Of a stretch of 64,000 nt of DNA, positions 1-64,000 are shown piece by piece; position 1 is the first letter of the stretch; each line of letters starts with the position of its first letter. Source of the stretch: Longimicrobiales bacterium (GTDB lineage Bacteria > Gemmatimonadota > Gemmatimonadetes > Longimicrobiales > Gaopeijiaceae); contig OX638356.1 of assembly GCA_951813395.1 (NCBI GenBank), positions 2,678,501 to 2,742,500 on the forward strand, written 5' to 3'. Both the position numbers and the translations under genes were made by a program. The notes beneath the pieces are model-generated. The model worked only from the letters and a program-made list of their open reading frames with translations. It was not told where the DNA came from and did no database searches.

Positions 1-4
1 GGCC

Positions 5-1276
5 ATGATCCCGGCGCGGGCACGGCAAGTCACCGCGGCGGTGGCCATGCTCCTGCCGGCTTCCTTCAGCACGGCGTGCGAAGACCTCCTGCAGGTGGAC
101 CTGCCCACCAAGGTCGCGGCCGAAAACCTCGACAACCCATCGGTGGCCGAAGTGCTGGTCAACAGCGCCATCGGCGAATTCGAGTGCGCATTCAGCCAGT
201 TCGTGGCCGCCAGCGGACAGCTGACCGACGAGCTCAGGCACAGCTCCGGCTGGCTGGTGATGACCGAGTGGGACCACCGCAAGATCGGGCAGGACCGGGA
301 CGTTGCCCTTTGTAACGGCAACTTCGGCTACGGGGTATTTACGCCGGTGCAGAAGGCGCGGGTGTCGGCCGAATCCTCCAGGACGCGACTCGAAGAGTGG
401 GGCGACGGCGACGTCCAGGGACGATCCGAGAAGATCGCCACGGTTGCGGCCTACGGCGCGTTTTCACGCGCCATTCTGGGCGAGGCTTTCTGCGAGATGA
501 CGATCGATGTCGGACCGCTGATGTCGAAGACCGAGATGCTGCAGAGCGCCGAAACGGCGCTGGGCGAGGCGATGTCGCTGGCCCAGGCAGCCGGACGCAG
601 CGACCTGGCCACTGCGGCGCAGATCCGGCGCGCGGGAGTACGCCTGTATCTCGGCGACAAGTCCGGAGCCATGTCGGACGCGTCGGCGGTGCCGGCGGGT
701 TTCCGCTACGACGCCAACTACTCGGCGGCCGACCTCTACCGCTACAACCGTATCTACCAGCACAACCACGTGGACGGCTTCCTCTCGCCCGAGTTCAACG
801 ACGAGAACGGACAGCCCACCGTAGACGCAGACAACCTGACGTTCGGCGGGGTGGTCGATCCACGGGTGGAAAGCACGCTGGCCGGCATCGGGCAGGATGG
901 CTCACCGCTCAGGCATATCCACAAGTACCCCTCATGGACCAGCCCCATCGCGATTGCCAACGCGGCGGAAGCGCAGTTGATCGTCGCCGAGATCGAGCTG
1001 GGGCAGACCGCGGTGGACATCATCAACGGCTTCCACGAGGCAGCCGGCCTGCCGGCGTATGAACCCGCAGATGTGAACGACGGAGCGGAGATCATGAGTC
1101 AGGTGCTGCAGGAGCGCAGCCGCGAGCTGTACCTGGAAGGCCGCAGACTGTACGACTTCCTGCGCCACGACCTGCCATTCGCCGCGGGTACCCATCCGTA
1201 CGACGGGAACACCTACGGCACGACCACGTGCATGCAGATCCCCCGCAGGGAGAAGGACTCGAACCCGAACCTGTAG
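5..1276 (+). CDS. RagB/SusD-family outer-membrane lipoprotein
   Basis: Surface-exposed nutrient-binding lipoprotein that normally caps a SusC/RagA TonB-dependent channel. The N-terminus is a hydrophobic signal ending S-T-A-C, so Cys25 is the likely lipidated residue. The C-terminal segment around residues 365-390 has the family-like pattern ERSRELYLEGRRLYDFLR. At 423 codons it is typical of the short SusD-like proteins of this lineage. It resembles the SusD gene at the far end of the window (62776 onward): both share an E-C-A-F motif shortly after the lipobox and a C-terminal T-T-C near the end. Its SusC partner is presumably upstream, outside the window. Only four bases precede the ATG, so a longer N-terminus cannot be excluded. 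Substrate unknown; peptides or glycans are both possible. Confidence 0.85.
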   Translation: MIPARARQVTAAVAMLLPASFSTACEDLLQVDLPTKVAAENLDNPSVAEVLVNSAIGEFECAFSQFVAASGQLTDELRHSSGWLVMTEWDHRKIGQDRDVALCNGNFGYGVFTPVQKARVSAESSRTRLEEWGDGDVQGRSEKIATVAAYGAFSRAILGEAFCEMTIDVGPLMSKTEMLQSAETALGEAMSLAQAAGRSDLATAAQIRRAGVRLYLGDKSGAMSDASAVPAGFRYDANYSAADLYRYNRIYQHNHVDGFLSPEFNDENGQPTVDADNLTFGGVVDPRVESTLAGIGQDGSPLRHIHKYPSWTSPIAIANAAEAQLIVAEIELGQTAVDIINGFHEAAGLPAYEPADVNDGAEIMSQVLQERSRELYLEGRRLYDFLRHDLPFAAGTHPYDGNTYGTTTCMQIPRREKDSNPNL

Positions 1277-1310
1277 CCGTCCATGAGAGCCGTGGTCAGC
1301 TATCCACAAA

Positions 1311-1328
1311 TGTAAAGAGAAGATTACA
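1311..1328. promoter_or_regulatory. TGTAA-N8-TTACA inverted repeat upstream of CocE gene
   Basis: TGTAA (1311-1315) and TTACA (1324-1328) form a perfect 5-bp dyad with an 8-bp spacer, ending 2 bp before the ATG at 1331. The same architecture occurs twice at 15952-15990 ahead of the FG-GAP/anchor-B gene. It probably binds a dimeric repressor that would block translation or transcription initiation; the regulator is unknown. Confidence 0.4.
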
Positions 1329-1330
1329 AC

Positions 1331-3184
1331 ATGTCACGTATAGTTTACACATTGATCGCATTCGTTGTGGTCAACTCGTGCGGACCGGCGACCCCGGCGC
1401 CCAGCAGTCCAGGAGCTTCCGAAGCGCCGGATGCCGGCGAATACTCGCGTGCGGACTACGACGTCGAGGTCACCCGCGGGGTGCTTGTGCCGATGCGCGA
1501 CGGCGTGCGGCTGTCCGTCGACATCTACTTCCCGGCCGGAGCGGACCAGCCCGTGCCCGGGATCCTGACCTCGACGCCGTACGACAACAACGGGGCGCGG
1601 ACGGGCGCCGACTGGTTCGCCCGGCGCGGCTATGCGGTCGTTGCGGCAGACGTGCGTGGGCGCTACGACTCGGAAGGCGAGTGGGACCCCTTCAACCCGC
1701 TCCACAAGACCGACGGCTACGACCTCGTGGAATGGATCGCCGCACAGTCCTGGTCCACGGGCAAGGTGGGGATGATCGGCGGCTCCTACCTGGGGTGGAC
1801 GCAGTGGTGGACGGCGAGCACGGCGCCACCCCACCTCGCCGCGATTGCGCCGAAGGTGGCACCCCCCGACCACTTCGAGAATCTGCCGTACCAGAACGGT
1901 GTGCTCGTGGGCGGGTGGCTGCTCGACTGGGCGGCGATGCTGTCGGGACGCACGCAACAGATCGCCGGCGAGGGCGGATACCTGGGCTGGTCGGAAAGCC
2001 GCCAGGATCCGCCCCACACGCCCTACATGGAGATCAATGCGTCGCGCGGGCTGCGCGCGGGCCCGTGGTTCGAGGAGTGGTACAGCAACAACCTGTCAAC
2101 GGATGACTACTGGCAGGGCATCGCCTACCAGACGCCGGAATCGTACTCCCGCGTCACCGTCCCCTCGCTCTCGTTCACCGGGTGGTTCGACGCCAACTAC
2201 CCCGGCTCGCCGATGAACTACCTGGGCATGAAGGAGTACGGGGCGACGCCCGAAGCCCGGCGGCCCAGCATGATCATCGGGCCGTGGGTGCACGGCTTCA
2301 ACACGCGGTCCTCCGGCGGGATCGACTATGGTCCGGACGCCGTCATCGACGTGGACGGCTACGTGGCCCGCTGGTTCGATCACTTCCTCAAGGGCGAAGA
2401 CAACGGCGTCACGGACGACCCGCCCGTGCACGTCTTCGTCATGGGCGAGAACAGGTGGTACGCCGAAGACGACTGGCCCCTGCCCCAGACCGAGTGGACC
2501 AACTACTACCTGACCTCGACGTCGGGCGCGAATTCCTCGGCTGGCGACGGCCTCCTCACCACCGATGCACCCGCCGACGAGGGTCACGACAGCTACCTCT
2601 ACGACCCCCTCAATCCCACCCGCGACCCCTTCGACACGTGGCCCAACAAGAACGGGCACATCGACGGCGCGCTCGACACCCGCGCCTCGGCAGCCGGAGA
2701 GGAAGTGCTCGTCTACCGCACGCCGCCACTCGATGAAGCGGTCGAGGTCACCGGCCCGTTGGAGATCAAGCTCTACGCGTCCACCTCCGCCCACGACACC
2801 GACTGGTTCGTCCGCCTCGTCGACATCGGCCCGGAAGGGTACTCGGCGCTCCTGACCGAGGCCGTCATGCGCGCCCGCAACCGCGACCCCGACAATGAGG
2901 GCCGCTTCAACGGGGCCCAGCTCAGCACCATCGAGCCGGACGCAGTGTACGAGTACACGCTCCGCTTCTGGCGCGGGACAGGGAACCTCTTCCAGGAAGG
3001 TCACCGGATCGGGATCGAGATCTCGTCGAGCTGGTACCCGTACTATCTGCCGAACCTGAACAGCGGCGCGGACAACGTGGCCACGGTGAGCGCCGACGAG
3101 GCCGAGGTGGCGACCCAGCGGGTGTACCATGGGGGTGAGCGGGCCTCGCACATCGTGCTTCCGGTGATCCGGCGGGAGAGGTAG
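1331..3184 (+). CDS. CocE/NonD-family serine hydrolase, secreted lipoprotein
   Basis: Alpha/beta-hydrolase of the CocE/NonD (X-Pro dipeptidyl-peptidase-like) family, 617 aa. The N-terminus carries a short hydrophobic signal with a lipobox V-N-S-C at Cys17, so it is probably a periplasmic or outer-membrane lipoprotein. The nucleophile elbow is G-G-S-Y-L-G with Ser152. The N-terminal strand region V-P-M-R-D-G-V-R-L-S-V-D and Y-D-N-N are family hallmarks, and the C-terminal third is the jelly-roll domain of X-Pro peptidases/CocE. Known members cleave X-Pro peptides, acyl esters or glutaryl-cephalosporins, so the substrate cannot be read from sequence. It is a paralogue of the gene at 52720-54546. 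It sits between a SusD lipoprotein and a Tricorn-like protease, which suggests a role in extracytoplasmic peptide breakdown. Confidence 0.88.
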   Translation: MSRIVYTLIAFVVVNSCGPATPAPSSPGASEAPDAGEYSRADYDVEVTRGVLVPMRDGVRLSVDIYFPAGADQPVPGILTSTPYDNNGARTGADWFARRGYAVVAADVRGRYDSEGEWDPFNPLHKTDGYDLVEWIAAQSWSTGKVGMIGGSYLGWTQWWTASTAPPHLAAIAPKVAPPDHFENLPYQNGVLVGGWLLDWAAMLSGRTQQIAGEGGYLGWSESRQDPPHTPYMEINASRGLRAGPWFEEWYSNNLSTDDYWQGIAYQTPESYSRVTVPSLSFTGWFDANYPGSPMNYLGMKEYGATPEARRPSMIIGPWVHGFNTRSSGGIDYGPDAVIDVDGYVARWFDHFLKGEDNGVTDDPPVHVFVMGENRWYAEDDWPLPQTEWTNYYLTSTSGANSSAGDGLLTTDAPADEGHDSYLYDPLNPTRDPFDTWPNKNGHIDGALDTRASAAGEEVLVYRTPPLDEAVEVTGPLEIKLYASTSAHDTDWFVRLVDIGPEGYSALLTEAVMRARNRDPDNEGRFNGAQLSTIEPDAVYEYTLRFWRGTGNLFQEGHRIGIEISSSWYPYYLPNLNSGADNVATVSADEAEVATQRVYHGGERASHIVLPVIRRER

Positions 3185-3277
3185 GCCGGCCGGAAGCAAC
3201 TATTGTGAATTGCCCGCTGCACGCCGAAGGAGCGGGACACCATTGAAGACAAACGCCAGCCCAACGGAGGCTCAGAA

Positions 3278-6200
3278 GTGACCGTCCCCGCCGTTTCCGC
3301 GCCGCTCGCCATGGCCGCGCTGGCCCTCGCCGCGGCCGAAACCGCCGCCCAGGAGCCCACGCGCCTCCTGCGCCAGCCCACGGTCAGCGCAACGCACATC
3401 GCGTTCGCGTACGCCAACGACCTGTGGATCGTGGACCGCGCGGGAGGGGAGGCCAGGCGCCTCACCACCTTCCAGGGCCAGGAGACCGACCCTCACTTCT
3501 CCCCCGACGGCCGGCACATCGCCTTCAGCGCCCAGTACGACGGCAATACCGACGTCTACGTCCTGCCCTCCGCAGGAGGGACCCCCAAACGCCTCACCTG
3601 GCACCCCGGGGCGGATCAGGTCGTCGGCTGGACCCACGACGGCGCCCGCGTCGTCTTCAACTCCGGACGCACGAGCGCGCCGATCGCGTACCCCAGGTTC
3701 TTCACGGTCGCCCTGGGCGGCGGCCTCCCCGAGGAGATGCCGCTCCCGCGCGGGAAGACCGGCGACTTCTCCGCCGACGGGTCGCGCTTCGCCTACCAGC
3801 AGCGGCAGCTCAACGACGCCGAGTGGCGGGGCTACCGCGGCGGACAGGTTAACCCCGTGTGGATCGTCGACACGGACGACTGGGGGCTCGAAGAGGTCCC
3901 GTGGGACGACAGCAACGACCTCGACCCGGTCTGGCTCGACGACCAGGTCTTCTTCCTCTCGGACCGCGACTGGGCGACCAACATCTGGGCCTACGACACC
4001 GGCACCCGCGCCGTCCGGCAGGTCACCCGGCACGCGGACTTCGACGTCAAGGGCCTGGACGCGGGCGGCGGTGCGGTCGTCTACGAACAGGCCGGCTACA
4101 TCCACCTCCTCGACCCGGCCAGCGGCGCCAGCGAACGGGTCGACATCACCGTGCGCGGCGACTTCCCCTGGCTGCGGGCCCACTGGGAGGACGTCGGCGG
4201 CGGCCTGCAGAACGCGTCCCTCTCGCCCACCGGCGTGCGCGCCCTCTTCGAGGCCAGGGGCGACATCTTCACGGTACCGGCCGAGGACGGCGACTGGCGC
4301 AACCTGACCCGCACCTCCGGCGTCGCCGACCGCAGCCCCGCATGGTCCCCCGACGGCCGCCACGTGTCCTGGTTCTCGGATGCGTCGGGCGAGTACCGGC
4401 TCATGATCGGTTCCCAGGACGGCCAGGGAGAGGCCCGCGAAATCGTCATCCCCAACCCGACCTTCTTCTTCACGCCGACATGGTCCCCCGACTCCGAGCA
4501 CCTCGCATTCACCGACACCGACCTGAACCTCTGGCGCGTCGAGGTCGCGAGCGGCGATGTCACCCTTGTCGACACCGACGGATACGCGCACCCACTTCGC
4601 ACGATCGACCCCGTGTGGTCCCCCGACTCCCGCTGGCTGGCCTACGCCAAGCGCCTCGACAGCCAGTTCCACGTCGTCATGGTCCACTCGCTCGCCGACG
4701 GCAGCACCCGCCAGCTCACCGACGGCCTCTCCGACGCGCTCGCCCCGGCCTGGGACGCGGGCGGCAAGTACCTCTATTTCCTCGCCAGCACCGACTACGG
4801 GCTGAGCAGCGGCTGGCTCGACATGACCTCCTACGAGCGTCCGGTGCGCCGCGCGCTCTACCTGGCCGTGCTCCAGGCCGACGAGCCTTCGCCGTTCCTG
4901 CCCGCCAGCGACGAGGAGGCGGCGGCGGAAACGGGGGACGAGAATGAGGGGGATGAGAGCGAAGATGCGGGCGGCGGCGACGGTTCGGACGCCGACGCGG
5001 ACGACATCCGCATCGACTGGGATGGAATGGGGCAGCGCATCCTCGCGGCCGGGATCCCGGCGCGCAACTACTCGGGTCTCGCGGCGGGGCCCGAAGGCGT
5101 CGTCTTCTTCACGGGACCGGGCGCAGGCGGCGCGTCGCCCACGGCCGCCCTGACGGGTCCCGGCGCGGGCACGCTCTACCGCTATTCGCTGGACGACGAC
5201 GAGGCGACGCCGTTCCTGACGCCGATCCAGCAGTTCAGCGTCTCGGCGGACGGGCAGAAGCTGCTCTACCGGAGCGGCCCGTCGTGGGGCGTGGTCGGCA
5301 CCTCGGGGAGCCCGAGCGTCGGCGACGGCACGATCGACACCGCGGTGCGCATGCGCGTCGACCCGCGTGAGGAATGGCGCCAGCTCTTCCGCGAGGCGTG
5401 GCGCTACCAGCGCGACTTCCTCTACGTCGAGAACGTCCACGGCGCGGACTGGCCGGCCGTTTACGACATGTACGAGCCCTGGATCGAGCACGTCGCGCAC
5501 CGCTCCGACATGAACTACCTCCTCGACATGCTCGCCGGCGAGGTCGCGATCGGGCATTCGTACGTCTTCGGCGGCGACAACCCCGACGTCGAGACCGTGC
5601 CCGTCGGGCTGCTGGGCGCGGACCTGGAGGAGGACGCGGGGCGCTACCGCATCGCCCACATCCATACCGGCGAGAACTGGAACCCGGGACTCGAGTCGCC
5701 GCTGAGCGCGCCCGGGATCGATGTCGCGGCGGGCGACTACATCATCGCCGTCGACGGCGTTGACCTGCGCGTCCCCACCAACCCCTACAGCCTGTTCGAG
5801 GGCACGGTGGGACGGCAGGTGGCGCTGCGGGTCGGTGCGACGCCGGACGGCGAGGGTTCGCGGGTCGTGCAGGTCGTCCCGGTGGGCAACGAGGGGGCGC
5901 TGCGGTCGCGCGAGTGGGTCGAGGACAACCGCCGCAAGGTGGACGAGATGTCCGGCGGCCGCCTGGCCTACGTCTGGCTCCCCAACACCGCGCAGGGCGG
6001 CTACACCTACTTCAACCGCTATTACTTCGCCCAGCAGGACCGGGCGGGCGCGGTCGTCGACGAGCGCTACAACGGCGGCGGCTCGGCCGCCGACTACATC
6101 GTGGACCTGATGGCCCGTCCGCTGATGGGGTTCTTCAACAACCCCGCCGGCGACCGCACGCCGTTCAGGCTGCCCGGCGCCGGCATCTGGGGCCCGAAGG

Positions 6201-6583
6201 TCATGATCATCAACGACGCGGCCGGATCGGGCGGCGACCTGTTGCCCTACATGTTCCGCTTCCGCGGGATCGGGCCCCTGATCGGGACGCGGACGTGGGG
6301 CGGCCTGGTCGGCATCTGGGACGTGCCCCCGCTAATTGACGGCGGCCTGGTGACGGCGCCGCGCGGCGGGTTCTTCGACCTGAACGGCGAGTGGAGGGTA
6401 GAGAACGAGGGCGTCGCGCCCGACATCGAGGTGCGCCAGATTCCGGCCGAGGTCATCGCTGGGCGCGACCCGCAGCTGGAGGCCGCGGTGGCCGAGGCGC
6501 TGCGCTTGCTGGAGACCGACGCCGTGCAGATTCTGGCGGAGCCGGAGCCGCCGGTGAGGGCGCGGAGGCCGGGGGGATTGTAA
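3278..6583 (+). CDS. Tricorn-like S41 serine protease
   Basis: Large 1101-aa exported protease of the Tricorn/S41 type. The start is GTG at 3278 with GGAGG 8 nt upstream and a signal peptide ending near A-A-Q-E. Residues 30-520 are WD40/PD40-like beta-propeller repeats (recurrent S-P-D-G and S-P-D-S-x-W). An acidic low-complexity linker lies near 550-575. The protease core follows, with a G-H-S-Y motif (His760), a PDZ-like segment around 810-870 and the catalytic Ser984 in A-G-S-G-G-D. These match the Tricorn catalytic His and Ser. It degrades peptides, probably in the periplasm. Its stop codon overlaps the ATG of the next gene (TAATG), implying translational coupling. Confidence 0.92.
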   Translation: MTVPAVSAPLAMAALALAAAETAAQEPTRLLRQPTVSATHIAFAYANDLWIVDRAGGEARRLTTFQGQETDPHFSPDGRHIAFSAQYDGNTDVYVLPSAGGTPKRLTWHPGADQVVGWTHDGARVVFNSGRTSAPIAYPRFFTVALGGGLPEEMPLPRGKTGDFSADGSRFAYQQRQLNDAEWRGYRGGQVNPVWIVDTDDWGLEEVPWDDSNDLDPVWLDDQVFFLSDRDWATNIWAYDTGTRAVRQVTRHADFDVKGLDAGGGAVVYEQAGYIHLLDPASGASERVDITVRGDFPWLRAHWEDVGGGLQNASLSPTGVRALFEARGDIFTVPAEDGDWRNLTRTSGVADRSPAWSPDGRHVSWFSDASGEYRLMIGSQDGQGEAREIVIPNPTFFFTPTWSPDSEHLAFTDTDLNLWRVEVASGDVTLVDTDGYAHPLRTIDPVWSPDSRWLAYAKRLDSQFHVVMVHSLADGSTRQLTDGLSDALAPAWDAGGKYLYFLASTDYGLSSGWLDMTSYERPVRRALYLAVLQADEPSPFLPASDEEAAAETGDENEGDESEDAGGGDGSDADADDIRIDWDGMGQRILAAGIPARNYSGLAAGPEGVVFFTGPGAGGASPTAALTGPGAGTLYRYSLDDDEATPFLTPIQQFSVSADGQKLLYRSGPSWGVVGTSGSPSVGDGTIDTAVRMRVDPREEWRQLFREAWRYQRDFLYVENVHGADWPAVYDMYEPWIEHVAHRSDMNYLLDMLAGEVAIGHSYVFGGDNPDVETVPVGLLGADLEEDAGRYRIAHIHTGENWNPGLESPLSAPGIDVAAGDYIIAVDGVDLRVPTNPYSLFEGTVGRQVALRVGATPDGEGSRVVQVVPVGNEGALRSREWVEDNRRKVDEMSGGRLAYVWLPNTAQGGYTYFNRYYFAQQDRAGAVVDERYNGGGSAADYIVDLMARPLMGFFNNPAGDRTPFRLPGAGIWGPKVMIINDAAGSGGDLLPYMFRFRGIGPLIGTRTWGGLVGIWDVPPLIDGGLVTAPRGGFFDLNGEWRVENEGVAPDIEVRQIPAEVIAGRDPQLEAAVAEALRLLETDAVQILAEPEPPVRARRPGGL

Positions 6584-7620
6584 TGGATTCAGGACACACC
6601 CTGCGCGCGGTCGTCGGAATGGTCGCGCTGTTTGCCGCGACGGCATCGCAAGGGACGGGTCAGGTCATTGCCGGGCCCGACGGTCCCGTCGAGTTCATCG
6701 GGTTGCAGGACTGGGACGCCCAGGAGCTGTTCGACGCGATCCAGGCGACAGCGCCCGACCGCCCGTTCCACGCCTGTGCCGTCGTCTTGAAGCAGGAACT
6801 CGGATTCGCTGAAGCCGCGGCGGCGGGATATTTCAACCTGCTGTCCCACGATTCGTACACAGTCGTGATCGGCGTGGAGGACAGCGCACGAGTCCGGCAT
6901 CGCGCGACGGGCAGCGAGGCGGTCGCTCTCCCGGAGCCCTGGCAGAACATGAAGGCGGTTGCCCGCGACGACGTGCGGGTGCTCAGAGCGGCTGCCGGCA
7001 CACTGCACCTGCGCGGCGGCTTCTTCAACGCCGTCTTCAACCGCGCGGGGCGGCGTGCCGCACAAATGGGCGCCGACCCCGGGACCGTTGACGAGCTGTG
7101 GGACCTGATCGACGGCGCGAACGGCGAGGAAGACCGCCTCCTCGCCCATGAAGTGCTCGCCAGCGACTCATCGTGGTCGGCGCGGTCGATCGCGACCCTC
7201 GTGCTCGGCAACTTCATGGACGACCACACGTCGTGGCACGGTCTGCTGGGTTCGCTGGTCGATCCCCATGCGCGAGTCAGCTCGGTGGCGCAGATCATGC
7301 TTGACGGACTGGCGGCGCCGGAGATGGACCCTGTCGAATGGACGGGTGCCCGCGCTCATTTGTCGGCGCTTCTCGACGGCACGAATCCGTGGGTGTTCAG
7401 GGACATCCTGCAAGTCCTCGTCGCTACGGACGTTGACCCGGAGTTCGCGCGGCAACTGGCACGCGAGATTCCTGATTTGCTGCTTGCGCACGTCGGAGCG
7501 GAGCATGAACGCACCCGGGAGCCGGCCCTGGCCTTCCTGAGGGCCGTGAGCGGCAAGGACTTTGGAACGGATCTCGAGGCGTGGACCGCGTGGGTCAACG
7601 GTCAGCCGGGCGAGGGATAG
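6583..7620 (+). CDS. Exported hypothetical protein with HEAT-like helical repeats
   Basis: A 345-aa protein whose ATG overlaps the stop of the Tricorn-like protease. The first 27 residues form a signal peptide (A-A-T-A-S-Q-G-T-G-Q). The mature protein is rich in short helical segments such as S-I-A-T-L-V-L-G-N-F and V-S-S-V-A-Q-I-M-L-D-G-L, resembling HEAT or Armadillo repeats. No catalytic motif was recognised. Tight coupling to the protease suggests it acts with it, for example as a periplasmic partner or inhibitor, but this rests on context only. Confidence 0.7.
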   Translation: MDSGHTLRAVVGMVALFAATASQGTGQVIAGPDGPVEFIGLQDWDAQELFDAIQATAPDRPFHACAVVLKQELGFAEAAAAGYFNLLSHDSYTVVIGVEDSARVRHRATGSEAVALPEPWQNMKAVARDDVRVLRAAAGTLHLRGGFFNAVFNRAGRRAAQMGADPGTVDELWDLIDGANGEEDRLLAHEVLASDSSWSARSIATLVLGNFMDDHTSWHGLLGSLVDPHARVSSVAQIMLDGLAAPEMDPVEWTGARAHLSALLDGTNPWVFRDILQVLVATDVDPEFARQLAREIPDLLLAHVGAEHERTREPALAFLRAVSGKDFGTDLEAWTAWVNGQPGEG

Positions 7621-7647
7621 GCGAACCGGTCAACAATCTCCCGCACC

Positions 7648-7944
7648 TCAGCTGGCCATCTTCGGCCAGCATCGCTCCACCTCGATCCGATCCTCGTGTT
7701 TCCGCGCCTGCGCAAGGTCGTACGCCGCCTGACGACGCATCCAGAAGTCGGCGTTGGACCAGCCGGCCTTCTCCAGGCGGATCGCCATCTCAGGAGAAAT
7801 CGCCGCGTGGCCATTGAGAACCCGCGAAAGCGTGTGGCGAGCTACGCCGAGGACTTGGGATGCCCTGGTGACGGTCAGGCCCAAGGGCTCCAGGCAGTCT
7901 ATCGAGATGCTTAATCCAGGGTGGGGAGGATCCTTCATCGGCAT
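7648..7944 (-). CDS. higA: HigA-type antitoxin (XRE helix-turn-helix)
   Basis: Antitoxin of a HigBA-type toxin-antitoxin module, 98 aa. It has the HigA N-terminal P-P-H-P-G motif, then a Cro/CI helix-turn-helix covering about residues 23-60 with L-S-R-V-L-N-G and [12 protein letters not shown]. HigA normally neutralises HigB by direct binding and represses the operon. It lies 21 bp downstream of higB, in the toxin-first order characteristic of HigBA. The ATG at 7944 is used; a second Met two codons in is also possible. The C-terminal tail (H-E-D-R-I-E-V-E-R) is typical. Confidence 0.9.
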
Positions 7945-7965
7945 GGTGGCAGTTCTCCGTTGTGG

Positions 7966-8244
7966 TCAGTGGTAGTCGACCAGGTCGACGTCGTAGACAT
8001 CACCGTTCCAGAAGCGAAAGACGATCCGCCAATTCCCTGAAACGGCAATACTCCAATAGCCAGCCAGTTCACCCTTCAGCGGGTGGGTCCGATAGCGCGG
8101 AAGGTCGAGGTCGGACGGCCTGTCGGCAACATCGAGAGCAGACAAGACCGACGAGATTCGTGCCACCAGATCCGGCCGGAGCCATCGACGGTCTCCTCGC
8201 TCGTGGAACCGATTTAGACCCCTGTGCCGAAGCGATCGGATCAA
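7966..8244 (-). CDS. higB: HigB/RelE-type mRNA interferase toxin
   Basis: Ribosome-dependent mRNA interferase of the HigB/RelE superfamily. The TTG at 8244 is chosen because it gives 92 aa, the usual HigB length, beginning I-R-S-L-R-H-R-G-L. It also leaves the 23-bp palindrome at 8250-8272 just upstream as an operator. Upstream in-frame alternatives are ATG 8262 and GTG 8271, both inside the palindrome. Family features visible are L-K-G-E-L-A-G-Y-W-S-I, W-R-I-V-F-R-F and the terminal D-V-D-L-V-D-Y-H. The antitoxin gene follows 21 bp downstream. The start choice is less certain than the identity. Confidence 0.87.
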   Translation of the reverse strand: MIRSLRHRGLNRFHERGDRRWLRPDLVARISSVLSALDVADRPSDLDLPRYRTHPLKGELAGYWSIAVSGNWRIVFRFWNGDVYDVDLVDYH

Positions 8245-8249
8245 AGTGG

Positions 8250-8272
8250 AGTGTACCGCCATGCGGTACACT
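8250..8272. promoter_or_regulatory. 23-bp perfect palindrome, probable HigA operator
   Basis: Ten-base arms AGTGTACCGC and GCGGTACACT flank CAT with no mismatch. The palindrome sits immediately upstream of the TTG start of higB and covers the alternative starts. HigA antitoxins are known to autorepress by binding such dyads, so this is the expected operator. Confidence 0.7.
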
Positions 8273-8433
8273 TGAGCAAGGACTGCGTTGGAGGCGTGGC
8301 GTTGGGCACGGGGTTGGTCTCCGTGTTCCGTGGATGGTATCGGGGCCTGCGGCGTCGACGGGCGACCAAGATCGGTGGAACGCAGGGGCTCTCGAATGGC
8401 TGAATGGGACAGATTCCGTCCGCAATGACCCCT

Positions 8434-8844
8434 CTACCTGATGATGCCCCCCACCCCGATCCGCCCCACATCCACGTGGCGCAGATTCGCAAGGATGACC
8501 GCGTAGTTGAACGCGGACTCGGTGCCCGTCTGGTCGCCCATCCGCAGCTCCACGATCTGTCCTGCGCCGTCGTGGACGTACGCCCGGCCATCGTCCAGTA
8601 CGGACACGGACATCGCCCACTCCAGCTCGCCGGGCCCCTCGCCCTGTCTTCCCATGGACCCGAGGGCGACACCCGTTGAGTCGAAGGCCGTGACACGGTA
8701 CTCGAAGGGCTCCAGGACGTAGATGCGGCCGTGGGCATCGACATCCACGAGGGATGGCGTTGCCAGATTCTCGCCTGGAACCGGCCTACTGGCCCAGGAC
8801 AGCGCCGCACCGCATTCTGCGTGGTAGCAATCTTTCGTCACCAT
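8434..8844 (-). pseudogene. Truncated six-bladed beta-propeller (NHL-like) gene
   Basis: This 136-codon frame encodes part of the six-bladed beta-propeller lipoprotein family also seen at 38776 and 40904. Residues 30-75 contain V-D-V-D-A-H-G-R-I-Y-V-L, F-D-S-T-G and the hallmark G-R-Q-G-E-G-P-G-E-L. Relatives here are about 396 aa with a signal peptide and further blades; this one has no signal sequence and stops after two blades. It is most simply a decayed fragment, though a short expressed protein cannot be excluded. It diverges from the M16 peptidase gene, with only 20 bp between the two starts. Confidence 0.55.
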
Positions 8845-8864
8845 GGGCCGAGAGGGCCGCAGTC

Positions 8865-10529
8865 ATGAAGACCCTGCTCTTCATCGTTTCGGTGGGCACG
8901 ATCGGTGCCCTTGCGTGGCCAACGGCGCCTGATTCGGAGGCGGGGCCGCCCGCGGGCCCGCCGGACGCCGCTCTCATCCCCCAATCCCCTTCTCCACCAC
9001 TCCAGGTCCAGGAGCATGTGCTCGACAACGGCTTCACGATCCTGCTCGTCGAGGATCGGCGAGCGCCCAGGGTTGCCGCCAACCTTTGGGTTCGCGTCGG
9101 GTCGATGCTGGAGCCTGAGGGGCTGCACGGCATCACGCACTTCCTGGAGCACGTGATCCACCAGGGGACGACCACCCTGGGCACCCGTGACCTGGCCGCC
9201 GAGCTGCCGATTCTGCGTGAGATTCACGACACGGAGCAGGAGCTGATCGCGGTGCGGAACCGGGAGCGCAACCGGCTGCGGGAGCGGGACGTGTTCTTCG
9301 ACGAGCTGGGCTGGCCGACCACACCCGAGATGCGGGCGCTGAGGGAGCGGCTGTACGAACTCGAGGACCGGGACAACGAGTACCGGGACTTCTGGACCAC
9401 GTACAAGTGGTACATGCAGCACGGCGGGTATGTGCGCCACACCGACCCGGTGCCGGCCAGTACCGAGCAGGATTACATGGAGATGAACATGGCGCTCCCG
9501 CCGGAGCACATGGAACTCTTCTTCCGGTTCGAGGCGGACCGGATGGTCAACGCGGTCCTGCGAGGGTGGGAGGCGCAGCGCTTCACGGTGCTGGAGCAGG
9601 TACTGGGGGGACTGAGCCGGCCGCAGACGCGGTTCAACGAGGCGATCGACGGTGTCACCGCGCAGTCCCACCCGGTCTACACGCCGGACGGCGGGCACCT
9701 CCCCGACTTTGCGAACTTCACGCGGGCCGCGATGTGGCGGATCTACGACGACTACTTCGTGCCCAACAACGCGACGCTGGTGCTGGTGGGCGACATGACG
9801 CTGGACGAGGCGGTGCCGCTCGCGGAACGGTATTTCGGTGCACTGCCGAGGGGGCCCGAGCCGCCGGCCGCCCTGGATATCGAGGCCGAGCAGGTGCCCG
9901 GAGGGTCGGTTCGGCTCGACTGGACGGATCCGCTGTCACCTCAGGTGCACGTGCGGTATCGGATTCCGGGCATGGGGCATCCGGATCGGCCCGTGCTGGA
10001 CGTGATTGCCGCGCTGCTGGGTGGAGCTCACGGCATGGCTGGCCAGGCGCTGGCGGCGAGTGGCGTGTCGGCGGCGGTGTCGGCCGACTTCCGGGTCATC
10101 CACACCAACCGGTTCGGGTCGCCGGGCGCGATCAACCTGGTGGCGCACGCGCAGTCGGACGGTGACCTGGCGGCGGTGGAGCGGGCGCTGCTGGACGTCG
10201 TGGCCGACCTCCGCGAAGGACGGATCGACGCGGGGGCGCTGGAGCGGGCGCGCAAGCGTCTTCGCGTCGAGTGGGCGGAGTTCCTCGACAATCCCCAGGA
10301 GCTCGCGTTCCTGATCGGGCATCACCACACGATGAACCACTGGAGCGTGCTGCCGGAGCTGATCGCGGCACGGGACGCGGCGACGGTGGCGGACCTGCAG
10401 CGGGTAGCATCGACGTACTTCGTGCCCTCCAACCGGGTGATCGCCACAGCGCGGGCCGAGCCGCCCGAGGGGAGCGGGCCCAGCTGGCTCGATTTCCTGT
10501 GGGCGGAGTTGCCGGGGGACGGGCGATGA
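8865..10529 (+). CDS. M16-family zinc metallopeptidase (catalytic partner)
   Basis: A 554-aa pitrilysin/insulinase-family peptidase. The ATG at 8865 gives a signal peptide M-K-T-L-L-F-I-V-S-V. The inverted zinc motif H-F-L-E-H spans His92 to His96 with catalytic Glu95. The likely third ligand is Glu244 in V-L-E-Q-V. The spacing from His92 to Glu244 is about twice the usual 76 residues, owing to a charged, probably coiled-coil insertion at about 105-180. The C-terminal half (about 330-540) is the second M16 domain. Its stop overlaps the start of the next gene, an M16 homologue lacking the zinc motif, so the two probably form a heterodimeric periplasmic protease. Confidence 0.9.
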   Translation: MKTLLFIVSVGTIGALAWPTAPDSEAGPPAGPPDAALIPQSPSPPLQVQEHVLDNGFTILLVEDRRAPRVAANLWVRVGSMLEPEGLHGITHFLEHVIHQGTTTLGTRDLAAELPILREIHDTEQELIAVRNRERNRLRERDVFFDELGWPTTPEMRALRERLYELEDRDNEYRDFWTTYKWYMQHGGYVRHTDPVPASTEQDYMEMNMALPPEHMELFFRFEADRMVNAVLRGWEAQRFTVLEQVLGGLSRPQTRFNEAIDGVTAQSHPVYTPDGGHLPDFANFTRAAMWRIYDDYFVPNNATLVLVGDMTLDEAVPLAERYFGALPRGPEPPAALDIEAEQVPGGSVRLDWTDPLSPQVHVRYRIPGMGHPDRPVLDVIAALLGGAHGMAGQALAASGVSAAVSADFRVIHTNRFGSPGAINLVAHAQSDGDLAAVERALLDVVADLREGRIDAGALERARKRLRVEWAEFLDNPQELAFLIGHHHTMNHWSVLPELIAARDAATVADLQRVASTYFVPSNRVIATARAEPPEGSGPSWLDFLWAELPGDGR

Positions 10530-12034
10530 GGGGGCGGGGGTGCGTCGGAGCCTCGCGGCGGAAGCCGGTCGCCCGAGCGGCAATGGCATCAACGGCGCTC
10601 GTGGTGGGCGCGCTCGCCGGATGCGGCGACAGCGCCGGCGACACTCTTCCCGGGCGCTCCAGACCGATCTTCGAGCACGGCTGGCAGGACCCCGGTGAGC
10701 TCGCGGCCGGACCCACCGCGTTCACACCGCCCGACCCGGCCGCGGCCTTCTTCGAGACATCGAGCGGCGCCCGGGCGTATGTCGTGCCCGGCGCGGCCTC
10801 CGACCCCCTGGTGCGCCTCACCGCTGCCCTGCCACTCGGCCGTCTCCACGAGGCGGAAGGCGAGGCCGGCGCGTCGGCGCTTCTGACTCAGCTGCTGACA
10901 ACCCGAGGCCCGGCGGGAGCCGGCGACCCGCTCTCGCTTCGCCTCGCCGCGCTGGGCACCTCGCTGAACACGGTGGAGACCCTCGACGTCACTCACATCT
11001 CGCTTCACGTGCTGCCGGAGGACTGGCGGGAGGGGCTGGAGCTTCTCGTTGAACTCGTGCGGAACCCCGACCTGGATGCTGCAACGATCCGGGCGCACCG
11101 CGCGGGTCCGGGCTACAGCATGCCGATGGCCGGGATCGGCGGGGATGGTTTTCGTCCCAAGGTGGAGCTGGAGCGGCGCATCGGCGGGTATCCCCTGGCA
11201 CCCCCGGACCCCGGGACGACGGTATCGCTCGCGGCGGTACGGGCGCTGGCCGCCCGAAGCCTGGCCGCGGACCGCGTGGTGTTCGGCGTCGGCGGGCCGG
11301 TCTCCCGCGACGAGGTTGGGGAAGTCCTTGAGTCGGCGACCCGCGGGTGGGCGGCGAGCGGCGGGCTGGCGGCGGAGGTCAACGTGGTCGAGCGCGGCGA
11401 GCCCGCGACCGGGTTCCACGCCGTGGATGTGCCAAGCCTGGAGGGTTGGATCGCGATCGGCCGGGCTGTGGGTGCCGTCCCGGAATCGGATCGGGCCGCG
11501 CTCGCCGCCCTTCGTTTCATCCTCGCCGAGCGCCTGAACATTGCCGCGCGGGAGATACGCGGCCTGGCCAACCGGGACGACTTCGAGATCCCCGTGACCG
11601 GGTCCGGCGGCGGCCTCCTCCTGGTGCGGACCGGTGGACGCCCGGAGGCCGTGGCGCCCCTGATCCGCTACAGCCTCGACGAACTCGCACGCATGCACGA
11701 TCCGGACGAACCGGTCACCGAGGCCGAGGTCACACGCGCCAAAGGGTGGCTGGTCGACGCGGTCTGGCGGCGGTCGCTGGAGCTGGCGACCAGTGCGAGC
11801 GAGACCTTTGCGGTGGAGCAAGTGCGGCACGGCGGCACGGGTCGCCTGATGGGGTGGCCCGGGGCTGTGGCGTCCGTTACAGCAGACGATGTCAAGGCGG
11901 TCGCGCGGGAGTACCTGGACCCCGCGGCCTTCGTGACCGTCGTGGCGGGGCCGCTGGAGAGGATCAGGGCGGCGCGACACCCGCGCTGGCCGGTGGCCCT
12001 GGATGATCTGGAGGCCGAGCTGTCGGGGAGATAG
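10526..12034 (+). CDS. M16-family peptidase-like lipoprotein, inactive subunit
   Basis: This 502-aa M16-family protein starts at the ATG overlapping the upstream stop (ATGA). The N-terminus is basic, then hydrophobic, with lipobox L-A-G-C near residue 33. The M16 fold is recognisable (A-L-P-L-G-R-L-H-E-A-E-G-E-A-G-A-S-A-L-L in the first domain), but the H-x-x-E-H motif is absent, as in the non-catalytic partners of heterodimeric M16 enzymes. It probably supplies substrate-binding surface to the catalytic subunit encoded just upstream. Lipidation would anchor the pair in the periplasm. Confidence 0.82.
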   Translation: MRGRGCVGASRRKPVARAAMASTALVVGALAGCGDSAGDTLPGRSRPIFEHGWQDPGELAAGPTAFTPPDPAAAFFETSSGARAYVVPGAASDPLVRLTAALPLGRLHEAEGEAGASALLTQLLTTRGPAGAGDPLSLRLAALGTSLNTVETLDVTHISLHVLPEDWREGLELLVELVRNPDLDAATIRAHRAGPGYSMPMAGIGGDGFRPKVELERRIGGYPLAPPDPGTTVSLAAVRALAARSLAADRVVFGVGGPVSRDEVGEVLESATRGWAASGGLAAEVNVVERGEPATGFHAVDVPSLEGWIAIGRAVGAVPESDRAALAALRFILAERLNIAAREIRGLANRDDFEIPVTGSGGGLLLVRTGGRPEAVAPLIRYSLDELARMHDPDEPVTEAEVTRAKGWLVDAVWRRSLELATSASETFAVEQVRHGGTGRLMGWPGAVASVTADDVKAVAREYLDPAAFVTVVAGPLERIRAARHPRWPVALDDLEAELSGR

Positions 12035-12097
12035 CCGGAAGGACGCCGACAGCGAGAGTCGGAGACCCGGCGGGCGGACCCGGAGAGACGAATACCC

Positions 12098-12691
12098 TTG
12101 CTGCTCCGTGAGCCCGCCACCGGGTACGACCTCAAGAACGTGTTCGGCGAGACGGTGCGGCACTTCTGGTCCGCCCGGCTCAGCCAGATCTACCCGACCC
12201 TCAAGCGTCTCGAGCAGCAACAGATGCTGCGCAGCAGCCGTGAGCCGTCTCCCAAAGGACCCGACCGCAAGGTCTACACGGTGACCGGCAAGGGTCGGGC
12301 CGAGCTGTTGGCCTGGCTGCGCAGCGAGCCGGCGGTCGGTACGGAGCGGTTCGCGTACCTGGCCCAGTTGTACTTCATGGGCGCGGTCGGAGACATTCAC
12401 GAGACCCGAACGTTCATGAGCCGGCTCCACGACCATCACTCGGGGTGGCTGGCCCAGCTCCAGGCGGTGGAGCGGGACATCGTTGACACCTGCGGTGAGG
12501 CCCCGGAGCACTACAACGACGAGGGATTCCACCATTTCGCCGCGCTCCGGATGGGCATTCACTCCCTCGCGGCCAAGGTGGCCTGGTGCGACGAGACGCT
12601 GGCGGCGATCGACCGGCGGATCGCGGCCCGACAGACCGCCGGGGCGGGAGCGGGAGTCGAATCGGGTCGCGAGCAAGGCCCCTTGTCATGA
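12098..12691 (+). CDS. PadR-family transcriptional regulator
   Basis: A 197-aa winged-helix regulator. The N-terminal domain has the PadR signature T-G-Y-D-L-K, then F-W-S-A-R-L-S-Q-I-Y-P-T-L-K-R-L-E and K-V-Y-T-V-T-G-K-G. The C-terminal part (about 100-170) is the helical PadR dimerisation domain. No ATG is in frame upstream: the frame opens only after the TAG of the M16 gene, and TTG 12098 is the first plausible start. The protein therefore lacks the usual first 10 or so residues of helix 1. Its stop overlaps the ATG of the membrane protein downstream, which may be its target or sensor partner. PadR proteins usually repress their neighbours. Confidence 0.82.
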   Translation: MLLREPATGYDLKNVFGETVRHFWSARLSQIYPTLKRLEQQQMLRSSREPSPKGPDRKVYTVTGKGRAELLAWLRSEPAVGTERFAYLAQLYFMGAVGDIHETRTFMSRLHDHHSGWLAQLQAVERDIVDTCGEAPEHYNDEGFHHFAALRMGIHSLAAKVAWCDETLAAIDRRIAARQTAGAGAGVESGREQGPLS

Positions 12692-13434
12692 CCATGGTCA
12701 TGCTGCTGCTCCAGGCCCTGATCTTCGCGCACGTCGCGACCGGCTTCGTCGGCCTCGCGGCATTCTGGGTTCCGGTGTTCGCGCGCAAGGGCGGGCGGAC
12801 GCATGTTCGCGCCGGGCGAGTCTACGTGTATTGCGCGTACGTCGTAACGCTGTCGGCGGTGACCGTGGCGGCCGGGCGGATCGTCTCCTACCAGGTCCAG
12901 GGGATCGGTCTCGCGGACCAGCCCGACCTTTACGGCATCTCCCTGTTCCTGGGCTACCTCGGTCTGGTGACCTTTGCAACGGTCCGCCAGGGGATACGGG
13001 TTCTGGCCACGCGCAGGGCGCCCGAGGCGCTGCGGACCCCGTTCCACGAGGCGCTCGGCTGGGCGTCCGTGGCCAGCAGCGTGGCCCTCATCGCCTTCGC
13101 GCTCACGGTGTGGTCCGACGTCTCGCCAATCCTGCTGGGACTCAGCCCCATCGGCCTCTTCACCGGCCGGAACATGCTGCGCCTGATGCGGAACCCGGGG
13201 GCAGAGCGCATGGGGTGGTTCTACAGCCATCTCGGATCGATGATCGGCGGCGGGATCGCGTTCCACACCGCGTTCGCCGTCTTCGGGGTTCAGCGCTTGT
13301 GGGACTATCAACTGGCCGGACCGCTCGCCGTGGTGCCGTGGATTCTGCCGACGGTCGTGGGCCTCCCGGCGATCGCCATCTGGACCCGGCGCTACCGGCG
13401 GAAGTTCAACCGCGGGGCACCGGCGAGGGCCTGA
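12688..13434 (+). CDS. DUF2306-like multi-pass membrane protein
   Basis: A 248-aa integral membrane protein starting at the ATG that overlaps the PadR stop. About six or seven hydrophobic segments are visible. Conserved-looking features are an early H-V-A-T-G-F-V-G-L-A followed by F-A-R-K-G-G-R-T-H-V-R-A-G-R-V, which resembles DUF2306 proteins. The function of that family is not established. Coupling to PadR suggests joint expression, possibly in a membrane-stress or transport response. It ends 1 bp before the convergent lipoprotein gene. Confidence 0.6.
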   Translation: MTMVMLLLQALIFAHVATGFVGLAAFWVPVFARKGGRTHVRAGRVYVYCAYVVTLSAVTVAAGRIVSYQVQGIGLADQPDLYGISLFLGYLGLVTFATVRQGIRVLATRRAPEALRTPFHEALGWASVASSVALIAFALTVWSDVSPILLGLSPIGLFTGRNMLRLMRNPGAERMGWFYSHLGSMIGGGIAFHTAFAVFGVQRLWDYQLAGPLAVVPWILPTVVGLPAIAIWTRRYRRKFNRGAPARA

Positions 13435-13435
13435 C

Positions 13436-14455
13436 TCAGTCGATCCGCCGGTGCGTCGTCTCGATGACGGTGCCATCGGCGCGGGGCGGTGACAGGTAGA
13501 CGTACGCGTCGCGGTCCAGCCGCGTGATCGGCTCCTCGCCCTCGACCCCGATCCAGAAGGGCTCGATGGAGAGCACTCTCGGCCCCACAACGAACATCGA
13601 GTCCTGAATGCTGTAGGTGCCGCCGCTCGCCCAGAACACGGGCTCGTTCCGATCGTTCCAGATCTGCGCATAACGGGTCGACACGCGTGCCTCCGGAGCC
13701 ATGCGCCCGAGTTCGCCGGGGGTGACGACCGGCCGACCCTTCTTCATCCAGACGTACGTCCAGTGGGTGTCCGTGACGTGGAACCAGGCCGTGCGGTGCT
13801 CCCAAACCTCATCCACCTCCCCAGTCGCCAGATTGCGCGTCGAGGTGATCTGCCAATTGCCCCGCAAGTCCGCCGGATCGATGTCGCCCTGACGGGTTAC
13901 GGCCAGCTCGCCCATCGTGTCGAGCCGGCGGTGCGTGTACTCCTGGACCGCCTCGCCGTCGGCGGGCCGGGTGTGGTACGCGTAGGCCGTGTCGTTGACG
14001 TAGACGACCTTCTCCAGGCCGCCCATCTGGACCTGGTAGGGCTCGATGGAGACCACGTTCGTGTAGCCCATCATATCGCCGTCGAGCCACCACTCGCCGC
14101 CGCTGCCCCAGAAGCGCCATTCGCCCTCGTCGTCGAGCATCTTGGCGCGATTCTCGGCGTGCTGGGCCTCGGGGGTGAGTTCGCCGAACTCGGCGGGCGT
14201 GCTCCCTTCCCGGCCGGCGTCCATCCAGACGTAGGTCCAGTGCGAGTCGGTGTAGTGGGTCCAGATCGTGCGGTAGTTGGCGATCGAGTCGACCTCGCCG
14301 GTGTCCAGGTTCCGCACCGTCATGATCTGCCAGACGCCGTGGAGTTTGGCCTTGTCGATCTGGGCGGGCTGGCCGGCGCCCGGCGCGGCCCGGTCGGGTG
14401 CGGGGGTGCAGGCAGTGGCCGCGAGGAGCAGCGTGGTGATTGTGTGGCGGGTCAT
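13436..14455 (-). CDS. Lipoprotein with two tandem lipocalin-like domains
   Basis: A 339-aa lipoprotein with lipobox A-A-T-A-C near residue 16. The mature chain is an internal duplication. Residues 37-180 and 195-338 align with repeated features: G-x-W-Q-I-x-x-x-R-N-L-x-T-G-E-V-D, then H-W-T-Y-V-W-M, then V-L/V-S-I-E-P, then T-H-R-R-L/I-D. This pattern fits small beta-barrel, lipocalin-like stress lipoproteins, but no specific ligand can be named. It is encoded 13 bp downstream of the aldo/keto reductase and probably shares its transcript. Confidence 0.65.
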   Translation of the reverse strand: MTRHTITTLLLAATACTPAPDRAAPGAGQPAQIDKAKLHGVWQIMTVRNLDTGEVDSIANYRTIWTHYTDSHWTYVWMDAGREGSTPAEFGELTPEAQHAENRAKMLDDEGEWRFWGSGGEWWLDGDMMGYTNVVSIEPYQVQMGGLEKVVYVNDTAYAYHTRPADGEAVQEYTHRRLDTMGELAVTRQGDIDPADLRGNWQITSTRNLATGEVDEVWEHRTAWFHVTDTHWTYVWMKKGRPVVTPGELGRMAPEARVSTRYAQIWNDRNEPVFWASGGTYSIQDSMFVVGPRVLSIEPFWIGVEGEEPITRLDRDAYVYLSPPRADGTVIETTHRRID

Positions 14456-14468
14456 CGGTGCCTCCTTC

Positions 14469-15407
14469 TCAATCCCGAACCAGCTCCCGCATGCGCCGCT
14501 TCGTCGCGTCGTCGGGCAGACGGCCGAACCCGGCGCCGACGTTGTCCGCCATGTGCTCGGGATTGGTCGTCTCGGTGAGTACGCACGTCACTGCGGGGTG
14601 CGCGAGGATGTACTTGAGCGAGAACTGCGCCCAGGTGGCGCAGTCGAACTCGGACGCCCACGCGGGCAGCGTCCGCCCGCTCACGCGCCCGAAGTAGCTG
14701 CCGTTCATGAACGGACGGTTGATCAGCACGGCCATCCCGAGGTCCTGCGCCAGCGGCAGCAGCCGATCCTCCGCCCCCGGCTCCATCACCGAGTAGTTGA
14801 CCTGCACGAAGTCGAGGGGCTCCGACCTCATGACAGCCTCGAACGCGTCGTGCCGGCCGTTGCTCGACACCGTGACGCCGATGTAGCGCGCTTCGCCGGA
14901 GTCCCTCCACCGGAGCACGTTGGGCCAGTGCACGTCCAGATCGCGCATGCTCTCGACTTGAAGCAGATCCAGCGTGCGGCCGCCGACGAGCCGCTGGTTC
15001 TGCCGCATCTGCGCCATGCCCGCCGCTTCCCCTTCCGTGTTGATCTTGGTGGCCACGAAAAGGCGGTCGCGGAACTCCTGCGCGGCCAGCACCCGGCCGA
15101 ACTCGGCGTCGATCTCGGGCGTTCGCGGCGAGGTGTCGACGACGCGGCCGCCGTGCTCCAGAAGCATCCGGATCACGGCCGCGACGGGGTCGGTCCCTTC
15201 GCTGGGGATCTCGAGCACCGGCTTGGACGAGCCGAGCCCGACGATGGGCAGCGTCTCGTCTGTACCGGGGATGGGGCGGGTGGGGAGTCGGGCCTGCAGC
15301 GGATGAGGCCGCTCCCCAAGCAAAGCGCGCGGGGTGGCCAGCACTGCGCCGAGGCCCGCCATCCGCGCCAGAAAGCCGCGCCGTGTCGTATCGCTCGGGG
15401 TCGCCAT
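14469..15407 (-). CDS. Tat-exported aldo/keto reductase
   Basis: A 312-aa aldo/keto reductase-fold protein. The N-terminus has a twin-arginine signal (T-R-R-G-F-L-A-R-M), so it should be exported folded. The TIM-barrel AKR pattern is seen in V-V-D-T-S-P-R, F-V-A-T-K-I-N, D-L-L-Q-V-E-S and R-Y-I-G-V-T-V-S-S. The usual catalytic Asp-Tyr-Lys-His set is only partly recognisable: D-T-S-P has lost the Tyr position of canonical D-T-A-x-x-Y. Activity may therefore differ from NADPH-dependent aldehyde reduction. It probably forms an operon with the downstream lipoprotein. Confidence 0.8.
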   Translation of the reverse strand: MATPSDTTRRGFLARMAGLGAVLATPRALLGERPHPLQARLPTRPIPGTDETLPIVGLGSSKPVLEIPSEGTDPVAAVIRMLLEHGGRVVDTSPRTPEIDAEFGRVLAAQEFRDRLFVATKINTEGEAAGMAQMRQNQRLVGGRTLDLLQVESMRDLDVHWPNVLRWRDSGEARYIGVTVSSNGRHDAFEAVMRSEPLDFVQVNYSVMEPGAEDRLLPLAQDLGMAVLINRPFMNGSYFGRVSGRTLPAWASEFDCATWAQFSLKYILAHPAVTCVLTETTNPEHMADNVGAGFGRLPDDATKRRMRELVRD

Positions 15408-15716
15408 GATACCTTCCTCCGATCAAGGGATTGAGGATGTTGTTCAAGAAGCCCGGCGGCAAGTTGTCCGGCAACGGTATCAGGAAGGAAAACGGCGACA
15501 TGGTAACCCGGCCCGCCTGCCGAAGTGTCGAGTTTGCGGAGACATTCAAGGATCCAGGGATCGAATGTCGGGTCAGCAAGCCGCCGCGTTCGATGCAGCC
15601 ATGGGAACAACGATCGCAGGCCAGGCCAGCGAGGGGTCGGTGAGGATGGACGAGCGACGTTTACTGGGAGAGGTCGCCGGGTCGGTTGTCGGGGGGGCGG
15701 CTTGCTTGGATGTCGA
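15408..15716. other. Intergenic stretch without recognisable gene
   Basis: The 309 bp upstream of the aldo/keto reductase contain short open frames but none with a recognisable family, signal sequence or convincing ribosome-binding site. It should hold the minus-strand promoter of the reductase/lipoprotein operon. No clear sigma70-like element or repeat was seen. Confidence 0.4.
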
Positions 15717-15938
15717 TCAGGTAGGCCGTATCCGGCGCACGCGGGCGAGGAAGTCCTCGACCGTAGCACAGTCGATCACCGCGGTGGCGGCTTCCGAGAT
15801 TCGGCCAGGTTCCGACTCACCGAGTGACGCACGCAGCTCCTCGGCTACGTCGGGACCGAATTTCATGTCGGCTAACTGACACACTATTTCGGCTCGTCCT
15901 TCGTCGCGCCCCTGCCGAAACCAAGTTTGACTGAATGG
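15717..15938 (-). pseudogene. C-terminal remnant of an Rpn/DUF4351-like protein
   Basis: Reading the minus strand gives an open frame ending at TGA 15717-15719 with no proper start. Its last ~70 codons read F-R-Q-G-R-D-E-G-R-A-E, then L-A-D-M-K-F-G-P, then V-E-D-F-L-A-R-V-R. This resembles the C-terminal tail of the large family of putative transposase-like/Rpn nucleases and DUF4351 proteins. The N-terminal nuclease domain is missing, and an AT-rich regulatory block lies where it should be. It is interpreted as a decayed gene end; an internal ATG could still express about 50 residues. Confidence 0.4.
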
Positions 15939-15951
15939 GACAGAAGCACAT

Positions 15952-15990
15952 TGTAATGTTTGATTTACATGATGTAATGTTTACTTTACA
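15952..15990. promoter_or_regulatory. Two TGTAA-N8-TTACA boxes upstream of FG-GAP/anchor-B gene
   Basis: Two 18-bp imperfect copies occupy 15952-15969 and 15973-15990. Each is TGTAA, an 8-bp spacer and TTACA. Their centres are 21 bp apart, two helical turns, so two dimers could bind the same DNA face. The block is strikingly AT-rich compared with its surroundings. It lies 66 bp before the ATG at 16056 and is probably the operator/promoter of that gene. Confidence 0.5.
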
Positions 15991-16055
15991 TATTGCGCGC
16001 GACCCTAAGGCGCGGGATCTTGGGACCGACTCGACAGTGACACAGGAGGATCGCC

Positions 16056-18524
16056 ATGAAGTTCCGAGCCAAAACGATCGTCGCCAGCACAGCCCTCGCC
16101 CTGAGTGGACTCGCGGAGTCGGACGGTGGATCCTCGGATGGCATCGCGTCACTCGGCCACGCCGCGCCGCTCAGCGCCCAGTCCCGCTCCGCCGATGTCG
16201 AGGCGATCTGGGCAGCCGCCGGTTTCGGAGCCGCGATTGCCATCGGTGACGGGGAGATCTTCGTGGGGCGCACGGGTGGCGGGATCGCGGGCGCGATCTA
16301 TCCATCGCCCGGGAGCGTCCATGTCTTCGAGCGCGCCGCTGACGGGTGGGATTTCGCCTACGTCATCACCGGTGCCGATGTCGAGATCGGCGACGAGTTC
16401 GGAGCAGCGCTGGCGGTTGACGGGGACCGGCTGCTGGTGGGATCACCCGGGCGTGACGAAGGACGCGGTGGCGCGCACCTCTTCGAGCGCACCGGTGACG
16501 GCGAGTGGGTCCGGACGGTGGCGTTCACGGCACCGGCGGATCAGGATGTGCGCGGCGCCGGTTCGACGGTCGCGCTCACCGGCGATGCCGTGTTCCTGGG
16601 GGCGCCCTCCGACGTGGGTCCGGGTGCGGTCATGCGGTTTGCCGGCGGCGGCCTCGCAACGGTCCTCTCGGCCCCCACCCCCTCCGACGCCGACCGTTTC
16701 GGAGCGTCCCTGTCGCTGACGGGCGACATGCTGTTCGTCGGCGCGCCCGGGACCGCCGGCAATCGCGGCGCGGCCTACGCTTTCGTCGCCGACTTCGCGG
16801 CTGGCGCAACTCCCACGGCCACCCTGACGATCGACGACGGCCGCGGCGGCGACGCCTTCGGAACCATCATCGCCGCATCGGGCGCCTCCGTGCTCGTCGG
16901 GGCGCCCGGCGCGGACGAAGGAGCGGGCGCGGCGGTCCTCTTCACCCGCGACAGCGACGGAGAGTTGCAACAGTCGGATCGCCTCTCCTTCCCCGAAGCG
17001 GGTCCGGCGGGCTACGGCTCGGCGGTGGCCTTCGACGGCCGCAGCGCGTGGGTGGGCGCGAGCGGGGTGAGACAGGGAGCGGGCAGCACCCAGGTCTTCC
17101 GGGTCGCGGAGGCAGGGGCGGCGCGCACACTCGCCCTCGAGCCCGAATCCACGATCCCCGCGCCCGGATTTTCCCGCGGCGCTCTGTTTGGCTCGCACGT
17201 TGCCCTGCGTGAGGACATCGCCGTGGTTGCCGCCTCGAACGCTGACATGCGGCTGGGCGCGGCTGTCGTGTTCGAGCGCGGGGACGGTGGCTGGGCCGAG
17301 GGCTCGATCCTCCGTGAATCCACTCGAACACTCACTGCCGTAACCGGCGAGGAGGCCCCCTGCACCGACGGCGCCACCGGGTCCTTCGACTGCTCGCAGG
17401 TCGATCTGGTCGCGTTTGTGCCGCTGGCGTCGCTGGGAGCCGATCCCGGCACGATCCTCAACGACATCTGGGGCTGGACAGATCCCGTGACCGGCCGGGA
17501 CTGGGCGCTGGTGGGGCGCTCGGACGCCACGGCATTCGTCGACGTCAGCGACCCCACCAACCCGCGGTACGCCGGCGAGCTGCCGCTAACCGAGGGGGCC
17601 ACCGAGAACCTCTGGCGCGACATCAAGGTGTATGCGGACCACGCGTTCATCGTCGCGGACGGCGCCGGGACGCACGGCGTGCAGATCTTCGACCTCACGC
17701 AACTCAGGGACGCCGCGGGCCCGCCGGTGACCTTCGCCGAGACCGCCCGCTACGACGGCATCGCCAGCGCCCACAACATCGTCATCAACGAGGAGACCGG
17801 GATGGCGTACGCGGTCGGCAGCAGCATGGGGGGCCAGACCTGCGGCGGCGGCCTGCACATGGTCGACGTGCGTACGCCCGCGGAGCCCGTCTTCCTGGGC
17901 TGCTTCTCCGACGCGACCACCGGACGCCAGCGCACCGGCTACTCCCACGACGCCCAGTGCGTCATCTACCGGGGCCCCGACGAGGACTACCATGGCCGCG
18001 AGATCTGCTTCGGCGCGAACGAGACCGCGCTCAGCATCGCCGACGTGACCGACCGCGACAACCCCGTCGCCATCGCCCGCGGCGAGTACCCCAACGTCGG
18101 CTACGCGCACCAGGGCTGGCTCACCGAGGACCACAGCTACTTCTTCATGGGCGACGAGGCCGACGAGTCCCAGGGCGGCGTCGACCGGACACGGACGCTC
18201 ATCTGGGATGTGGCCGACCTGGACGACCCCTTGCTGCTCAAGGAACACTTCGCCGAAACCGGGACGATCGACCACAACCAGTACATCCGTGGCAACCGTC
18301 TCTATCAGGCGAATCTGATGAGTGGATTGCGGGTGCTCGACATCAGCGACGTCGAGAATCCAATCGAGATCGGGTTCTTCGATACGGTGCCGGATGATGC
18401 CGACCTTCCCGCGTTCGGCGGGGCCTGGAGCAATTACCCGTTCTTCGAGAGCGGGATCGTGGTGGTGTCGAGCTGGAGCGAGGGGTTGTTTGTGTTGCGG
18501 CCGAGGGGGCGGCCGGTGAGTTGA
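16056..18524 (+). CDS. Secreted FG-GAP plus choice-of-anchor B protein
   Basis: An 822-aa exported protein, ATG at 16056 with AGGAGGA 6 nt upstream. A signal peptide occupies about 1-43, ending near A-P-L-S-A-Q. Residues 50-420 are FG-GAP-like propeller repeats, with recurring F-G-A-A-L, L-L-V-G-S-P/V-G-A-P-G and G-R-G-G-A. Residues 430-815 match the 'choice-of-anchor B' domain: W-R-D-I-K-V-Y, S-A-H-N-I-V-I-N-E-E-T-G, G-G-G-L-H-M-V-D-V, C-V-I-Y-R-G-P-D, Y-A-H-Q-G-W-L-T-E-D-H, then L-R-V-L-D-I-S-D and G-A-W-S-N-Y-P-F-F. No catalytic function is known for the family. It is likely a cell-surface or extracellular binding protein. Confidence 0.85.
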   Translation: MKFRAKTIVASTALALSGLAESDGGSSDGIASLGHAAPLSAQSRSADVEAIWAAAGFGAAIAIGDGEIFVGRTGGGIAGAIYPSPGSVHVFERAADGWDFAYVITGADVEIGDEFGAALAVDGDRLLVGSPGRDEGRGGAHLFERTGDGEWVRTVAFTAPADQDVRGAGSTVALTGDAVFLGAPSDVGPGAVMRFAGGGLATVLSAPTPSDADRFGASLSLTGDMLFVGAPGTAGNRGAAYAFVADFAAGATPTATLTIDDGRGGDAFGTIIAASGASVLVGAPGADEGAGAAVLFTRDSDGELQQSDRLSFPEAGPAGYGSAVAFDGRSAWVGASGVRQGAGSTQVFRVAEAGAARTLALEPESTIPAPGFSRGALFGSHVALREDIAVVAASNADMRLGAAVVFERGDGGWAEGSILRESTRTLTAVTGEEAPCTDGATGSFDCSQVDLVAFVPLASLGADPGTILNDIWGWTDPVTGRDWALVGRSDATAFVDVSDPTNPRYAGELPLTEGATENLWRDIKVYADHAFIVADGAGTHGVQIFDLTQLRDAAGPPVTFAETARYDGIASAHNIVINEETGMAYAVGSSMGGQTCGGGLHMVDVRTPAEPVFLGCFSDATTGRQRTGYSHDAQCVIYRGPDEDYHGREICFGANETALSIADVTDRDNPVAIARGEYPNVGYAHQGWLTEDHSYFFMGDEADESQGGVDRTRTLIWDVADLDDPLLLKEHFAETGTIDHNQYIRGNRLYQANLMSGLRVLDISDVENPIEIGFFDTVPDDADLPAFGGAWSNYPFFESGIVVVSSWSEGLFVLRPRGRPVS

Positions 18525-18647
18525 GGGGGAGGCGAGGTGCGTGCTGTTCGCGCTACCGCTACATTGGCTTGGCCTCGGGACCGTGGGATACTACAGGAGT
18601 CCCTTCTGGTCGAATGACAATGTCACGACAACTGGAGGAGAAGATCG

Positions 18648-19574
18648 TTGAAGCTGTTGCAAGGGATACTGTCCTCACTGCTGGATGACAAGACCGACGT
18701 TTCTGTTGTACTCCTAAGACTTCGCGCTCTTGCAGCGCAATTGGGTAGCAGGCCTCTCGACGACTGGATCAAATACGAAAGTCAGGGTTATCCTATTGAA
18801 GCCGACCTTCCACCATATCGCATCGTCCCGGTGTCGTATAAGGCAACATTCTCTGGCCCTATGGGCTCTGTTCTCACGAACGCGCCCATTCCCCTTGGAC
18901 TCATCGATAAGTTCGCTGGCGAGTCTTGGACACGCAAGGAGATTCGCGACAGCATTGCTAGCGTGAACGAATTGGCACGCCCCAACAAAGACGGCGACAC
19001 CACACTACAGTTTGATGCGGCAGACTTAATTCTCTTGTTGCAGGGCAAAGTGTACGAGCTCTACAGTTGCAATTCAGTAACCGGTTATTTGTCTCGGACA
19101 TCTTTGGTTGAGATTCAACACGCTGTGCGAAATCGGATACTTGACTTTGCATTCGCGCTCCAGGATTCGGTACCGGGTGCTGCTGACATTACAGTTGGCA
19201 AACTAGATTCCACGAGCATTTCGGAATCGGAAAAAGTTACACAAATCTATCACCAGACCATCTATGGCACCGTTACAAACGTGGGCGGGGACGCTGAGGT
19301 AACGAATGTTGGTGTTGTCCCCACGGAACGCGATACTGGGGCATTCGTAGAGGCGCTAGTTAGCAAAGGGATCGGGGAGTCCGACGCAACAGAGCTGGCG
19401 AGCATCGTGGCTTCCGAGCCTCCCGGGACTCGGGATGATCTCTTCGGGAAGAAGGCAAAGGCCTGGATTGCGAAGAATATTGGAAAGGCACTTGACGGTG
19501 CATGGAATGCCGGCTTGCAGACTGCCACAAGGGCGATTACAGAAGCCGTGATGGCGTATCACGGACTAAGATAG
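18648..19574 (+). CDS. AbiTii-domain protein (phage abortive-infection type)
   Basis: A 308-aa protein whose first ~190 residues resemble the AbiTii N-terminal domain: L-L-Q-G-I-L-S-S-L-L-D-D, R-L-R-A-L-A-A-Q-L-G-S, D-W-I-K-Y-E-S-Q-G-Y, then L-P-P-Y-R. The start is TTG 18648, preceded at 7 nt by GGAGGAG. Residues 205-230 contain the beta-like T-V-T-N-V-G-G-D-A-E-V-T-N-V-G, followed by a helical C-terminus. AbiT-type proteins were defined by abortive infection in lactococci; the biochemical activity is not settled. The gene is markedly AT-richer than its flanks, marks the left edge of the defence island and is probably horizontally acquired. Confidence 0.75.
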   Translation: MKLLQGILSSLLDDKTDVSVVLLRLRALAAQLGSRPLDDWIKYESQGYPIEADLPPYRIVPVSYKATFSGPMGSVLTNAPIPLGLIDKFAGESWTRKEIRDSIASVNELARPNKDGDTTLQFDAADLILLLQGKVYELYSCNSVTGYLSRTSLVEIQHAVRNRILDFAFALQDSVPGAADITVGKLDSTSISESEKVTQIYHQTIYGTVTNVGGDAEVTNVGVVPTERDTGAFVEALVSKGIGESDATELASIVASEPPGTRDDLFGKKAKAWIAKNIGKALDGAWNAGLQTATRAITEAVMAYHGLR

Positions 19575-19712
19575 GAATGGGCTCAATCGAATGGTAACAA
19601 TAGCGCAGTTGTGGGCTTCTCGGGCTTTGAGGATGGCACCCGTTCTTACGAGCTTGCAGCAGTTGAGAGACAAACGCTCGGTTGCTCGAAACTCAAACAA
19701 ACACCCACCCCC

Positions 19713-21392
19713 ATGACCCACACCGAAATCGTCAGCTTCATCTGGGATGTCGCGAACCTGATCCGCGACAGCTTCAAGCGCGGGAAGTACCAGGACGTCA
19801 TCCTCCCCCTCACCGTGCTCCGGCGACTCGACTGCGTCCTCGCCCCCACCAAGGAGAAGGTCCTGGCACGGAACGCCGAACTCAAGGACCGCGGCCTGGA
19901 GGATCGGCGTGAGCAGCTTGAAATAGCCTCCGGCTTCGCCTTCTACAACACCTCCCACTACGACTTCGGCCGGCTCCTGGCGGACGCGCCCCAGGTGGCC
20001 GCCAACCTCCGCAACTACATCGCGGGGTTCAGCGAGAACATGCGGGAGGTGGTTGAGCGGTTCGATTTCGACAACACGATCAGCAAGCTCGACGAGGCCG
20101 GCTTGCTCTTCCAGGTGCTGGAGCGCTTCCGCAAGGTAGATCTCCACCCCAAAGAGGTGGACAACCCGACGATGGGGACGATCTTCGAGGAGCTGATCCG
20201 TCGCTTCAACGAGGCCCTCGACGAGAACCCCGGCGAACACTTCACGCCGCGGGACGTGGTCCATCTGATGGTAGACCTGATGCTCGCGGGTGACGAAGCG
20301 CGGATCTCGGGAGCCGGTGTGGTCCGCAGCGTCTACGACCCGTGCTGCGGATCGGGCGGGATGCTGATGATCGCCAAGGAGCACATTCTGCAGGGCCGCA
20401 GCGCCAACAAGACCGTGCTCCGGCCCGCCATCAATCCCCAGGCGAAGATCTATCTGTTCGGGCAGGAGGTGAATCCCGAGACGTGGGCCCTGTCGAAGTC
20501 GGACTTCTTCATGAAGGACCCGACTGGGCGCGACGCGAGAAGGGTCGCTTTCGGCAGCACACTCTCCAACGACCGCCACGCCGGCCGCCATTTCGACTAC
20601 CTGATCGCCAATCCGCCCTACGGCAAGGACTGGAAGCGCGACAAGGCCGCGGTCAAGGCGGAGCACGAACGGGGCGCGGCCGGGCGCTTCGGACCGGGGC
20701 TCCCGAGGATCAGCGACGCTCAGACCCTCTTCCTTCTCCACATGCTGGCCCGTGCGAAGGCGCCGGCGGAGGGCGGGACGCGTATCGCGATCATCATGAA
20801 CGGCTCCCCGCTCTTCACCGGCGACGCCGGGAGCGGCGAAAGCGAGATCCGCAGGCACATCCTCGAGAACGACCTGCTGGAGGCGCTGATCGCGCTCCCC
20901 GAACAGCTCTTCTACAACACCGGCATCGGCACCTACATCTGGCTGCTGACCAACCGCAAGGCACCGGAGCGGGCCGGCAAGGTCCAGCTGATCGACGCCA
21001 CCTCCTTCTGGTCGCCTCTCACGAAGAGCCTTGGGAACAAACGGCGCGACATCCCGCTCGAAAAGGCCGCGGACATCCTGGAGCTGCTTCGGGGCTTCGC
21101 CGACGGGGAGACGCGGACGGTGCGGGAAGACGGGGAGGACGAAGAGGTGATCGTGAGTCGCCTCTTTCCAACCACGCGGTTCGGATTCCGCAAGATCACC
21201 GTCGAGCGTCCCCTGCGGCTGAATTTCCGGACCAGCGAGGACAGGATCGCGAGGCTGGGTGACCGGCGGGCATTCGCGAATCTGGCCAAGTCGCGAAGGC
21301 GGGGTGAGGCGGGCGAGCGCGCCAGGGCCGAGGGCCGTGCGTTTCAGGACTCCATCAGGAACGCCCTAAGGTGTATGTGCGACACCCTCCAC
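19713..21392 (+). pseudogene. hsdM: Type I restriction-modification M subunit, 5' part (IS-disrupted)
   Basis: These are the first 560 codons of an HsdM adenine-N6 methyltransferase, interrupted by the IS3 element at 21393. The N-terminal HsdM domain (W-D-V-A-N-L-I-R, V-I-L-P-L-T-V-L-R-R-L-D) is followed by motif X-like F-T-P-R-D-V-V-H-L-M, motif I D-P-C-C-G-S-G-G-M-L and motif IV N-P-P-Y-G-K-D-W. Translation runs 33 codons into the IS before a stop at 21489-21491. Joined at the CAC duplication to 22882-23376 it gives one uninterrupted 724-aa HsdM. The C-terminal ~164 residues, needed for S-subunit contacts in this family, are cut off, so methylation and restriction are probably abolished. 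Confidence 0.88.
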
Positions 21393-21422
21393 TGGGGTGG
21401 TCCTACTTCGTTGGACAGTTCG
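21393..21422. repeat. IS3 terminal inverted repeat, left
   Basis: These 30 bp match the complement of 22849-22878 at 23 positions, with the conserved outer block GGTGGTCC and inner block TTGGACAG. It begins with TG, as IS3-family ends do. The similarity resumes further in at AAGGTGGATTCC. Confidence 0.8.
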
Positions 21423-21489
21423 AGGGCAAAGTTAAGGTGGATTCCGGCTGAGTTTGAGAGCCCTCGGGAACCTTTGCTTCGTGAATCGT

Positions 21490-21582
21490 AAGCCCCGCTC
21501 GCCGGGAGGGGAACCCGACCGGCGAGCGGGGCTTGGTAGCGGTCGGGGAGCGCGCGCCCAGCGGGCGGACTGCCCGCTGGGC
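21490..21582. terminator. Two consecutive strong hairpins in the non-coding end of the IS
   Basis: Hairpin 1 has perfect 16-bp GC-rich arms at 21490-21505 and 21519-21534. Hairpin 2 has perfect 11-bp arms GCCCAGCGGGC (21556-21566) and GCCCGCTGGGC (21572-21582). Both lie downstream of orfB on the minus strand. No U-tract follows, so intrinsic termination is not certain. They could block readthrough into or out of the element, or be an inserted palindromic repeat. Confidence 0.45.
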
Positions 21583-21687
21583 CTCCGGCCCGCGGCCTCA
21601 TGGGTGTGCGCTCCGGTGCGCGGACACATGGACGGACGGGAGCCTGCGGGCGCTCGGCACCGGCCGGCTGGACGCGACGCGGCTTGG

Positions 21688-22509
21688 TCATGCCGCCCTC
21701 GCGCTGTTGCGGTAGGTCTCGCCCGGCGTCCGCCCGCCCAGCGACGAGTGCGGGCGCACCTCGTTGTAGAAGTCGATCCACGAGCCGATGATCCGCTCGG
21801 CATCCAGCCCGTTGCGGAGTTCATGCAGGTACACCGCCTCGTACTTCAGCGACCGCCACAGCCGTTCGATGAAGATGTTGTCGAGGAACCGGCCCCGGCC
21901 GTCCATCGAGAACGCCACGCCTGCCTCCAGCACCCGGTCGGCGAAGGCCGCGCTGGTGAACTGCGCACCCTGGTCGGTATTCAGGATCTCCGGAGTCGCC
22001 CGGATGAGCGCGTCGTCCAGGGCCCCGGTGCAGAACGACGCGTCCATTGTGTTGGACAATCGCCAGGAGAGGACGTGCCGCGTCGCCCAGTCCATCACGG
22101 CCACGAGGTAGAAAAACCCTTGGCTGACAGGGATATAGGTGATGTCCGCGCACCAGACATGGTCCGACCGGGAGATCTCGAGGTCGCGCAGCAGGTAGGG
22201 GAAGATCCGGTGCTCCGAGTTCGCCACGCTCGTGCGCGGCCGCCGGTAGACCGCCTCCATCCCCATGAGCCGCATGAGCCGCCGGACCCGGTGCCGGCCG
22301 GCCGTGACACCCTCGCGGCGGAGATGCCGCATCATCTGCCGGCTCCCGTAGAACGGATAGTCCATGTGGAGCTCGTCCATCCGCTGCATCACCGCCAGGT
22401 TCTCCGCGCTCTCCCCCTTCGGCCGGTAGTAGAGCGACGATCGGCTCACACCCAGCAGCACGCTCTGCCTCGACAGGCTCAGCGGTCCGTCCGGCTCGAT
22501 CATCCCCAT
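21688..22509 (-). CDS. IS3-family transposase OrfB (DDE integrase)
   Basis: A 273-aa integrase-type transposase. The HTH_21-like region (Y-P-F-Y-G-S-R-Q-M-M, R-H-R-V-R-R-L-M-R-L-M-G) is followed by the rve/DDE catalytic core: Asp in W-C-A-D-I-T-Y-I, Asp in L-N-T-D-Q-G-A-Q-F, and Glu in F-I-E-R-L-W-R-S-L-K-Y-E. All three acidic residues are present. The C-terminal N-E-V-R-P-H-S-S-L-G-G is typical. The frame stays open upstream of the ATG at 22509 to the slippery run in orfA, so the active product is probably the OrfAB fusion made by -1 frameshifting. Confidence 0.93.
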   Translation of the reverse strand: MGMIEPDGPLSLSRQSVLLGVSRSSLYYRPKGESAENLAVMQRMDELHMDYPFYGSRQMMRHLRREGVTAGRHRVRRLMRLMGMEAVYRRPRTSVANSEHRIFPYLLRDLEISRSDHVWCADITYIPVSQGFFYLVAVMDWATRHVLSWRLSNTMDASFCTGALDDALIRATPEILNTDQGAQFTSAAFADRVLEAGVAFSMDGRGRFLDNIFIERLWRSLKYEAVYLHELRNGLDAERIIGSWIDFYNEVRPHSSLGGRTPGETYRNSARAA

Positions 22510-22523
22510 CCGCTCCGTCCGGC

Positions 22524-22811
22524 TCAGCGCTTCAACCCGCGCCGAAAAAAATCCCGCTCCACCGTCAACTCTCCGATCTTGGCGTGCAGCTCGTGGATCT
22601 TCGCCTCATGCTCCTTGGCGAGCTTCCGACTCCCGCCCTTGGCGAACACCTCCGGCACGGCATCCAGCAGCTGCCGCTTCCAGGCGCTCACCTGATTCGG
22701 ATGAAGCTCATGCCGTGCCGCGATCGCCTGTACGCTGTCGCGCTCCTGGAGCGCCTCCAACGCCACTCGGGCCTTGAACTCCGCCGTGAATCTCCGTCTC
22801 TTTCTGGCCAT
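22524..22811 (-). CDS. IS3-family transposase OrfA (helix-turn-helix)
   Basis: A 95-aa IS3/IS911-type OrfA. It has R-R-R-F-T-A-E-F-K-A-R-V-A-L-E-A-L and H-P-N-Q-V-S-A-W-K-R-Q-L, the HTH that binds IS ends, then a leucine-zipper-like C-terminus. A run of seven T on the coding strand near the end (complement of 22545-22551) is a probable -1 slippery site: shifting back one base leads into the open orfB frame. AGGAGG lies just upstream of the ATG at 22811. Confidence 0.92.
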   Translation of the reverse strand: MARKRRRFTAEFKARVALEALQERDSVQAIAARHELHPNQVSAWKRQLLDAVPEVFAKGGSRKLAKEHEAKIHELHAKIGELTVERDFFRRGLKR

Positions 22812-22848
22812 CTCGGTGCCTCCTGTTCCATAATGGAATCCACCTTAA

Positions 22849-22878
22849 CGACCTGTCCAAAAAACCGGGACCACCTCA
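22849..22878. repeat. IS3 terminal inverted repeat, right
   Basis: The counterpart of 21393-21422, ending in CA on the plus strand and followed directly by the CAC target duplication and the resumed hsdM reading frame. It lies upstream of orfA and probably overlaps the transposase promoter. Confidence 0.8.
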
Positions 22879-22881
22879 CAC

Positions 22882-23376
22882 AAGGATCGCGAGACCTTCG
22901 TCGCCGAACTCAACGCGGCAGTGAAGAGGGCGGACATCAAGCTGCGCGCACCGATCAGGAAGGCGATCCTGGCGGCGCTCTCGGAACGCGACGAAACGGC
23001 GGCCATCTGCCGTGACAAACGTGGCCTGCCCGAGCCGGACCCGGGGCTCCGGGACACCGAGCGCGTGCCCCTTCCCGACGGGGCCGACTCGGTGGACGAG
23101 GTGGGGATCCCAGCGAGCGTCCAGGAGTTCTTCGACCGAGAGGTCAAGCCCCATGCGTCCGACGCCTGGATCAACACGAGCAAGCGAGATGCTCGCGACG
23201 GTCATGTGGGACTGGTCGGCTACGAGATTAACTTCAACCGCTGCTTCTACCGCTTCAAGCCACCCCGGCCGCTTGGGGAGATCGAGGCGGACATCCGCAG
23301 GATCGAACGCGAGATGGTGGCGATGCTTCGGGAGGTGGCGGGAACATCGTACGTTTCGGAGCCGGGAGGGGCTTGA
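22882..23376 (+). pseudogene. hsdM: Type I restriction-modification M subunit, 3' part
   Basis: The separated C-terminal 164 codons of the HsdM broken by the IS3 element. The frame resumes directly after the CAC target duplication as K-D-R-E-T-F-V-A-E-L-N, in phase with codon 560 upstream. Family features include L-S-E-R-D-E-T-A-A-I-C-R-D and E-F-F-D-R-E-V-K-P-H-A, ending near E-I-E-A-D-I-R-R-I-E. An internal ATG at 22921 might give a 151-aa fragment, but there is no reason to expect function alone. Confidence 0.88.
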
Positions 23377-23394
23377 CGGGACGCCGAGAAGATG

Positions 23395-23434
23395 AGAAAT
23401 TGTCGGCATCCAGTCGCCATTGTAGACATTTTCT
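23395..23434. promoter_or_regulatory. Inverted repeat upstream of first AbiEi gene
   Basis: AGAAATTGTCGGCA (23395-23408) and TGTAGACATTTTCT (23421-23434) form an imperfect dyad with 14-bp arms and a 12-bp spacer, ending 14 bp before the ATG at 23449. The left arm closely matches the one at 24164-24177 ahead of the second AbiEi. AbiEi proteins are known to autorepress through inverted repeats, so this is the likely operator. Confidence 0.55.
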
Positions 23435-23448
23435 GATTCGGACACGCG

Positions 23449-24057
23449 ATGATCGAGCAAACCAAGATTGGTGATCGCTTTGCAGAGGCGGATCTCGGCG
23501 CCTATTTCCGCCCATGCGACGCGGAAGCCGTCGGCATCAGCTACCCGCAGCTTCGTCGGCTGGAGGGGCTGGGACTGGTCGAGCGCGAGGGATGGGGCCT
23601 CTACCGAAAGACGCACGCCGACATCACGAGGCATCATACACTCGCCGCGGTGTGCGCGCGGGTTCCGCAGGCGGTCATCTGCCTGCTCACGGCGCTGGAG
23701 GTGCATGACATCGGCACTCAGAAACCGCGCCACGTCTGGATCGCGATCCCCCACAAGGCGAGGGTCCCAACCCTGGGAAGGCTGCCGGTGCGGATCACGC
23801 GATTCAGTTCGGCCGCGCTCACCTACGGGGTGGAGGACACGGACTTCGAAGGTGTCCCGGCAAGGATCACAACTCCGGCGCGCACGGTCGTGGACTGTTT
23901 CCGTTTCCGGAGCAAGATCGGGCTCGAACCCGCCCTCGAAGCGCTTCACGACGCGCTGGATGACCGAAGAGCGACTCCCGGACAGATCTGGCGGGCCGCG
24001 GAGGTCTGCGGCGCGCGGTCGCTGGTCGAGCCGGCACTGAGAATGCGGTCGTATTAA
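23449..24057 (+). CDS. AbiEi-family antitoxin/transcriptional regulator, copy 1
   Basis: A 202-aa protein of the type IV toxin-antitoxin AbiEi family. The N-terminal winged helix occupies about 14-55 (A-Y-F-R-P-C-D-A-E-A-V-G-I-S, L-V-E-R-E-G-W-G-L-Y-R). The C-terminal antitoxin domain has A-L-E-V-H-D-I-G-T-Q, R-H-V-W-I-A-I-P and I-T-T-P-A-R-T-V-V-D-C-F-R-F-R. AbiEi normally represses its own operon and counteracts the nucleotidyltransferase AbiEii. No toxin gene follows; instead a fragment of hsdM 3' sequence and a second AbiEi copy come next. It may act as a stand-alone regulator of the restriction locus. Confidence 0.87.
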   Translation: MIEQTKIGDRFAEADLGAYFRPCDAEAVGISYPQLRRLEGLGLVEREGWGLYRKTHADITRHHTLAAVCARVPQAVICLLTALEVHDIGTQKPRHVWIAIPHKARVPTLGRLPVRITRFSSAALTYGVEDTDFEGVPARITTPARTVVDCFRFRSKIGLEPALEALHDALDDRRATPGQIWRAAEVCGARSLVEPALRMRSY

Positions 24058-24076
24058 CTGACGGGGTATCTAGGCG

Positions 24077-24145
24077 GACGAAGGGTTCGCGGAACGTCGA
24101 CCGATGTGCTTCCAAGGGTTCCTCGACCAAGAGGTCAGGCCCTGG
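24077..24145 (+). pseudogene. Second hsdM 3' fragment between the AbiEi copies
   Basis: An open stretch of about 23 codons encodes F-Q-G-F-L-D-Q-E-V-R-P-W. This corresponds to V-Q-E-F-F-D-R-E-V-K-P-H in the C-terminal part of the disrupted HsdM (around 23126-23160). No start and no further similarity were seen. It suggests that the second AbiEi arrived with sequence from a related hsdM-abiEi locus by homologous recombination. Confidence 0.5.
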
Positions 24146-24163
24146 CAAGGACTTCATGGTCAT

Positions 24164-24203
24164 AGAAAATGTCACATCCGTTCGTGAATGTGACTATTTT
24201 TTT
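24164..24203. promoter_or_regulatory. Inverted repeat upstream of second AbiEi gene
   Basis: GTCACAT (24171-24177) and ATGTGAC (24188-24194) are a perfect 7-bp dyad with a 10-bp spacer, extended outward by AGAAAAT on the left and TATTTTTTT on the right. The right flank ends 3 bp before the ATG at 24207. The left arm matches that of the first AbiEi operator, so both paralogues may bind both sites. Confidence 0.55.
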
Positions 24204-24206
24204 GCC

Positions 24207-24824
24207 ATGAACCTGCTTACTCAGACCAACGGCGACGCACAGCGGCTCCAGAACGCCGGGCTGCCTGCATTCTTCCGCCCCCAGGACGCGGAGGCTGCCG
24301 GTATCCCCTACGATCATCTGCGGCGTATGGAGAACGCCGGACTCGTCGAGCGGGAGGGGTGGGGACTCTACCGTCGCACGGACGCCGACTTCACCGAGCG
24401 ACATGACCTGGCCGCCGTCTGCGCGCGAGTGCCGAACGCCATCGTGTCGCTCATCTCCGCCCTCAGCGTACACGAGATCGGCACGCAGATACCGTTCGGC
24501 TCCTGGATCGCAATCCCGCACGGCCACCGGACGCCGACGATGGCAGGCGTCAGGCTCAACGTGACGCGGTTCTCGGGCGCCTCCCTTCAGTACGGCGTTG
24601 TCGAGACCGAGTTCGAGGGGGTCCCTGCCCGGATCACGACACCGGCCCGCACTGTCGTGGACTGCTTCCGATTCCGAAACAAGGTGGGCCTCGATGTCGC
24701 CCTTGAAGCACTTGACGACGCCCTGATCTGGAACTCGGCCACGCCAAGCCAGATCTGGCGTGCCGCGGAGGCGTGCCGTGCCAGGTCGCTGCTCGAATCG
24801 CTCCTCTACGCGCGTTCGCGCTGA
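24207..24824 (+). CDS. AbiEi-family antitoxin/transcriptional regulator, copy 2
   Basis: A 205-aa paralogue of the gene at 23449. It shares the winged helix (F-F-R-P-Q-D-A-E-A-A-G-I-P, L-V-E-R-E-G-W-G-L-Y-R-R) and the block I-T-T-P-A-R-T-V-V-D-C-F-R-F-R. ATG 24207 is preferred over an in-frame ATG at 24156, which would place the operator dyad inside the coding region. The stop overlaps the ATG of a 41-codon stub (TGATG). The two copies have diverged clearly in the middle domain, so this is not a very recent tandem duplication. Confidence 0.86.
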   Translation: MNLLTQTNGDAQRLQNAGLPAFFRPQDAEAAGIPYDHLRRMENAGLVEREGWGLYRRTDADFTERHDLAAVCARVPNAIVSLISALSVHEIGTQIPFGSWIAIPHGHRTPTMAGVRLNVTRFSGASLQYGVVETEFEGVPARITTPARTVVDCFRFRNKVGLDVALEALDDALIWNSATPSQIWRAAEACRARSLLESLLYARSR

Positions 24825-24949
24825 TGGCCGCCGATCGAAAGCCGAGGGACATTCCCGCCTCGGTCTTTGGACGCCTCAAGAACCTCCGGCGGTGCGCCCT
24901 GGACTTCAGACCGGCGGAGGCAGTTGAGGACGACGATCGAGATGACTGA
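24824..24949 (+). pseudogene. Short AbiEii-like toxin stub between AbiEi and hsdS
   Basis: A 41-codon frame starts at the ATG overlapping the AbiEi stop and ends with a TGA that overlaps the hsdS ATG by 8 bp. The first ~23 residues (K-P-R-D-I-P-A-S-V-F-G-R-L-K-N-L-R-R) resemble the N-terminus of AbiEii-type nucleotidyltransferase toxins, which follow AbiEi in intact systems. The catalytic nucleotidyltransferase domain is absent. It may survive because it couples translation of AbiEi to hsdS. The similarity is short, so the family assignment is tentative. Confidence 0.45.
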
Positions 24950-26348
24950 GCCCTGTGGCCCCAACCGGGAAGCCGTCTTGGGATGGCCACGCTATCCGGC
25001 ATGCCGGGACTCTGGAGTCGAGTGGCTCGGGGAGCTTCCGGCGCATTGGGAGGTGAGGAGGTTGAAGGAATGCGCCAACGTCTGGCTCAGCAACGTCGAC
25101 AAGAAATCCGTGGAGGGTGAGCCCGAAGTCAGGCTATGCAACTACGTGGATGTGTACTACCACGATCGGATCCACGGCGAGATGGAGTTCATGACGGCGA
25201 CGGCCACGCCCGCTCAAGTCCGAAGATTCTCATTGCGCGAGGGTGATGTCCTCATCACCAAGGATTCCGAGACTTGGACCGACATCGCTGTCCCAGCCCT
25301 GGTGACCGAAGACCTCGCCGATGTCGTGTGTGGGTACCATCTTGCCCTGATCCGACCCAAGCGGAATTGCGTCGGAGGCTTTGTGGGTCGGGCGATCGGT
25401 GCTGTGGGTCTGCGAGAACAGTACCAGGTCGCGGCGAATGGCATTACACGGTTCGGACTCACGGCCGATGGGATAATGAACGGTGTCCTGCCGTTGCCTC
25501 CGTTGTCGGAACAGCGCTCAATCGTTCGCTTTCTCGACCGCGAGACGACCAAAGTCGACGAGCTCATCCCCAAGCAACAAGAGTTAATCAGGTTGCTGCA
25601 GGAGAAACGCACCGCGCTCATCAGCCACGCGGTCACGAAGGGCCTTGATCCCGATGCCGCCATGAAGGACTCCGGCGTCGAGTGGCTGGGGGAGATTCCG
25701 GCGCATTGGGAAGTCGCCGCCCTCCAGTATCGGTACGAACACTCGCTCGGCAAGATGCTTGACACCAAACGGATCACCGGGGACCACCTGGTTCCATACC
25801 TCCGGAACGTTGATGTTCAGTGGGACCATATCAACCTTGCAGACCTCCCGAGTATGGATATCCGCCCTCATGAACTCGAACGATTCACAGTCCGCCGGGG
25901 GGATCTGCTTGTCTGCGAGGGTGGAGAGGCGGGCCGTTGTGCGATATGGCAGGGGAAACTCGATCCGTGTGGCTACCAGAAGGCATTGCACCGCCTGCGG
26001 CCTCTTGACAGGGTTCGCGACGCACCGCGCTTCCTCTACTACACTCTATCGGCAGCGGTGGCCCGGGGCGCGTTTGCCGGCGGCCAAGGAAGCACTATTG
26101 GACACCTCACCGGGGACATGCTTCGCGTTCATCGATTCCCCTTCCCACCGACGGCCGAGCAGCAGTCAATCGCCAGCGTCCTCGACCGCGAAACGAGCAA
26201 GGTCGACGCCGCAGTCGCCAGAGCCAACGACGCCATCGCCCACCTCAACGAATACCGCACCGCCCTGATCTCCGCCGCCGTCACCGGTAAAGTCGACGTA
26301 AGACGCGCCCTCGAACCCTCCACCACCACCCCCCGCCCCGCCCCATGA
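24942..26348 (+). CDS. hsdS: Type I restriction-modification specificity subunit
   Basis: A 468-aa HsdS that determines the bipartite DNA target of the type I complex. It has two target-recognition domains, each introduced by D-S-G-V-E-W-L-G-E-L/I-P-A-H-W-E-V (residues 23 and about 243). Each ends in a conserved helical spacer with L-D-R-E-T-x-K-V-D and Y/K-R-T-A-L-I-S-x-A-V-T. ATG 24942 overlaps the preceding stub stop. Its own stop overlaps the ATG of a partial hsdR copy (ATGA), so hsdR originally followed directly. Without an intact HsdM it cannot form the usual M2S complex. Confidence 0.93.
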   Translation: MTEPCGPNREAVLGWPRYPACRDSGVEWLGELPAHWEVRRLKECANVWLSNVDKKSVEGEPEVRLCNYVDVYYHDRIHGEMEFMTATATPAQVRRFSLREGDVLITKDSETWTDIAVPALVTEDLADVVCGYHLALIRPKRNCVGGFVGRAIGAVGLREQYQVAANGITRFGLTADGIMNGVLPLPPLSEQRSIVRFLDRETTKVDELIPKQQELIRLLQEKRTALISHAVTKGLDPDAAMKDSGVEWLGEIPAHWEVAALQYRYEHSLGKMLDTKRITGDHLVPYLRNVDVQWDHINLADLPSMDIRPHELERFTVRRGDLLVCEGGEAGRCAIWQGKLDPCGYQKALHRLRPLDRVRDAPRFLYYTLSAAVARGAFAGGQGSTIGHLTGDMLRVHRFPFPPTAEQQSIASVLDRETSKVDAAVARANDAIAHLNEYRTALISAAVTGKVDVRRALEPSTTTPRPAP

Positions 26349-26456
26349 CCCCCGCCCCCACCTCCGAATGCGCCTCGACTTCCTGGTAGCCACCAGCCAC
26401 GCACCCGAAACCGCCTCAAGCAGCACCACGCCGCCGATGTCCACAAGCGCTTTCCC
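26345..26456 (+). pseudogene. Partial duplicate of the hsdR 5' end
   Basis: The first ~30 nt (M-T-P-A-P-T-S-E) are almost identical to the true hsdR start at 27748. The sequence then jumps to a segment matching 27961-28040 (F-L-V-A-T-Q-P-R-T-W-N-R-L-K-Q-H-H region), with about 190 nt missing and a shifted frame. It begins at the ATG overlapping the hsdS stop, the natural hsdR position. This is a scar left when the 26582-27728 gene pair was inserted. Confidence 0.75.
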
Positions 26457-26581
26457 GGACTACCCCGCGTCATTCCGCCGACACCACCGAGCAATTACCT
26501 TTCGAGGCGCAGCCGAAGGCGCTTCCTCGCCATCGGCAGCCGAGCAAGAGGACGAATCACACACACGGAGGAGAACACCCA

Positions 26582-26812
26582 ATGAGTGAAGCTCGTCAGC
26601 CAGACGCCCATCAGCCCGAAGTCCAGGACGGCTCGGCCGAGGGTGCGGTCATACGCCTGCTCGAAGAAGCGCTCAACCGTTACGAAGACATCATGGAACT
26701 GGCGGATCTCGAGGACGGTTTGGACGCGGACGCCCCCCATCCCGCAGATTACTCATGGGACAATCCCATTGGCCTGGTCGTCAGGGAAGGACGCCATGGC
26801 TACCTGGTCTGA
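26582..26812 (+). CDS. Small acidic hypothetical protein, partner of SDH_sah protease
   Basis: A 76-aa acidic protein with a good ribosome-binding site (GGAGGAG at 26567-26573, 8 nt before the ATG). It contains a helical A-V-I-R-L-L-E-E-A-L-N-R-Y-E-D and ends G-R-H-G-Y-L-V. No family was recognised. It overlaps the next gene by 17 bp, so the two are co-translated. Small size, acidity and coupling would fit an antitoxin, inhibitor or adaptor, but nothing in the sequence proves that. Confidence 0.6.
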   Translation: MSEARQPDAHQPEVQDGSAEGAVIRLLEEALNRYEDIMELADLEDGLDADAPHPADYSWDNPIGLVVREGRHGYLV

Positions 26813-27728
26813 ACTCTTGGACCAGTTCAATGGACGACCGCCCGAGGAACGAGGCGAATGGATTGCTGCGACGACGCGCCAAGCGGTAGCGGAGATCGCC
26901 AAGATCTCGGATCGGAATGTTGTAGCGTACACTTCCGCTTTTCTCCAGAAGCCGCAGGTGCCCGGGCTGCTGACGGCGATCAACCAAGAGGACATCAACG
27001 GATTCATGGCAGGCGTTCATGGCCTCGACCCTCAGAAGAGCCTTCTCCTGCTGTTGCACACCCCCGGCGGATTGCCGGATGCTGCACAGACGATAGTATC
27101 GTACCTGCGGAGCAAGTACACCGACATCCACGTGGTGATTCCGACCTATGCCATGTCCGCGGGCACCATGGTGGCTCTGGGATGCGATCGGATAATCATG
27201 GGTCGGCAGAGTCAGCTTGGACCCACTGATCCTCAGCTTATCGTTGGGCAGAGGCCTTACTCGGCACACTCGATAGTCTCGCAGTTTGACCAGGCCAAGA
27301 AGCAGATCCTGGAGAATCCCGTCACGGCTCATGCATGGGCGCCGGTGCTGCGCGCCTTTGGACCGGCTTTGCTGGAAGAGGCACACAAGTCGATTGAGCA
27401 CACGCAGATCCTGGTCGAGAACTGGCTGAAGCGGTACATGTTCCGAACCCGCGATGACTCGGCGATCCTTGCGAACAATGTCGCGTCTCACTTCGGTGGT
27501 CCAGGGCACAGGAGTCATGCCAGACGGATCGGCCGCGACGAGGCCCGAGGACAGCACCTGGATGTCGTGGATCTCGAAGAAAACCAGAACCTGCAGGAGG
27601 CCGTCCTCACCTTGTATCACTTGGCCACCATCGCGTTCGAGCAGGGACCGGCACTCAAGACTGTTCTAAGCAGCAATGGTCGCATGTGGGTGAAGAATAT
27701 CACCAGCGGTGGTCCCCAATCCCAATAG
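26796..27728 (+). CDS. SDH_sah-type serine protease (ClpP/crotonase fold)
   Basis: A 310-aa protein resembling the serine dehydrogenase proteinase (SDH_sah) family, soluble relatives of SppA and ClpP. The fold signature is L-L-L-H-T-P-G-G near residues 85-92, followed by I-P-T-Y-A-M-S-A-G-T-M with the likely nucleophile Ser near 125, then G-P-T-D-P-Q-L. It has no signal peptide or membrane segment, so it should be cytoplasmic. ATG 26796 lies inside the end of the small acidic gene. The pair is wedged between hsdS and hsdR and flanked by a duplicated hsdR 5' end, marking it as inserted cargo. A defence role is plausible but unproven. Confidence 0.78.
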   Translation: MATWSELLDQFNGRPPEERGEWIAATTRQAVAEIAKISDRNVVAYTSAFLQKPQVPGLLTAINQEDINGFMAGVHGLDPQKSLLLLLHTPGGLPDAAQTIVSYLRSKYTDIHVVIPTYAMSAGTMVALGCDRIIMGRQSQLGPTDPQLIVGQRPYSAHSIVSQFDQAKKQILENPVTAHAWAPVLRAFGPALLEEAHKSIEHTQILVENWLKRYMFRTRDDSAILANNVASHFGGPGHRSHARRIGRDEARGQHLDVVDLEENQNLQEAVLTLYHLATIAFEQGPALKTVLSSNGRMWVKNITSGGPQSQ

Positions 27729-27747
27729 CGCTGTAGGTAGTGGTCCC

Positions 27748-30700
27748 ATGACCCCCGCCCCCACCTCCGAACGCGCCTTCGAGGACGCCATCGAGTACGC
27801 CCTCCTCCGCTGGGGCCCCGACGCCTGCCCCGAGGACCCGGGAGTGGGCCGCGAGCCCCGGGCACCCCACTACGGCGATGGCTTCGCCCCCGGCAGCTAC
27901 CACCGCCGCACCTCCGACACCCACTACGACCGTGACCTCTGCCTCATCCCCCGCGACGTCATCGACTTCCTTGTCGCCACCCAGCCACGCACCTGGAATC
28001 GCCTCAAGCAGCACCACGGCACCGATGTCCGCAAACGCTTCCTCAGCCGCCTCGCCCGGGAACTCGACCGGCGGGGCGCCCTGGATGTCTTCCGCAAGGG
28101 CATCAAGGACTCGGGCTGCAAGTTCGACTTCGCCTACTTCCGCCCGGCGAGCGGCCTCAACGAGGAGACCCGCCGGCTCCACGCCGCGAACCTCTTCTCC
28201 GTCATCCGCCAGCTCCGCTTCAGCACGAAGACGGAACAGAGCGTCGACATGGCGCTCTTCCTCAACGGCATCCCCTTCTGCACCGCCGAACTCAAGAACC
28301 CGCTCACCGGCCAGAACGTCGAGAAGGCGATCCTGCAGTACCGCAGCGACCGCGACCCCCGCGAAACGCTCTTCGCCCACCGCCGCTGTCTCGCGCACTT
28401 CGCGGTCGACCCGAACTGGGTCTACGTCACCACGCACCTCCGAGGCCCGAAGACCCGCTTCCTGCCCTTCAACCGCGGCAAGTTCGGCGGCGCCGGCAAT
28501 CCCCCCGTCCCCCCCACCCGGCGCGGATACGCCACGGACTACCTCTGGGACGAGGTCTGGGCGCGGGACAGCGTTCTCGATCTGATCCGCCAGTTCATTC
28601 ACGAGGTGAAGGACGAGGACGACAACGGCCGGCGAACGACCCGCCTGATATTCCCGCGCTACCAGCAACTCGACGCCGTCCGGCGCATGGTCTCCCACGC
28701 CCGCCGCCACGGCGCGGGCCGGCGCTACCTGGTCCAGCACTCCGCCGGGAGCGGCAAGAGCTTCACCATCGCCTGGCTCGCGCACCAGCTGTCCACGCTA
28801 CACGACGCCCGGGACCACTCGGTCTTCGATTCCATCGTCGTCGTCACCGACCGCCGCGTCCTGGACCGCCAGCTTCAGCGCGCGATCAGCCAGTTCGAGC
28901 AGACGCTCGGCGTGGTCGAAAACATCGACCGGACCTCGCGGCAACTCCGGCAGGCGCTGGAATCCGGCAAGCGGATCATCGTGACGACGCTCCAGAAGTT
29001 CCCGGTGATCGCCGAGGAGATCGGGTCGCTGCCCGGCAAGCGCTTCGCCGTGATCGTCGACGAGGCCCACTCGTCCCAGTCCGGCGAGAGTTCGAAGAGC
29101 CTCAAGGCGGTGCTCGCGTCCGGGAGCCTCGAAGGGGCGGAAGCCGAGGAGGCCGGCGCCGCGACGCCCGAGGAGGAGGTGGAGGAGACGATCCTCGCCG
29201 AGATGGAGAAGCGCGGTCCCCTGCCCAACCTCTCCACCTTCGCGTTCACGGCCACTCCGAAGGCGAAGACCCTGGAGCTCTTCGGAGTGCAGCGCGCCGA
29301 CGGCAAGTTCGAGCCCTTCCACCTCTACAGCATGCGTCAGGCGATCGAGGAGGAGTTCATACTCGATGTCCTCGCCAACTACACGACGTATTCCGCCTAC
29401 TGGAAGCTCTTCAAGACCATCGAGGACGACCCGCGCTACGAGAAGAAGAAGGCGGCCTATCTGCTCAAGTCCTTCGTCGAACTGCACCCGCACGCGATCG
29501 GCCGCAAGGTCGAGATCATGGTCGAGCACTTCGCCGCCGAGGTGCACGACAGGATCGGTGGCAGGGCCAAGGCCATGATCGTCACCCGTTCCCGCCTGCA
29601 CGCGGTGCGCTACAAGCTCGCCGTGGACGCCTATCTCGCCGGGAAGGGGTATCCGTGGAAGTGCCTGGTCGCCTTCTCCGGCAAGGTGGACGACGGCGGG
29701 AAGGAGTACACCGAGCCCGGGATGAATTCGGCCGGCGCGGATCATATGATCGGGGAGCAGCACACGGCGGCCGAGTTCGCCAAGCCCGAGTACCGGTTCC
29801 TGGTCGTGGCGAGCAAGTTCCAGACCGGCTTTGACCAGCCCTTCCTCCACACCATGTACGTGGACAAGAAGCTGGGCGGCGTGAACGCGGTGCAGACCCT
29901 CTCGCGCCTGAACCGGACGCACCCCGGCAAGGAGGAGACTGCGGTGCTCGATTTCGCCAACGAGGCCGAGCACATCCGCGCCGCGTTCGAACCCTACTAC
30001 GACACGACGCTGCTGTCGGAGGGGACCGACCCGAACCTGCTGTACGACATCCAGAACGAGCTTCGGGACTTCGATGTCTACAGCGAAGCGGAGGTGGACG
30101 AGTTCGCCGGGGCCTACTTCGGGCGCAACGCCACCCAGGACCAGTTGTATGCGCGTCTCGGAGCCGTCGTGGATCGTTTCCGCGATCTCGACCCCGACGT
30201 CCGGTCCGACTTCCGGGGCGGCCTCCGGAAGTACAACCGCCTCTACTCGTTCCTGGCCCAGATCCTGACCTTCAAGGACGCGGACCTTGAGAAGCTCCAC
30301 GTCTTTGCTCGGTACCTCCGGCCCCTGTTGCCGGGAGACGGGACCGAGCTTCCGCGCGAAGTGCAGCAGAACATCGACATGGAGTCGTACCGGCTGCAGC
30401 GGACGGGAAGCGGCGGAATCGGAATGTCCGCGCGAGCCGGCGTACTCGATCCCCGGACGAGCGGGATTCATCAGGCTCGGGCCCAGGAAGAGGTCGAGGC
30501 CCTGTCACGGATCATCGCCGAATTGAACGACCGCTTCGGCGTCGAGTTGGGCCCGGAGCACCGGGTGACTCTGGAGCAGATGATGGACCGGCTCGAGGGG
30601 GACCGCGCCCTCGACGCAGCCGCCCGCGTGAACACCCGCGAGAACGTCCGCCTGACCTTCGACAACAAGGTGGAGGAGGTGATTCAGGAGATCGTCGACT

Positions 30701-31278
30701 CGAACTTCGACCTCTACAAGCGGATCACCGACGACGAGGCATTCGGCGAGCTGGTGAAGACGCTCATGTTCGATCAGTACCTGCGTACGCACCGGAACGC
30801 CGAGGCGCTGATCAAGCAGGGGGAGTCGAAGACGCTGGAGTTCAAGTCGACGCTGCGGTGGAATCTCAAGGAGGACCGGAAGGACAACCGGGTGACCTTC
30901 GCGGCGCTGAAGACGATCGCGGCGTTCCTGAACACCGGAGGGGGCGATCTGCTGATCGGGGTGGCGGATGATGGGTCGGTGGTCGGGATCGAGAAGGACC
31001 GGCTGGATAACGACGACAAGTTCATGCTGCATCTTGTCCAGGTCGTGCGGAATGGGCTGGGGGATCGCGCGGGGGTGTGCGTGGATCCGAAGACTCAGGA
31101 GCTGAATGGGGGGACCGTGTGCGTGGTGAGCTGCCAGCGGAGTCTGGAGCCGGTGTTTCTGCGGTGGAAGGGGATGGAAGGTGGGGAGGAGGGGGACTTC
31201 TTCGTGCGGAGTGGGCCGGCGACGGCGAAGCTAACGAGGGAGAGTGCGGAGAGGTATGTTGAGACGCGGTTTGGGTAG
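27748..31278 (+). CDS. hsdR: Type I restriction endonuclease subunit R with C-terminal AlbA_2-like domain
   Basis: A 1176-aa motor/nuclease subunit. The N-terminal PD-(D/E)xK nuclease has S-V-D-M-A-L-F-L-N-G and A-E-L-K-N-P. The SF2 translocase has Walker A S-A-G-S-G-K-S-F, motif II V-D-E-A-H-S-S-Q-S and T-A-T-P-K, with the second RecA domain near 600-760 (F-Q-T-G-F-D-Q-P). Residues from about 1021 form an extra domain resembling AlbA_2/Schlafen-type modules (K-T-L-E-F-K-S-T-L-R-W and F-L-N-T-G-G-G-D-L-L-I-G-V-A-D-D-G). ATG 27748 is preferred because the duplicated copy at 26345 begins identically. It cleaves unmodified DNA only in complex with HsdM and HsdS, and HsdM is broken here. Confidence 0.92.
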   Translation: MTPAPTSERAFEDAIEYALLRWGPDACPEDPGVGREPRAPHYGDGFAPGSYHRRTSDTHYDRDLCLIPRDVIDFLVATQPRTWNRLKQHHGTDVRKRFLSRLARELDRRGALDVFRKGIKDSGCKFDFAYFRPASGLNEETRRLHAANLFSVIRQLRFSTKTEQSVDMALFLNGIPFCTAELKNPLTGQNVEKAILQYRSDRDPRETLFAHRRCLAHFAVDPNWVYVTTHLRGPKTRFLPFNRGKFGGAGNPPVPPTRRGYATDYLWDEVWARDSVLDLIRQFIHEVKDEDDNGRRTTRLIFPRYQQLDAVRRMVSHARRHGAGRRYLVQHSAGSGKSFTIAWLAHQLSTLHDARDHSVFDSIVVVTDRRVLDRQLQRAISQFEQTLGVVENIDRTSRQLRQALESGKRIIVTTLQKFPVIAEEIGSLPGKRFAVIVDEAHSSQSGESSKSLKAVLASGSLEGAEAEEAGAATPEEEVEETILAEMEKRGPLPNLSTFAFTATPKAKTLELFGVQRADGKFEPFHLYSMRQAIEEEFILDVLANYTTYSAYWKLFKTIEDDPRYEKKKAAYLLKSFVELHPHAIGRKVEIMVEHFAAEVHDRIGGRAKAMIVTRSRLHAVRYKLAVDAYLAGKGYPWKCLVAFSGKVDDGGKEYTEPGMNSAGADHMIGEQHTAAEFAKPEYRFLVVASKFQTGFDQPFLHTMYVDKKLGGVNAVQTLSRLNRTHPGKEETAVLDFANEAEHIRAAFEPYYDTTLLSEGTDPNLLYDIQNELRDFDVYSEAEVDEFAGAYFGRNATQDQLYARLGAVVDRFRDLDPDVRSDFRGGLRKYNRLYSFLAQILTFKDADLEKLHVFARYLRPLLPGDGTELPREVQQNIDMESYRLQRTGSGGIGMSARAGVLDPRTSGIHQARAQEEVEALSRIIAELNDRFGVELGPEHRVTLEQMMDRLEGDRALDAAARVNTRENVRLTFDNKVEEVIQEIVDSNFDLYKRITDDEAFGELVKTLMFDQYLRTHRNAEALIKQGESKTLEFKSTLRWNLKEDRKDNRVTFAALKTIAAFLNTGGGDLLIGVADDGSVVGIEKDRLDNDDKFMLHLVQVVRNGLGDRAGVCVDPKTQELNGGTVCVVSCQRSLEPVFLRWKGMEGGEEGDFFVRSGPATAKLTRESAERYVETRFG

Positions 31279-31281
31279 GCT

Positions 31282-32040
31282 TCAATTCACAAACAGGTCA
31301 TCCGGTGGTTTCGCGGCTTTGAGGTTCATCCAAGGGGACGACTCGCCCGCATTCAGAGCGTGTTCCTGCCATCGCAACAGTCTGCACCAACGATTGCGCT
31401 GAATCGCTCGCCAACGGCTTTGGTGGTGTTGGGCTTCGCTTGCCTTACGCGGCCACTCATCCTGGAACAGTTCTCCAAGTACGAACTCTACCGCTGCCAT
31501 CGGAGTGACGAAGGGACTTGGTAGTCTGGGAATCGGGATATGCTTCGGAAACGGCGGGTGGCTGCAGTCACCAAGGACCTGGAAATGGAAGTAGCAGCCA
31601 GGCGAGTCGTGGGCACCGAGCTCGATTCGCCACTTCGCTAGACGGCTCGCGCCATTGAGCTGCTCGCACGACTGGCACTCGGCAGGCCACAATTCAATGA
31701 CGGCGGAGGCTTTTCCGGTGAACGCTATCTCGCACTTAGGGCCAACCCTTCCGACGGACCGCACTTCCCAAATCCCTGTCGCGCGGGCGTATATCTCCGA
31801 GCCTCCAGACCTTGATCCGGGCTCGTAGCCAAGAGTTGGCCTAGTACAAAGCGGGCGCAGCGCAATCTCGATAGGATGCTGGGTCGCCCTTTCGCAGGCG
31901 CGGTCCAATTGACCCCTCAGGTCAGCAAGCACTCCGTCTCCATCTGGAGCAAGCAGACCTGCAGCTATGTCCCTAAGCGCTTCCGTCTCTTCAACCAACT
32001 CCTTGCACCGGAACTGAAGCCCCGTGACCCCACTACTCAT
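31282..32040 (-). CDS. Unrecognised last protein of the phosphorelay R-M cassette
   Basis: A 252-aa protein with no recognised family. ATG 32040 is chosen because it overlaps the upstream stop by 8 bp, matching the overlap style of the whole cassette. It has an early helical section (E-E-T-E-A-L-R-D-I-A-A-G), a cysteine pair C-Q-S-C near 120, several Trp-rich segments (I-E-L-W-P-A-E-C, W-R-I-E-L-G) and a C-terminal basic W-R-A-I-Q-R-N-R-W. It has no signal peptide. Position as the final gene suggests it acts with the receiver-domain protein, possibly as an output or effector factor. It converges on hsdR with a 3-bp gap. Confidence 0.7.
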   Translation of the reverse strand: MSSGVTGLQFRCKELVEETEALRDIAAGLLAPDGDGVLADLRGQLDRACERATQHPIEIALRPLCTRPTLGYEPGSRSGGSEIYARATGIWEVRSVGRVGPKCEIAFTGKASAVIELWPAECQSCEQLNGASRLAKWRIELGAHDSPGCYFHFQVLGDCSHPPFPKHIPIPRLPSPFVTPMAAVEFVLGELFQDEWPRKASEAQHHQSRWRAIQRNRWCRLLRWQEHALNAGESSPWMNLKAAKPPDDLFVN

Positions 32041-33166
32041 CGGGCTCGACCCGGTATTGGTCGAGGGGGACGACCATGGCCCTGAGTTCCGGGTCATCCC
32101 TTACCACGTCGATGGTCATCCACGCCGGATCCGCGAACGGAGGCCAGTAGTCAGGACGTACCCTCACTGCGTGCTGAGGAGACGCAACCCCATGTGGCTG
32201 GAGCTCCGAATTCAAGCAAACCACCGGATCACTTGGCCGCACCAGGGCAAGATCCTCCCCAGCTTTCTCACGGATCCGCTCTTCGAACTCGTCCGGCCCG
32301 CCTGAAGACCCGCCCCCCAGCGCCCACGCATAGTCCTCCATGGCGGTTCGCCACCAGCGGTCACCCAGGAACCCAGCCAGAAGGCCATTGTATTTCAAGC
32401 GTTCCATATCCCGCGCCAAGTCACAGCTGGAATCCATAAGGCGCTCAAGATCGTTCACCCGGAGGCGGAGACGAGCGGCCGCCCAGTTCGCATCCCATAG
32501 GAAGCACGGGTAAGGAAGGATCTGGTGGAGCAACCAACGCAGAAACAATACCCCGTGGTGACCACCGCCGAGTTCGTAGACGGGTGGCTGGCACGCACGC
32601 ACTTGCTGCCAAGCCCGTTCAGCCCATTCGTTCTCGTCATCGAGCTTGAGCAACTCTCGCACACGGGCTTCGGACGCCGAAGGATCTGCCGGCCAATCAA
32701 GTTGAAGGCGCTGCGCGCCACGAGCTATTTGCACCACACCCCGGAAACGGTCTGGATCGCGCTTCTCGAATACCCATTCAAGATTGTTTAGACGCGCCAC
32801 AACGTGTCTGGAATAGGGTGGCGGAATCCTGCCGCTGGCATCGCGCAGGTGTCCGGTGTGGAGCGCTATGGCGGTCAGGTGGCCATTCGCCCTTTCGTCC
32901 ACGGCCTCCCTCAGGACGGTGGCAAGAGCCAGACCGGTCCGGATGTTGGCAGCTGCAGGCTGAGCCTCGCGTTCCGGCCAGTCTTCGAGTCGATAGTCCA
33001 TGAGAACCAAATGTGCCCTGCCAAGATCTTCAGGTTCGACACACTGGGGATGCCGCACCGTCAGTGCCGCTTCGTCGCTGAGCGCGAGTTTCAGGCCACG
33101 TCGCAGTTGGTCTGCCTCGTCGTCGACCACGAGGATGACCGGTCTATCGGTACCATCAGCGTTCAT
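32033..33166 (-). CDS. Receiver-domain (response-regulator-like) protein with unassigned output region
   Basis: A 377-aa protein beginning with a CheY-like receiver. The acidic pair is Asp15-Asp16 in V-V-D-D-E. The phospho-acceptor is Asp57 in L-V-L-M-D-Y-R-L. The Thr/Ser switch position is likely Thr104 in A-L-H-T-G. A canonical Lys-Pro loop is not obvious. Residues from about 125 to the end are a long region with no DNA-binding HTH, containing W-A-E-R-A-W-Q-Q-V and a conserved-looking W-W-R-T-A-M-E-D-Y-A-W. Its start overlaps the dual-GHKL stop (ATGA), so it is the probable phosphotransfer partner. It is likely a direct effector switch rather than a transcription factor. Confidence 0.78.
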   Translation of the reverse strand: MNADGTDRPVILVVDDEADQLRRGLKLALSDEAALTVRHPQCVEPEDLGRAHLVLMDYRLEDWPEREAQPAAANIRTGLALATVLREAVDERANGHLTAIALHTGHLRDASGRIPPPYSRHVVARLNNLEWVFEKRDPDRFRGVVQIARGAQRLQLDWPADPSASEARVRELLKLDDENEWAERAWQQVRACQPPVYELGGGHHGVLFLRWLLHQILPYPCFLWDANWAAARLRLRVNDLERLMDSSCDLARDMERLKYNGLLAGFLGDRWWRTAMEDYAWALGGGSSGGPDEFEERIREKAGEDLALVRPSDPVVCLNSELQPHGVASPQHAVRVRPDYWPPFADPAWMTIDVVRDDPELRAMVVPLDQYRVEPDE

Positions 33167-35487
33167 TTCGGAAAGATCATTTCAATAGCGGTGGCATACG
33201 GCGAGTCGGGTTCGACGAACGCGATCTCGATCCCGTAGTAGTCGAGCACCCTTCTCGTGATCGTGAGGCCGAGACCCATCCCCTGCCCAAGTACGGGATT
33301 CACCTGTTCGGTCGTGGATTCGAAGGGCTCGAACCACCGCTCCGCCTCGCCGAGGTCGACGGCTGCACCCGTGTTCTGGACGCGCACCCGCATCACACTG
33401 TCGTCGTCGACCGAGGCGTCAATCCGTCCGCCCTCGCCGGCACCCTTTACGGCGTTCGTAAGCAAATTGGCGAAGACGGTGGTCAGTTCCGCCGGGAACA
33501 TCGGGATCGTCCTGAGTCCCGCCGGAATCCGGTTCTCGATCTGGATCTTCCGCCGCTCGGCGGAGTGCCTGACGAGACGGACGGCCGCGTCGAAGCGGTC
33601 GGCAACCGACTGGCGTGAACGACGACGGCGGGCGTCCGGCGTGACCACGTCCACAAGGTAGGAGGCGTGGCGCTCGATCCACTGGGCAAGGTCGGTTGCC
33701 GCGGCCCACGCGAGCTTCACCCGCCGGCGCTGAGATGGCGAGAGTGACCTGTCACGGAGAATCGCCCTGAGACCCTCGCGCAAGGTCTGTGCAGCTCCTA
33801 GCAACGCGTTCATCTCGTGTGCGAAGGCGGCCATTTGTGTGCCGACGGAGGCCAGTACGCGGAAGAGGGCCCCTTCGGAAATCACGTCGTCGGCCCGCTC
33901 TCTTGCCTCCTCCATCGCTCGCACAGCGTCCCGCATCTTCGGTTGGGCCGCATCCGCGTCGCCCTGGCTCACGAGCAGTCGGGCTTCGCTGATCGACGCG
34001 CCTGCCGTAGCGATGAGGTCCGGCAGGGAGCTGTGGTCGTTCTCCTTCGAACCGGCAGAAGACCGCAGGTCATCTCCTTCAAGGGAGGACTCCGCTTCTC
34101 GAGCCTTCCGCCGCTCCTCCCGCCGGCGCAAGCGCTCCTTCAGGTTACTCGCCGCCCGTACTCGGGTGCACAGATCCACGCCCGTGCGAACCAAGCGTAC
34201 GAGCGTGTCGAAAGCAGCCTCGGGCACGAAGCCTTCGCGGTTGACCAGCACCCGGAGGGTTGGCGCTCGTTCCTGGGTGAGGAACACACCGCCGAAATAG
34301 TTGATGTGGGGGAGGCGAGTCAGCCCTTCGTCTGGATCCGCATCTTCCAGCTCGGCTGCGAGAGGCCAATCCTTCAGCATCTCGAGCTGGCGGGCACGTC
34401 CGGTGTAGTCTGCATCGATAGACAGCCAATCGTCGTCGCCATAGGGCAGCACGCGGAACCCCTCGAGGTAGACGCGGATTCCGCTCGCCTTGGCGGCCCA
34501 TGTCCGCCGGTGCCGAGCCCCCTTCCCCTTAGTGCGCCCCTCCCGCACGAGGATGCGAGCGTCGAACGACGGCCCGCGTTCGGGGTCGGGGTGCTGAATG
34601 GTTGTCGCGTAGTCTCGCGCGTCGGGATTATCGGCCTGAGTGCGACATGTCGGCGAGATCGCGAAGTAGACTCGTCCCATCTCTGCTTCAGCGCGAATCT
34701 CGATGACCCACGCGGCCATCTGCGCAATCACATCCCAGTACTCGTCGCCGGACTCGAACTCGCCCTCCAGAAGCACTTCAAAGCCACCATCCGGTCGCGT
34801 CCTTTTGCCGCCAATGTCTCGGAGGACTGGACGCTCGAACAACACGGGCTCGGATATCACCGTGTCCGGCAGCGGGCGATGGACGAAGTCCGGCGTCTGA
34901 AACGCCTGCACCTCGGCGAAGAATCGGCCTCGCTCCGCCGGAGTCCACGGTCGTCTGAGATTCGACAGAGTCAGGGCGGTACCCGTCCTGACACTCTTCT
35001 CAACTTCATTCTCAATCAACGACACCATATCGTCAGGCATTTCGTCCAGCGTCTCGTACGCCTCTATTGCATCCCAATCGAGAACGGCGACGAGTTCCTC
35101 ACCCACGTCTTCGTCTGGTTTTTCGCGGTGCACGCTGGAGACCTCCAGCCGGCGCGCTAGCTTGTGCGCGGCCAGCCTCCCGATCCCCTTCACGCCTGTG
35201 TACCGGCGGCCGAACACCGTGGAGCGCCTGGTCCCCTGGTCCTTCAGGCGTGAGGCAATGCGCAGGAAGCCCGACACGAAGCGTGCCCGCGTCATGCCGG
35301 TTCCGTTGTCCAGGATCACAATGCGCCCCCGCTGCTGATCGTCGAGGTTCTCGCCGTGGACGATCACTTCGGTGGCATCGGCGTCGTACGAGTTCTTGAT
35401 CAGCTCGATCAGCGCCGTGGAATCACGGCCCACCAGGAGCTCTCCAAGCTCCCGAAACAGATGGGTGTCGATGGTAAACTTAGCCAT
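33163..35487 (-). CDS. Dual-GHKL protein: MORC/Hsp90-like ATPase plus histidine-kinase domain
   Basis: A 774-aa protein with two GHKL ATPase modules. The N-terminal one is Hsp90/MutL/MORC-like: E28-L-I-K-N-S-Y-D-A-D-A-T, then D60-N-G-T-G-M, then G-V-K-G-I-G-R (98-104). A middle beta-rich region (200-430) may be the S5-like transducer. A charged coiled coil lies at about 448-475. The C-terminal module is a histidine kinase: H557 in A-F-A-H-E-M-N, N-box F-A-N-L-L-T-N-A-V (672-680), Q-N-T-G (704-707), F-E-P-F (719-722), G-Q-G-M-G-L-G-L (734-741). No membrane segments. ATG 35487 overlaps the methyltransferase stop by 8 bp; an in-frame ATG at 35499 is possible. It probably senses DNA state and phosphorylates the receiver protein. 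Confidence 0.85.
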   Translation of the reverse strand: MAKFTIDTHLFRELGELLVGRDSTALIELIKNSYDADATEVIVHGENLDDQQRGRIVILDNGTGMTRARFVSGFLRIASRLKDQGTRRSTVFGRRYTGVKGIGRLAAHKLARRLEVSSVHREKPDEDVGEELVAVLDWDAIEAYETLDEMPDDMVSLIENEVEKSVRTGTALTLSNLRRPWTPAERGRFFAEVQAFQTPDFVHRPLPDTVISEPVLFERPVLRDIGGKRTRPDGGFEVLLEGEFESGDEYWDVIAQMAAWVIEIRAEAEMGRVYFAISPTCRTQADNPDARDYATTIQHPDPERGPSFDARILVREGRTKGKGARHRRTWAAKASGIRVYLEGFRVLPYGDDDWLSIDADYTGRARQLEMLKDWPLAAELEDADPDEGLTRLPHINYFGGVFLTQERAPTLRVLVNREGFVPEAAFDTLVRLVRTGVDLCTRVRAASNLKERLRRREERRKAREAESSLEGDDLRSSAGSKENDHSSLPDLIATAGASISEARLLVSQGDADAAQPKMRDAVRAMEEARERADDVISEGALFRVLASVGTQMAAFAHEMNALLGAAQTLREGLRAILRDRSLSPSQRRRVKLAWAAATDLAQWIERHASYLVDVVTPDARRRRSRQSVADRFDAAVRLVRHSAERRKIQIENRIPAGLRTIPMFPAELTTVFANLLTNAVKGAGEGGRIDASVDDDSVMRVRVQNTGAAVDLGEAERWFEPFESTTEQVNPVLGQGMGLGLTITRRVLDYYGIEIAFVEPDSPYATAIEMIFPK

Positions 35488-37138
35488 TGCCGTCAGCACC
35501 CCGGGAAGGCCTGCGCCACTCCATCAGATTGGTACGCACGTGCTTCAAGAGCTCGATCTCCGGGTCTCCAAGGCCCAGCCCCTCGCCCAAGACCCGCTTG
35601 TCCGCGATCTTTCTTGCCTCCTCTTCGCGGCCCTCACGAAGCAAGCTGTCGAGCTTCTTGAAGACAGCTTCCGCACCCGGAATCAACGGCACCGGGATCC
35701 TCTTTAGCGTACCGGGCTCAATCTTCAGGACCCCGCCGCCGTAGCGACGGCCCCGCAGCTCGGCCCACGCCGAGACCGCGCTCGTCAGGAACCCCACGGC
35801 CATGGCTTCCGGAGTAACGGCCGGATCGGGTTTCCAGCGAACGCTGTGGAGGGCGTTGCTGTTCAAGTACTCCCCTCGGTTGAGGACGAGCAGGGGCGAT
35901 CCCGCGCGCGCACAAGTCGCGAAGGCGTCGGGCAGGGGCGGTAGGTCAACCCGAAACCAGTCGCTCCGGAGCGCGCACTTATATCGCTCGTTGATGCCTC
36001 CTTCCTCGCCTTCTTGAATCCAGGGGTCGACAAGGCGGTCGTGTTCCGCGCTCTCGGGCCGAACCAGAAGCGCCGCTGCCCCGATTCCCAAGAGCGTCTC
36101 GTGGTCGTAGTCGGTGAACTCGAGGCCCTTCAGCCATCTCGTGCGCGACACGATGCCCTGCTGGACATCGGCCGGGATATCGAGAGCGTCGAGGGCGTCT
36201 CGGGAACGAATGAAGTGCCGATTCGCGCCGGTGACTACTCCGACCCTTATGGACGCCACCTCGCCCAACCGCTTGACTTCGGGAGATTTGCCGACTCGGC
36301 GCAGCAGCGCAATGGCATTGCCGAGGGTGTCCCCAGCGATCGGCGGGAAGGGAGAGCACTGAGGAGGGCGCCCGTTGGAGCTCAGCAGCACCGACCGGAG
36401 ACCCTCCACGGAATCGACTGACATTGTTTCGATGGTTCCACTCTCTCCGAATCCCGAGCACGCCAGCGCGACCACGGCCTCGTCCGTATGCTCGAACTGC
36501 CGGTCACGAATGTGGATCAAACGGCTGATCCCGAACCGCTTGGCCAGCATCTCGCGCAGAGGCACCGCATAGTCGGTCTGCAAGACCGCCTCCGGCACCA
36601 GCATGGCCAGTCGACCCCCGGCTGCCAGGAACCTCAGCGAATGAAGGAGAAAGTAGGCCCAGAGGCTGGCCGTCGCGGGGAGCGGCACGGACGACGCGGC
36701 TGCAGCGGCCCGGGCTGACTCCTGTTGATCGCCCATGATCCAGTGGTGTCGTACGTAAGGAGGATTGCCTACGATGGCCGCGTACGGACTGCCTGGGAGA
36801 TCATCGGAGGATGCCGCCAGAAAGTCGGCCTCAATACAGTTACCCTCCTTCAACAGGTCGCTGTCGCGCGCCGTCTCGATACAACTCGGATCAATGTCGA
36901 CCCCGTAGACACGAGCTCCCGCATTTGACGGATCGCTTTTCGAGAGTACCTGCGCGGCAGCCTCCAGAAACGCGCAACCGCCATAGCTCGGATCCAGGAC
37001 GGGTCCGTCTCCGTCCGCCAGCGCCCACCGCACCAGCAGCGCCGCCAATTCATCTGGAGTGTAGTAGGAGCCGAGCAGACGGCGCCTCGGCACGGACTCT
37101 GTAGCGGGCTGCTGAGGCATTGCGTCGGTGGGGGGCAT
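35480..37138 (-). CDS. N6-adenine DNA methyltransferase (class I SAM-dependent)
   Basis: A 552-aa gamma-type adenine-N6 methyltransferase resembling the M.TaqI/Eco57I group. Motif X is G-S-Y-Y-T-P-D-E-L-A (23-32), motif I V-L-D-P-S-Y-G-G-C-A-F-L (47-58), the acidic SAM-binding residues lie in G-V-D-I-D-P (79-84), and the catalytic motif IV is N-P-P-Y-V (125-129). The C-terminal ~300 residues form the target-recognition part (G-V-V-T-G-A-N-R-H-F, R-Y-G-G-G-V-L-K-I-E-P). It is the modification arm of the cassette and overlaps the dual-GHKL gene. No separate specificity subunit is nearby. Confidence 0.9.
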   Translation of the reverse strand: MPPTDAMPQQPATESVPRRRLLGSYYTPDELAALLVRWALADGDGPVLDPSYGGCAFLEAAAQVLSKSDPSNAGARVYGVDIDPSCIETARDSDLLKEGNCIEADFLAASSDDLPGSPYAAIVGNPPYVRHHWIMGDQQESARAAAAASSVPLPATASLWAYFLLHSLRFLAAGGRLAMLVPEAVLQTDYAVPLREMLAKRFGISRLIHIRDRQFEHTDEAVVALACSGFGESGTIETMSVDSVEGLRSVLLSSNGRPPQCSPFPPIAGDTLGNAIALLRRVGKSPEVKRLGEVASIRVGVVTGANRHFIRSRDALDALDIPADVQQGIVSRTRWLKGLEFTDYDHETLLGIGAAALLVRPESAEHDRLVDPWIQEGEEGGINERYKCALRSDWFRVDLPPLPDAFATCARAGSPLLVLNRGEYLNSNALHSVRWKPDPAVTPEAMAVGFLTSAVSAWAELRGRRYGGGVLKIEPGTLKRIPVPLIPGAEAVFKKLDSLLREGREEEARKIADKRVLGEGLGLGDPEIELLKHVRTNLMEWRRPSRGADGNG

Positions 37139-37187
37139 GATCCTCCTCTCTGCTCGCGGACCTTGCTATGGCATGGACGGTTCTGGG

Positions 37188-37204
37188 CCGGTGCATTTCA
37201 CCGG
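37188..37204. promoter_or_regulatory. CCGGTG-N5-CACCGG palindrome upstream of the methyltransferase
   Basis: Perfect 6-bp arms (37188-37193 and 37199-37204) with a 5-bp spacer lie 50 bp upstream of the methyltransferase ATG and 80 bp past the end of the ScoMcrA-head gene. An AT-rich TATATT stretch just upstream on the minus strand could be a -10 element. This could be an operator controlling a promoter internal to the cassette. Confidence 0.35.
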
Positions 37205-37283
37205 TCCAATATAGGGTCTCGCGCTATCACCGAAACCGGAACGGTCGTTGAGCCGAAGACGCGTCTGCGGGCGAGTTTGTCCC

Positions 37284-38468
37284 CTATTCGCAGCCGGACC
37301 TGGCAGACAACGGAGGTTGCTCCTCCACCCGCGGCTCCATCTCAGCGAGCACACCGTCCGGGACGGTGGCCTCCGCCAACAACGGGGAGTCGCGATGCCA
37401 GACCCTCCGTTCGGTCGTCCGACTCAGGGCCGTCATGCTGTTGACGAAGCGGTCATCGTAGACCGCGAGTAGCCGCCGGAACATCCGGTTGTAGTGGAGT
37501 AGCGACCCAGGTTCAGGATAGTTGGGATTCAGGATGCCTCGCTGGGATCCGGCGCTGGGCTCCATCAGCGTCAGAGCGCAGGCTTCGTGGCGAGACGGCT
37601 CATCGCGGATGTCTTCGCGCTCCGAGAGGCGAGCCAAGGCGTCATGGTAGCGCCGAAGCTCAGCCACAAACTCGCCGTTCCGCGAAGCACGGTCGCCGTG
37701 GTCGCCTGGGCCACCAACAGGGTCGGCCAGCGTGACCGGAACAGGATCCTGAACCTGGCTTACGCCGAGGACGTGCCAGAATCCATACACCAACGCCGGG
37801 TAGATCATGTGGAGATTCACGCAGGCTCCGGCGAAACGCTCAAGCCGGCCCGTCATTTCGGGGACTCGACCGGGTGTGACCGCTACATCTTCCGTCCCCT
37901 CCAACGACAATGCTAGCATGGGCCCAATGGCGGGAATTGTGACGGTCACGTCGGGTCTTGCGGCCTTCAGTGCGCCCGGAAGAATCCGTCGATCCGGTTT
38001 GGCGGCATCCGGATCATGCGAGAGGAACGATCCGTGCCGGTTTCGGTCCACGGTAATCGGCGGACGTGGCCTTATCCAGTCGGGGTCGAATCCGCCCTCG
38101 ATGACGAGGCGGCTCGCAACGTACCCGCGGAGGTAGCCGACAAGGTCGCCGGACTGGGTCGGAATGGCTGGAAAGCGGATTCCTGGCGTCGGTGGACCAG
38201 CCCGGCCGCCACAGTCGCACTCGACGACGTCGAAGCCACGTTGTCGCAGGAATCTGTTGGACTCCTGGCCACCGGAAAACAGGCGTGAGGCCAGTTCCGT
38301 GCCGGTAGCGACGCGATGGGCCACCGAGATCGCGTACTTCGGGGGCAAATGCTCACCGCTGGTCACCAAGCAATAGCGGCGGCTACTTCTGTCCGGCGGC
38401 ACGCCGTCATGGATGATCCGCCGAATGGCTTCGTCGATATGTGCGTTGGTGATGTGTGCTGGGAGCAT
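37284..38468 (-). CDS. Putative restriction protein with ScoMcrA-like N-terminal head domain
   Basis: A 394-aa protein. Residues 1-85 match the ScoMcrA-like head domain: H-I-D-E-A-I-R-R-I, P-P-K-Y-A-I-S-V-A-H, then F-S-G-G-Q-E-S-N-R-F-L. ScoMcrA is a type IV endonuclease that recognises modified DNA, but its SRA, sulfur-binding and HNH domains are not seen here. The remainder is unassigned. A candidate PD-(D/E)xK-like core is P-D-V (172-174) followed by L-S-L-E-G (188-191), with Gly where Lys is usual, so nuclease activity is unproven. It is the first gene of the cassette, 145 bp ahead of the methyltransferase, and is the best candidate for its restriction arm. Confidence 0.7.
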   Translation of the reverse strand: MLPAHITNAHIDEAIRRIIHDGVPPDRSSRRYCLVTSGEHLPPKYAISVAHRVATGTELASRLFSGGQESNRFLRQRGFDVVECDCGGRAGPPTPGIRFPAIPTQSGDLVGYLRGYVASRLVIEGGFDPDWIRPRPPITVDRNRHGSFLSHDPDAAKPDRRILPGALKAARPDVTVTIPAIGPMLALSLEGTEDVAVTPGRVPEMTGRLERFAGACVNLHMIYPALVYGFWHVLGVSQVQDPVPVTLADPVGGPGDHGDRASRNGEFVAELRRYHDALARLSEREDIRDEPSRHEACALTLMEPSAGSQRGILNPNYPEPGSLLHYNRMFRRLLAVYDDRFVNSMTALSRTTERRVWHRDSPLLAEATVPDGVLAEMEPRVEEQPPLSARSGCE

Positions 38469-38775
38469 GATTCCGGGAAGCTACGCCGGTGAGCGCGGTT
38501 CGGTCGAATCGATGGTTCCGCACCGCAGGTCAGTCCTGACTCGTCGCCCAGAGCCAACATTTAAACTACGGCTGACAAAATGTAAATCAAAGTAGACAAT
38601 TCCGACGGTATGAACGCTTGCCATCCGCCGCCCTCGGATCGGGAAACGATCAGCGCGCCCGAACGCTCGCGCCCGACTCCTAGCGTCAGGACCTCGTTCG
38701 CGTCAGATTCCCCCTTCGCTCCGCAGGCGCCAGCAACCCTTCCGCCCCAAGCCGTGTCACCGGGTTGATCGAACG
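38469..38775. other. Divergent intergenic region with AT-rich promoter block
   Basis: These 307 bp separate the defence cassette (minus) from the beta-propeller gene (plus). No gene was recognised. An AT-rich block at about 38558-38605, including ATTTAAA and TGTAAAT, stands out from GC-rich surroundings and is the likely promoter area for the cassette. TGTAA-N8-AGACA there is a degenerate match to the boxes at 1311 and 15952. Confidence 0.4.
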
Positions 38776-39966
38776 ATGCCACGCCACCGGATGTTCTCGA
38801 TGACCGAATACCCCGCCGCAGTCACCATGGCCGCATTCCTGGCCATCGGCGCGGCACCGGTGGATGCGCGCGCGCAGGCCGCCGTCGAGAACACGCTTGC
38901 GTCGGCCTGGACGACCACTGCCGAATGGACCCTCCAGGAGGATCTGCGGATCTGGGGGCCACCCGATGGGTACCTGGGCGACGTCATCGCAGTGGCTGCG
39001 GATTCCCGGAACAACATCTACATTCTGGACGGCCTGACGCAGGAGATCCACGTCCTTGACGCCGGGGGCGGCTTCCTGCGGACGCTCGGCGGACAGGGAC
39101 AGGGGGCGGGGGAGTTTCGCGAAGCGCTGGGACCCGCCATCGCACCGGGAGACACGCTGTGGGTGGCGGACCAGGGGGCGCCGCGCTACTCCATCTTCGG
39201 ACCGGACGGAACGTTGATCGGAACGCGGGTCCGCAGTGCGACCTGGGGCCTCATCACGGAGCGTTGCACGATGGCGCCGGACGGCAGCTACATGGAGTGG
39301 GGGGTGCGCTATCCGAACAGGGAGAGGAGTGACGACCCGTCCGACGTCGACCTTGTCCACTACTATCCGGTCCGGGTGTCGCCCGATGCGGAGAGGCTGG
39401 ACACGCTGCCCCATCTGGCGTTCGTCCTCCAGCTGGCCGATCTGCCATCGGTGGGCTTGCGGCGGCCGGCCTGGTTCGGACCGCGGCTCAAGACGGCCCT
39501 GGGTTGCAGAGACGATGTCTGGTTCGCATCCAGCGGGGAGTACCGGGTCTACAGGCGTTCCCTTGCCGGTGACACAACCGTGGTGTTCACGCTGACAGGC
39601 GTCAGGCCGGCGCCTGTCGACGAAGCCGACCGCGACGAACTGCGCGCCACGTTCGAACGCTACGCCGCCCCCGCGTTGATGAGAGACCATCTGCGGGCCC
39701 TGCCGGAGAACAAACCGGTCATCGCCGGGCTCTTCGTGGACGGCGCCGGCCACGTCTTCGTGATCCCGGAAACCTCACGGGTCGACGCGGGCACAGTCAT
39801 CGACGCATTCCGCGAAGACGGCGTCTTCCTCGGGCGGGTCGCGGTCCCGGAAGCAGTCAGGATCGACGCCACCAAGGCCTATGCGACCGGGGACTACCTC
39901 CTCTTCGCGGGCGAGGACGAAGTCGGCACTCCTTACGTGACCAGGTTGAGGATTCGGCGACAGTGA
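38776..39966 (+). CDS. Six-bladed beta-propeller (NHL-like) secreted protein
   Basis: A 396-aa exported protein. The signal peptide is within residues 1-35 (A-I-G-A-A-P-V-D-A-R-A-Q). Propeller blades follow: V-A-A-D-S-R-N-N-I-Y-I-L-D, I-H-V-L-D-A-G-G-G-F-L, G-G-Q-G-Q-G-A-G-E-F, and a final V-F-V-I-P-E. Family members are secreted or lipid-anchored and of unknown function. The start could be any of three Met codons in the first nine residues. It is the first gene right of the defence island and marks the return to ordinary chromosomal content. Confidence 0.75.
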   Translation: MPRHRMFSMTEYPAAVTMAAFLAIGAAPVDARAQAAVENTLASAWTTTAEWTLQEDLRIWGPPDGYLGDVIAVAADSRNNIYILDGLTQEIHVLDAGGGFLRTLGGQGQGAGEFREALGPAIAPGDTLWVADQGAPRYSIFGPDGTLIGTRVRSATWGLITERCTMAPDGSYMEWGVRYPNRERSDDPSDVDLVHYYPVRVSPDAERLDTLPHLAFVLQLADLPSVGLRRPAWFGPRLKTALGCRDDVWFASSGEYRVYRRSLAGDTTVVFTLTGVRPAPVDEADRDELRATFERYAAPALMRDHLRALPENKPVIAGLFVDGAGHVFVIPETSRVDAGTVIDAFREDGVFLGRVAVPEAVRIDATKAYATGDYLLFAGEDEVGTPYVTRLRIRRQ

Positions 39967-40104
39967 TGCTTGCCGTGTATTGCAGGACGGCAGCAGTGTG
40001 CACGTTGATGGCGGACACACCTTCGCCGGTGTCAGAGGCAAGGCAATGCGGGCGGATCCCCTCTCCTGAGAGTACAATGTGGCTTGAGTCATGGAGGCCC
40101 GCCC

Positions 40105-40857
40105 TTGAATCTGCAAGACATCGTCCAGCGCTCGGATACGGTCGCCGGCCGTCGGTTCGACCGGATCGTCCTGCTGCTGATCATCGCGTCCGTCGTCCCG
40201 ATGTCCCTCTCGACGGTCACCAGCTTCTCGCCAAGATGGCAGACGGTGTTCGCAGCGGCCGAGTACGTCATCATCGTCCTCTTCACGATCGAATACGTTC
40301 TCCGGATCGCGACCGCGGAACGCAAATGGGCGTACATCCTCAGCTTCTACGGCATCATCGATCTGGTGGCGCTGCTCTCGTTCTACGTGACCCTGGTCTG
40401 GGGAGGCATGCTGGACCTCCGGGCCTTCCGCGCCCTCCGCCTGCTACGCGTGTTCAGCACCTTCGAGTTCGCCCGCTACGCCGCGGCAACGGTGCGCATC
40501 GGAAGGGCCCTGAGGTACGCCCGCGACGAGGCGGCTGTCTTTCTGTTCACGACCCTGGTCCTGCTGTACATCGCGGCGATGGGCATATACCACTTCGAGT
40601 CCGAGGCCCAGCCGGAGAAGTTCGACTCGGTGTTCCACAGCCTTTGGTGGGCGGTTGTCACGCTCACGACCGTGGGTTACGGTGACACGTATCCAATCAC
40701 GCTGGGCGGCAGGATCTGGACGTTCGTGATACTGCTGCTGGGGATGGGCATCGTGGCCGTACCCGCTGGACTGATCGCGACCGGACTGTCGCAGGCGATC
40801 GAAGAGGAGCGCAGGGTGGCGCGCGGGGGCGAGGAGGAGGACGAGCGTGCGCGGTAG
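40105..40857 (+). CDS. Voltage-gated-type potassium channel
   Basis: A 250-aa ion channel of the six-transmembrane Kv type. The K+ selectivity filter T-V-G-Y-G-D is at 189-194. A voltage-sensor-like S4 carries regularly spaced Arg (R-A-F-R-A-L-R-L-L-R-V-F), and S6 follows the filter as I-L-L-L-G-M-G-I-V-A-V-P-A-G. TTG 40105 is selected because GGAG lies 9 nt upstream and M-N-L-Q-D-I is a sensible N-terminus; a TTG at 40084 is also in frame. It passively conducts K+ and may set membrane potential. No cytoplasmic RCK domain is present, so gating is likely by voltage. Confidence 0.88.
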   Translation: MNLQDIVQRSDTVAGRRFDRIVLLLIIASVVPMSLSTVTSFSPRWQTVFAAAEYVIIVLFTIEYVLRIATAERKWAYILSFYGIIDLVALLSFYVTLVWGGMLDLRAFRALRLLRVFSTFEFARYAAATVRIGRALRYARDEAAVFLFTTLVLLYIAAMGIYHFESEAQPEKFDSVFHSLWWAVVTLTTVGYGDTYPITLGGRIWTFVILLLGMGIVAVPAGLIATGLSQAIEEERRVARGGEEEDERAR

Positions 40858-40903
40858 CGAGTCTGAAGCTGTAGGCCACCGACGTCAACCGGAGCCATGA
40901 TCC

Positions 40904-42094
40904 ATGCCACACGCCCCACCATTTCAGACCCTTCGGCTAACGGCCTTATCGGTCCTCTGCTTCGGCTGCGCCCCAGACAACTCGTCGCAAACAGCGATCG
41001 TGCGCGACAGCGCCGGCGTCCTGATCGCGGAGAATCCCGCGCCAGTCGCCGGCAACGAATGGACCCTTCAGCAGCCCGCCGTTCTGGAGATCGGACGAAG
41101 CGAAGGCCAGGGTCCCGGCTCGGATCTCTTCGGCGCGGTCGCCCACGCCATCCGGCTGTCGAACGGGCACATCGCCGTAGCGGACAGGCACGCACAGGAG
41201 GTCCGCGTCTTTGACGAAGCCGGTGATCACGTGCTCACCTTCGGGCGACCCGGTGAAGGCCCCGGCGAGTTCACCATCCTCTGGTCGATTGCGGAGCTGG
41301 CCGGTGACACGGTCGCGGCGATCGACCCCCTGGGAGGGCGGGTTTCCCTCTTCGATGCGGCAGGCGTGTTCGGCCGCTCGTTCCCGATTCCCCGGCTTCC
41401 CGGCGCGTCCGCCCCCAACGTGGTCGGCTGGCTGGCGGACGGCACGCTGCTCATCCAGAGCCTCACCCGGTCGCAGTCCCAGGACACCAGGGACCAGTCC
41501 ACGCATCTCCTGTACGCGGTCGACCGCGATGGCGAGATCCTGGGCACGCTGGGCGAGTTTCCGGGCAGCCCGCTGGGGCGCAACGGCCTTTCGCTGGGCT
41601 TCGCGGCGGGGGCTGAATTCGCGGCGGGCGGCAGTCTGGCCTGGGTGGGACAGTCGAGCCGCTTCGAGGTGGCGGGACATGACCGATCCGGATCCGTGCG
41701 GCAGATCGTGCGCCTGGATCGGGCACCCGCTGTGGTGACGCCGGAAGAGACCGCCGAGGCCCAGGCCGCGGTCGAACGGAGTCTGGAAGGCGCATCGGGT
41801 CCGGCGGTGGAGAGGATCCTTGCGACCGAATACGCGAGCCACCACCCGGTCCACGGGGAACTCCTCGCCGACAGGGCCGGCAACCTGTGGGTGGAACGGT
41901 ATCGCAGTCACCTGCTCGAGGATCCGGGTCCGCGGGAATGGGATGTCTTCGACGGCGAAGGCCGGCTGGTGGGGTACCTTGCCACTCCCAGCGACTTCCA
42001 GGTCACCGACATCGGTGCGGACTTCGTCCTCGGGTTCCACACGGATGAGCTGGGCGTGCAGACGGTGCGGGTGCATCGACTGCTGCGTGAGTAA
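40904..42094 (+). CDS. Six-bladed beta-propeller lipoprotein
   Basis: A 396-aa lipoprotein with lipobox L-C-F-G-C near residue 22. Propeller blades include N-G-H-I-A-V-A-D-R-H-A-Q-E-V-R-V-F-D and the family hallmark G-R-P-G-E-G-P-G-E-F. A long helical insertion containing E-E-T-A-E-A-Q-A-A-V-E-R precedes the last blade, as in related proteins of this group. Function unknown, likely envelope-associated. Its last 187 bp are overlapped antisense by the extended 3' end of the FG-GAP gene. Confidence 0.78.
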   Translation: MPHAPPFQTLRLTALSVLCFGCAPDNSSQTAIVRDSAGVLIAENPAPVAGNEWTLQQPAVLEIGRSEGQGPGSDLFGAVAHAIRLSNGHIAVADRHAQEVRVFDEAGDHVLTFGRPGEGPGEFTILWSIAELAGDTVAAIDPLGGRVSLFDAAGVFGRSFPIPRLPGASAPNVVGWLADGTLLIQSLTRSQSQDTRDQSTHLLYAVDRDGEILGTLGEFPGSPLGRNGLSLGFAAGAEFAAGGSLAWVGQSSRFEVAGHDRSGSVRQIVRLDRAPAVVTPEETAEAQAAVERSLEGASGPAVERILATEYASHHPVHGELLADRAGNLWVERYRSHLLEDPGPREWDVFDGEGRLVGYLATPSDFQVTDIGADFVLGFHTDELGVQTVRVHRLLRE

Positions 42095-43302
42095 ACTTCC
42101 ACGAGTGTCGGGCGATTCGGGATAGGGATCTGGGGGAGCGGTAGCCGAGTCACATTCGCGAAGAGCCCGTTGGGCGCGCCCGAATTCGCGGTGACAATCT
42201 CCGGGAATCCGTCCCCGTTCAGATCCCCGACCGCCAATCCATAGGTCGCGCAGTCCCCGCACCCGAACCGGAACTCGTCGAACGCCGGGGCCTCGCTGCT
42301 CCCCACCGGCTCGACGCCCCGGTTGAAGTACACCGCGTTCTGCGCGCGCACGTTCGCGACCACGATGTCCAGGTCCCCGTCGAGATCCAGGTCCGCGAGC
42401 CGGACCGCGTAGCTCTGGTCGTCAATGGATCCGAAGGGCCGGCTGCGCTCGAATCCTCCCGACCCGTCGCCGAAGTACACCGCGTTCGCCTCGCCGATGT
42501 TCGCGGTCACGATGTCCAGGCGGCCGTCGCCGTCCACGTCGCCCACCGCCACACCGCGAGTCTCGTCGCGTCCGGTTCCGTACCCGCTCACCCGCCCGAA
42601 GCTTCCGGCATCGTTCCAGTGGATGGTGTTCGCGCCGCCGTCCCGGTTGGCGAGCACGAGGTCGAGGTCCCCGTCGCCATCGAGGTCCGCGGCGGCCACA
42701 TCGATCGTGGAGTCGTCCCCCGCCCCGAACGGCGTTCCGGCACCGAACTCTCCCGACCCGTCACCGTGGAAGATGAAGTTCTGCCTCCCCCGGTTGACCA
42801 CCAGGATGTCGGTGTGCCCGTCGCCGTTCAGATCGGCCAGCGTCAGGCTTCGTGTCGAGCTCGGGCTTCCAAAGGTGGCTCCGGCAGCGAAGCGCCCTGC
42901 CCCGTCGTTCAGAAACACGAGGTTGCGCGTACGGTCGTTGCCCACGGCGACATCCAGGTCTCCGTCACCATCGAAATCGGCAAGCGGGACGGCGTAGCTG
43001 CCGGCCTCTTCCTCACCCAGCCGCCGCGCCAGAGTGAAGCCGGCGCGTCCATCGTTCAGGTAGACGCGGTTCTGGCCGGGCCAGTGGCGGCCGTTGGCGA
43101 CGACCACATCGAGAGCCCCGTCACCGTTGACGTCGCCCAGGCTGACCGAGGCCGTCAGTTCGCTGCCTCCGCCCAGCGACCTGAGCGGCCGGAAGGTCCG
43201 TTCCTCCTGTCCCGCCAGGGGGGCCACGGCGACCGAAAGCACGAGGAGGACGACTGCAACAGGGCTCCAACCTCGCCACACCGCGACACGCCTTCCATCC
43301 AT
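41908..43302 (-). CDS. FG-GAP/VCBS-repeat secreted protein with run-on C-terminus
   Basis: A 464-aa exported protein. ATG 43302 gives a signal peptide (V-A-V-V-L-L-V-L-S-V-A-V-A-P-L-A-G-Q). The body is seven or so repeats of D-x-N/D-G-D-G-x-x-D with V-V-A-N, typical Ca2+-binding FG-GAP/VCBS propeller blades. After the last blade (about residue 400) the frame runs antisense through the end of the neighbouring lipoprotein gene as a Ser/Arg/Pro-rich tail. That tail is probably not native: a stop codon appears to have been lost. The propeller itself seems complete. Likely a cell-surface adhesion or binding protein. Confidence 0.8.
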   Translation of the reverse strand: MDGRRVAVWRGWSPVAVVLLVLSVAVAPLAGQEERTFRPLRSLGGGSELTASVSLGDVNGDGALDVVVANGRHWPGQNRVYLNDGRAGFTLARRLGEEEAGSYAVPLADFDGDGDLDVAVGNDRTRNLVFLNDGAGRFAAGATFGSPSSTRSLTLADLNGDGHTDILVVNRGRQNFIFHGDGSGEFGAGTPFGAGDDSTIDVAAADLDGDGDLDLVLANRDGGANTIHWNDAGSFGRVSGYGTGRDETRGVAVGDVDGDGRLDIVTANIGEANAVYFGDGSGGFERSRPFGSIDDQSYAVRLADLDLDGDLDIVVANVRAQNAVYFNRGVEPVGSSEAPAFDEFRFGCGDCATYGLAVGDLNGDGFPEIVTANSGAPNGLFANVTRLPLPQIPIPNRPTLVEVYSRSSRCTRTVCTPSSSVWNPRTKSAPMSVTWKSLGVARYPTSRPSPSKTSHSRGPGSSSR

Positions 43303-43422
43303 ACAACCCTCCAATCGTCGTCGCCGTTGCGCTTGACCCCGGCCGTCCGCGGGCACAGGGTTATCCCATCATGGCTGAATGGCTTGGCATAGGCCACCTG
43401 TTCGAGCTCGCTCTTTACGCCC

Positions 43423-44697
43423 TCAATACCCCAGCACACCGGGCAGCCACAGCACCACGCCCGGCACCAGCGCAATCACCACCGTGAGCGCCAGCATCAG
43501 CGCCAGGTACGGCCACAGCGGGCGCGCGACCTCCGCAGGCTCGACGCCGCCCACCGAGCACGCCACCAGCAGGCTCACGCCCACGGGCGGCAGAAACACG
43601 GAGATCCCCTGCGTCGCCACGATGACCGCGCCGTAGTGCACGGGATCGATCCCGAGCTGCGTGGCGAGGGGCAGCAGGATGGGCGTCAGCAGCACCACCG
43701 CGGGCACGCCCTCCAGAATCGCGCCGAGGAGAAGGAAGATGAGGATGGTAAGGACCATGAACCCGGTCTGGCCGCCACCCATCGCCACCAGCGAAGATGC
43801 CAGCGACTGCGGTGCCTGCATGACGGCCAGCACCCAGCCCAGCAGGCGTGCGGCGCCTACGACGAACAGCACCATGCCCGACACCATCGCGGTCTGGACG
43901 ATCTTCCTCCACAACTCCGCGGCGGTGAGCGACCGGTAAACCGGCCCGGCCAGGAGCAGCGCGTAGGCAACGGCAACGGCGGCTGCTTCGGTGGGCGTGA
44001 AGATACCGAAGCGGATGCCGCCCAGGATCACCACGATCATGAAGAGGGGCAACACGGCGTCGACCGCCGCGCGCCGGACCTCCGCGAACGATGCGCGCTT
44101 GCCGGCCGGCCACCCGGCCCTGCGCGCCTGCCACCCGATCTGGGTCATCAGTCCCACGGCGATGAGGAGCGCGGGAACGATCGAAGCGACGAACAGCGCG
44201 CCGATCGAGACGTTGCCGATGACGCCGTAGACCACCATCACGATCGCCGGCGGAATCAGGATACCCATCCCGCACGCCGCCGACACTATGGCGGTCGCGC
44301 GTGCCCGGCTGTACCCGTTCCTGGTCAATTGGGGCACCATGATGCCCCCGATGGCGGCCGCGTCCGCGGAAGTCGAGCCCGACACGCCCGAGAAGAACAT
44401 CTCGGCCAGGACGACCACCTGTCCGAGCCCGCCGGGGAGGTGCCCCACGAGTGTTCGCGCCAGCGTCACCAGGCGCCGGCTGATCCCCCCGACATCCATC
44501 AGGAAGCCGGCGAGAATGAAGAGCGGCACGGCCAGCATGGGGAACGAATCCATCCCGGCGACGATCTGCTGCGGGATGATGACCAGAGGGAGATCGGCCA
44601 ACACGATGGCGACAACGGCCGCGAGCGCGAGCGCGAAGCCGATGGGCACGGCGGCCAGCACCAGGACGCCGAAGATGCCGAGGAGGAGGCCTCCCAT
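43423..44697 (-). CDS. TRAP transporter large permease (DctM type), cluster 1
   Basis: A 424-aa, about 12-TM large subunit of a tripartite ATP-independent periplasmic transporter. DctM hallmarks include L-A-V-P-L-F-I-L-A-G, F-S-G-V-S-G-S-T-S-A-D and G-I-L-I-P-P-A-I. ATG 44697 overlaps the small permease stop (TGATG). It uses the Na+ or H+ gradient to import a carboxylate delivered by the binding protein. It is the last gene of the SDR-DctP-DctQ-DctM operon; substrate not predictable. Confidence 0.93.
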   Translation of the reverse strand: MGGLLLGIFGVLVLAAVPIGFALALAAVVAIVLADLPLVIIPQQIVAGMDSFPMLAVPLFILAGFLMDVGGISRRLVTLARTLVGHLPGGLGQVVVLAEMFFSGVSGSTSADAAAIGGIMVPQLTRNGYSRARATAIVSAACGMGILIPPAIVMVVYGVIGNVSIGALFVASIVPALLIAVGLMTQIGWQARRAGWPAGKRASFAEVRRAAVDAVLPLFMIVVILGGIRFGIFTPTEAAAVAVAYALLLAGPVYRSLTAAELWRKIVQTAMVSGMVLFVVGAARLLGWVLAVMQAPQSLASSLVAMGGGQTGFMVLTILIFLLLGAILEGVPAVVLLTPILLPLATQLGIDPVHYGAVIVATQGISVFLPPVGVSLLVACSVGGVEPAEVARPLWPYLALMLALTVVIALVPGVVLWLPGVLGY

Positions 44698-45182
44698 CAG
44701 GGATTGTCCCCGGTTGGGCGATCTGCTCCCCACCCCGCCGCCATGTGGATCACCATCATCAGACCGGATACCGGCGCGGCGGCGTAAACAAGGGCGATCG
44801 GCAGGTTCAGCGCCGCCGACCGCTCTCCCGCAGTGAGGTCCATCAGGACAATGCCCGTGCCGACGAGGAGGAGCGCAAAGATCAGCACGACTACCCTGGC
44901 GCCCGTTTCCACCGCCCGTCTCAAACGGGGCGCGAGCCCTTTCGTGACCTGGTCGAACCGGAAGTGCGCCCGATGCTCCACGGCCAGCGAGGCCCCGAGC
45001 AACGACAGCCAGATGAAGCAGAAGCGCGAGACCTCCTCGCTCCAGGGGTTCGGGTAGGCGAAGAGGTAGCGCATCAGGACCTGGAGCAGGACCACGACGC
45101 AGACCGTGACCAACAAGGCGCCAGCCGCCCGGGTCTCGAGCGCTACCAGGACTCGGTTGAGGGTCCGGAGCCGGCGGTTCAT
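44697..45182 (-). CDS. TRAP transporter small permease (DctQ type), cluster 1
   Basis: A 161-aa four-TM small subunit. It has the DctQ pattern L-M-R-Y-L-F-A-Y-P-N-P-W-S-E-E-V-S-R-F and a hydrophobic C-terminal helix. It bridges the binding protein and large permease. Its ATG overlaps the DctP stop (ATGA) and its stop overlaps the DctM start, so all three are translationally coupled. Confidence 0.92.
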   Translation of the reverse strand: MNRRLRTLNRVLVALETRAAGALLVTVCVVVLLQVLMRYLFAYPNPWSEEVSRFCFIWLSLLGASLAVEHRAHFRFDQVTKGLAPRLRRAVETGARVVVLIFALLLVGTGIVLMDLTAGERSAALNLPIALVYAAAPVSGLMMVIHMAAGWGADRPTGDNP

Positions 45183-46192
45183 TCGCGTCCCGCCTCCGCC
45201 ACCAACCTCGCGATCAGCGCCTCGCCATCCGGAAGCCGATCGGCCAGTTCGTCCCGGATCCGCGGCCGCACCACCGGGGCGAACGGCGCCAGGTCCGGGC
45301 GCGAGATCTCCACGCCGGCCGACCGCATCTGCTCGATCGCCTCGGCCTCCATACGGCGCGCCTCGTCGCTCTGGTAGGCGAGCGCGTCAGCCGCGGAGCG
45401 GTCGACCGTCTCCCGGACATCCTCGGGAAGCGCCCGATAGAACGGCTCGTTAACCAGGAGCGTGATCGGGTTGTAGGTGATGGACGTGAAGCTGTAATAC
45501 TTCGCCACCTCGTGGAGCCGGCTGCTCACGAAGCCGACGGCATTGGCCTCGCCGCCGTCGATCACGCCCTGTTGGAGCGCCGAGTAGACCTCCCCGTAGT
45601 TCATCGGGGTCGCCTGGACGCCGAGAGCCGAATAGGCCGCGAGGTACGTAGCATTCTGGAGGACCCGGAGCTTGAGGCCCGAAAGATCCCCGGGCGCCTC
45701 GACGGGGCGGCGCTTGTTGTAGACGTGGCGGAAGCCGTAGTCGAGAAAGCCCAGCGAGCGGACACCGGTGCGTTCGAGGAGGAGATCGCGCCACCAGTCC
45801 CCCATGGGGCCGCTCATCACCGAGAGGCCATGGTCACGAGTCTCGAACAGGTAGGGGAGATCGAACATCTGGCCCTCGGGCACCCAACCCGATAGCACGG
45901 GGGTGCCCGTGATGGCCATGTGCACCGCGCCGACCTGGATCTGTTCGAAGGCCACCCGCTCACCCCCGAGCTGTCCGGACGGATAGATGACGACCCGGAA
46001 CCGCCCGTCGGTGCGCTCGAGCATGAGGTCGCGGAAGCGTTCCGCCATGAGGTGGAATTCCGAGCTGGTCGACAGCACGTGTGAGAAGCGGACCTCCCAG
46101 GTGGGCGGGTCGCCGTCGCCCGGTCCGGGAGCACGGCAGGACACGACGGCAAGCGTCGCGACTGTCAGGGCGAACCGTCGAGCCCTGTGCAC
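45179..46192 (-). CDS. TRAP transporter substrate-binding lipoprotein (DctP type), cluster 1
   Basis: A 337-aa periplasmic solute receptor. The N-terminal lipobox A-V-V-S-C indicates membrane anchoring. DctP-family features are F-P/Y-P-S-G-Q-L-G-G-E-R, the R-V-L-Q-N-A-T segment with the usual carboxylate-binding Arg, and P-M-N-Y-G-E-V-Y-S-A-L-Q-Q-G-V-I-D-G-G-E. It begins 1 bp after the SDR stop, so the oxidoreductase and transporter are co-expressed and may handle one substrate. Confidence 0.92.
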   Translation of the reverse strand: MHRARRFALTVATLAVVSCRAPGPGDGDPPTWEVRFSHVLSTSSEFHLMAERFRDLMLERTDGRFRVVIYPSGQLGGERVAFEQIQVGAVHMAITGTPVLSGWVPEGQMFDLPYLFETRDHGLSVMSGPMGDWWRDLLLERTGVRSLGFLDYGFRHVYNKRRPVEAPGDLSGLKLRVLQNATYLAAYSALGVQATPMNYGEVYSALQQGVIDGGEANAVGFVSSRLHEVAKYYSFTSITYNPITLLVNEPFYRALPEDVRETVDRSAADALAYQSDEARRMEAEAIEQMRSAGVEISRPDLAPFAPVVRPRIRDELADRLPDGEALIARLVAEAGRE

Positions 46193-46193
46193 C

Positions 46194-46949
46194 TCAGACG
46201 GTCTGGCCGCCGTCGATGAACACGGCAGCGCCGGTCATGAGGCGCGCCTCGTCGTTTGACGCGAGAAACACGACGGCTCCCACCACGTCGCCGGGGACGC
46301 CGATCAGGCCGAGCGGGATGCGCGCCAGGCGGCCCTCACGAAACTCTTCCTGCGCGATGTCGGCCCGATTCATGTCGGTCTCGATCAGACCCGGCGCGAT
46401 GGCGTTCACCCGTATGCCGTGGGGCGCGAGTTCGAGCGCCATCTGCTTCGTGAGCATCTCGACCCCCGCCTTGGACACGCAGTAGTGCGTGAGGTTGGGG
46501 GCGGCCACCGCCTGTCCGGCCGACGACACATTGACGATCGCACCCGCCGTCCCGGCCTCCACCATGCGCCGCGCCACCGCCTGCCCGACCAGGAAGTAGC
46601 CCTTCAGGTTGACGCTCTGGATGGCGTCCCACTCGTCCTCGCCAATCTCGAGGAACGGAGTGCGCTTCAGAATCCCGGCGTTGTTGACCAGGATGTCGAG
46701 GCCGCCCAGAAAACCGTGTGCCTCGGCGACGAAGCGCTCGACGTCCGAACGTGAGTCCGTTGAGCCCTGCACGGCGACCGCACGGCGCCCCACGTGCCCG
46801 ATCTCGCGGACCGCGCTCCCGGCGGCGTCGCGGCTGGTCCGGTAGTTGACCGCCACGTGCGCACCCTCGCGGGCCAATCCCAGGGCGATCGCCCGTCCGA
46901 TGCCTCGGGAACCGCCGGTGACCAGGGCGCGCTTGCCTTCGAGACGCAT
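46194..46949 (-). CDS. SDR-family NAD(P)-dependent oxidoreductase
   Basis: A 251-aa classical short-chain dehydrogenase. The cofactor motif is T-G-G-S-R-G-I-G near residues 11-18, followed by N-N-A-G (about 89-92). The catalytic Ser is in N-V-S-S-A-G, with Y-x-x-x-K in Y-C-V-S-K. The C-terminal F-I-D-G-G-Q matches FabG-like enzymes. Located directly before a TRAP transporter, it probably oxidises or reduces the imported hydroxy/keto acid; true FabG function is less likely in this setting. Confidence 0.9.
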   Translation of the reverse strand: MRLEGKRALVTGGSRGIGRAIALGLAREGAHVAVNYRTSRDAAGSAVREIGHVGRRAVAVQGSTDSRSDVERFVAEAHGFLGGLDILVNNAGILKRTPFLEIGEDEWDAIQSVNLKGYFLVGQAVARRMVEAGTAGAIVNVSSAGQAVAAPNLTHYCVSKAGVEMLTKQMALELAPHGIRVNAIAPGLIETDMNRADIAQEEFREGRLARIPLGLIGVPGDVVGAVVFLASNDEARLMTGAAVFIDGGQTV

Positions 46950-46962
46950 GCGGAACCGGCCG

Positions 46963-50810
<3,848 letters not shown>

Positions 50811-50814
<4 letters not shown>

Positions 50815-51479
50815 AGCGACGCGGACCCTGATCCCGCCTGGTCGTCCTTCACCGGCTCGCCCGTGTAGAACGCGGTCGTGCGTCCGGCCGCTGCCCGCGC
50901 GGCTCCCGGTTCCATTCCAGCGGCGATGGCAGCCTCACCCCACGCCTCGCTGCTGCCCACGATGAGCGCCTTCCCGTCGGGTGACACGGCGAAAGCGGCT
51001 TCGTCCGGCTTCGGCGCATCCGGACGGGCGAGATGCAGCGAAAGTCCCAGCAAGCCCATCTCCCAGCCGACGCCCGTCGCGCCCGGGCCATACTCGTCCC
51101 AGTGCCCGGTTAGTGGAGCCGTGTGGGTCAACGTGAGCCGCACCCGCCCCGCATCGACCCTCGCACAGCGCACCTCCACCCAACTGACGTGTTCCCCAAA
51201 CTCCCAGGTGACGGCAACGCGCGACGGCGGTTCGCAGTCCTCGATCAGACCACCCGCGTTTCCCTCGAACTGAAACCGTCCACCCGGTTCGAGATCGCCG
51301 CCGATCGGCAGAAACCAGCGCGGAATGCGCTCGCTGTTCGACACCGCGTCCCACAGGTCCTCGACCGTGGTCGCGAAGCTTCGGGAGAGAATCACCGCAC
51401 GGGCACTCTGGCCATCGCGCTGCACGGACGACACCGAGCGCTCTACCGCGGCCAGGTGGCGTTGGACGTCGAGGCTCAT
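50811..51479 (-). CDS. SRPBCC/AHSA1-family protein
   Basis: A 222-aa START-like fold protein. AHSA1/activator-like features are V-E-D-L-W-D-A-V-S-N-S-E-R-I-P-R-W-F, E-P-G-G-R-F-Q-F-E-G and W-E-F-G-E-H-V-S-W-V-E. ATG 51479 (M-S-L-D-V-Q-R-H-L) removes an unlikely Arg/Cys-rich extension. The family binds hydrophobic ligands or acts in stress responses, often with ArsR regulators; none is adjacent here. No specific ligand can be inferred. Confidence 0.82.
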
Positions 51480-51567
51480 GCCGCAACGGCGATGCCAACG
51501 CCGAATCGGCGCGCTCCGTCTTCCGTGTTCATCGATACCTCCGGTGACACATGCGCCCGGTTGACCG

Positions 51568-52716
51568 CTATTCCCCGCTAGGCAGCAACCCCTCCGCCCC
51601 ACCCCCCCTGATGTACAGTTCCCGCTTCGGATAGGGGATCTCGATGCCCGCGCCGGCGAACTTCACCATCGCCCTCTCGGTGATCTCGTCGGCGATCCGG
51701 CGCCGATTCCGCGCCTCCTGGATCCACACGCGCAACTGCAGGTTCACCTCCGACGGCCCGAAGCCCCGCACGATCACGATCGGTGCCGGATCCAGCTTCA
51801 CGCCGCGCACCTCGCCCGCGGTCTCCTTCAGCAGAAACTTGGCCCGCTCAATATCCGACTCGTAAGCGCACGAGAAGGGAATCCTGAGCCGGATGTCCTC
51901 GCCCGACATGGTGTAGTTGATGATGTCGCGCCGCATGATCTCGTTGTTCGGCACCACCACCACGAGATTGTCGGGATTGCGGATCTTCGTGGCCCTCAGG
52001 CCGATCTCCACCACGTCGCCCCACGTGCCCGTCTCCCTGGGCGCGTTCCACAGCTCGATCCTGTCCCCCACCTGGAAGGGCCGATCCATGATGAGGAGCA
52101 CCCCCGCGATGAGGTTGGACAGCGTATCCTTGGCTGCGAAGGACAGCGCCAGCCCCATCACGCCGGCGCCCCCGAGGAGCGGCGCAATGCTCACGCCCAG
52201 TTGCGGAAGCGCGAGGAGCACTCCGACGGCAACCACGAGGAAGCGCGCGAACTTGTTGACCATCGGCAGCGCCGTCTCGTCCAGCGCGGTGTCCGACCGC
52301 GACATCACCTTGGTCTCGAAGCTGGACATCACGTGGCCGACGAACCGGCTGATCGGGAAGAAGACCAGGATCGTCCAGACGCCCCACACCCAATCCTGGG
52401 GCTGGGTGTCGTTCGCGATCCAGTCGCCTTCGGGGGTTCGCGCGCCGAGCGGCGGAATCCACTCGCCCACGATCCGCCACACCATCCATGCGACGACCGT
52501 CAGCCGGACCGCCCGGCGCAACAGACGCACGAACTCGTCGTCGAGCTGGGTCTCGGTCCGCGCGGCCAGCCGCCGTTCGACCCGCCGCAGCACCCATCCC
52601 GCAATGAGGTAGATGGCGCCGGCAACGACCACGGCCACAAGGCTGGGGAGCCAGCGGGGCTCCGCGTAGGCGAGCACAAGGCCCCACACGGCACGCACAC
52701 TGTCCAGCAAGTCCAC
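51568..52716 (-). CDS. MscS-family mechanosensitive ion channel
   Basis: A 382-aa small-conductance mechanosensitive channel. Three or four N-terminal TM segments precede the pore helix/TM3 region G-G-A-G-V-M-G-L-A-L-S-F-A-A-K-D and the family-defining N-L-I-A-G-V-L-L-I-M-D-R-P-F-Q-V-G-D. The beta domain contains V-P-N-N-E-I-M. It releases solutes on osmotic downshock. It starts 3 bp after the CocE stop, so it shares the operon; this pairing has no obvious functional logic. Confidence 0.92.
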   Translation of the reverse strand: MDLLDSVRAVWGLVLAYAEPRWLPSLVAVVVAGAIYLIAGWVLRRVERRLAARTETQLDDEFVRLLRRAVRLTVVAWMVWRIVGEWIPPLGARTPEGDWIANDTQPQDWVWGVWTILVFFPISRFVGHVMSSFETKVMSRSDTALDETALPMVNKFARFLVVAVGVLLALPQLGVSIAPLLGGAGVMGLALSFAAKDTLSNLIAGVLLIMDRPFQVGDRIELWNAPRETGTWGDVVEIGLRATKIRNPDNLVVVVPNNEIMRRDIINYTMSGEDIRLRIPFSCAYESDIERAKFLLKETAGEVRGVKLDPAPIVIVRGFGPSEVNLQLRVWIQEARNRRRIADEITERAMVKFAGAGIEIPYPKRELYIRGGGAEGLLPSGE

Positions 52717-52719
52717 GGT

Positions 52720-54546
52720 CTATCGCCTCCGAATGACCGGCAACACGACTTTGGACGGATGGGTCGGCCCGTGGTGAATGGTCTGTGTGGCCACCACCGC
52801 CTCGTCCGGTCCCGCCAGCCCCGCGTTGTCGCGTCCCGAGTTGAGATTGCGCAGATAGAAAGGATAATAGCTGCTGGAGATTTCGACCCGGATACGGTGG
52901 CCGGGACCGAACACGCTGCCGGTCACGCGCCAGAACTCCAGGTGGTAGCGGTACGCCCGTCCCGGCTCGATCTCGCTCAGGCGGTCGGAGTTGAAGCGGC
53001 CGTCGTTTTCGGGGTCGCGGTGACGTGCGCGCATGACGGCCTCGGCCAGGAGCATCGCCGATCCGTCCGGCCCGACGTCGACGAGGCGCACCATCCAGTC
53101 GGTGTCGCGCGCCGAAGTCGAGGCATGGAGCACCGCCTCGATCGGCCCGGTGACCTCCATCGGCTCCTGGAAGACGGGCGTCTCGTAGACGAGGACGTCG
53201 TCGCGCAGGGCGGGCCCGCCGGCTTCGACGGCGCCGGGAATGTGTCCGTGGTCGCCGTAGGGGGACGGGGTGGGGTCGTTGGGGTCATAGACGTATGTGT
53301 CGGACCCGTCCGCCGCGGGCATCTCCCACCGCAGGGCGCCATCCCCCCGGCTGGAGTTCGCGCTTCCGCCCGACGTCAGGTAGAGGTCGGTCCACTCGGT
53401 CCCCGGCAGCGGCCAGCCGTCGGCCGTGTACCACCGGTTCGGTCCCATGACGAAGACATGAACCGGCGGGTCGTTCTCGACGCCGTTGTCGATGCCCTTG
53501 AGGAAGTGGTCGTACCAGCGCGCGATGTAGCCGTCGAGGTCGATCCGAGCCTCGGGTCCGTAGTCGATGCCGCCGACAACCCGGTCGTTCAGGCCGTGGA
53601 ACCATGGCCCGATGATCAGCCTGGGGCGCCGCGACTCGGGTGTGGCTCCGTGGGCCTTCATCCCGAGGTAATTGATGGGCGAACCCGGAAAGTCGGCGTC
53701 GAACCATCCGGTCATGTTCAGGGCCGGTACGGTGATGCGCGACCAGGTCTCGGGCGACTGGTATTCCATCCCGTCCCAGTACGGGTCGGTGGCCACGTAA
53801 CCATTGATCCAGGACTTCCACCAGCCGCCGTCCTGCATCCCCCGGGCCTCGTCGAGGGTCAGGTAGGGGGCGTGCAGGAGATCCTCCCAGCGCGAGTTCG
53901 TGAACCCTCCATACGGCCCCTCCTCCTTCACCTGTGCCGTTCGTCCCGACATCCACGCGGCCCAGTCCACGAAGGGCCCCAGCATGATGCCCTGCTGATA
54001 GGGGATGTTGTCGAAGGGATCCGGGGGGGCGACTTCGGGTGCGATTGCCTTGAGCGATGGCGGCGCCTGGCTGGCGGTCCACCACTGGGTCCACCCCAGG
54101 TACGAGCCGCCGATCATGCCGACGTTCCCGTTCGACCATGGCTGCGCACCGATCCATTCCACGAGGTCGTATCCGTCGGTCTTGTGCTCGACGATGAAGG
54201 GATCCCATTCGCCGCCCGAGTCGTAGCGCCCGCGCGAATCCGCGAGCACCACCACGTAACCGCGCCGCGCGAACCAGCGGGCCCGGTCGCGCGGGCCGTT
54301 GTTGTCGTACGGGGTGATGGTGAGGATCGCCGGAAAGGGGCCTTCTCCATCGGGGAAATAGATGTCGGTGGAGAGCCGGATCCCGTCGCGCATGGAAACG
54401 AGGTGGCCACGCTCCTCGATGACCTCGTGCACGGCGGGCGAGTAGCTGCCGGGATCGGGCGCCTGGGCGGCGGCGGATGGCGGCACGACAACCCACGCGG
54501 CCACAGCCGCCACCGCCATTCGTCCGACCCATCGCCAACGTCTCAT
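52720..54546 (-). CDS. CocE/NonD-family serine hydrolase, secreted
   Basis: A 608-aa paralogue of the hydrolase at 1331. ATG 54546 gives a signal peptide (M-A-V-A-A-V-A-A-W-V-V-V-P-P-S-A-A-A-Q-A) without a lipobox. The core has Y-D-N-N-G-P-R-D, the nucleophile elbow G-G-S-Y-L-G, and the Asp/His region G-P-W-F-H-G. The C-terminal jelly-roll domain is complete. It lies 31 bp downstream of the CoA transferase in a TRAP/CoA catabolic operon, which favours an ester or acyl-amide substrate, though peptide cleavage remains possible. Confidence 0.9.
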   Translation of the reverse strand: MRRWRWVGRMAVAAVAAWVVVPPSAAAQAPDPGSYSPAVHEVIEERGHLVSMRDGIRLSTDIYFPDGEGPFPAILTITPYDNNGPRDRARWFARRGYVVVLADSRGRYDSGGEWDPFIVEHKTDGYDLVEWIGAQPWSNGNVGMIGGSYLGWTQWWTASQAPPSLKAIAPEVAPPDPFDNIPYQQGIMLGPFVDWAAWMSGRTAQVKEEGPYGGFTNSRWEDLLHAPYLTLDEARGMQDGGWWKSWINGYVATDPYWDGMEYQSPETWSRITVPALNMTGWFDADFPGSPINYLGMKAHGATPESRRPRLIIGPWFHGLNDRVVGGIDYGPEARIDLDGYIARWYDHFLKGIDNGVENDPPVHVFVMGPNRWYTADGWPLPGTEWTDLYLTSGGSANSSRGDGALRWEMPAADGSDTYVYDPNDPTPSPYGDHGHIPGAVEAGGPALRDDVLVYETPVFQEPMEVTGPIEAVLHASTSARDTDWMVRLVDVGPDGSAMLLAEAVMRARHRDPENDGRFNSDRLSEIEPGRAYRYHLEFWRVTGSVFGPGHRIRVEISSSYYPFYLRNLNSGRDNAGLAGPDEAVVATQTIHHGPTHPSKVVLPVIRRR

Positions 54547-54577
54547 CCGCTCATGGTCCCCACCGAGGCCCCGCGTG

Positions 54578-55774
54578 TCAACCGCCCGCTGCCCCGAGCC
54601 GCCGCAGCTTCGCGATCTCGCTCGCGTTGAACCCGTATTCCGCAAGCACTTCTTCCGTGTGTTCGCCCATTCGCGGCGCGCTCCGCTCCACCGGCGTCAC
54701 CGGCTCCGAGAATTTGACCGGCATGCCTAGCGCTTGAGCCTCGCCATCGCCCTGTGGAACCCGGACCACCATGTCGCGGGCCGCGGTCTGCGGGTGCGTG
54801 AGCATGTCGATGATCGTGGACACGGGTCCGGCAGGAACGTTGGCCTCCTCCAGCAGCTCCAGCCACGTCGCGCTGGACGCCGTCTGCAGCCGCCGCGACA
54901 GCACCGCCCGCAGGTCGTCCAGGTTCGCCATGCGGGCTGCATTCGTCATGAAACGCGGGTCCTCGGCCAGCTCCTCCAGGCCGAGCACGTTCACCAGCCG
55001 AAGCCAGTTGACCTGGTTCCAGCCCCCGACCGTGATCCACCCGTCCGCGGTCGGCAGAGCTTCGTAGGGCGCCGCCAGCGGGTGCGCGGAACCCAGGGGA
55101 TCGGGTGACTGTCCCGTCGCCAGCGCCACGGCCGACTGCCAGAAGGTTTGCGTAATGCCCGCCTCGTAGAGTGAAGTGTCCACCCGCTGGCCAACCCCGG
55201 TGCGCTCGCGCGCCAGTAGTGCGGCAACGACGCCCATCGCACCCAGAATCCCCGCCGTAATGTCGGTCAGGGGCGGACCGCATTTCACGGGCGGCCGGCC
55301 CGGACCTTCGCCGGTCACGCTGAGCAGCCCGGTCATGCCCTGGGCGATGAGGTCAAACCCTCGTTGCGACGCCAGGGGACCCGTTTTGCCGAAGCCCGTG
55401 ATCTGGCAGTAGACCAGGCCGGCGTTCGCCTCACGGAGCGATTCGTACCCCAGGCCGAGCCCCTCCATCACGCCTTCGCGGAAGTTCTCGATCACCACGT
55501 CGCAGCGCGCCAGCATGCGCCGTGCCACCTCTCGCCCCGGCTCCGTCTTGAGGTCGATCACGATACCGCGCTTGTTGCGATTCATCATGATGAACGCGGC
55601 GGCGGTCCCACCCATCGCCGGCGGCGCGAACGCGCGGGTCGGGTCGCCGGAAACGGGCGGTTCCACCTTCACGACATCGGCCCCCATGTCGGCAAGCATG
55701 CGCCCGCACGTCGGCCCGGCCATGACGTGCGCCAACTCGACCACCCTGGTCCCGGCGAGCGGCCCGGCCTTCAC
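54578..55774 (-). CDS. CaiB/BaiF-family CoA transferase
   Basis: A 398-aa class III CoA transferase. GTG 55774, 1 nt after the enoyl-CoA hydratase stop, gives K-A-G-P-L-A-G-T-R-V-V-E-L. Family features include M-A-G-P-T-C-G-R-M-L-A-D-M-G-A-D-V-V-K-V-E, N-R-N-K-R-G-I-V-I-D-L-K and the catalytic Asp likely in the G-F-D-L-I-A-Q-G region. It activates an organic acid by transferring CoA, probably the acid imported by the upstream TRAP transporter; the product would feed the neighbouring hydratase. Confidence 0.92.
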   Translation of the reverse strand: MKAGPLAGTRVVELAHVMAGPTCGRMLADMGADVVKVEPPVSGDPTRAFAPPAMGGTAAAFIMMNRNKRGIVIDLKTEPGREVARRMLARCDVVIENFREGVMEGLGLGYESLREANAGLVYCQITGFGKTGPLASQRGFDLIAQGMTGLLSVTGEGPGRPPVKCGPPLTDITAGILGAMGVVAALLARERTGVGQRVDTSLYEAGITQTFWQSAVALATGQSPDPLGSAHPLAAPYEALPTADGWITVGGWNQVNWLRLVNVLGLEELAEDPRFMTNAARMANLDDLRAVLSRRLQTASSATWLELLEEANVPAGPVSTIIDMLTHPQTAARDMVVRVPQGDGEAQALGMPVKFSEPVTPVERSAPRMGEHTEEVLAEYGFNASEIAKLRRLGAAGG

Positions 55775-55775
55775 C

Positions 55776-56561
55776 CTACTCCCCAGTGAAGCGGGGGGGA
55801 CGTTTTTCGAGAAACGCCGCCGTCCCCTCGCGGTAATCCCGCGTCCGAAACGCCTCGTACGCCTCCTCCCGCTCCTCTTCACGCAACGGGTCCGGGTCGG
55901 CCGTACGCCGTATGAACTTCTTGTGCCACCGGTTCACGAGGGGAGCGCCTCGCGCGATGTTCTGCGCGACCGCCTCAGCCTCCGCCACCACCTCCCCGTC
56001 CGGCACGATCCGGTTGACGATGCCCATCTCGCGGGCGCGGCGCGCATCCACCAGGTCGCCCGTCAGCAGGATCTCCAGCACGGCCCCGGCCCCGGCCGCG
56101 GCAAGGAGCGGCGACATCTCCTCGTAGGCCATTGTCGCACCGAGACGGTTGATCGGGGCACCGAAGCGGCTGGACTCGCCGCACACCCGAACATCACAGC
56201 ACGCCGCGATGATGAGCCCGCCCCCCACGCAAAGCCCCCGCACCACCGCCACCGTGGGGTGCGGGCAGTCGTACACGCCCCTCACGCCCCGCCGCACGGC
56301 GGCCGCGTAGCGCGTCACCTGCGCGGGCGTGCTCCGCTGCGCCCCGAACGCGCCGATGTCGGATCCGGTCGAAAAGGCGCGCCCCCCCTGCCCCTTCACC
56401 AGCACGCACCGCACCGAATCGTCGGCCGACAACCCCTCGAAGATCGCGCCCAGACGCTCCCAGCCGGCCATGTCGAGCACGTTGAGCTTGTCGGGATGGC
56501 TGAGCGTAATGGTCACCACGCCGCCGTCGCGCGCTGCCATGACGCGCTCTGGCCTGCTCAT
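55776..56561 (-). CDS. Enoyl-CoA hydratase/isomerase (crotonase family)
   Basis: A 261-aa crotonase-fold protein. ATG 56561 overlaps the DctM stop (ATGA). The oxyanion-hole regions are A-F-S-T-G-S-D-I-G-A-F and G-L-C-V-G-G-G-L-I-I-A-A. The first catalytic Glu of classical hydratases is not obvious in its usual place, so it could be an isomerase, hydrolase or decarboxylase of the same fold. It works next to a CoA transferase in what looks like a carboxylate degradation operon. Confidence 0.9.
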   Translation of the reverse strand: MSRPERVMAARDGGVVTITLSHPDKLNVLDMAGWERLGAIFEGLSADDSVRCVLVKGQGGRAFSTGSDIGAFGAQRSTPAQVTRYAAAVRRGVRGVYDCPHPTVAVVRGLCVGGGLIIAACCDVRVCGESSRFGAPINRLGATMAYEEMSPLLAAAGAGAVLEILLTGDLVDARRAREMGIVNRIVPDGEVVAEAEAVAQNIARGAPLVNRWHKKFIRRTADPDPLREEEREEAYEAFRTRDYREGTAAFLEKRPPRFTGE

Positions 56562-57838
56562 CGGTAGAACGCCTCGACGAGCGCCATCGAGAACGACGGC
56601 ACGTAGGTGACCACCAGCAACACCGCCAGCAGTACCGCAATGAACCACAGGTTCGCCCTGGTGACGGCCCAGATGTCCGCCTTGGCTACCGAGCAGGCAG
56701 TCACCAGCACGGAAGCCACCGGGGGCGTCTGCTGTCCGATTCCGAGGTTCAGTGTCACGATCAGTCCGAAGTGCACCGGGTCGATGCCCAGCGTTTGCAC
56801 CAGCGGCATCACGATGGGCACCACAAGGATGATCGCCGCGGCCGAGTGGAGAAAGAGCCCGATCGCCAGCAGGAAGACATTGAGCAGGGCAAGGATCGCC
56901 AGCTTCGAGTCGGTCAGGCCCGTGATGGCCAGCGCTACCTGCTGCGGCACGCGCGCCTCGGTAAGGAAATCGCCCAGGAGCGCCGACGCCGCCACCAGCA
57001 GCATGACCACCGCCGTCTGGTGGCCGCACTCGAGTACCGCGCGGCGCAGCCCGGCAACGGTTAGTTCGCGGTACACCACACCGCCGATGGCAAGCGCGGC
57101 GGCCACCGCGAGGCCGGCGCCCTCGGTCGCGGTCACCCAGCCCGAGAAGATCCCGCCCAGGATGATGACCGGCAGGAGGAGAGACCACCCGGCCGCCTTG
57201 AACGTCTCGACCACGCGCCCGATCCGGAACGCCTCCTCCACGGGCAGGTTGTTGCGCCGCGCCCACAGGTACGACGCGAACATCATGAGCACGCCCCCCA
57301 CGACGCCCGGGATGATCCCGGCCACGAACAGCTCGACCACGGACGCGCCGGACATGACGCCGTAGAGGATCATGGGGATCGAAGGCGGGATGATCACCGC
57401 GAGCGTCGCGGACGAGGAGGTCACCGCAGCGGCGAAGTTGCGCGTATAGCCGCGCTTCTTCATGGCCGGAATCAGGATCGACCCGAGTGCAGCAACGTCT
57501 GCGACCGCGCTCCCCGAGATCTCGGCGAAGAACATGGAGGCCGAGATGCTCACCATTGATAGCCCCCCGCGAATGAACCCGAACACCGCCGACGCGAACG
57601 CGATCAGCCGCCGCGAGATCCCCGTCGCGTTCATGATGGTGCCAGCGAGGATAAACAGCGGAATGGCGATCAGGGGGAACTTGGTCGCCCCCGAGAACAT
57701 GACCAGCCCCACGTTGGGGATCGCCGCCCAGCCACCCAGGGCGATAATCGCCGCCACCGACATGACACCCAGCGCGACCGCGATGGGCACGTTGATCAGG
57801 ATCAGCGCCAGGAAAAGCAGAACCAGGGCGACGGTCAA
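56558..57838 (-). CDS. TRAP transporter large permease (DctM type), cluster 2
   Basis: A 426-aa polytopic large subunit. DctM hallmarks are I-A-I-P-L-F-I-L-A-G, F-A-E-I-S-G-S-A-V-A-D-V-A-A and I-I-P-P-S-I-P-M-I-L-Y-G. It overlaps DctQ by 4 bp at its start and the enoyl-CoA hydratase at its end. It is clearly different in sequence from the cluster 1 permease, suggesting a different substrate. Confidence 0.93.
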   Translation of the reverse strand: MTVALVLLFLALILINVPIAVALGVMSVAAIIALGGWAAIPNVGLVMFSGATKFPLIAIPLFILAGTIMNATGISRRLIAFASAVFGFIRGGLSMVSISASMFFAEISGSAVADVAALGSILIPAMKKRGYTRNFAAAVTSSSATLAVIIPPSIPMILYGVMSGASVVELFVAGIIPGVVGGVLMMFASYLWARRNNLPVEEAFRIGRVVETFKAAGWSLLLPVIILGGIFSGWVTATEGAGLAVAAALAIGGVVYRELTVAGLRRAVLECGHQTAVVMLLVAASALLGDFLTEARVPQQVALAITGLTDSKLAILALLNVFLLAIGLFLHSAAAIILVVPIVMPLVQTLGIDPVHFGLIVTLNLGIGQQTPPVASVLVTACSVAKADIWAVTRANLWFIAVLLAVLLVVTYVPSFSMALVEAFYR

Positions 57839-58317
57839 GGCAGCGTCCCTTCCTCCGCCACCGCTTCGCCGCGCAGCACCCGGGGGAGACTGAGCAGCTG
57901 CGCAAGGATGAACAGCACCGCTCCAATCGGGATCACGGACTGGGCGAGGCCGGCCGATACGCCGGGAAGGCTTACCAGGCTCGTCCCGGCGAGCGCCGAC
58001 TGGACCACCCAGCCCGCCCAGGCCAGCACGGAGAAGAAACCGATCACCGCGACTTCACCGGCAATGACGACGGAGGTTCGCACCCTTCCACGCAACTGCT
58101 CCACCAGTGCCGGCACCCCGATGTGACCGCGGTGCAGCGCCGCCAGGGCGGCTCCGTAGTAGGTCAGCCAGGCGAGGAGGATCGCGGCGACCTCGTCGTA
58201 CCAGACCAGCGCGGCGCCGGCCTTGCGGTAGACCACGCCCATGACCACCACGACGGCCAGGGCGACCACGATGACGATCACGATCGCTTCCAGCGCCCTC
58301 TGGAAGATGCTGCTCAT
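57835..58317 (-). CDS. TRAP transporter small permease (DctQ type), cluster 2
   Basis: A 160-aa four-TM small permease. ATG 58317 (M-S-S-I-F-Q-R-A-L-E) is preferred; an in-frame GTG at 58368 would add a polar extension. DctQ-like W-Y-D-E-V-A-A-I-L-L-A-W-L follows the first two helices, with H-R-G-H-I-G-V after it. Its stop overlaps the DctM start. Confidence 0.9.
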   Translation of the reverse strand: MSSIFQRALEAIVIVIVVALAVVVVMGVVYRKAGAALVWYDEVAAILLAWLTYYGAALAALHRGHIGVPALVEQLRGRVRTSVVIAGEVAVIGFFSVLAWAGWVVQSALAGTSLVSLPGVSAGLAQSVIPIGAVLFILAQLLSLPRVLRGEAVAEEGTLP

Positions 58318-58382
58318 CCGATCCGGGCCGTTACGGTGCCGTTCGGATGTAGCTGAGGCGTCTGACACGGCTGAGGGCCGAC

Positions 58383-59438
58383 TTACTCGGACCCGGCCAC
58401 CCTCAGGGCACGATCGACCAGCTCCTGGCCCAGTTCCACGCTCGTGGTGAATTCATCGTAGATGGGCTGGCTCGCTCTCTCGAACGCGTCTCCGTTGGCC
58501 CAGTTGACCGAGATCTCGGTGTCGGCAAGCGTGACGAGCAGCTCGCGGTCCAGCCGCCTGGCCGTCTCGTAGACGAAGTCACGCAACACGCGGGCCTCCT
58601 CCTCGACGACCGCGCGCACATGTTCCGGAATGTCCGGCCAGTGCTCGGGCGAAACGGTCACGTACGCGGGCGTGTAGACATGCTCGGTGAGCGACAGATA
58701 CTGCTGCACCTCGTTCAGTTTGGATGCGTGAATCTGCGCGAGCGGGTTCTCCTGGCCGTCCACCACACCGGTGCGCAACGCGATAAGCACTTCGGAGAAC
58801 GCCATCGGGACCGGATTCGCTCCGTAGTTCTGGAAAAGCTTCACGCGCCAGGTCCCGCGGGGCGTCCTCAGCTTGAGCCCCGCCAGGTCTTCCGGCGCAC
58901 GCACCGGGCGCAGGTTGTTGGTGACGTGGCGGTACCCGTTTTCCCAAACGCCCAGGATCCGGTATCCGTGGTCCTCGGCGAGCGGCGCCAGCACCGGCCA
59001 GATCACCTCCTCCTCGATCCGCGCCATGTGCCGCCGGTCCCGCACCAGGTAGGGCATCTCGAAGATGCCGAATTCCGGGATCCGTGAGGACATGATCGAC
59101 GACGGCAGCGCCATGTCCACCGTTCCCAGCCTGAGCTTGTTCAGGAGGACGTCGTCGCCGCCGAGTTGGCTCGAACCGTATACGAGGACTTCGGCCTCTC
59201 CCTCGAGGCGGGCGTTGACGCGCGCCGCGAATTCCTCGGCGGAAAGCGCGAACAGCGATCCCGGCGCACCCACATGCCCGAAGCTGAGTGCCAGGACTTC
59301 CTGTTGTTCCGGGGCCGGAGCGCAACCTGCGGCGAGAAATGCCGGCAGCAGCGCCAGGAGAGCCACGGCGCGGCCCCGTGCCTGGAGCGCCTCGCGGGAA
59401 AGGTCTGTGTGGTCACTCTCCCGGGCCCGCTCCTGCAT
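58383..59438 (-). CDS. TRAP transporter substrate-binding lipoprotein (DctP type), cluster 2
   Basis: A 351-aa periplasmic receptor with lipobox L-A-A-G-C near residue 39. DctP features are V-Y-G-S-S-Q-L-G-G-D, G-L-K-L-R-T-P-R-G-T with the carboxylate-binding Arg, and P-M-A-F-S-E-V-L-I-A-L-R-T-G-V-V-D-G-Q-E-N-P. It is the first gene of a seven-gene minus-strand run (DctP, DctQ, DctM, hydratase, CoA transferase, CocE, MscS). The ligand is presumably the acid metabolised by these enzymes. Confidence 0.92.
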   Translation of the reverse strand: MQERARESDHTDLSREALQARGRAVALLALLPAFLAAGCAPAPEQQEVLALSFGHVGAPGSLFALSAEEFAARVNARLEGEAEVLVYGSSQLGGDDVLLNKLRLGTVDMALPSSIMSSRIPEFGIFEMPYLVRDRRHMARIEEEVIWPVLAPLAEDHGYRILGVWENGYRHVTNNLRPVRAPEDLAGLKLRTPRGTWRVKLFQNYGANPVPMAFSEVLIALRTGVVDGQENPLAQIHASKLNEVQQYLSLTEHVYTPAYVTVSPEHWPDIPEHVRAVVEEEARVLRDFVYETARRLDRELLVTLADTEISVNWANGDAFERASQPIYDEFTTSVELGQELVDRALRVAGSE

Positions 59439-59487
59439 TGGCTGACCTCCCTGGTGGTGCTTTAGCGGTGCGCGCTGGTTGCGGCCG

Positions 59488-59525
59488 TGCAAGATGTTCA
59501 CTGCAAGGTGGTTCACTGCAAGATG
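59488..59525. repeat. Short tandem repeats TGCAAG(A/G)TG..TTCAC upstream of SusC and DctP
   Basis: Units of 14, 15 and 9 bp begin at 59488, 59502 and 59517, each starting TGCAAG; GTTCACTGCAAG occurs twice exactly. The block lies in the 297-bp divergent region between the DctP gene (minus, start 59438) and the SusC gene (plus, start 59736), 50 bp upstream of the DctP start. It could be a multi-site operator. Nothing else was recognised in this interval. Confidence 0.4.
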
Positions 59526-59735
59526 CCGGAATCGCGCGGCCCGCGCCAGACACCAAAGAGAGCCGGTCCCGGGTTGCCCGGTCAGGTTCGGAACTCTACG
59601 TTGTCCGCGGAGTCGAAAACGCCCCCCGAAGATGTTTGCGTCCGGTCGGCGAAGAGCCGTTGCCAGGGCGATAGGAAATAGGGTCTTGCGGCACGGGTGT
59701 GCGCAGATCATTCCTGGGCAGGTCAGGAGGGGGCA

Positions 59736-62700
59736 ATGCGGAAATTCGCAAATCCGCGTGGGCGGATTCGATGGTTTGCGGTCGTGGCGTCGGTCGCGGT
59801 GGGCGCGCTCGTGGGTAGCCCGCTCGGCGCTCAGAACACGGCCGTGTCGGGCACGGTCGCCAACGAGCAGGGAGCACCGGTCGCCAACGCACAGGTCTTC
59901 GTCGAGGGGACGAGTTCCGGAACACTTACCAATTCGCAGGGTGCGTTCCGCATTGCGGTGCCGGCCGGACCGGTTACCATCCGCGTGGTCAGCCTGGGGT
60001 ACCGTGCGGAGCAGCAGACGGTCACGGCGCCGGCCGAGGGCGTCCGGTTCGAGCTTGTCGCAACCGCCATCAACCTGGACGCGATCGTGGTCACGGGCAC
60101 GGCGGGCGCGGTCGAGCGGCGCGCGGTGGGGACCGCAATCGCGACGATCAACGCCGACGACCAGGTGGCGCTGGCGCCCACACCGGACGTCAGCCAACTG
60201 ATCAACGGACGGGCTCCAGGCGTCGTCGTGACACCGGGGACCGGGATGGTGGGAAGCGGACCCACGATCCGTATCCGCGGAGCCTCCAGCTTTTCCCTTG
60301 GCACGCAGCCGCTCATCTACGTGGACGGCGTGCGGCTCGACAACGGCGTAGGCACGGGCATCTCGATCCAGGGGTTCGGGTCGGGTGTGGTGAACCGGCT
60401 GAACGACGTCAACCCCGAGGACATCGAGAGCATCGAGATCATCAAGGGACCAGCGGCCGCCACGCTCTACGGCACCGAAGCCTCAAACGGGGTGATCCAG
60501 ATCCTCACCAAGAAGGGGCGGTCGGGAGCGCCCGAATGGGGGATCACCATTCGGCAGGGAGCCAACTGGTTCCACAACGCGGAGACCCGGATCGAGCCCA
60601 ACTGGGGCTACGACCCCGTGACCGGCGAACCCTATCAGCACAACCTGTTCGAGTCGGAGCGGGCGCTCGGCAATACGATCTTCGACACCGGGCACCTGCA
60701 GAGCTACGGCGCCAACGTGCGGGGCGGGAGCGACGATGTCCGCTACTACCTCGGGGCCGACCTTGAATTCAACGAGGGCATCGAGCCCACCAACAGCCTT
60801 TGGCGGCTGAGCACCCGCAGCAACATCACCCTGTCGACCGATCCCAGCTACGACCTGACCGCGTCGATCGGATACAATCAGGGGAGAACCAATCTCGCCT
60901 GCGAGGCAGGCTGCGGAGGTCGCATGTGGGCCACGATGTTCGCCCTGCCGGGCAACCGGGACACCCGCTTCCGAGGCTTCATCAGCTATCCGCCGGAGGT
61001 GATTTCCGAGGCGTTCAAGTTCTGGCAGGACACCGAGCGCTTCACCCTGAGCATGTCCGCCAACCACAGGCCGACACCCTGGCTCGGCCACCGCCTGAAC
61101 GTGGGTCAGGACCGGGTCTTCGAAGACAACATGCAACTCTGGGAACGCATGGCACCGGACATCGCGCAGTTCTTCGGCGCGAACACGGCGCGCGGCGGAA
61201 AGTTCGTGCAGTCGCGGGATGTCGAGAACACGACCTTCGACTACAGCGCCACCGCCTCCTTCGACCTCACGAGTTCCATCCGCTCGGCCACCACGGCGGG
61301 CGCGCAGTACTATCGCCGCTTTACCGAGTTCCTCGTGACCGAAGGGAACAACTTCCCGGCCCCGGGACTCACGGTCGTCGACGCCCTCGCGCAGACATTC
61401 GGCGGCGAGGACTTCGTCGAGAACAGCACTGTCGGTCTCTTCGTGCAGGAGCGAGTCGAGATCGGCGACCGCCTGTTCCTTACGGCGGCGATCCGGGGCG
61501 ACGACAACAGCGCCTTCGGCAAGGACTACGATTTTGTCGTCTACCCCAAGGCGAGCGTCTCATGGGTGCTCAGCGACGAAGACTTCTTCAGCCTTCCCGG
61601 CGTCAGCGAATTCAGGCTGCGGTCCGCCTTCGGCACGTCCGGACAGCAGCCGGCGGACTACGCCGCGCTGCGCACCTTTGCTCCGGTGACCGGCGGCGGC
61701 GGCATCGCGGCGGTCACGCCCCAGTTCATCGGCAACGACGCACTTGAACCGGAGAAGGGCTCGGAGATCGAGGTCGGCTTCGAAGCCGGATTCTTCGACA
61801 GCCGGCTCGGGCTCGACTTCACTTACTACAACACACGCACTCAGGATGCGATCCTGTCGCGCAATCTGCCGCCTTCGCTGGGCTTTCCGGGGAGCCAGTT
61901 CGTGAACGCGGGCGAGATCCGGAACCAGGGATTCGAAATCCAGCTGAACGCGCTGGCCTATCAGTCCGACGCAATCGGCGTCGACCTCGCGCTCAACGTC
62001 GCGACGAACAACAACGAGATCATCGACCTCGGCGGCATCGACCAGGGGACGGGATACATTGCGGCCGGCAGCCAGCGCCGCGTACCGGGCTTCCCGGTTG
62101 CGTCGTGGTTCCGCCGCAAGGTCGTGAGCGCGACGCTGCAGGGCACGGGGCCCACAGCCCGAGCGGTCGACCCGATGTGCGACGGCGGGGACCCCAACGG
62201 GAAAAAGCTTCCCGACGGGACACCGCTGGAGCTGGGCGGGTCACCAGTACCGTGCGCGAACGCTCCGCGCCTGTACCTCGGCCACGTCACGCCCGATATG
62301 GAGGGGTCGCTGGGCACCACGCTCACGCTGTTCGACCGGGTGCGCATCTACGCGCTGGTCGACTGGAAGACCGGCTTCACGAAGTTTGACAACAACCTCC
62401 GCGCGCGCTGCCAGGTCTTCAACCAGTGCCACGAGAACTTCTTCCCGGAGCAGTACGATCCCGCGCGCATCGCCGAGATCCAGTCCGGCAGCCCGCTCAG
62501 GTCCTTCATTTTCAGCGACGGGAGCTTCGCCAAGCTGCGTGAGGTCTCGGCGAGCGTGAACCTGCCCAGCCAGTTCGTCAGCCCCATGGGCGCCTCCCGG
62601 GGCACGCTGACGCTCACCGCGCGCAACCTGATGACCTGGACCAACTACACCGGCCTCGATCCCGAGGCGTCGTTCGTCGAGTTCGGGTACACGCTCCTGG

Positions 62701-62759
62701 AGCAGGACAACACGCCCCAGCTCAATCAGTTGACCGTGACGCTGAACCTGTCGTTCTGA
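59736..62759 (+). CDS. SusC/RagA-family TonB-linked outer-membrane protein
   Basis: A 1007-aa TonB-dependent transporter. ATG 59736 has AGGAGGGGG 6 nt upstream and a signal peptide ending L-G-A-Q. A carboxypeptidase-regulatory-like domain (about 38-110: V-S-G-T-V-A-N-E-Q-G-A-P-V-A-N-A-Q-V-F-V) is followed by the plug (I-V-V-T-G-T-A, I-R-G-A-S-S-F, I-E-I-I-K-G-P-A-A-A-T-L-Y-G-T-E-A) and the 22-strand barrel ending in a typical aromatic strand (V-T-L-N-L-S-F). With its SusD partner 16 bp downstream it imports a bulky substrate across the outer membrane. Substrate not predictable; there are no polysaccharide-lyase or glycosidase neighbours. Confidence 0.94.
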   Translation: MRKFANPRGRIRWFAVVASVAVGALVGSPLGAQNTAVSGTVANEQGAPVANAQVFVEGTSSGTLTNSQGAFRIAVPAGPVTIRVVSLGYRAEQQTVTAPAEGVRFELVATAINLDAIVVTGTAGAVERRAVGTAIATINADDQVALAPTPDVSQLINGRAPGVVVTPGTGMVGSGPTIRIRGASSFSLGTQPLIYVDGVRLDNGVGTGISIQGFGSGVVNRLNDVNPEDIESIEIIKGPAAATLYGTEASNGVIQILTKKGRSGAPEWGITIRQGANWFHNAETRIEPNWGYDPVTGEPYQHNLFESERALGNTIFDTGHLQSYGANVRGGSDDVRYYLGADLEFNEGIEPTNSLWRLSTRSNITLSTDPSYDLTASIGYNQGRTNLACEAGCGGRMWATMFALPGNRDTRFRGFISYPPEVISEAFKFWQDTERFTLSMSANHRPTPWLGHRLNVGQDRVFEDNMQLWERMAPDIAQFFGANTARGGKFVQSRDVENTTFDYSATASFDLTSSIRSATTAGAQYYRRFTEFLVTEGNNFPAPGLTVVDALAQTFGGEDFVENSTVGLFVQERVEIGDRLFLTAAIRGDDNSAFGKDYDFVVYPKASVSWVLSDEDFFSLPGVSEFRLRSAFGTSGQQPADYAALRTFAPVTGGGGIAAVTPQFIGNDALEPEKGSEIEVGFEAGFFDSRLGLDFTYYNTRTQDAILSRNLPPSLGFPGSQFVNAGEIRNQGFEIQLNALAYQSDAIGVDLALNVATNNNEIIDLGGIDQGTGYIAAGSQRRVPGFPVASWFRRKVVSATLQGTGPTARAVDPMCDGGDPNGKKLPDGTPLELGGSPVPCANAPRLYLGHVTPDMEGSLGTTLTLFDRVRIYALVDWKTGFTKFDNNLRARCQVFNQCHENFFPEQYDPARIAEIQSGSPLRSFIFSDGSFAKLREVSASVNLPSQFVSPMGASRGTLTLTARNLMTWTNYTGLDPEASFVEFGYTLLEQDNTPQLNQLTVTLNLSF

Positions 62760-62775
62760 GACCGGAGGAAGAGAA

Positions 62776-64000
62776 ATGAATATTCGATCGAGACACGACG
62801 GGACATCCCGGTGGGGGACAACGCACCGTTGGCTCGCGGGCGCGGCGCTGTTGCTGGCGCTTCCGCTCGCGGCCTGCGACACATTGCTGGAGATCGACGC
62901 ACCCAGCCGGGTCAGGGCCGACGATCTGGCCAATCCCGACAACGCGCCGCTACTGGTCGCCAGCGCGGTCGCGGACTTCGAGTGCGCCTTCAGCGAATGG
63001 GTGGCGGCCGGGGGCCTGATGGGCAACGAACTGGTGGACGGCCAGCTCGCGGCGCGCATGTGGCCCTACGACCGCCGCAGCTTCGAGGAATCGGGCGGGG
63101 TCTACGCGAACTTCACCTGCGCGGACGCCGACCCCGGCGTCTACACGACGCTGTCGACCGCCCGCTGGGCGGCGGACAACGCGCTGGGTGTCTCGCAGGA
63201 GGTCGGCGACGCGGAACTCATTGCCACGTCCGCTGCCTACTCCGGGTACGCGCACCTGCTGCTGGGCGAGGCCATGTGCTCGGCCGCCGTGGACGGGGGG
63301 CCCGAGCTGACGCCGCAGCAGATGTTCGCCCTCGCGGAAGAGAAGTTCAGCATGGCCGCCAGCGAGGGACCGCCTGACATTGCGAACATGGCCATGGTGG
63401 GCCGGGCCCGCGCCCGCCTGAACCAGGGGAACATCTCGGGCGCCGCCTCCGATGCGGCCCAGGTGCCGGCGGGGTTCGTTCGCAACGCGCACTTCAGTTC
63501 CGCGTCCTTCCGCTCCTCGAACAGGATCTGGACGCTCAACAACCGCGACGAGAGGATGAGCGTGGAGCGCGTCTTCTGGAACCTCGACTACATGGGCACG
63601 CCCGATCCGCGCGTGACGGTCGTCGACCAGGGACGCACCGCCGCCTCGGACGACCTGACCCCGCTCTGGACGCAGCAGAAGTACCCCGCCCAGGACAGCC
63701 CGATGCCGATCGCCCGCTACGCGGAGGCGCAGCTGATCATGGCCGAGGCCGCCGGCGGCCAGACGGCAGTGGACATCATCAACCAGCTGCACGCCGGGGC
63801 CGGCTTGCCGATGTTCGAGGGCGGAAGCGACGCCGAGATCCGCGCGCAGCTGATTCAGGAGCGTAACCGCGAACTGTTCCTGGAGGGGCAGCACTTCTAT
63901 ACCAAGATCCGCCTTGGCCTGCCCTTTTCGCCTCCTCCGGGCGAGGTCTTCCAGGAGGGTTCGGGTCCGAAGGGCGGATTCTACGGCAGCACGACCTGCC
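62776..64000 (+). CDS. RagB/SusD-family lipoprotein (incomplete at window edge)
   Basis: About 408 codons are visible from ATG 62776 (GGAGGAAG upstream) to the window end without a stop. The lipobox is L-A-A-C near residue 36, followed by D-T-L-L-E-I-D-A-P-S-R. The C-terminal helix R-N-R-E-L-F-L-E-G-Q-H-F is present. By comparison with the SusD at 5-1276, both have a G-S/N-T-T-C near the end, so only a few dozen codons should be missing. It partners the SusC immediately upstream. Confidence 0.9.
   Translation, partial: MNIRSRHDGTSRWGTTHRWLAGAALLLALPLAACDTLLEIDAPSRVRADDLANPDNAPLLVASAVADFECAFSEWVAAGGLMGNELVDGQLAARMWPYDRRSFEESGGVYANFTCADADPGVYTTLSTARWAADNALGVSQEVGDAELIATSAAYSGYAHLLLGEAMCSAAVDGGPELTPQQMFALAEEKFSMAASEGPPDIANMAMVGRARARLNQGNISGAASDAAQVPAGFVRNAHFSSASFRSSNRIWTLNNRDERMSVERVFWNLDYMGTPDPRVTVVDQGRTAASDDLTPLWTQQKYPAQDSPMPIARYAEAQLIMAEAAGGQTAVDIINQLHAGAGLPMFEGGSDAEIRAQLIQERNRELFLEGQHFYTKIRLGLPFSPPPGEVFQEGSGPKGGFYGSTTC

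Follow-up and report, generated by a model that had tools for sequence, protein, structure and literature searches.

A small gene paired with a predicted ClpP-fold protease gene inside a type I restriction-modification operon

The hsdS/hsdR junction

The window, that is the whole stretch of 64,000 nucleotides that we analysed, lies in a Longimicrobiales genome of one contig (4.09 Mb). It holds a type I restriction-modification (R-M) operon in which hsdS is followed by an hsdR relic, a small gene, a protease gene and finally the intact hsdR, which begins with the ATG at 27748 (Table 1). A preliminary description of this DNA had reported a two-gene insert followed by an intact hsdR, and both parts were confirmed. 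Only the end point it gave for the insert, 27760, has to be corrected, as this position is just inside hsdR.

Table 1. Features of the operon and its insert, with positions in the window
Feature	Position	Strand	Evidence
hsdM, same operon, cut by an IS3-type element	19611..21491	+	Profile matches
hsdS, type I specificity subunit, upstream flank	24867..26348	+	PADLOC Specificity_I (E=1.2e-117); Methylase_S; sequence
Relic of a second hsdR 5' end	26345..26452	+	Repeat search; sequence; blastn (91% to hsdR of G014)
Small gene, 76 aa, type T0, proposed cognate regulator or inhibitor	26582..26812	+	Sequence, typing, structure model; orphan copy in G014
Gene of a predicted ClpP-fold, SDH-type serine protease, 310 aa	26796..27728	+	Pfam, predicted structure, alignment
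hsdR, intact, downstream flank, C-terminal SLFN_AlbA_2 domain	27748..31278	+	Profile matches

The sequence of the junction bore out the remaining details of that description. The TGA that ends hsdS (26346–26348) overlaps the ATG with which the relic opens (26345–26347), and a repeat search revealed that positions 26342–26375 are 97% identical to the start of the intact hsdR (27745–27778). The following stretch, 26376–26452, is similar to 27963–28040, with 88% identity over 60 nt inside it (26393–26452 versus 27981–28040). The copy of hsdR that follows hsdS thus lacks about 184 nt internally, and codons 1–10 of hsdR are fused to about codons 73–98. Since its frame closes after 14 codons with a TAG (26387–26389), it is a dead relic.

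We considered a transposon as the origin of the insert. A target-site duplication was ruled out because the two hsdR starts differ by 3–12% and by the 184-nt deletion, and the borders of the insert contain neither a transposase gene nor long inverted repeats. A comparison of the insert with plasmid DNA gave no match. The simplest insertion route would be recombination: the operon may have acquired an hsdR allele with the module already upstream of it, and its own earlier hsdR start would have persisted as the relic.

Type I loci with and without the insert, a comparison proposed in the preliminary description, were found within the genus. Using HsdR as a query against 59 relatives, we obtained two informative loci. 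In G009 (HsdR 85% identical) the conserved end of hsdS directly joins hsdR and the junction is empty. In G014 (HsdR 92% identical) hsdS is followed by a 74-aa open reading frame (ORF), whose stop overlaps the ATG of hsdR, and then by hsdR, without a protease gene. This ORF is homologous to the small gene of the window, with the common residues RYEDI..LADLED...WDNPIGLV, and the dN/dS between the two is about 0.42 (a rough Nei-Gojobori estimate for a short gene), indicating mild constraint. That the orphan is kept under such constraint in G014 fits a harmless, antitoxin-like partner. The hsdS/hsdR junction therefore occurs in three states in one genus, namely empty, with the small gene only and with the pair, and these natural states make the antitoxin question directly testable. 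A further relative, G008, carries a decayed pair at another place, in which the protease gene has an internal deletion.

The protease and its small partner

The larger gene of the insert had been described as a ClpP/SppA-like serine protease gene, and the profile matches, predicted structure and Ser motif agree with a ClpP-like serine protease. The protein scored 68.5 bits against Pfam SDH_protease (PF01972; cut-off 31.3), in a match that covers only profile positions 91–175 of 286, and 86.7 bits against NCBIfam Clp_like_SDH (NF047768), which is far below the equivalog cut-off of 250. A ClpP fold is predicted by the AlphaFold2 model (pLDDT 96), for which VIA-align gave ClpP chains as best matches (Z 14.1, rmsd 3.8 over 179 residues) and Foldseek gave ClpP and PH1510 at E about 3e-4. 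Eight residues are invariant in all 116 aligned relatives: S121, G91 and G92, D145, H241, E261, Q267 and H275. In the alignment with ClpP and PH1510, the segment around S121 matches their Ser motif, and the nucleophilic Ser and the oxyanion Gly-Gly (G91, G92) expected of ClpP-fold serine proteases are present in 116 of 116 sequences. The invariant D145, H241, E261 and H275 are candidates for the residues that would complete a catalytic dyad or triad with S121.

All 116 aligned members also match PHROG 11747, a phage protein family annotated 'unknown function' (E=3.2e-65 for the window protein). Head-protease PHROGs were matched at E about 1e-5 only, against E=3e-65 for PHROG 11747, which rules out a phage head-maturation protease on family grounds. 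Context agrees: the gene has no portal or capsid gene as a neighbour in Klebsiella, Pseudomonas, Enterobacter, Gordonia and Shewanella, and here it sits in an R-M operon. In Porphyromonas it has adaptor and neck genes around it, but also HicAB as a neighbour. Neither protein of the window has a match in PADLOC-DB 2.0.0, and a single weak match (E=5e-4) was obtained among the 116 relatives.

For the small protein, the structure model is confident only for the conserved helix 19–47; the ends are predicted to be flexible, and the C-terminal one carries the conserved YSWDNPIGLVV tail. The preliminary description had called it a small acidic protein. This holds for the type found in the window (pI 4.2) but not for the whole family, as the median pI ranges from 4.4 to 9.3 by type. 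A hydrophobic or membrane stretch was found in none of the types, and a membrane-acting small toxin is therefore unsupported. Several types have flexible Ser/Thr-rich tails, as might be expected if the small protein were a substrate or pro-effector activated by protease cleavage. We consider this very improbable, since no type has a hydrophobic segment and the small gene on its own in G014 is a better fit to a passive partner.

Scanning genome and viral collections with a single sequence returned nothing, whereas alignment-based scans reached hundreds of relatives: at least 446 confirmed on genome contigs and 158 on viral contigs, of which 80 each were kept. We scored a small ORF as present if it was on the same strand, encoded 45–120 aa and had its stop between 35 nt inside and 40 nt before the protease start. 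Such an ORF was found upstream at 122 of 146 non-redundant protease loci. Of the other genes at these loci, 192 of 868 had one (P about 1e-46); this control rate of 22% is approximate, as longest-ORF starts were used. By source, 74 of the 80 kept genomic relatives and 43 of 60 viral or prophage relatives had one. A small gene that is not conserved with the protease, which the preliminary description had named as an argument against its proposal, is thus not what we observed.

In the window the two genes overlap by 17 nt and are probably translationally coupled. Among 85 typed pairs 30 overlap, and nearly all others are spaced within 40 nt. Rather than a single sequence family, the small proteins make up ten or more types of at least three members each. 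Ten types take in 88 of the 129 small proteins, some of them near-copies, and the remainder are singletons or pairs. When mapped onto the tree of the proteases, these ten types required 9 changes, which is the theoretical minimum, compared with a mean of 48.7 for shuffled labels. Partners were therefore co-inherited and never exchanged. Judged by its sequences, the pair is a real, widespread and uncatalogued module.

The small gene in first position, the overlap or short gap and the cognate pairing are features of type II toxin-antitoxin systems. A plain addiction module, stabilising its carrier and having no anti-phage role, would account for the antitoxin-first order with overlap, for the orphan small gene and for a plasmid copy that lies beside a RES/Xre pair. 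Addiction alone does not predict the enrichment of R-M genes described below, and we regard it as an improbable explanation, although the addiction and defence readings overlap and are hard to tell apart by sequence.

Neighbourhoods, mobility and distribution

Several relatives from the clade of the window adjoin R-M genes of different kinds. The pair is preceded by a type IIG enzyme gene (L050), a C5 methylase gene (L054) or a Mod-like DNA methylase gene (L065), or followed by hsdM with hsdR further on (L053), by hsdR and hsdM (L064) or by a SNF2/NO VEIN helicase gene (L061). Within the genus, a divergent copy in G003 (36% identical) is followed by a methylase-ResIII (mod-res) pair of the type III kind. 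Across the kept genomic loci, R-M-type genes accounted for 15 of the 361 genes less than 3 kb away and for 2 of the 329 more than 5 kb away (P=0.002), a contrast that is somewhat favoured because the seeds came partly from near genes. Their share falls with distance, from 4.9% (below 1.5 kb) through 2.9%, 2.4% and 1.1% to 0% (7.5–10 kb). Likewise, counted as models and not as genes, PADLOC matches numbered 189 for the 112 nearest genes and 26 for 112 distant ones from these loci. The association of the pair with R-M genes is thus real, and looking for the two-gene unit at other defence loci, as had been suggested, gave a positive answer. The absolute R-M frequency is low, with most protease loci lacking an R-M neighbour, and the module is not specific to R-M loci, as many copies lie in prophages and plasmids.

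These neighbourhoods bear on the idea that the small protein is an adaptor which brings targets to the protease. In R-M loci the pair would then turn over HsdR or other subunits, giving a ClpX-independent restriction alleviation that protects the host chromosome. ClpXP is known to degrade HsdR in restriction alleviation (PMC4231737, PMC3874165), the fold of the protease is predicted to be that of ClpP, and the pair adjoins several R-M types. However, most copies, including those in prophages, are away from R-M genes, no unfoldase is encoded with the pair, and in the window the pair persists beside a broken hsdM. Such a role in R-M proteostasis appears decidedly unlikely to us.

The pair is spread over bacteria, archaea and phages. 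A Pseudomonas prophage has a copy beside the integrase gene, Enterobacter has one between antitermination and holin genes, and in Porphyromonas phages a copy lies beside HicAB. Together with the plasmid copy, two copies on mobile elements adjoin toxin-antitoxin genes (HicAB; RES/Xre). When we looked for the Klebsiella version in E. coli genomes, none was found, and the sole match was to a neighbouring gene.

Such placements would also suit a prophage fitness gene, that is a protease for lysogenic conversion, superinfection exclusion or counter-defence, directed against competing phages or host defences and later domesticated in chromosomes. The copies beside integrase or HicAB genes or between antitermination and holin genes, the relatives on viral contigs and the PHROG family that covers every aligned member all speak for this. 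It leaves the chromosomal R-M adjacency unexplained, and the chromosomal neighbourhoods that we inspected hold mostly ordinary or R-M genes. We therefore think that a prophage fitness gene is an unlikely origin of the pair.

A housekeeping role, the other finding that the preliminary description had set against its proposal, disagrees with the distribution. The subfamily occurs in 6 of 298 genomes of the phylum, and within the sampled genus only in G000 and G003, with the decayed copy in G008. This patchiness rules out a housekeeping protease. Among the matches listed, T0 relatives at 64–67% identity are found in Acidobacteriota and Gammaproteobacteria, which points to transfer between phyla. 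The GC content of the protease gene (58–60%) is below that of hsdR (66–72%), and this difference, together with the close copies in other phyla, argues for horizontal transfer.

A possible restrained effector and its relation to known systems

The pair is probably a mobile phage-defence or toxin-antitoxin-like module, as far as can be judged from its genes and their surroundings. The regulator-first order, the overlap, the strict pairing, the fast divergence of the small protein and its occurrence alone fit an effector with a cognate restraint. We infer a protease activity that would be toxic when released and is kept inactive in healthy cells by the fast-evolving small protein encoded first, perhaps through binding of its helix and C-terminal segment at or near the active site. 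Infection would be the trigger that frees the protease, host or phage proteins would be the targets, and their cleavage would abort the infection. Inside a type I R-M operon the pair would act as a second line once restriction fails. This reading, a mobile module for abortive defence in which a protease effector is restrained by its own small protein, is the one we tentatively prefer, giving it a little less than an even chance. An adaptor or activator role of the small protein is just as conceivable. Since hsdM is interrupted by an IS element, the guard of this particular R-M system may be defunct.

A bolder version would make the pair a pan-prokaryotic immune module exchanged by phages, with a ClpP-fold effector and a hypervariable small protein that is both inhibitor and infection sensor; in R-M operons, into which it was repeatedly inserted, it would stand guard and act once restriction has been neutralised. 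We find this rather doubtful. Categorical novelty would require just this, a ClpP-fold protease that serves in immunity under the control of a small sensor protein. If the preferred reading of a restrained defence effector is true, the prokaryotic immune effectors would gain a ClpP-type protease that has a small regulator of its own, a protease counterpart to the guard idea known from PrrC. A literature search, with preprints outside its reach, found no description of the pair.

Precedents for R-M-linked effectors exist. PrrC, an anticodon nuclease whose gene lies within the EcoprrI operon, is latent and is set free on infection by phage T4 (PMC3874165), and RloC was found beside an hsdR relic (PMC2610378). 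By analogy, the window has a candidate effector as an extra gene in a type I R-M operon (EcoprrI is type IC), and the proposed second-line logic is similar. In contrast to PrrC, the pair encodes a predicted ClpP-fold protease rather than an ABC ATPase-anticodon nuclease and has its own cognate small protein. Furthermore, it is not confined to type I R-M systems.

Among protease families, the window protein shares the superfamily core of SDH_protease and Clp_like_SDH and exceeds the Pfam cut-off, but differs in the partial profile match, the score below the equivalog cut-off and the small partner gene at most loci. PHROG 11747 matches all aligned members but does not include the small partner. 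With ClpP the protease has in common the predicted fold (Z about 14), the oxyanion Gly-Gly and the Ser motif; unlike ClpP, it comes without a linked unfoldase and has a longer helical C-terminal half. Sofic-AS1, the 47-aa antitoxin of an anti-phage FIC toxin (PMC12249575), is likewise encoded by a tiny gene neighbouring its effector. Restraint is established for AS1 and proposed for the pair, whereas AS1 is encoded downstream of its effector and the enzyme class is another. Absent from the PADLOC catalogue, the pair appears as kin both to two-gene effector modules with a small partner and to effectors embedded in R-M operons.

Disruption of hsdM and cargo of the operon

Comparison with the hsd locus of a same-genus genome, G014 (L230 780-2923), showed that hsdM of the window is broken by an IS3-type element (21361-22878), and the two parts of HsdM lie in different frames in G014 too. 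Adjoining the two tandem AbiEi-type genes (window 23449-24824), no AbiEii toxin was recognised. The counterpart operon of G014, which is another species, carries different cargo between hsdM and hsdS (L230 2987-8785). Defence/TA cargo appears to have inserted repeatedly into the hsd operon.

Features of the hsd region and of its G014 counterpart
Feature	Position	Strand
IS3-type element, rve transposase	window 21688-22509	minus (both transposase ORFs together)
IS3-type element, second transposase ORF	window 22524-22811	minus (both transposase ORFs together)
HsdM C-terminal part, ORF of its own	window 22921-23376	
AbiEi-type antitoxin genes, two in tandem, between hsdM and hsdS	window 23449-24057 and 24156-24824	
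Three-gene cluster	window 31282-35499	minus
G014 cargo: PIN-domain gene and small partner upstream	within L230 2987-8785	
G014 cargo: pair of AAA ATPase and subtilisin-like protease	within L230 2987-8785	
G014 cargo: AbiEi-like gene	within L230 2987-8785	

HsdR and the downstream cluster

HsdR of the window (27748-31278) has a C-terminal SLFN_AlbA_2 domain (residues 1026-1161), which is uncommon in HsdR proteins. The three-gene cluster downstream is possibly a further defence system. Its 778-aa protein contains two HATPase domains and resembles BbrUII/HgiDII enzymes in its N-part; family matches were obtained for neither the 377-aa nor the 271-aa protein.

A divergent SDH-type protease

Another genome, G020, has a ubiquitin-like operon (L010 81-2220) in which the genes for ThiF (E1-like), for DUF6527 and for an SDH-type protease follow one another; this protease is divergent and belongs to another SDH subfamily.
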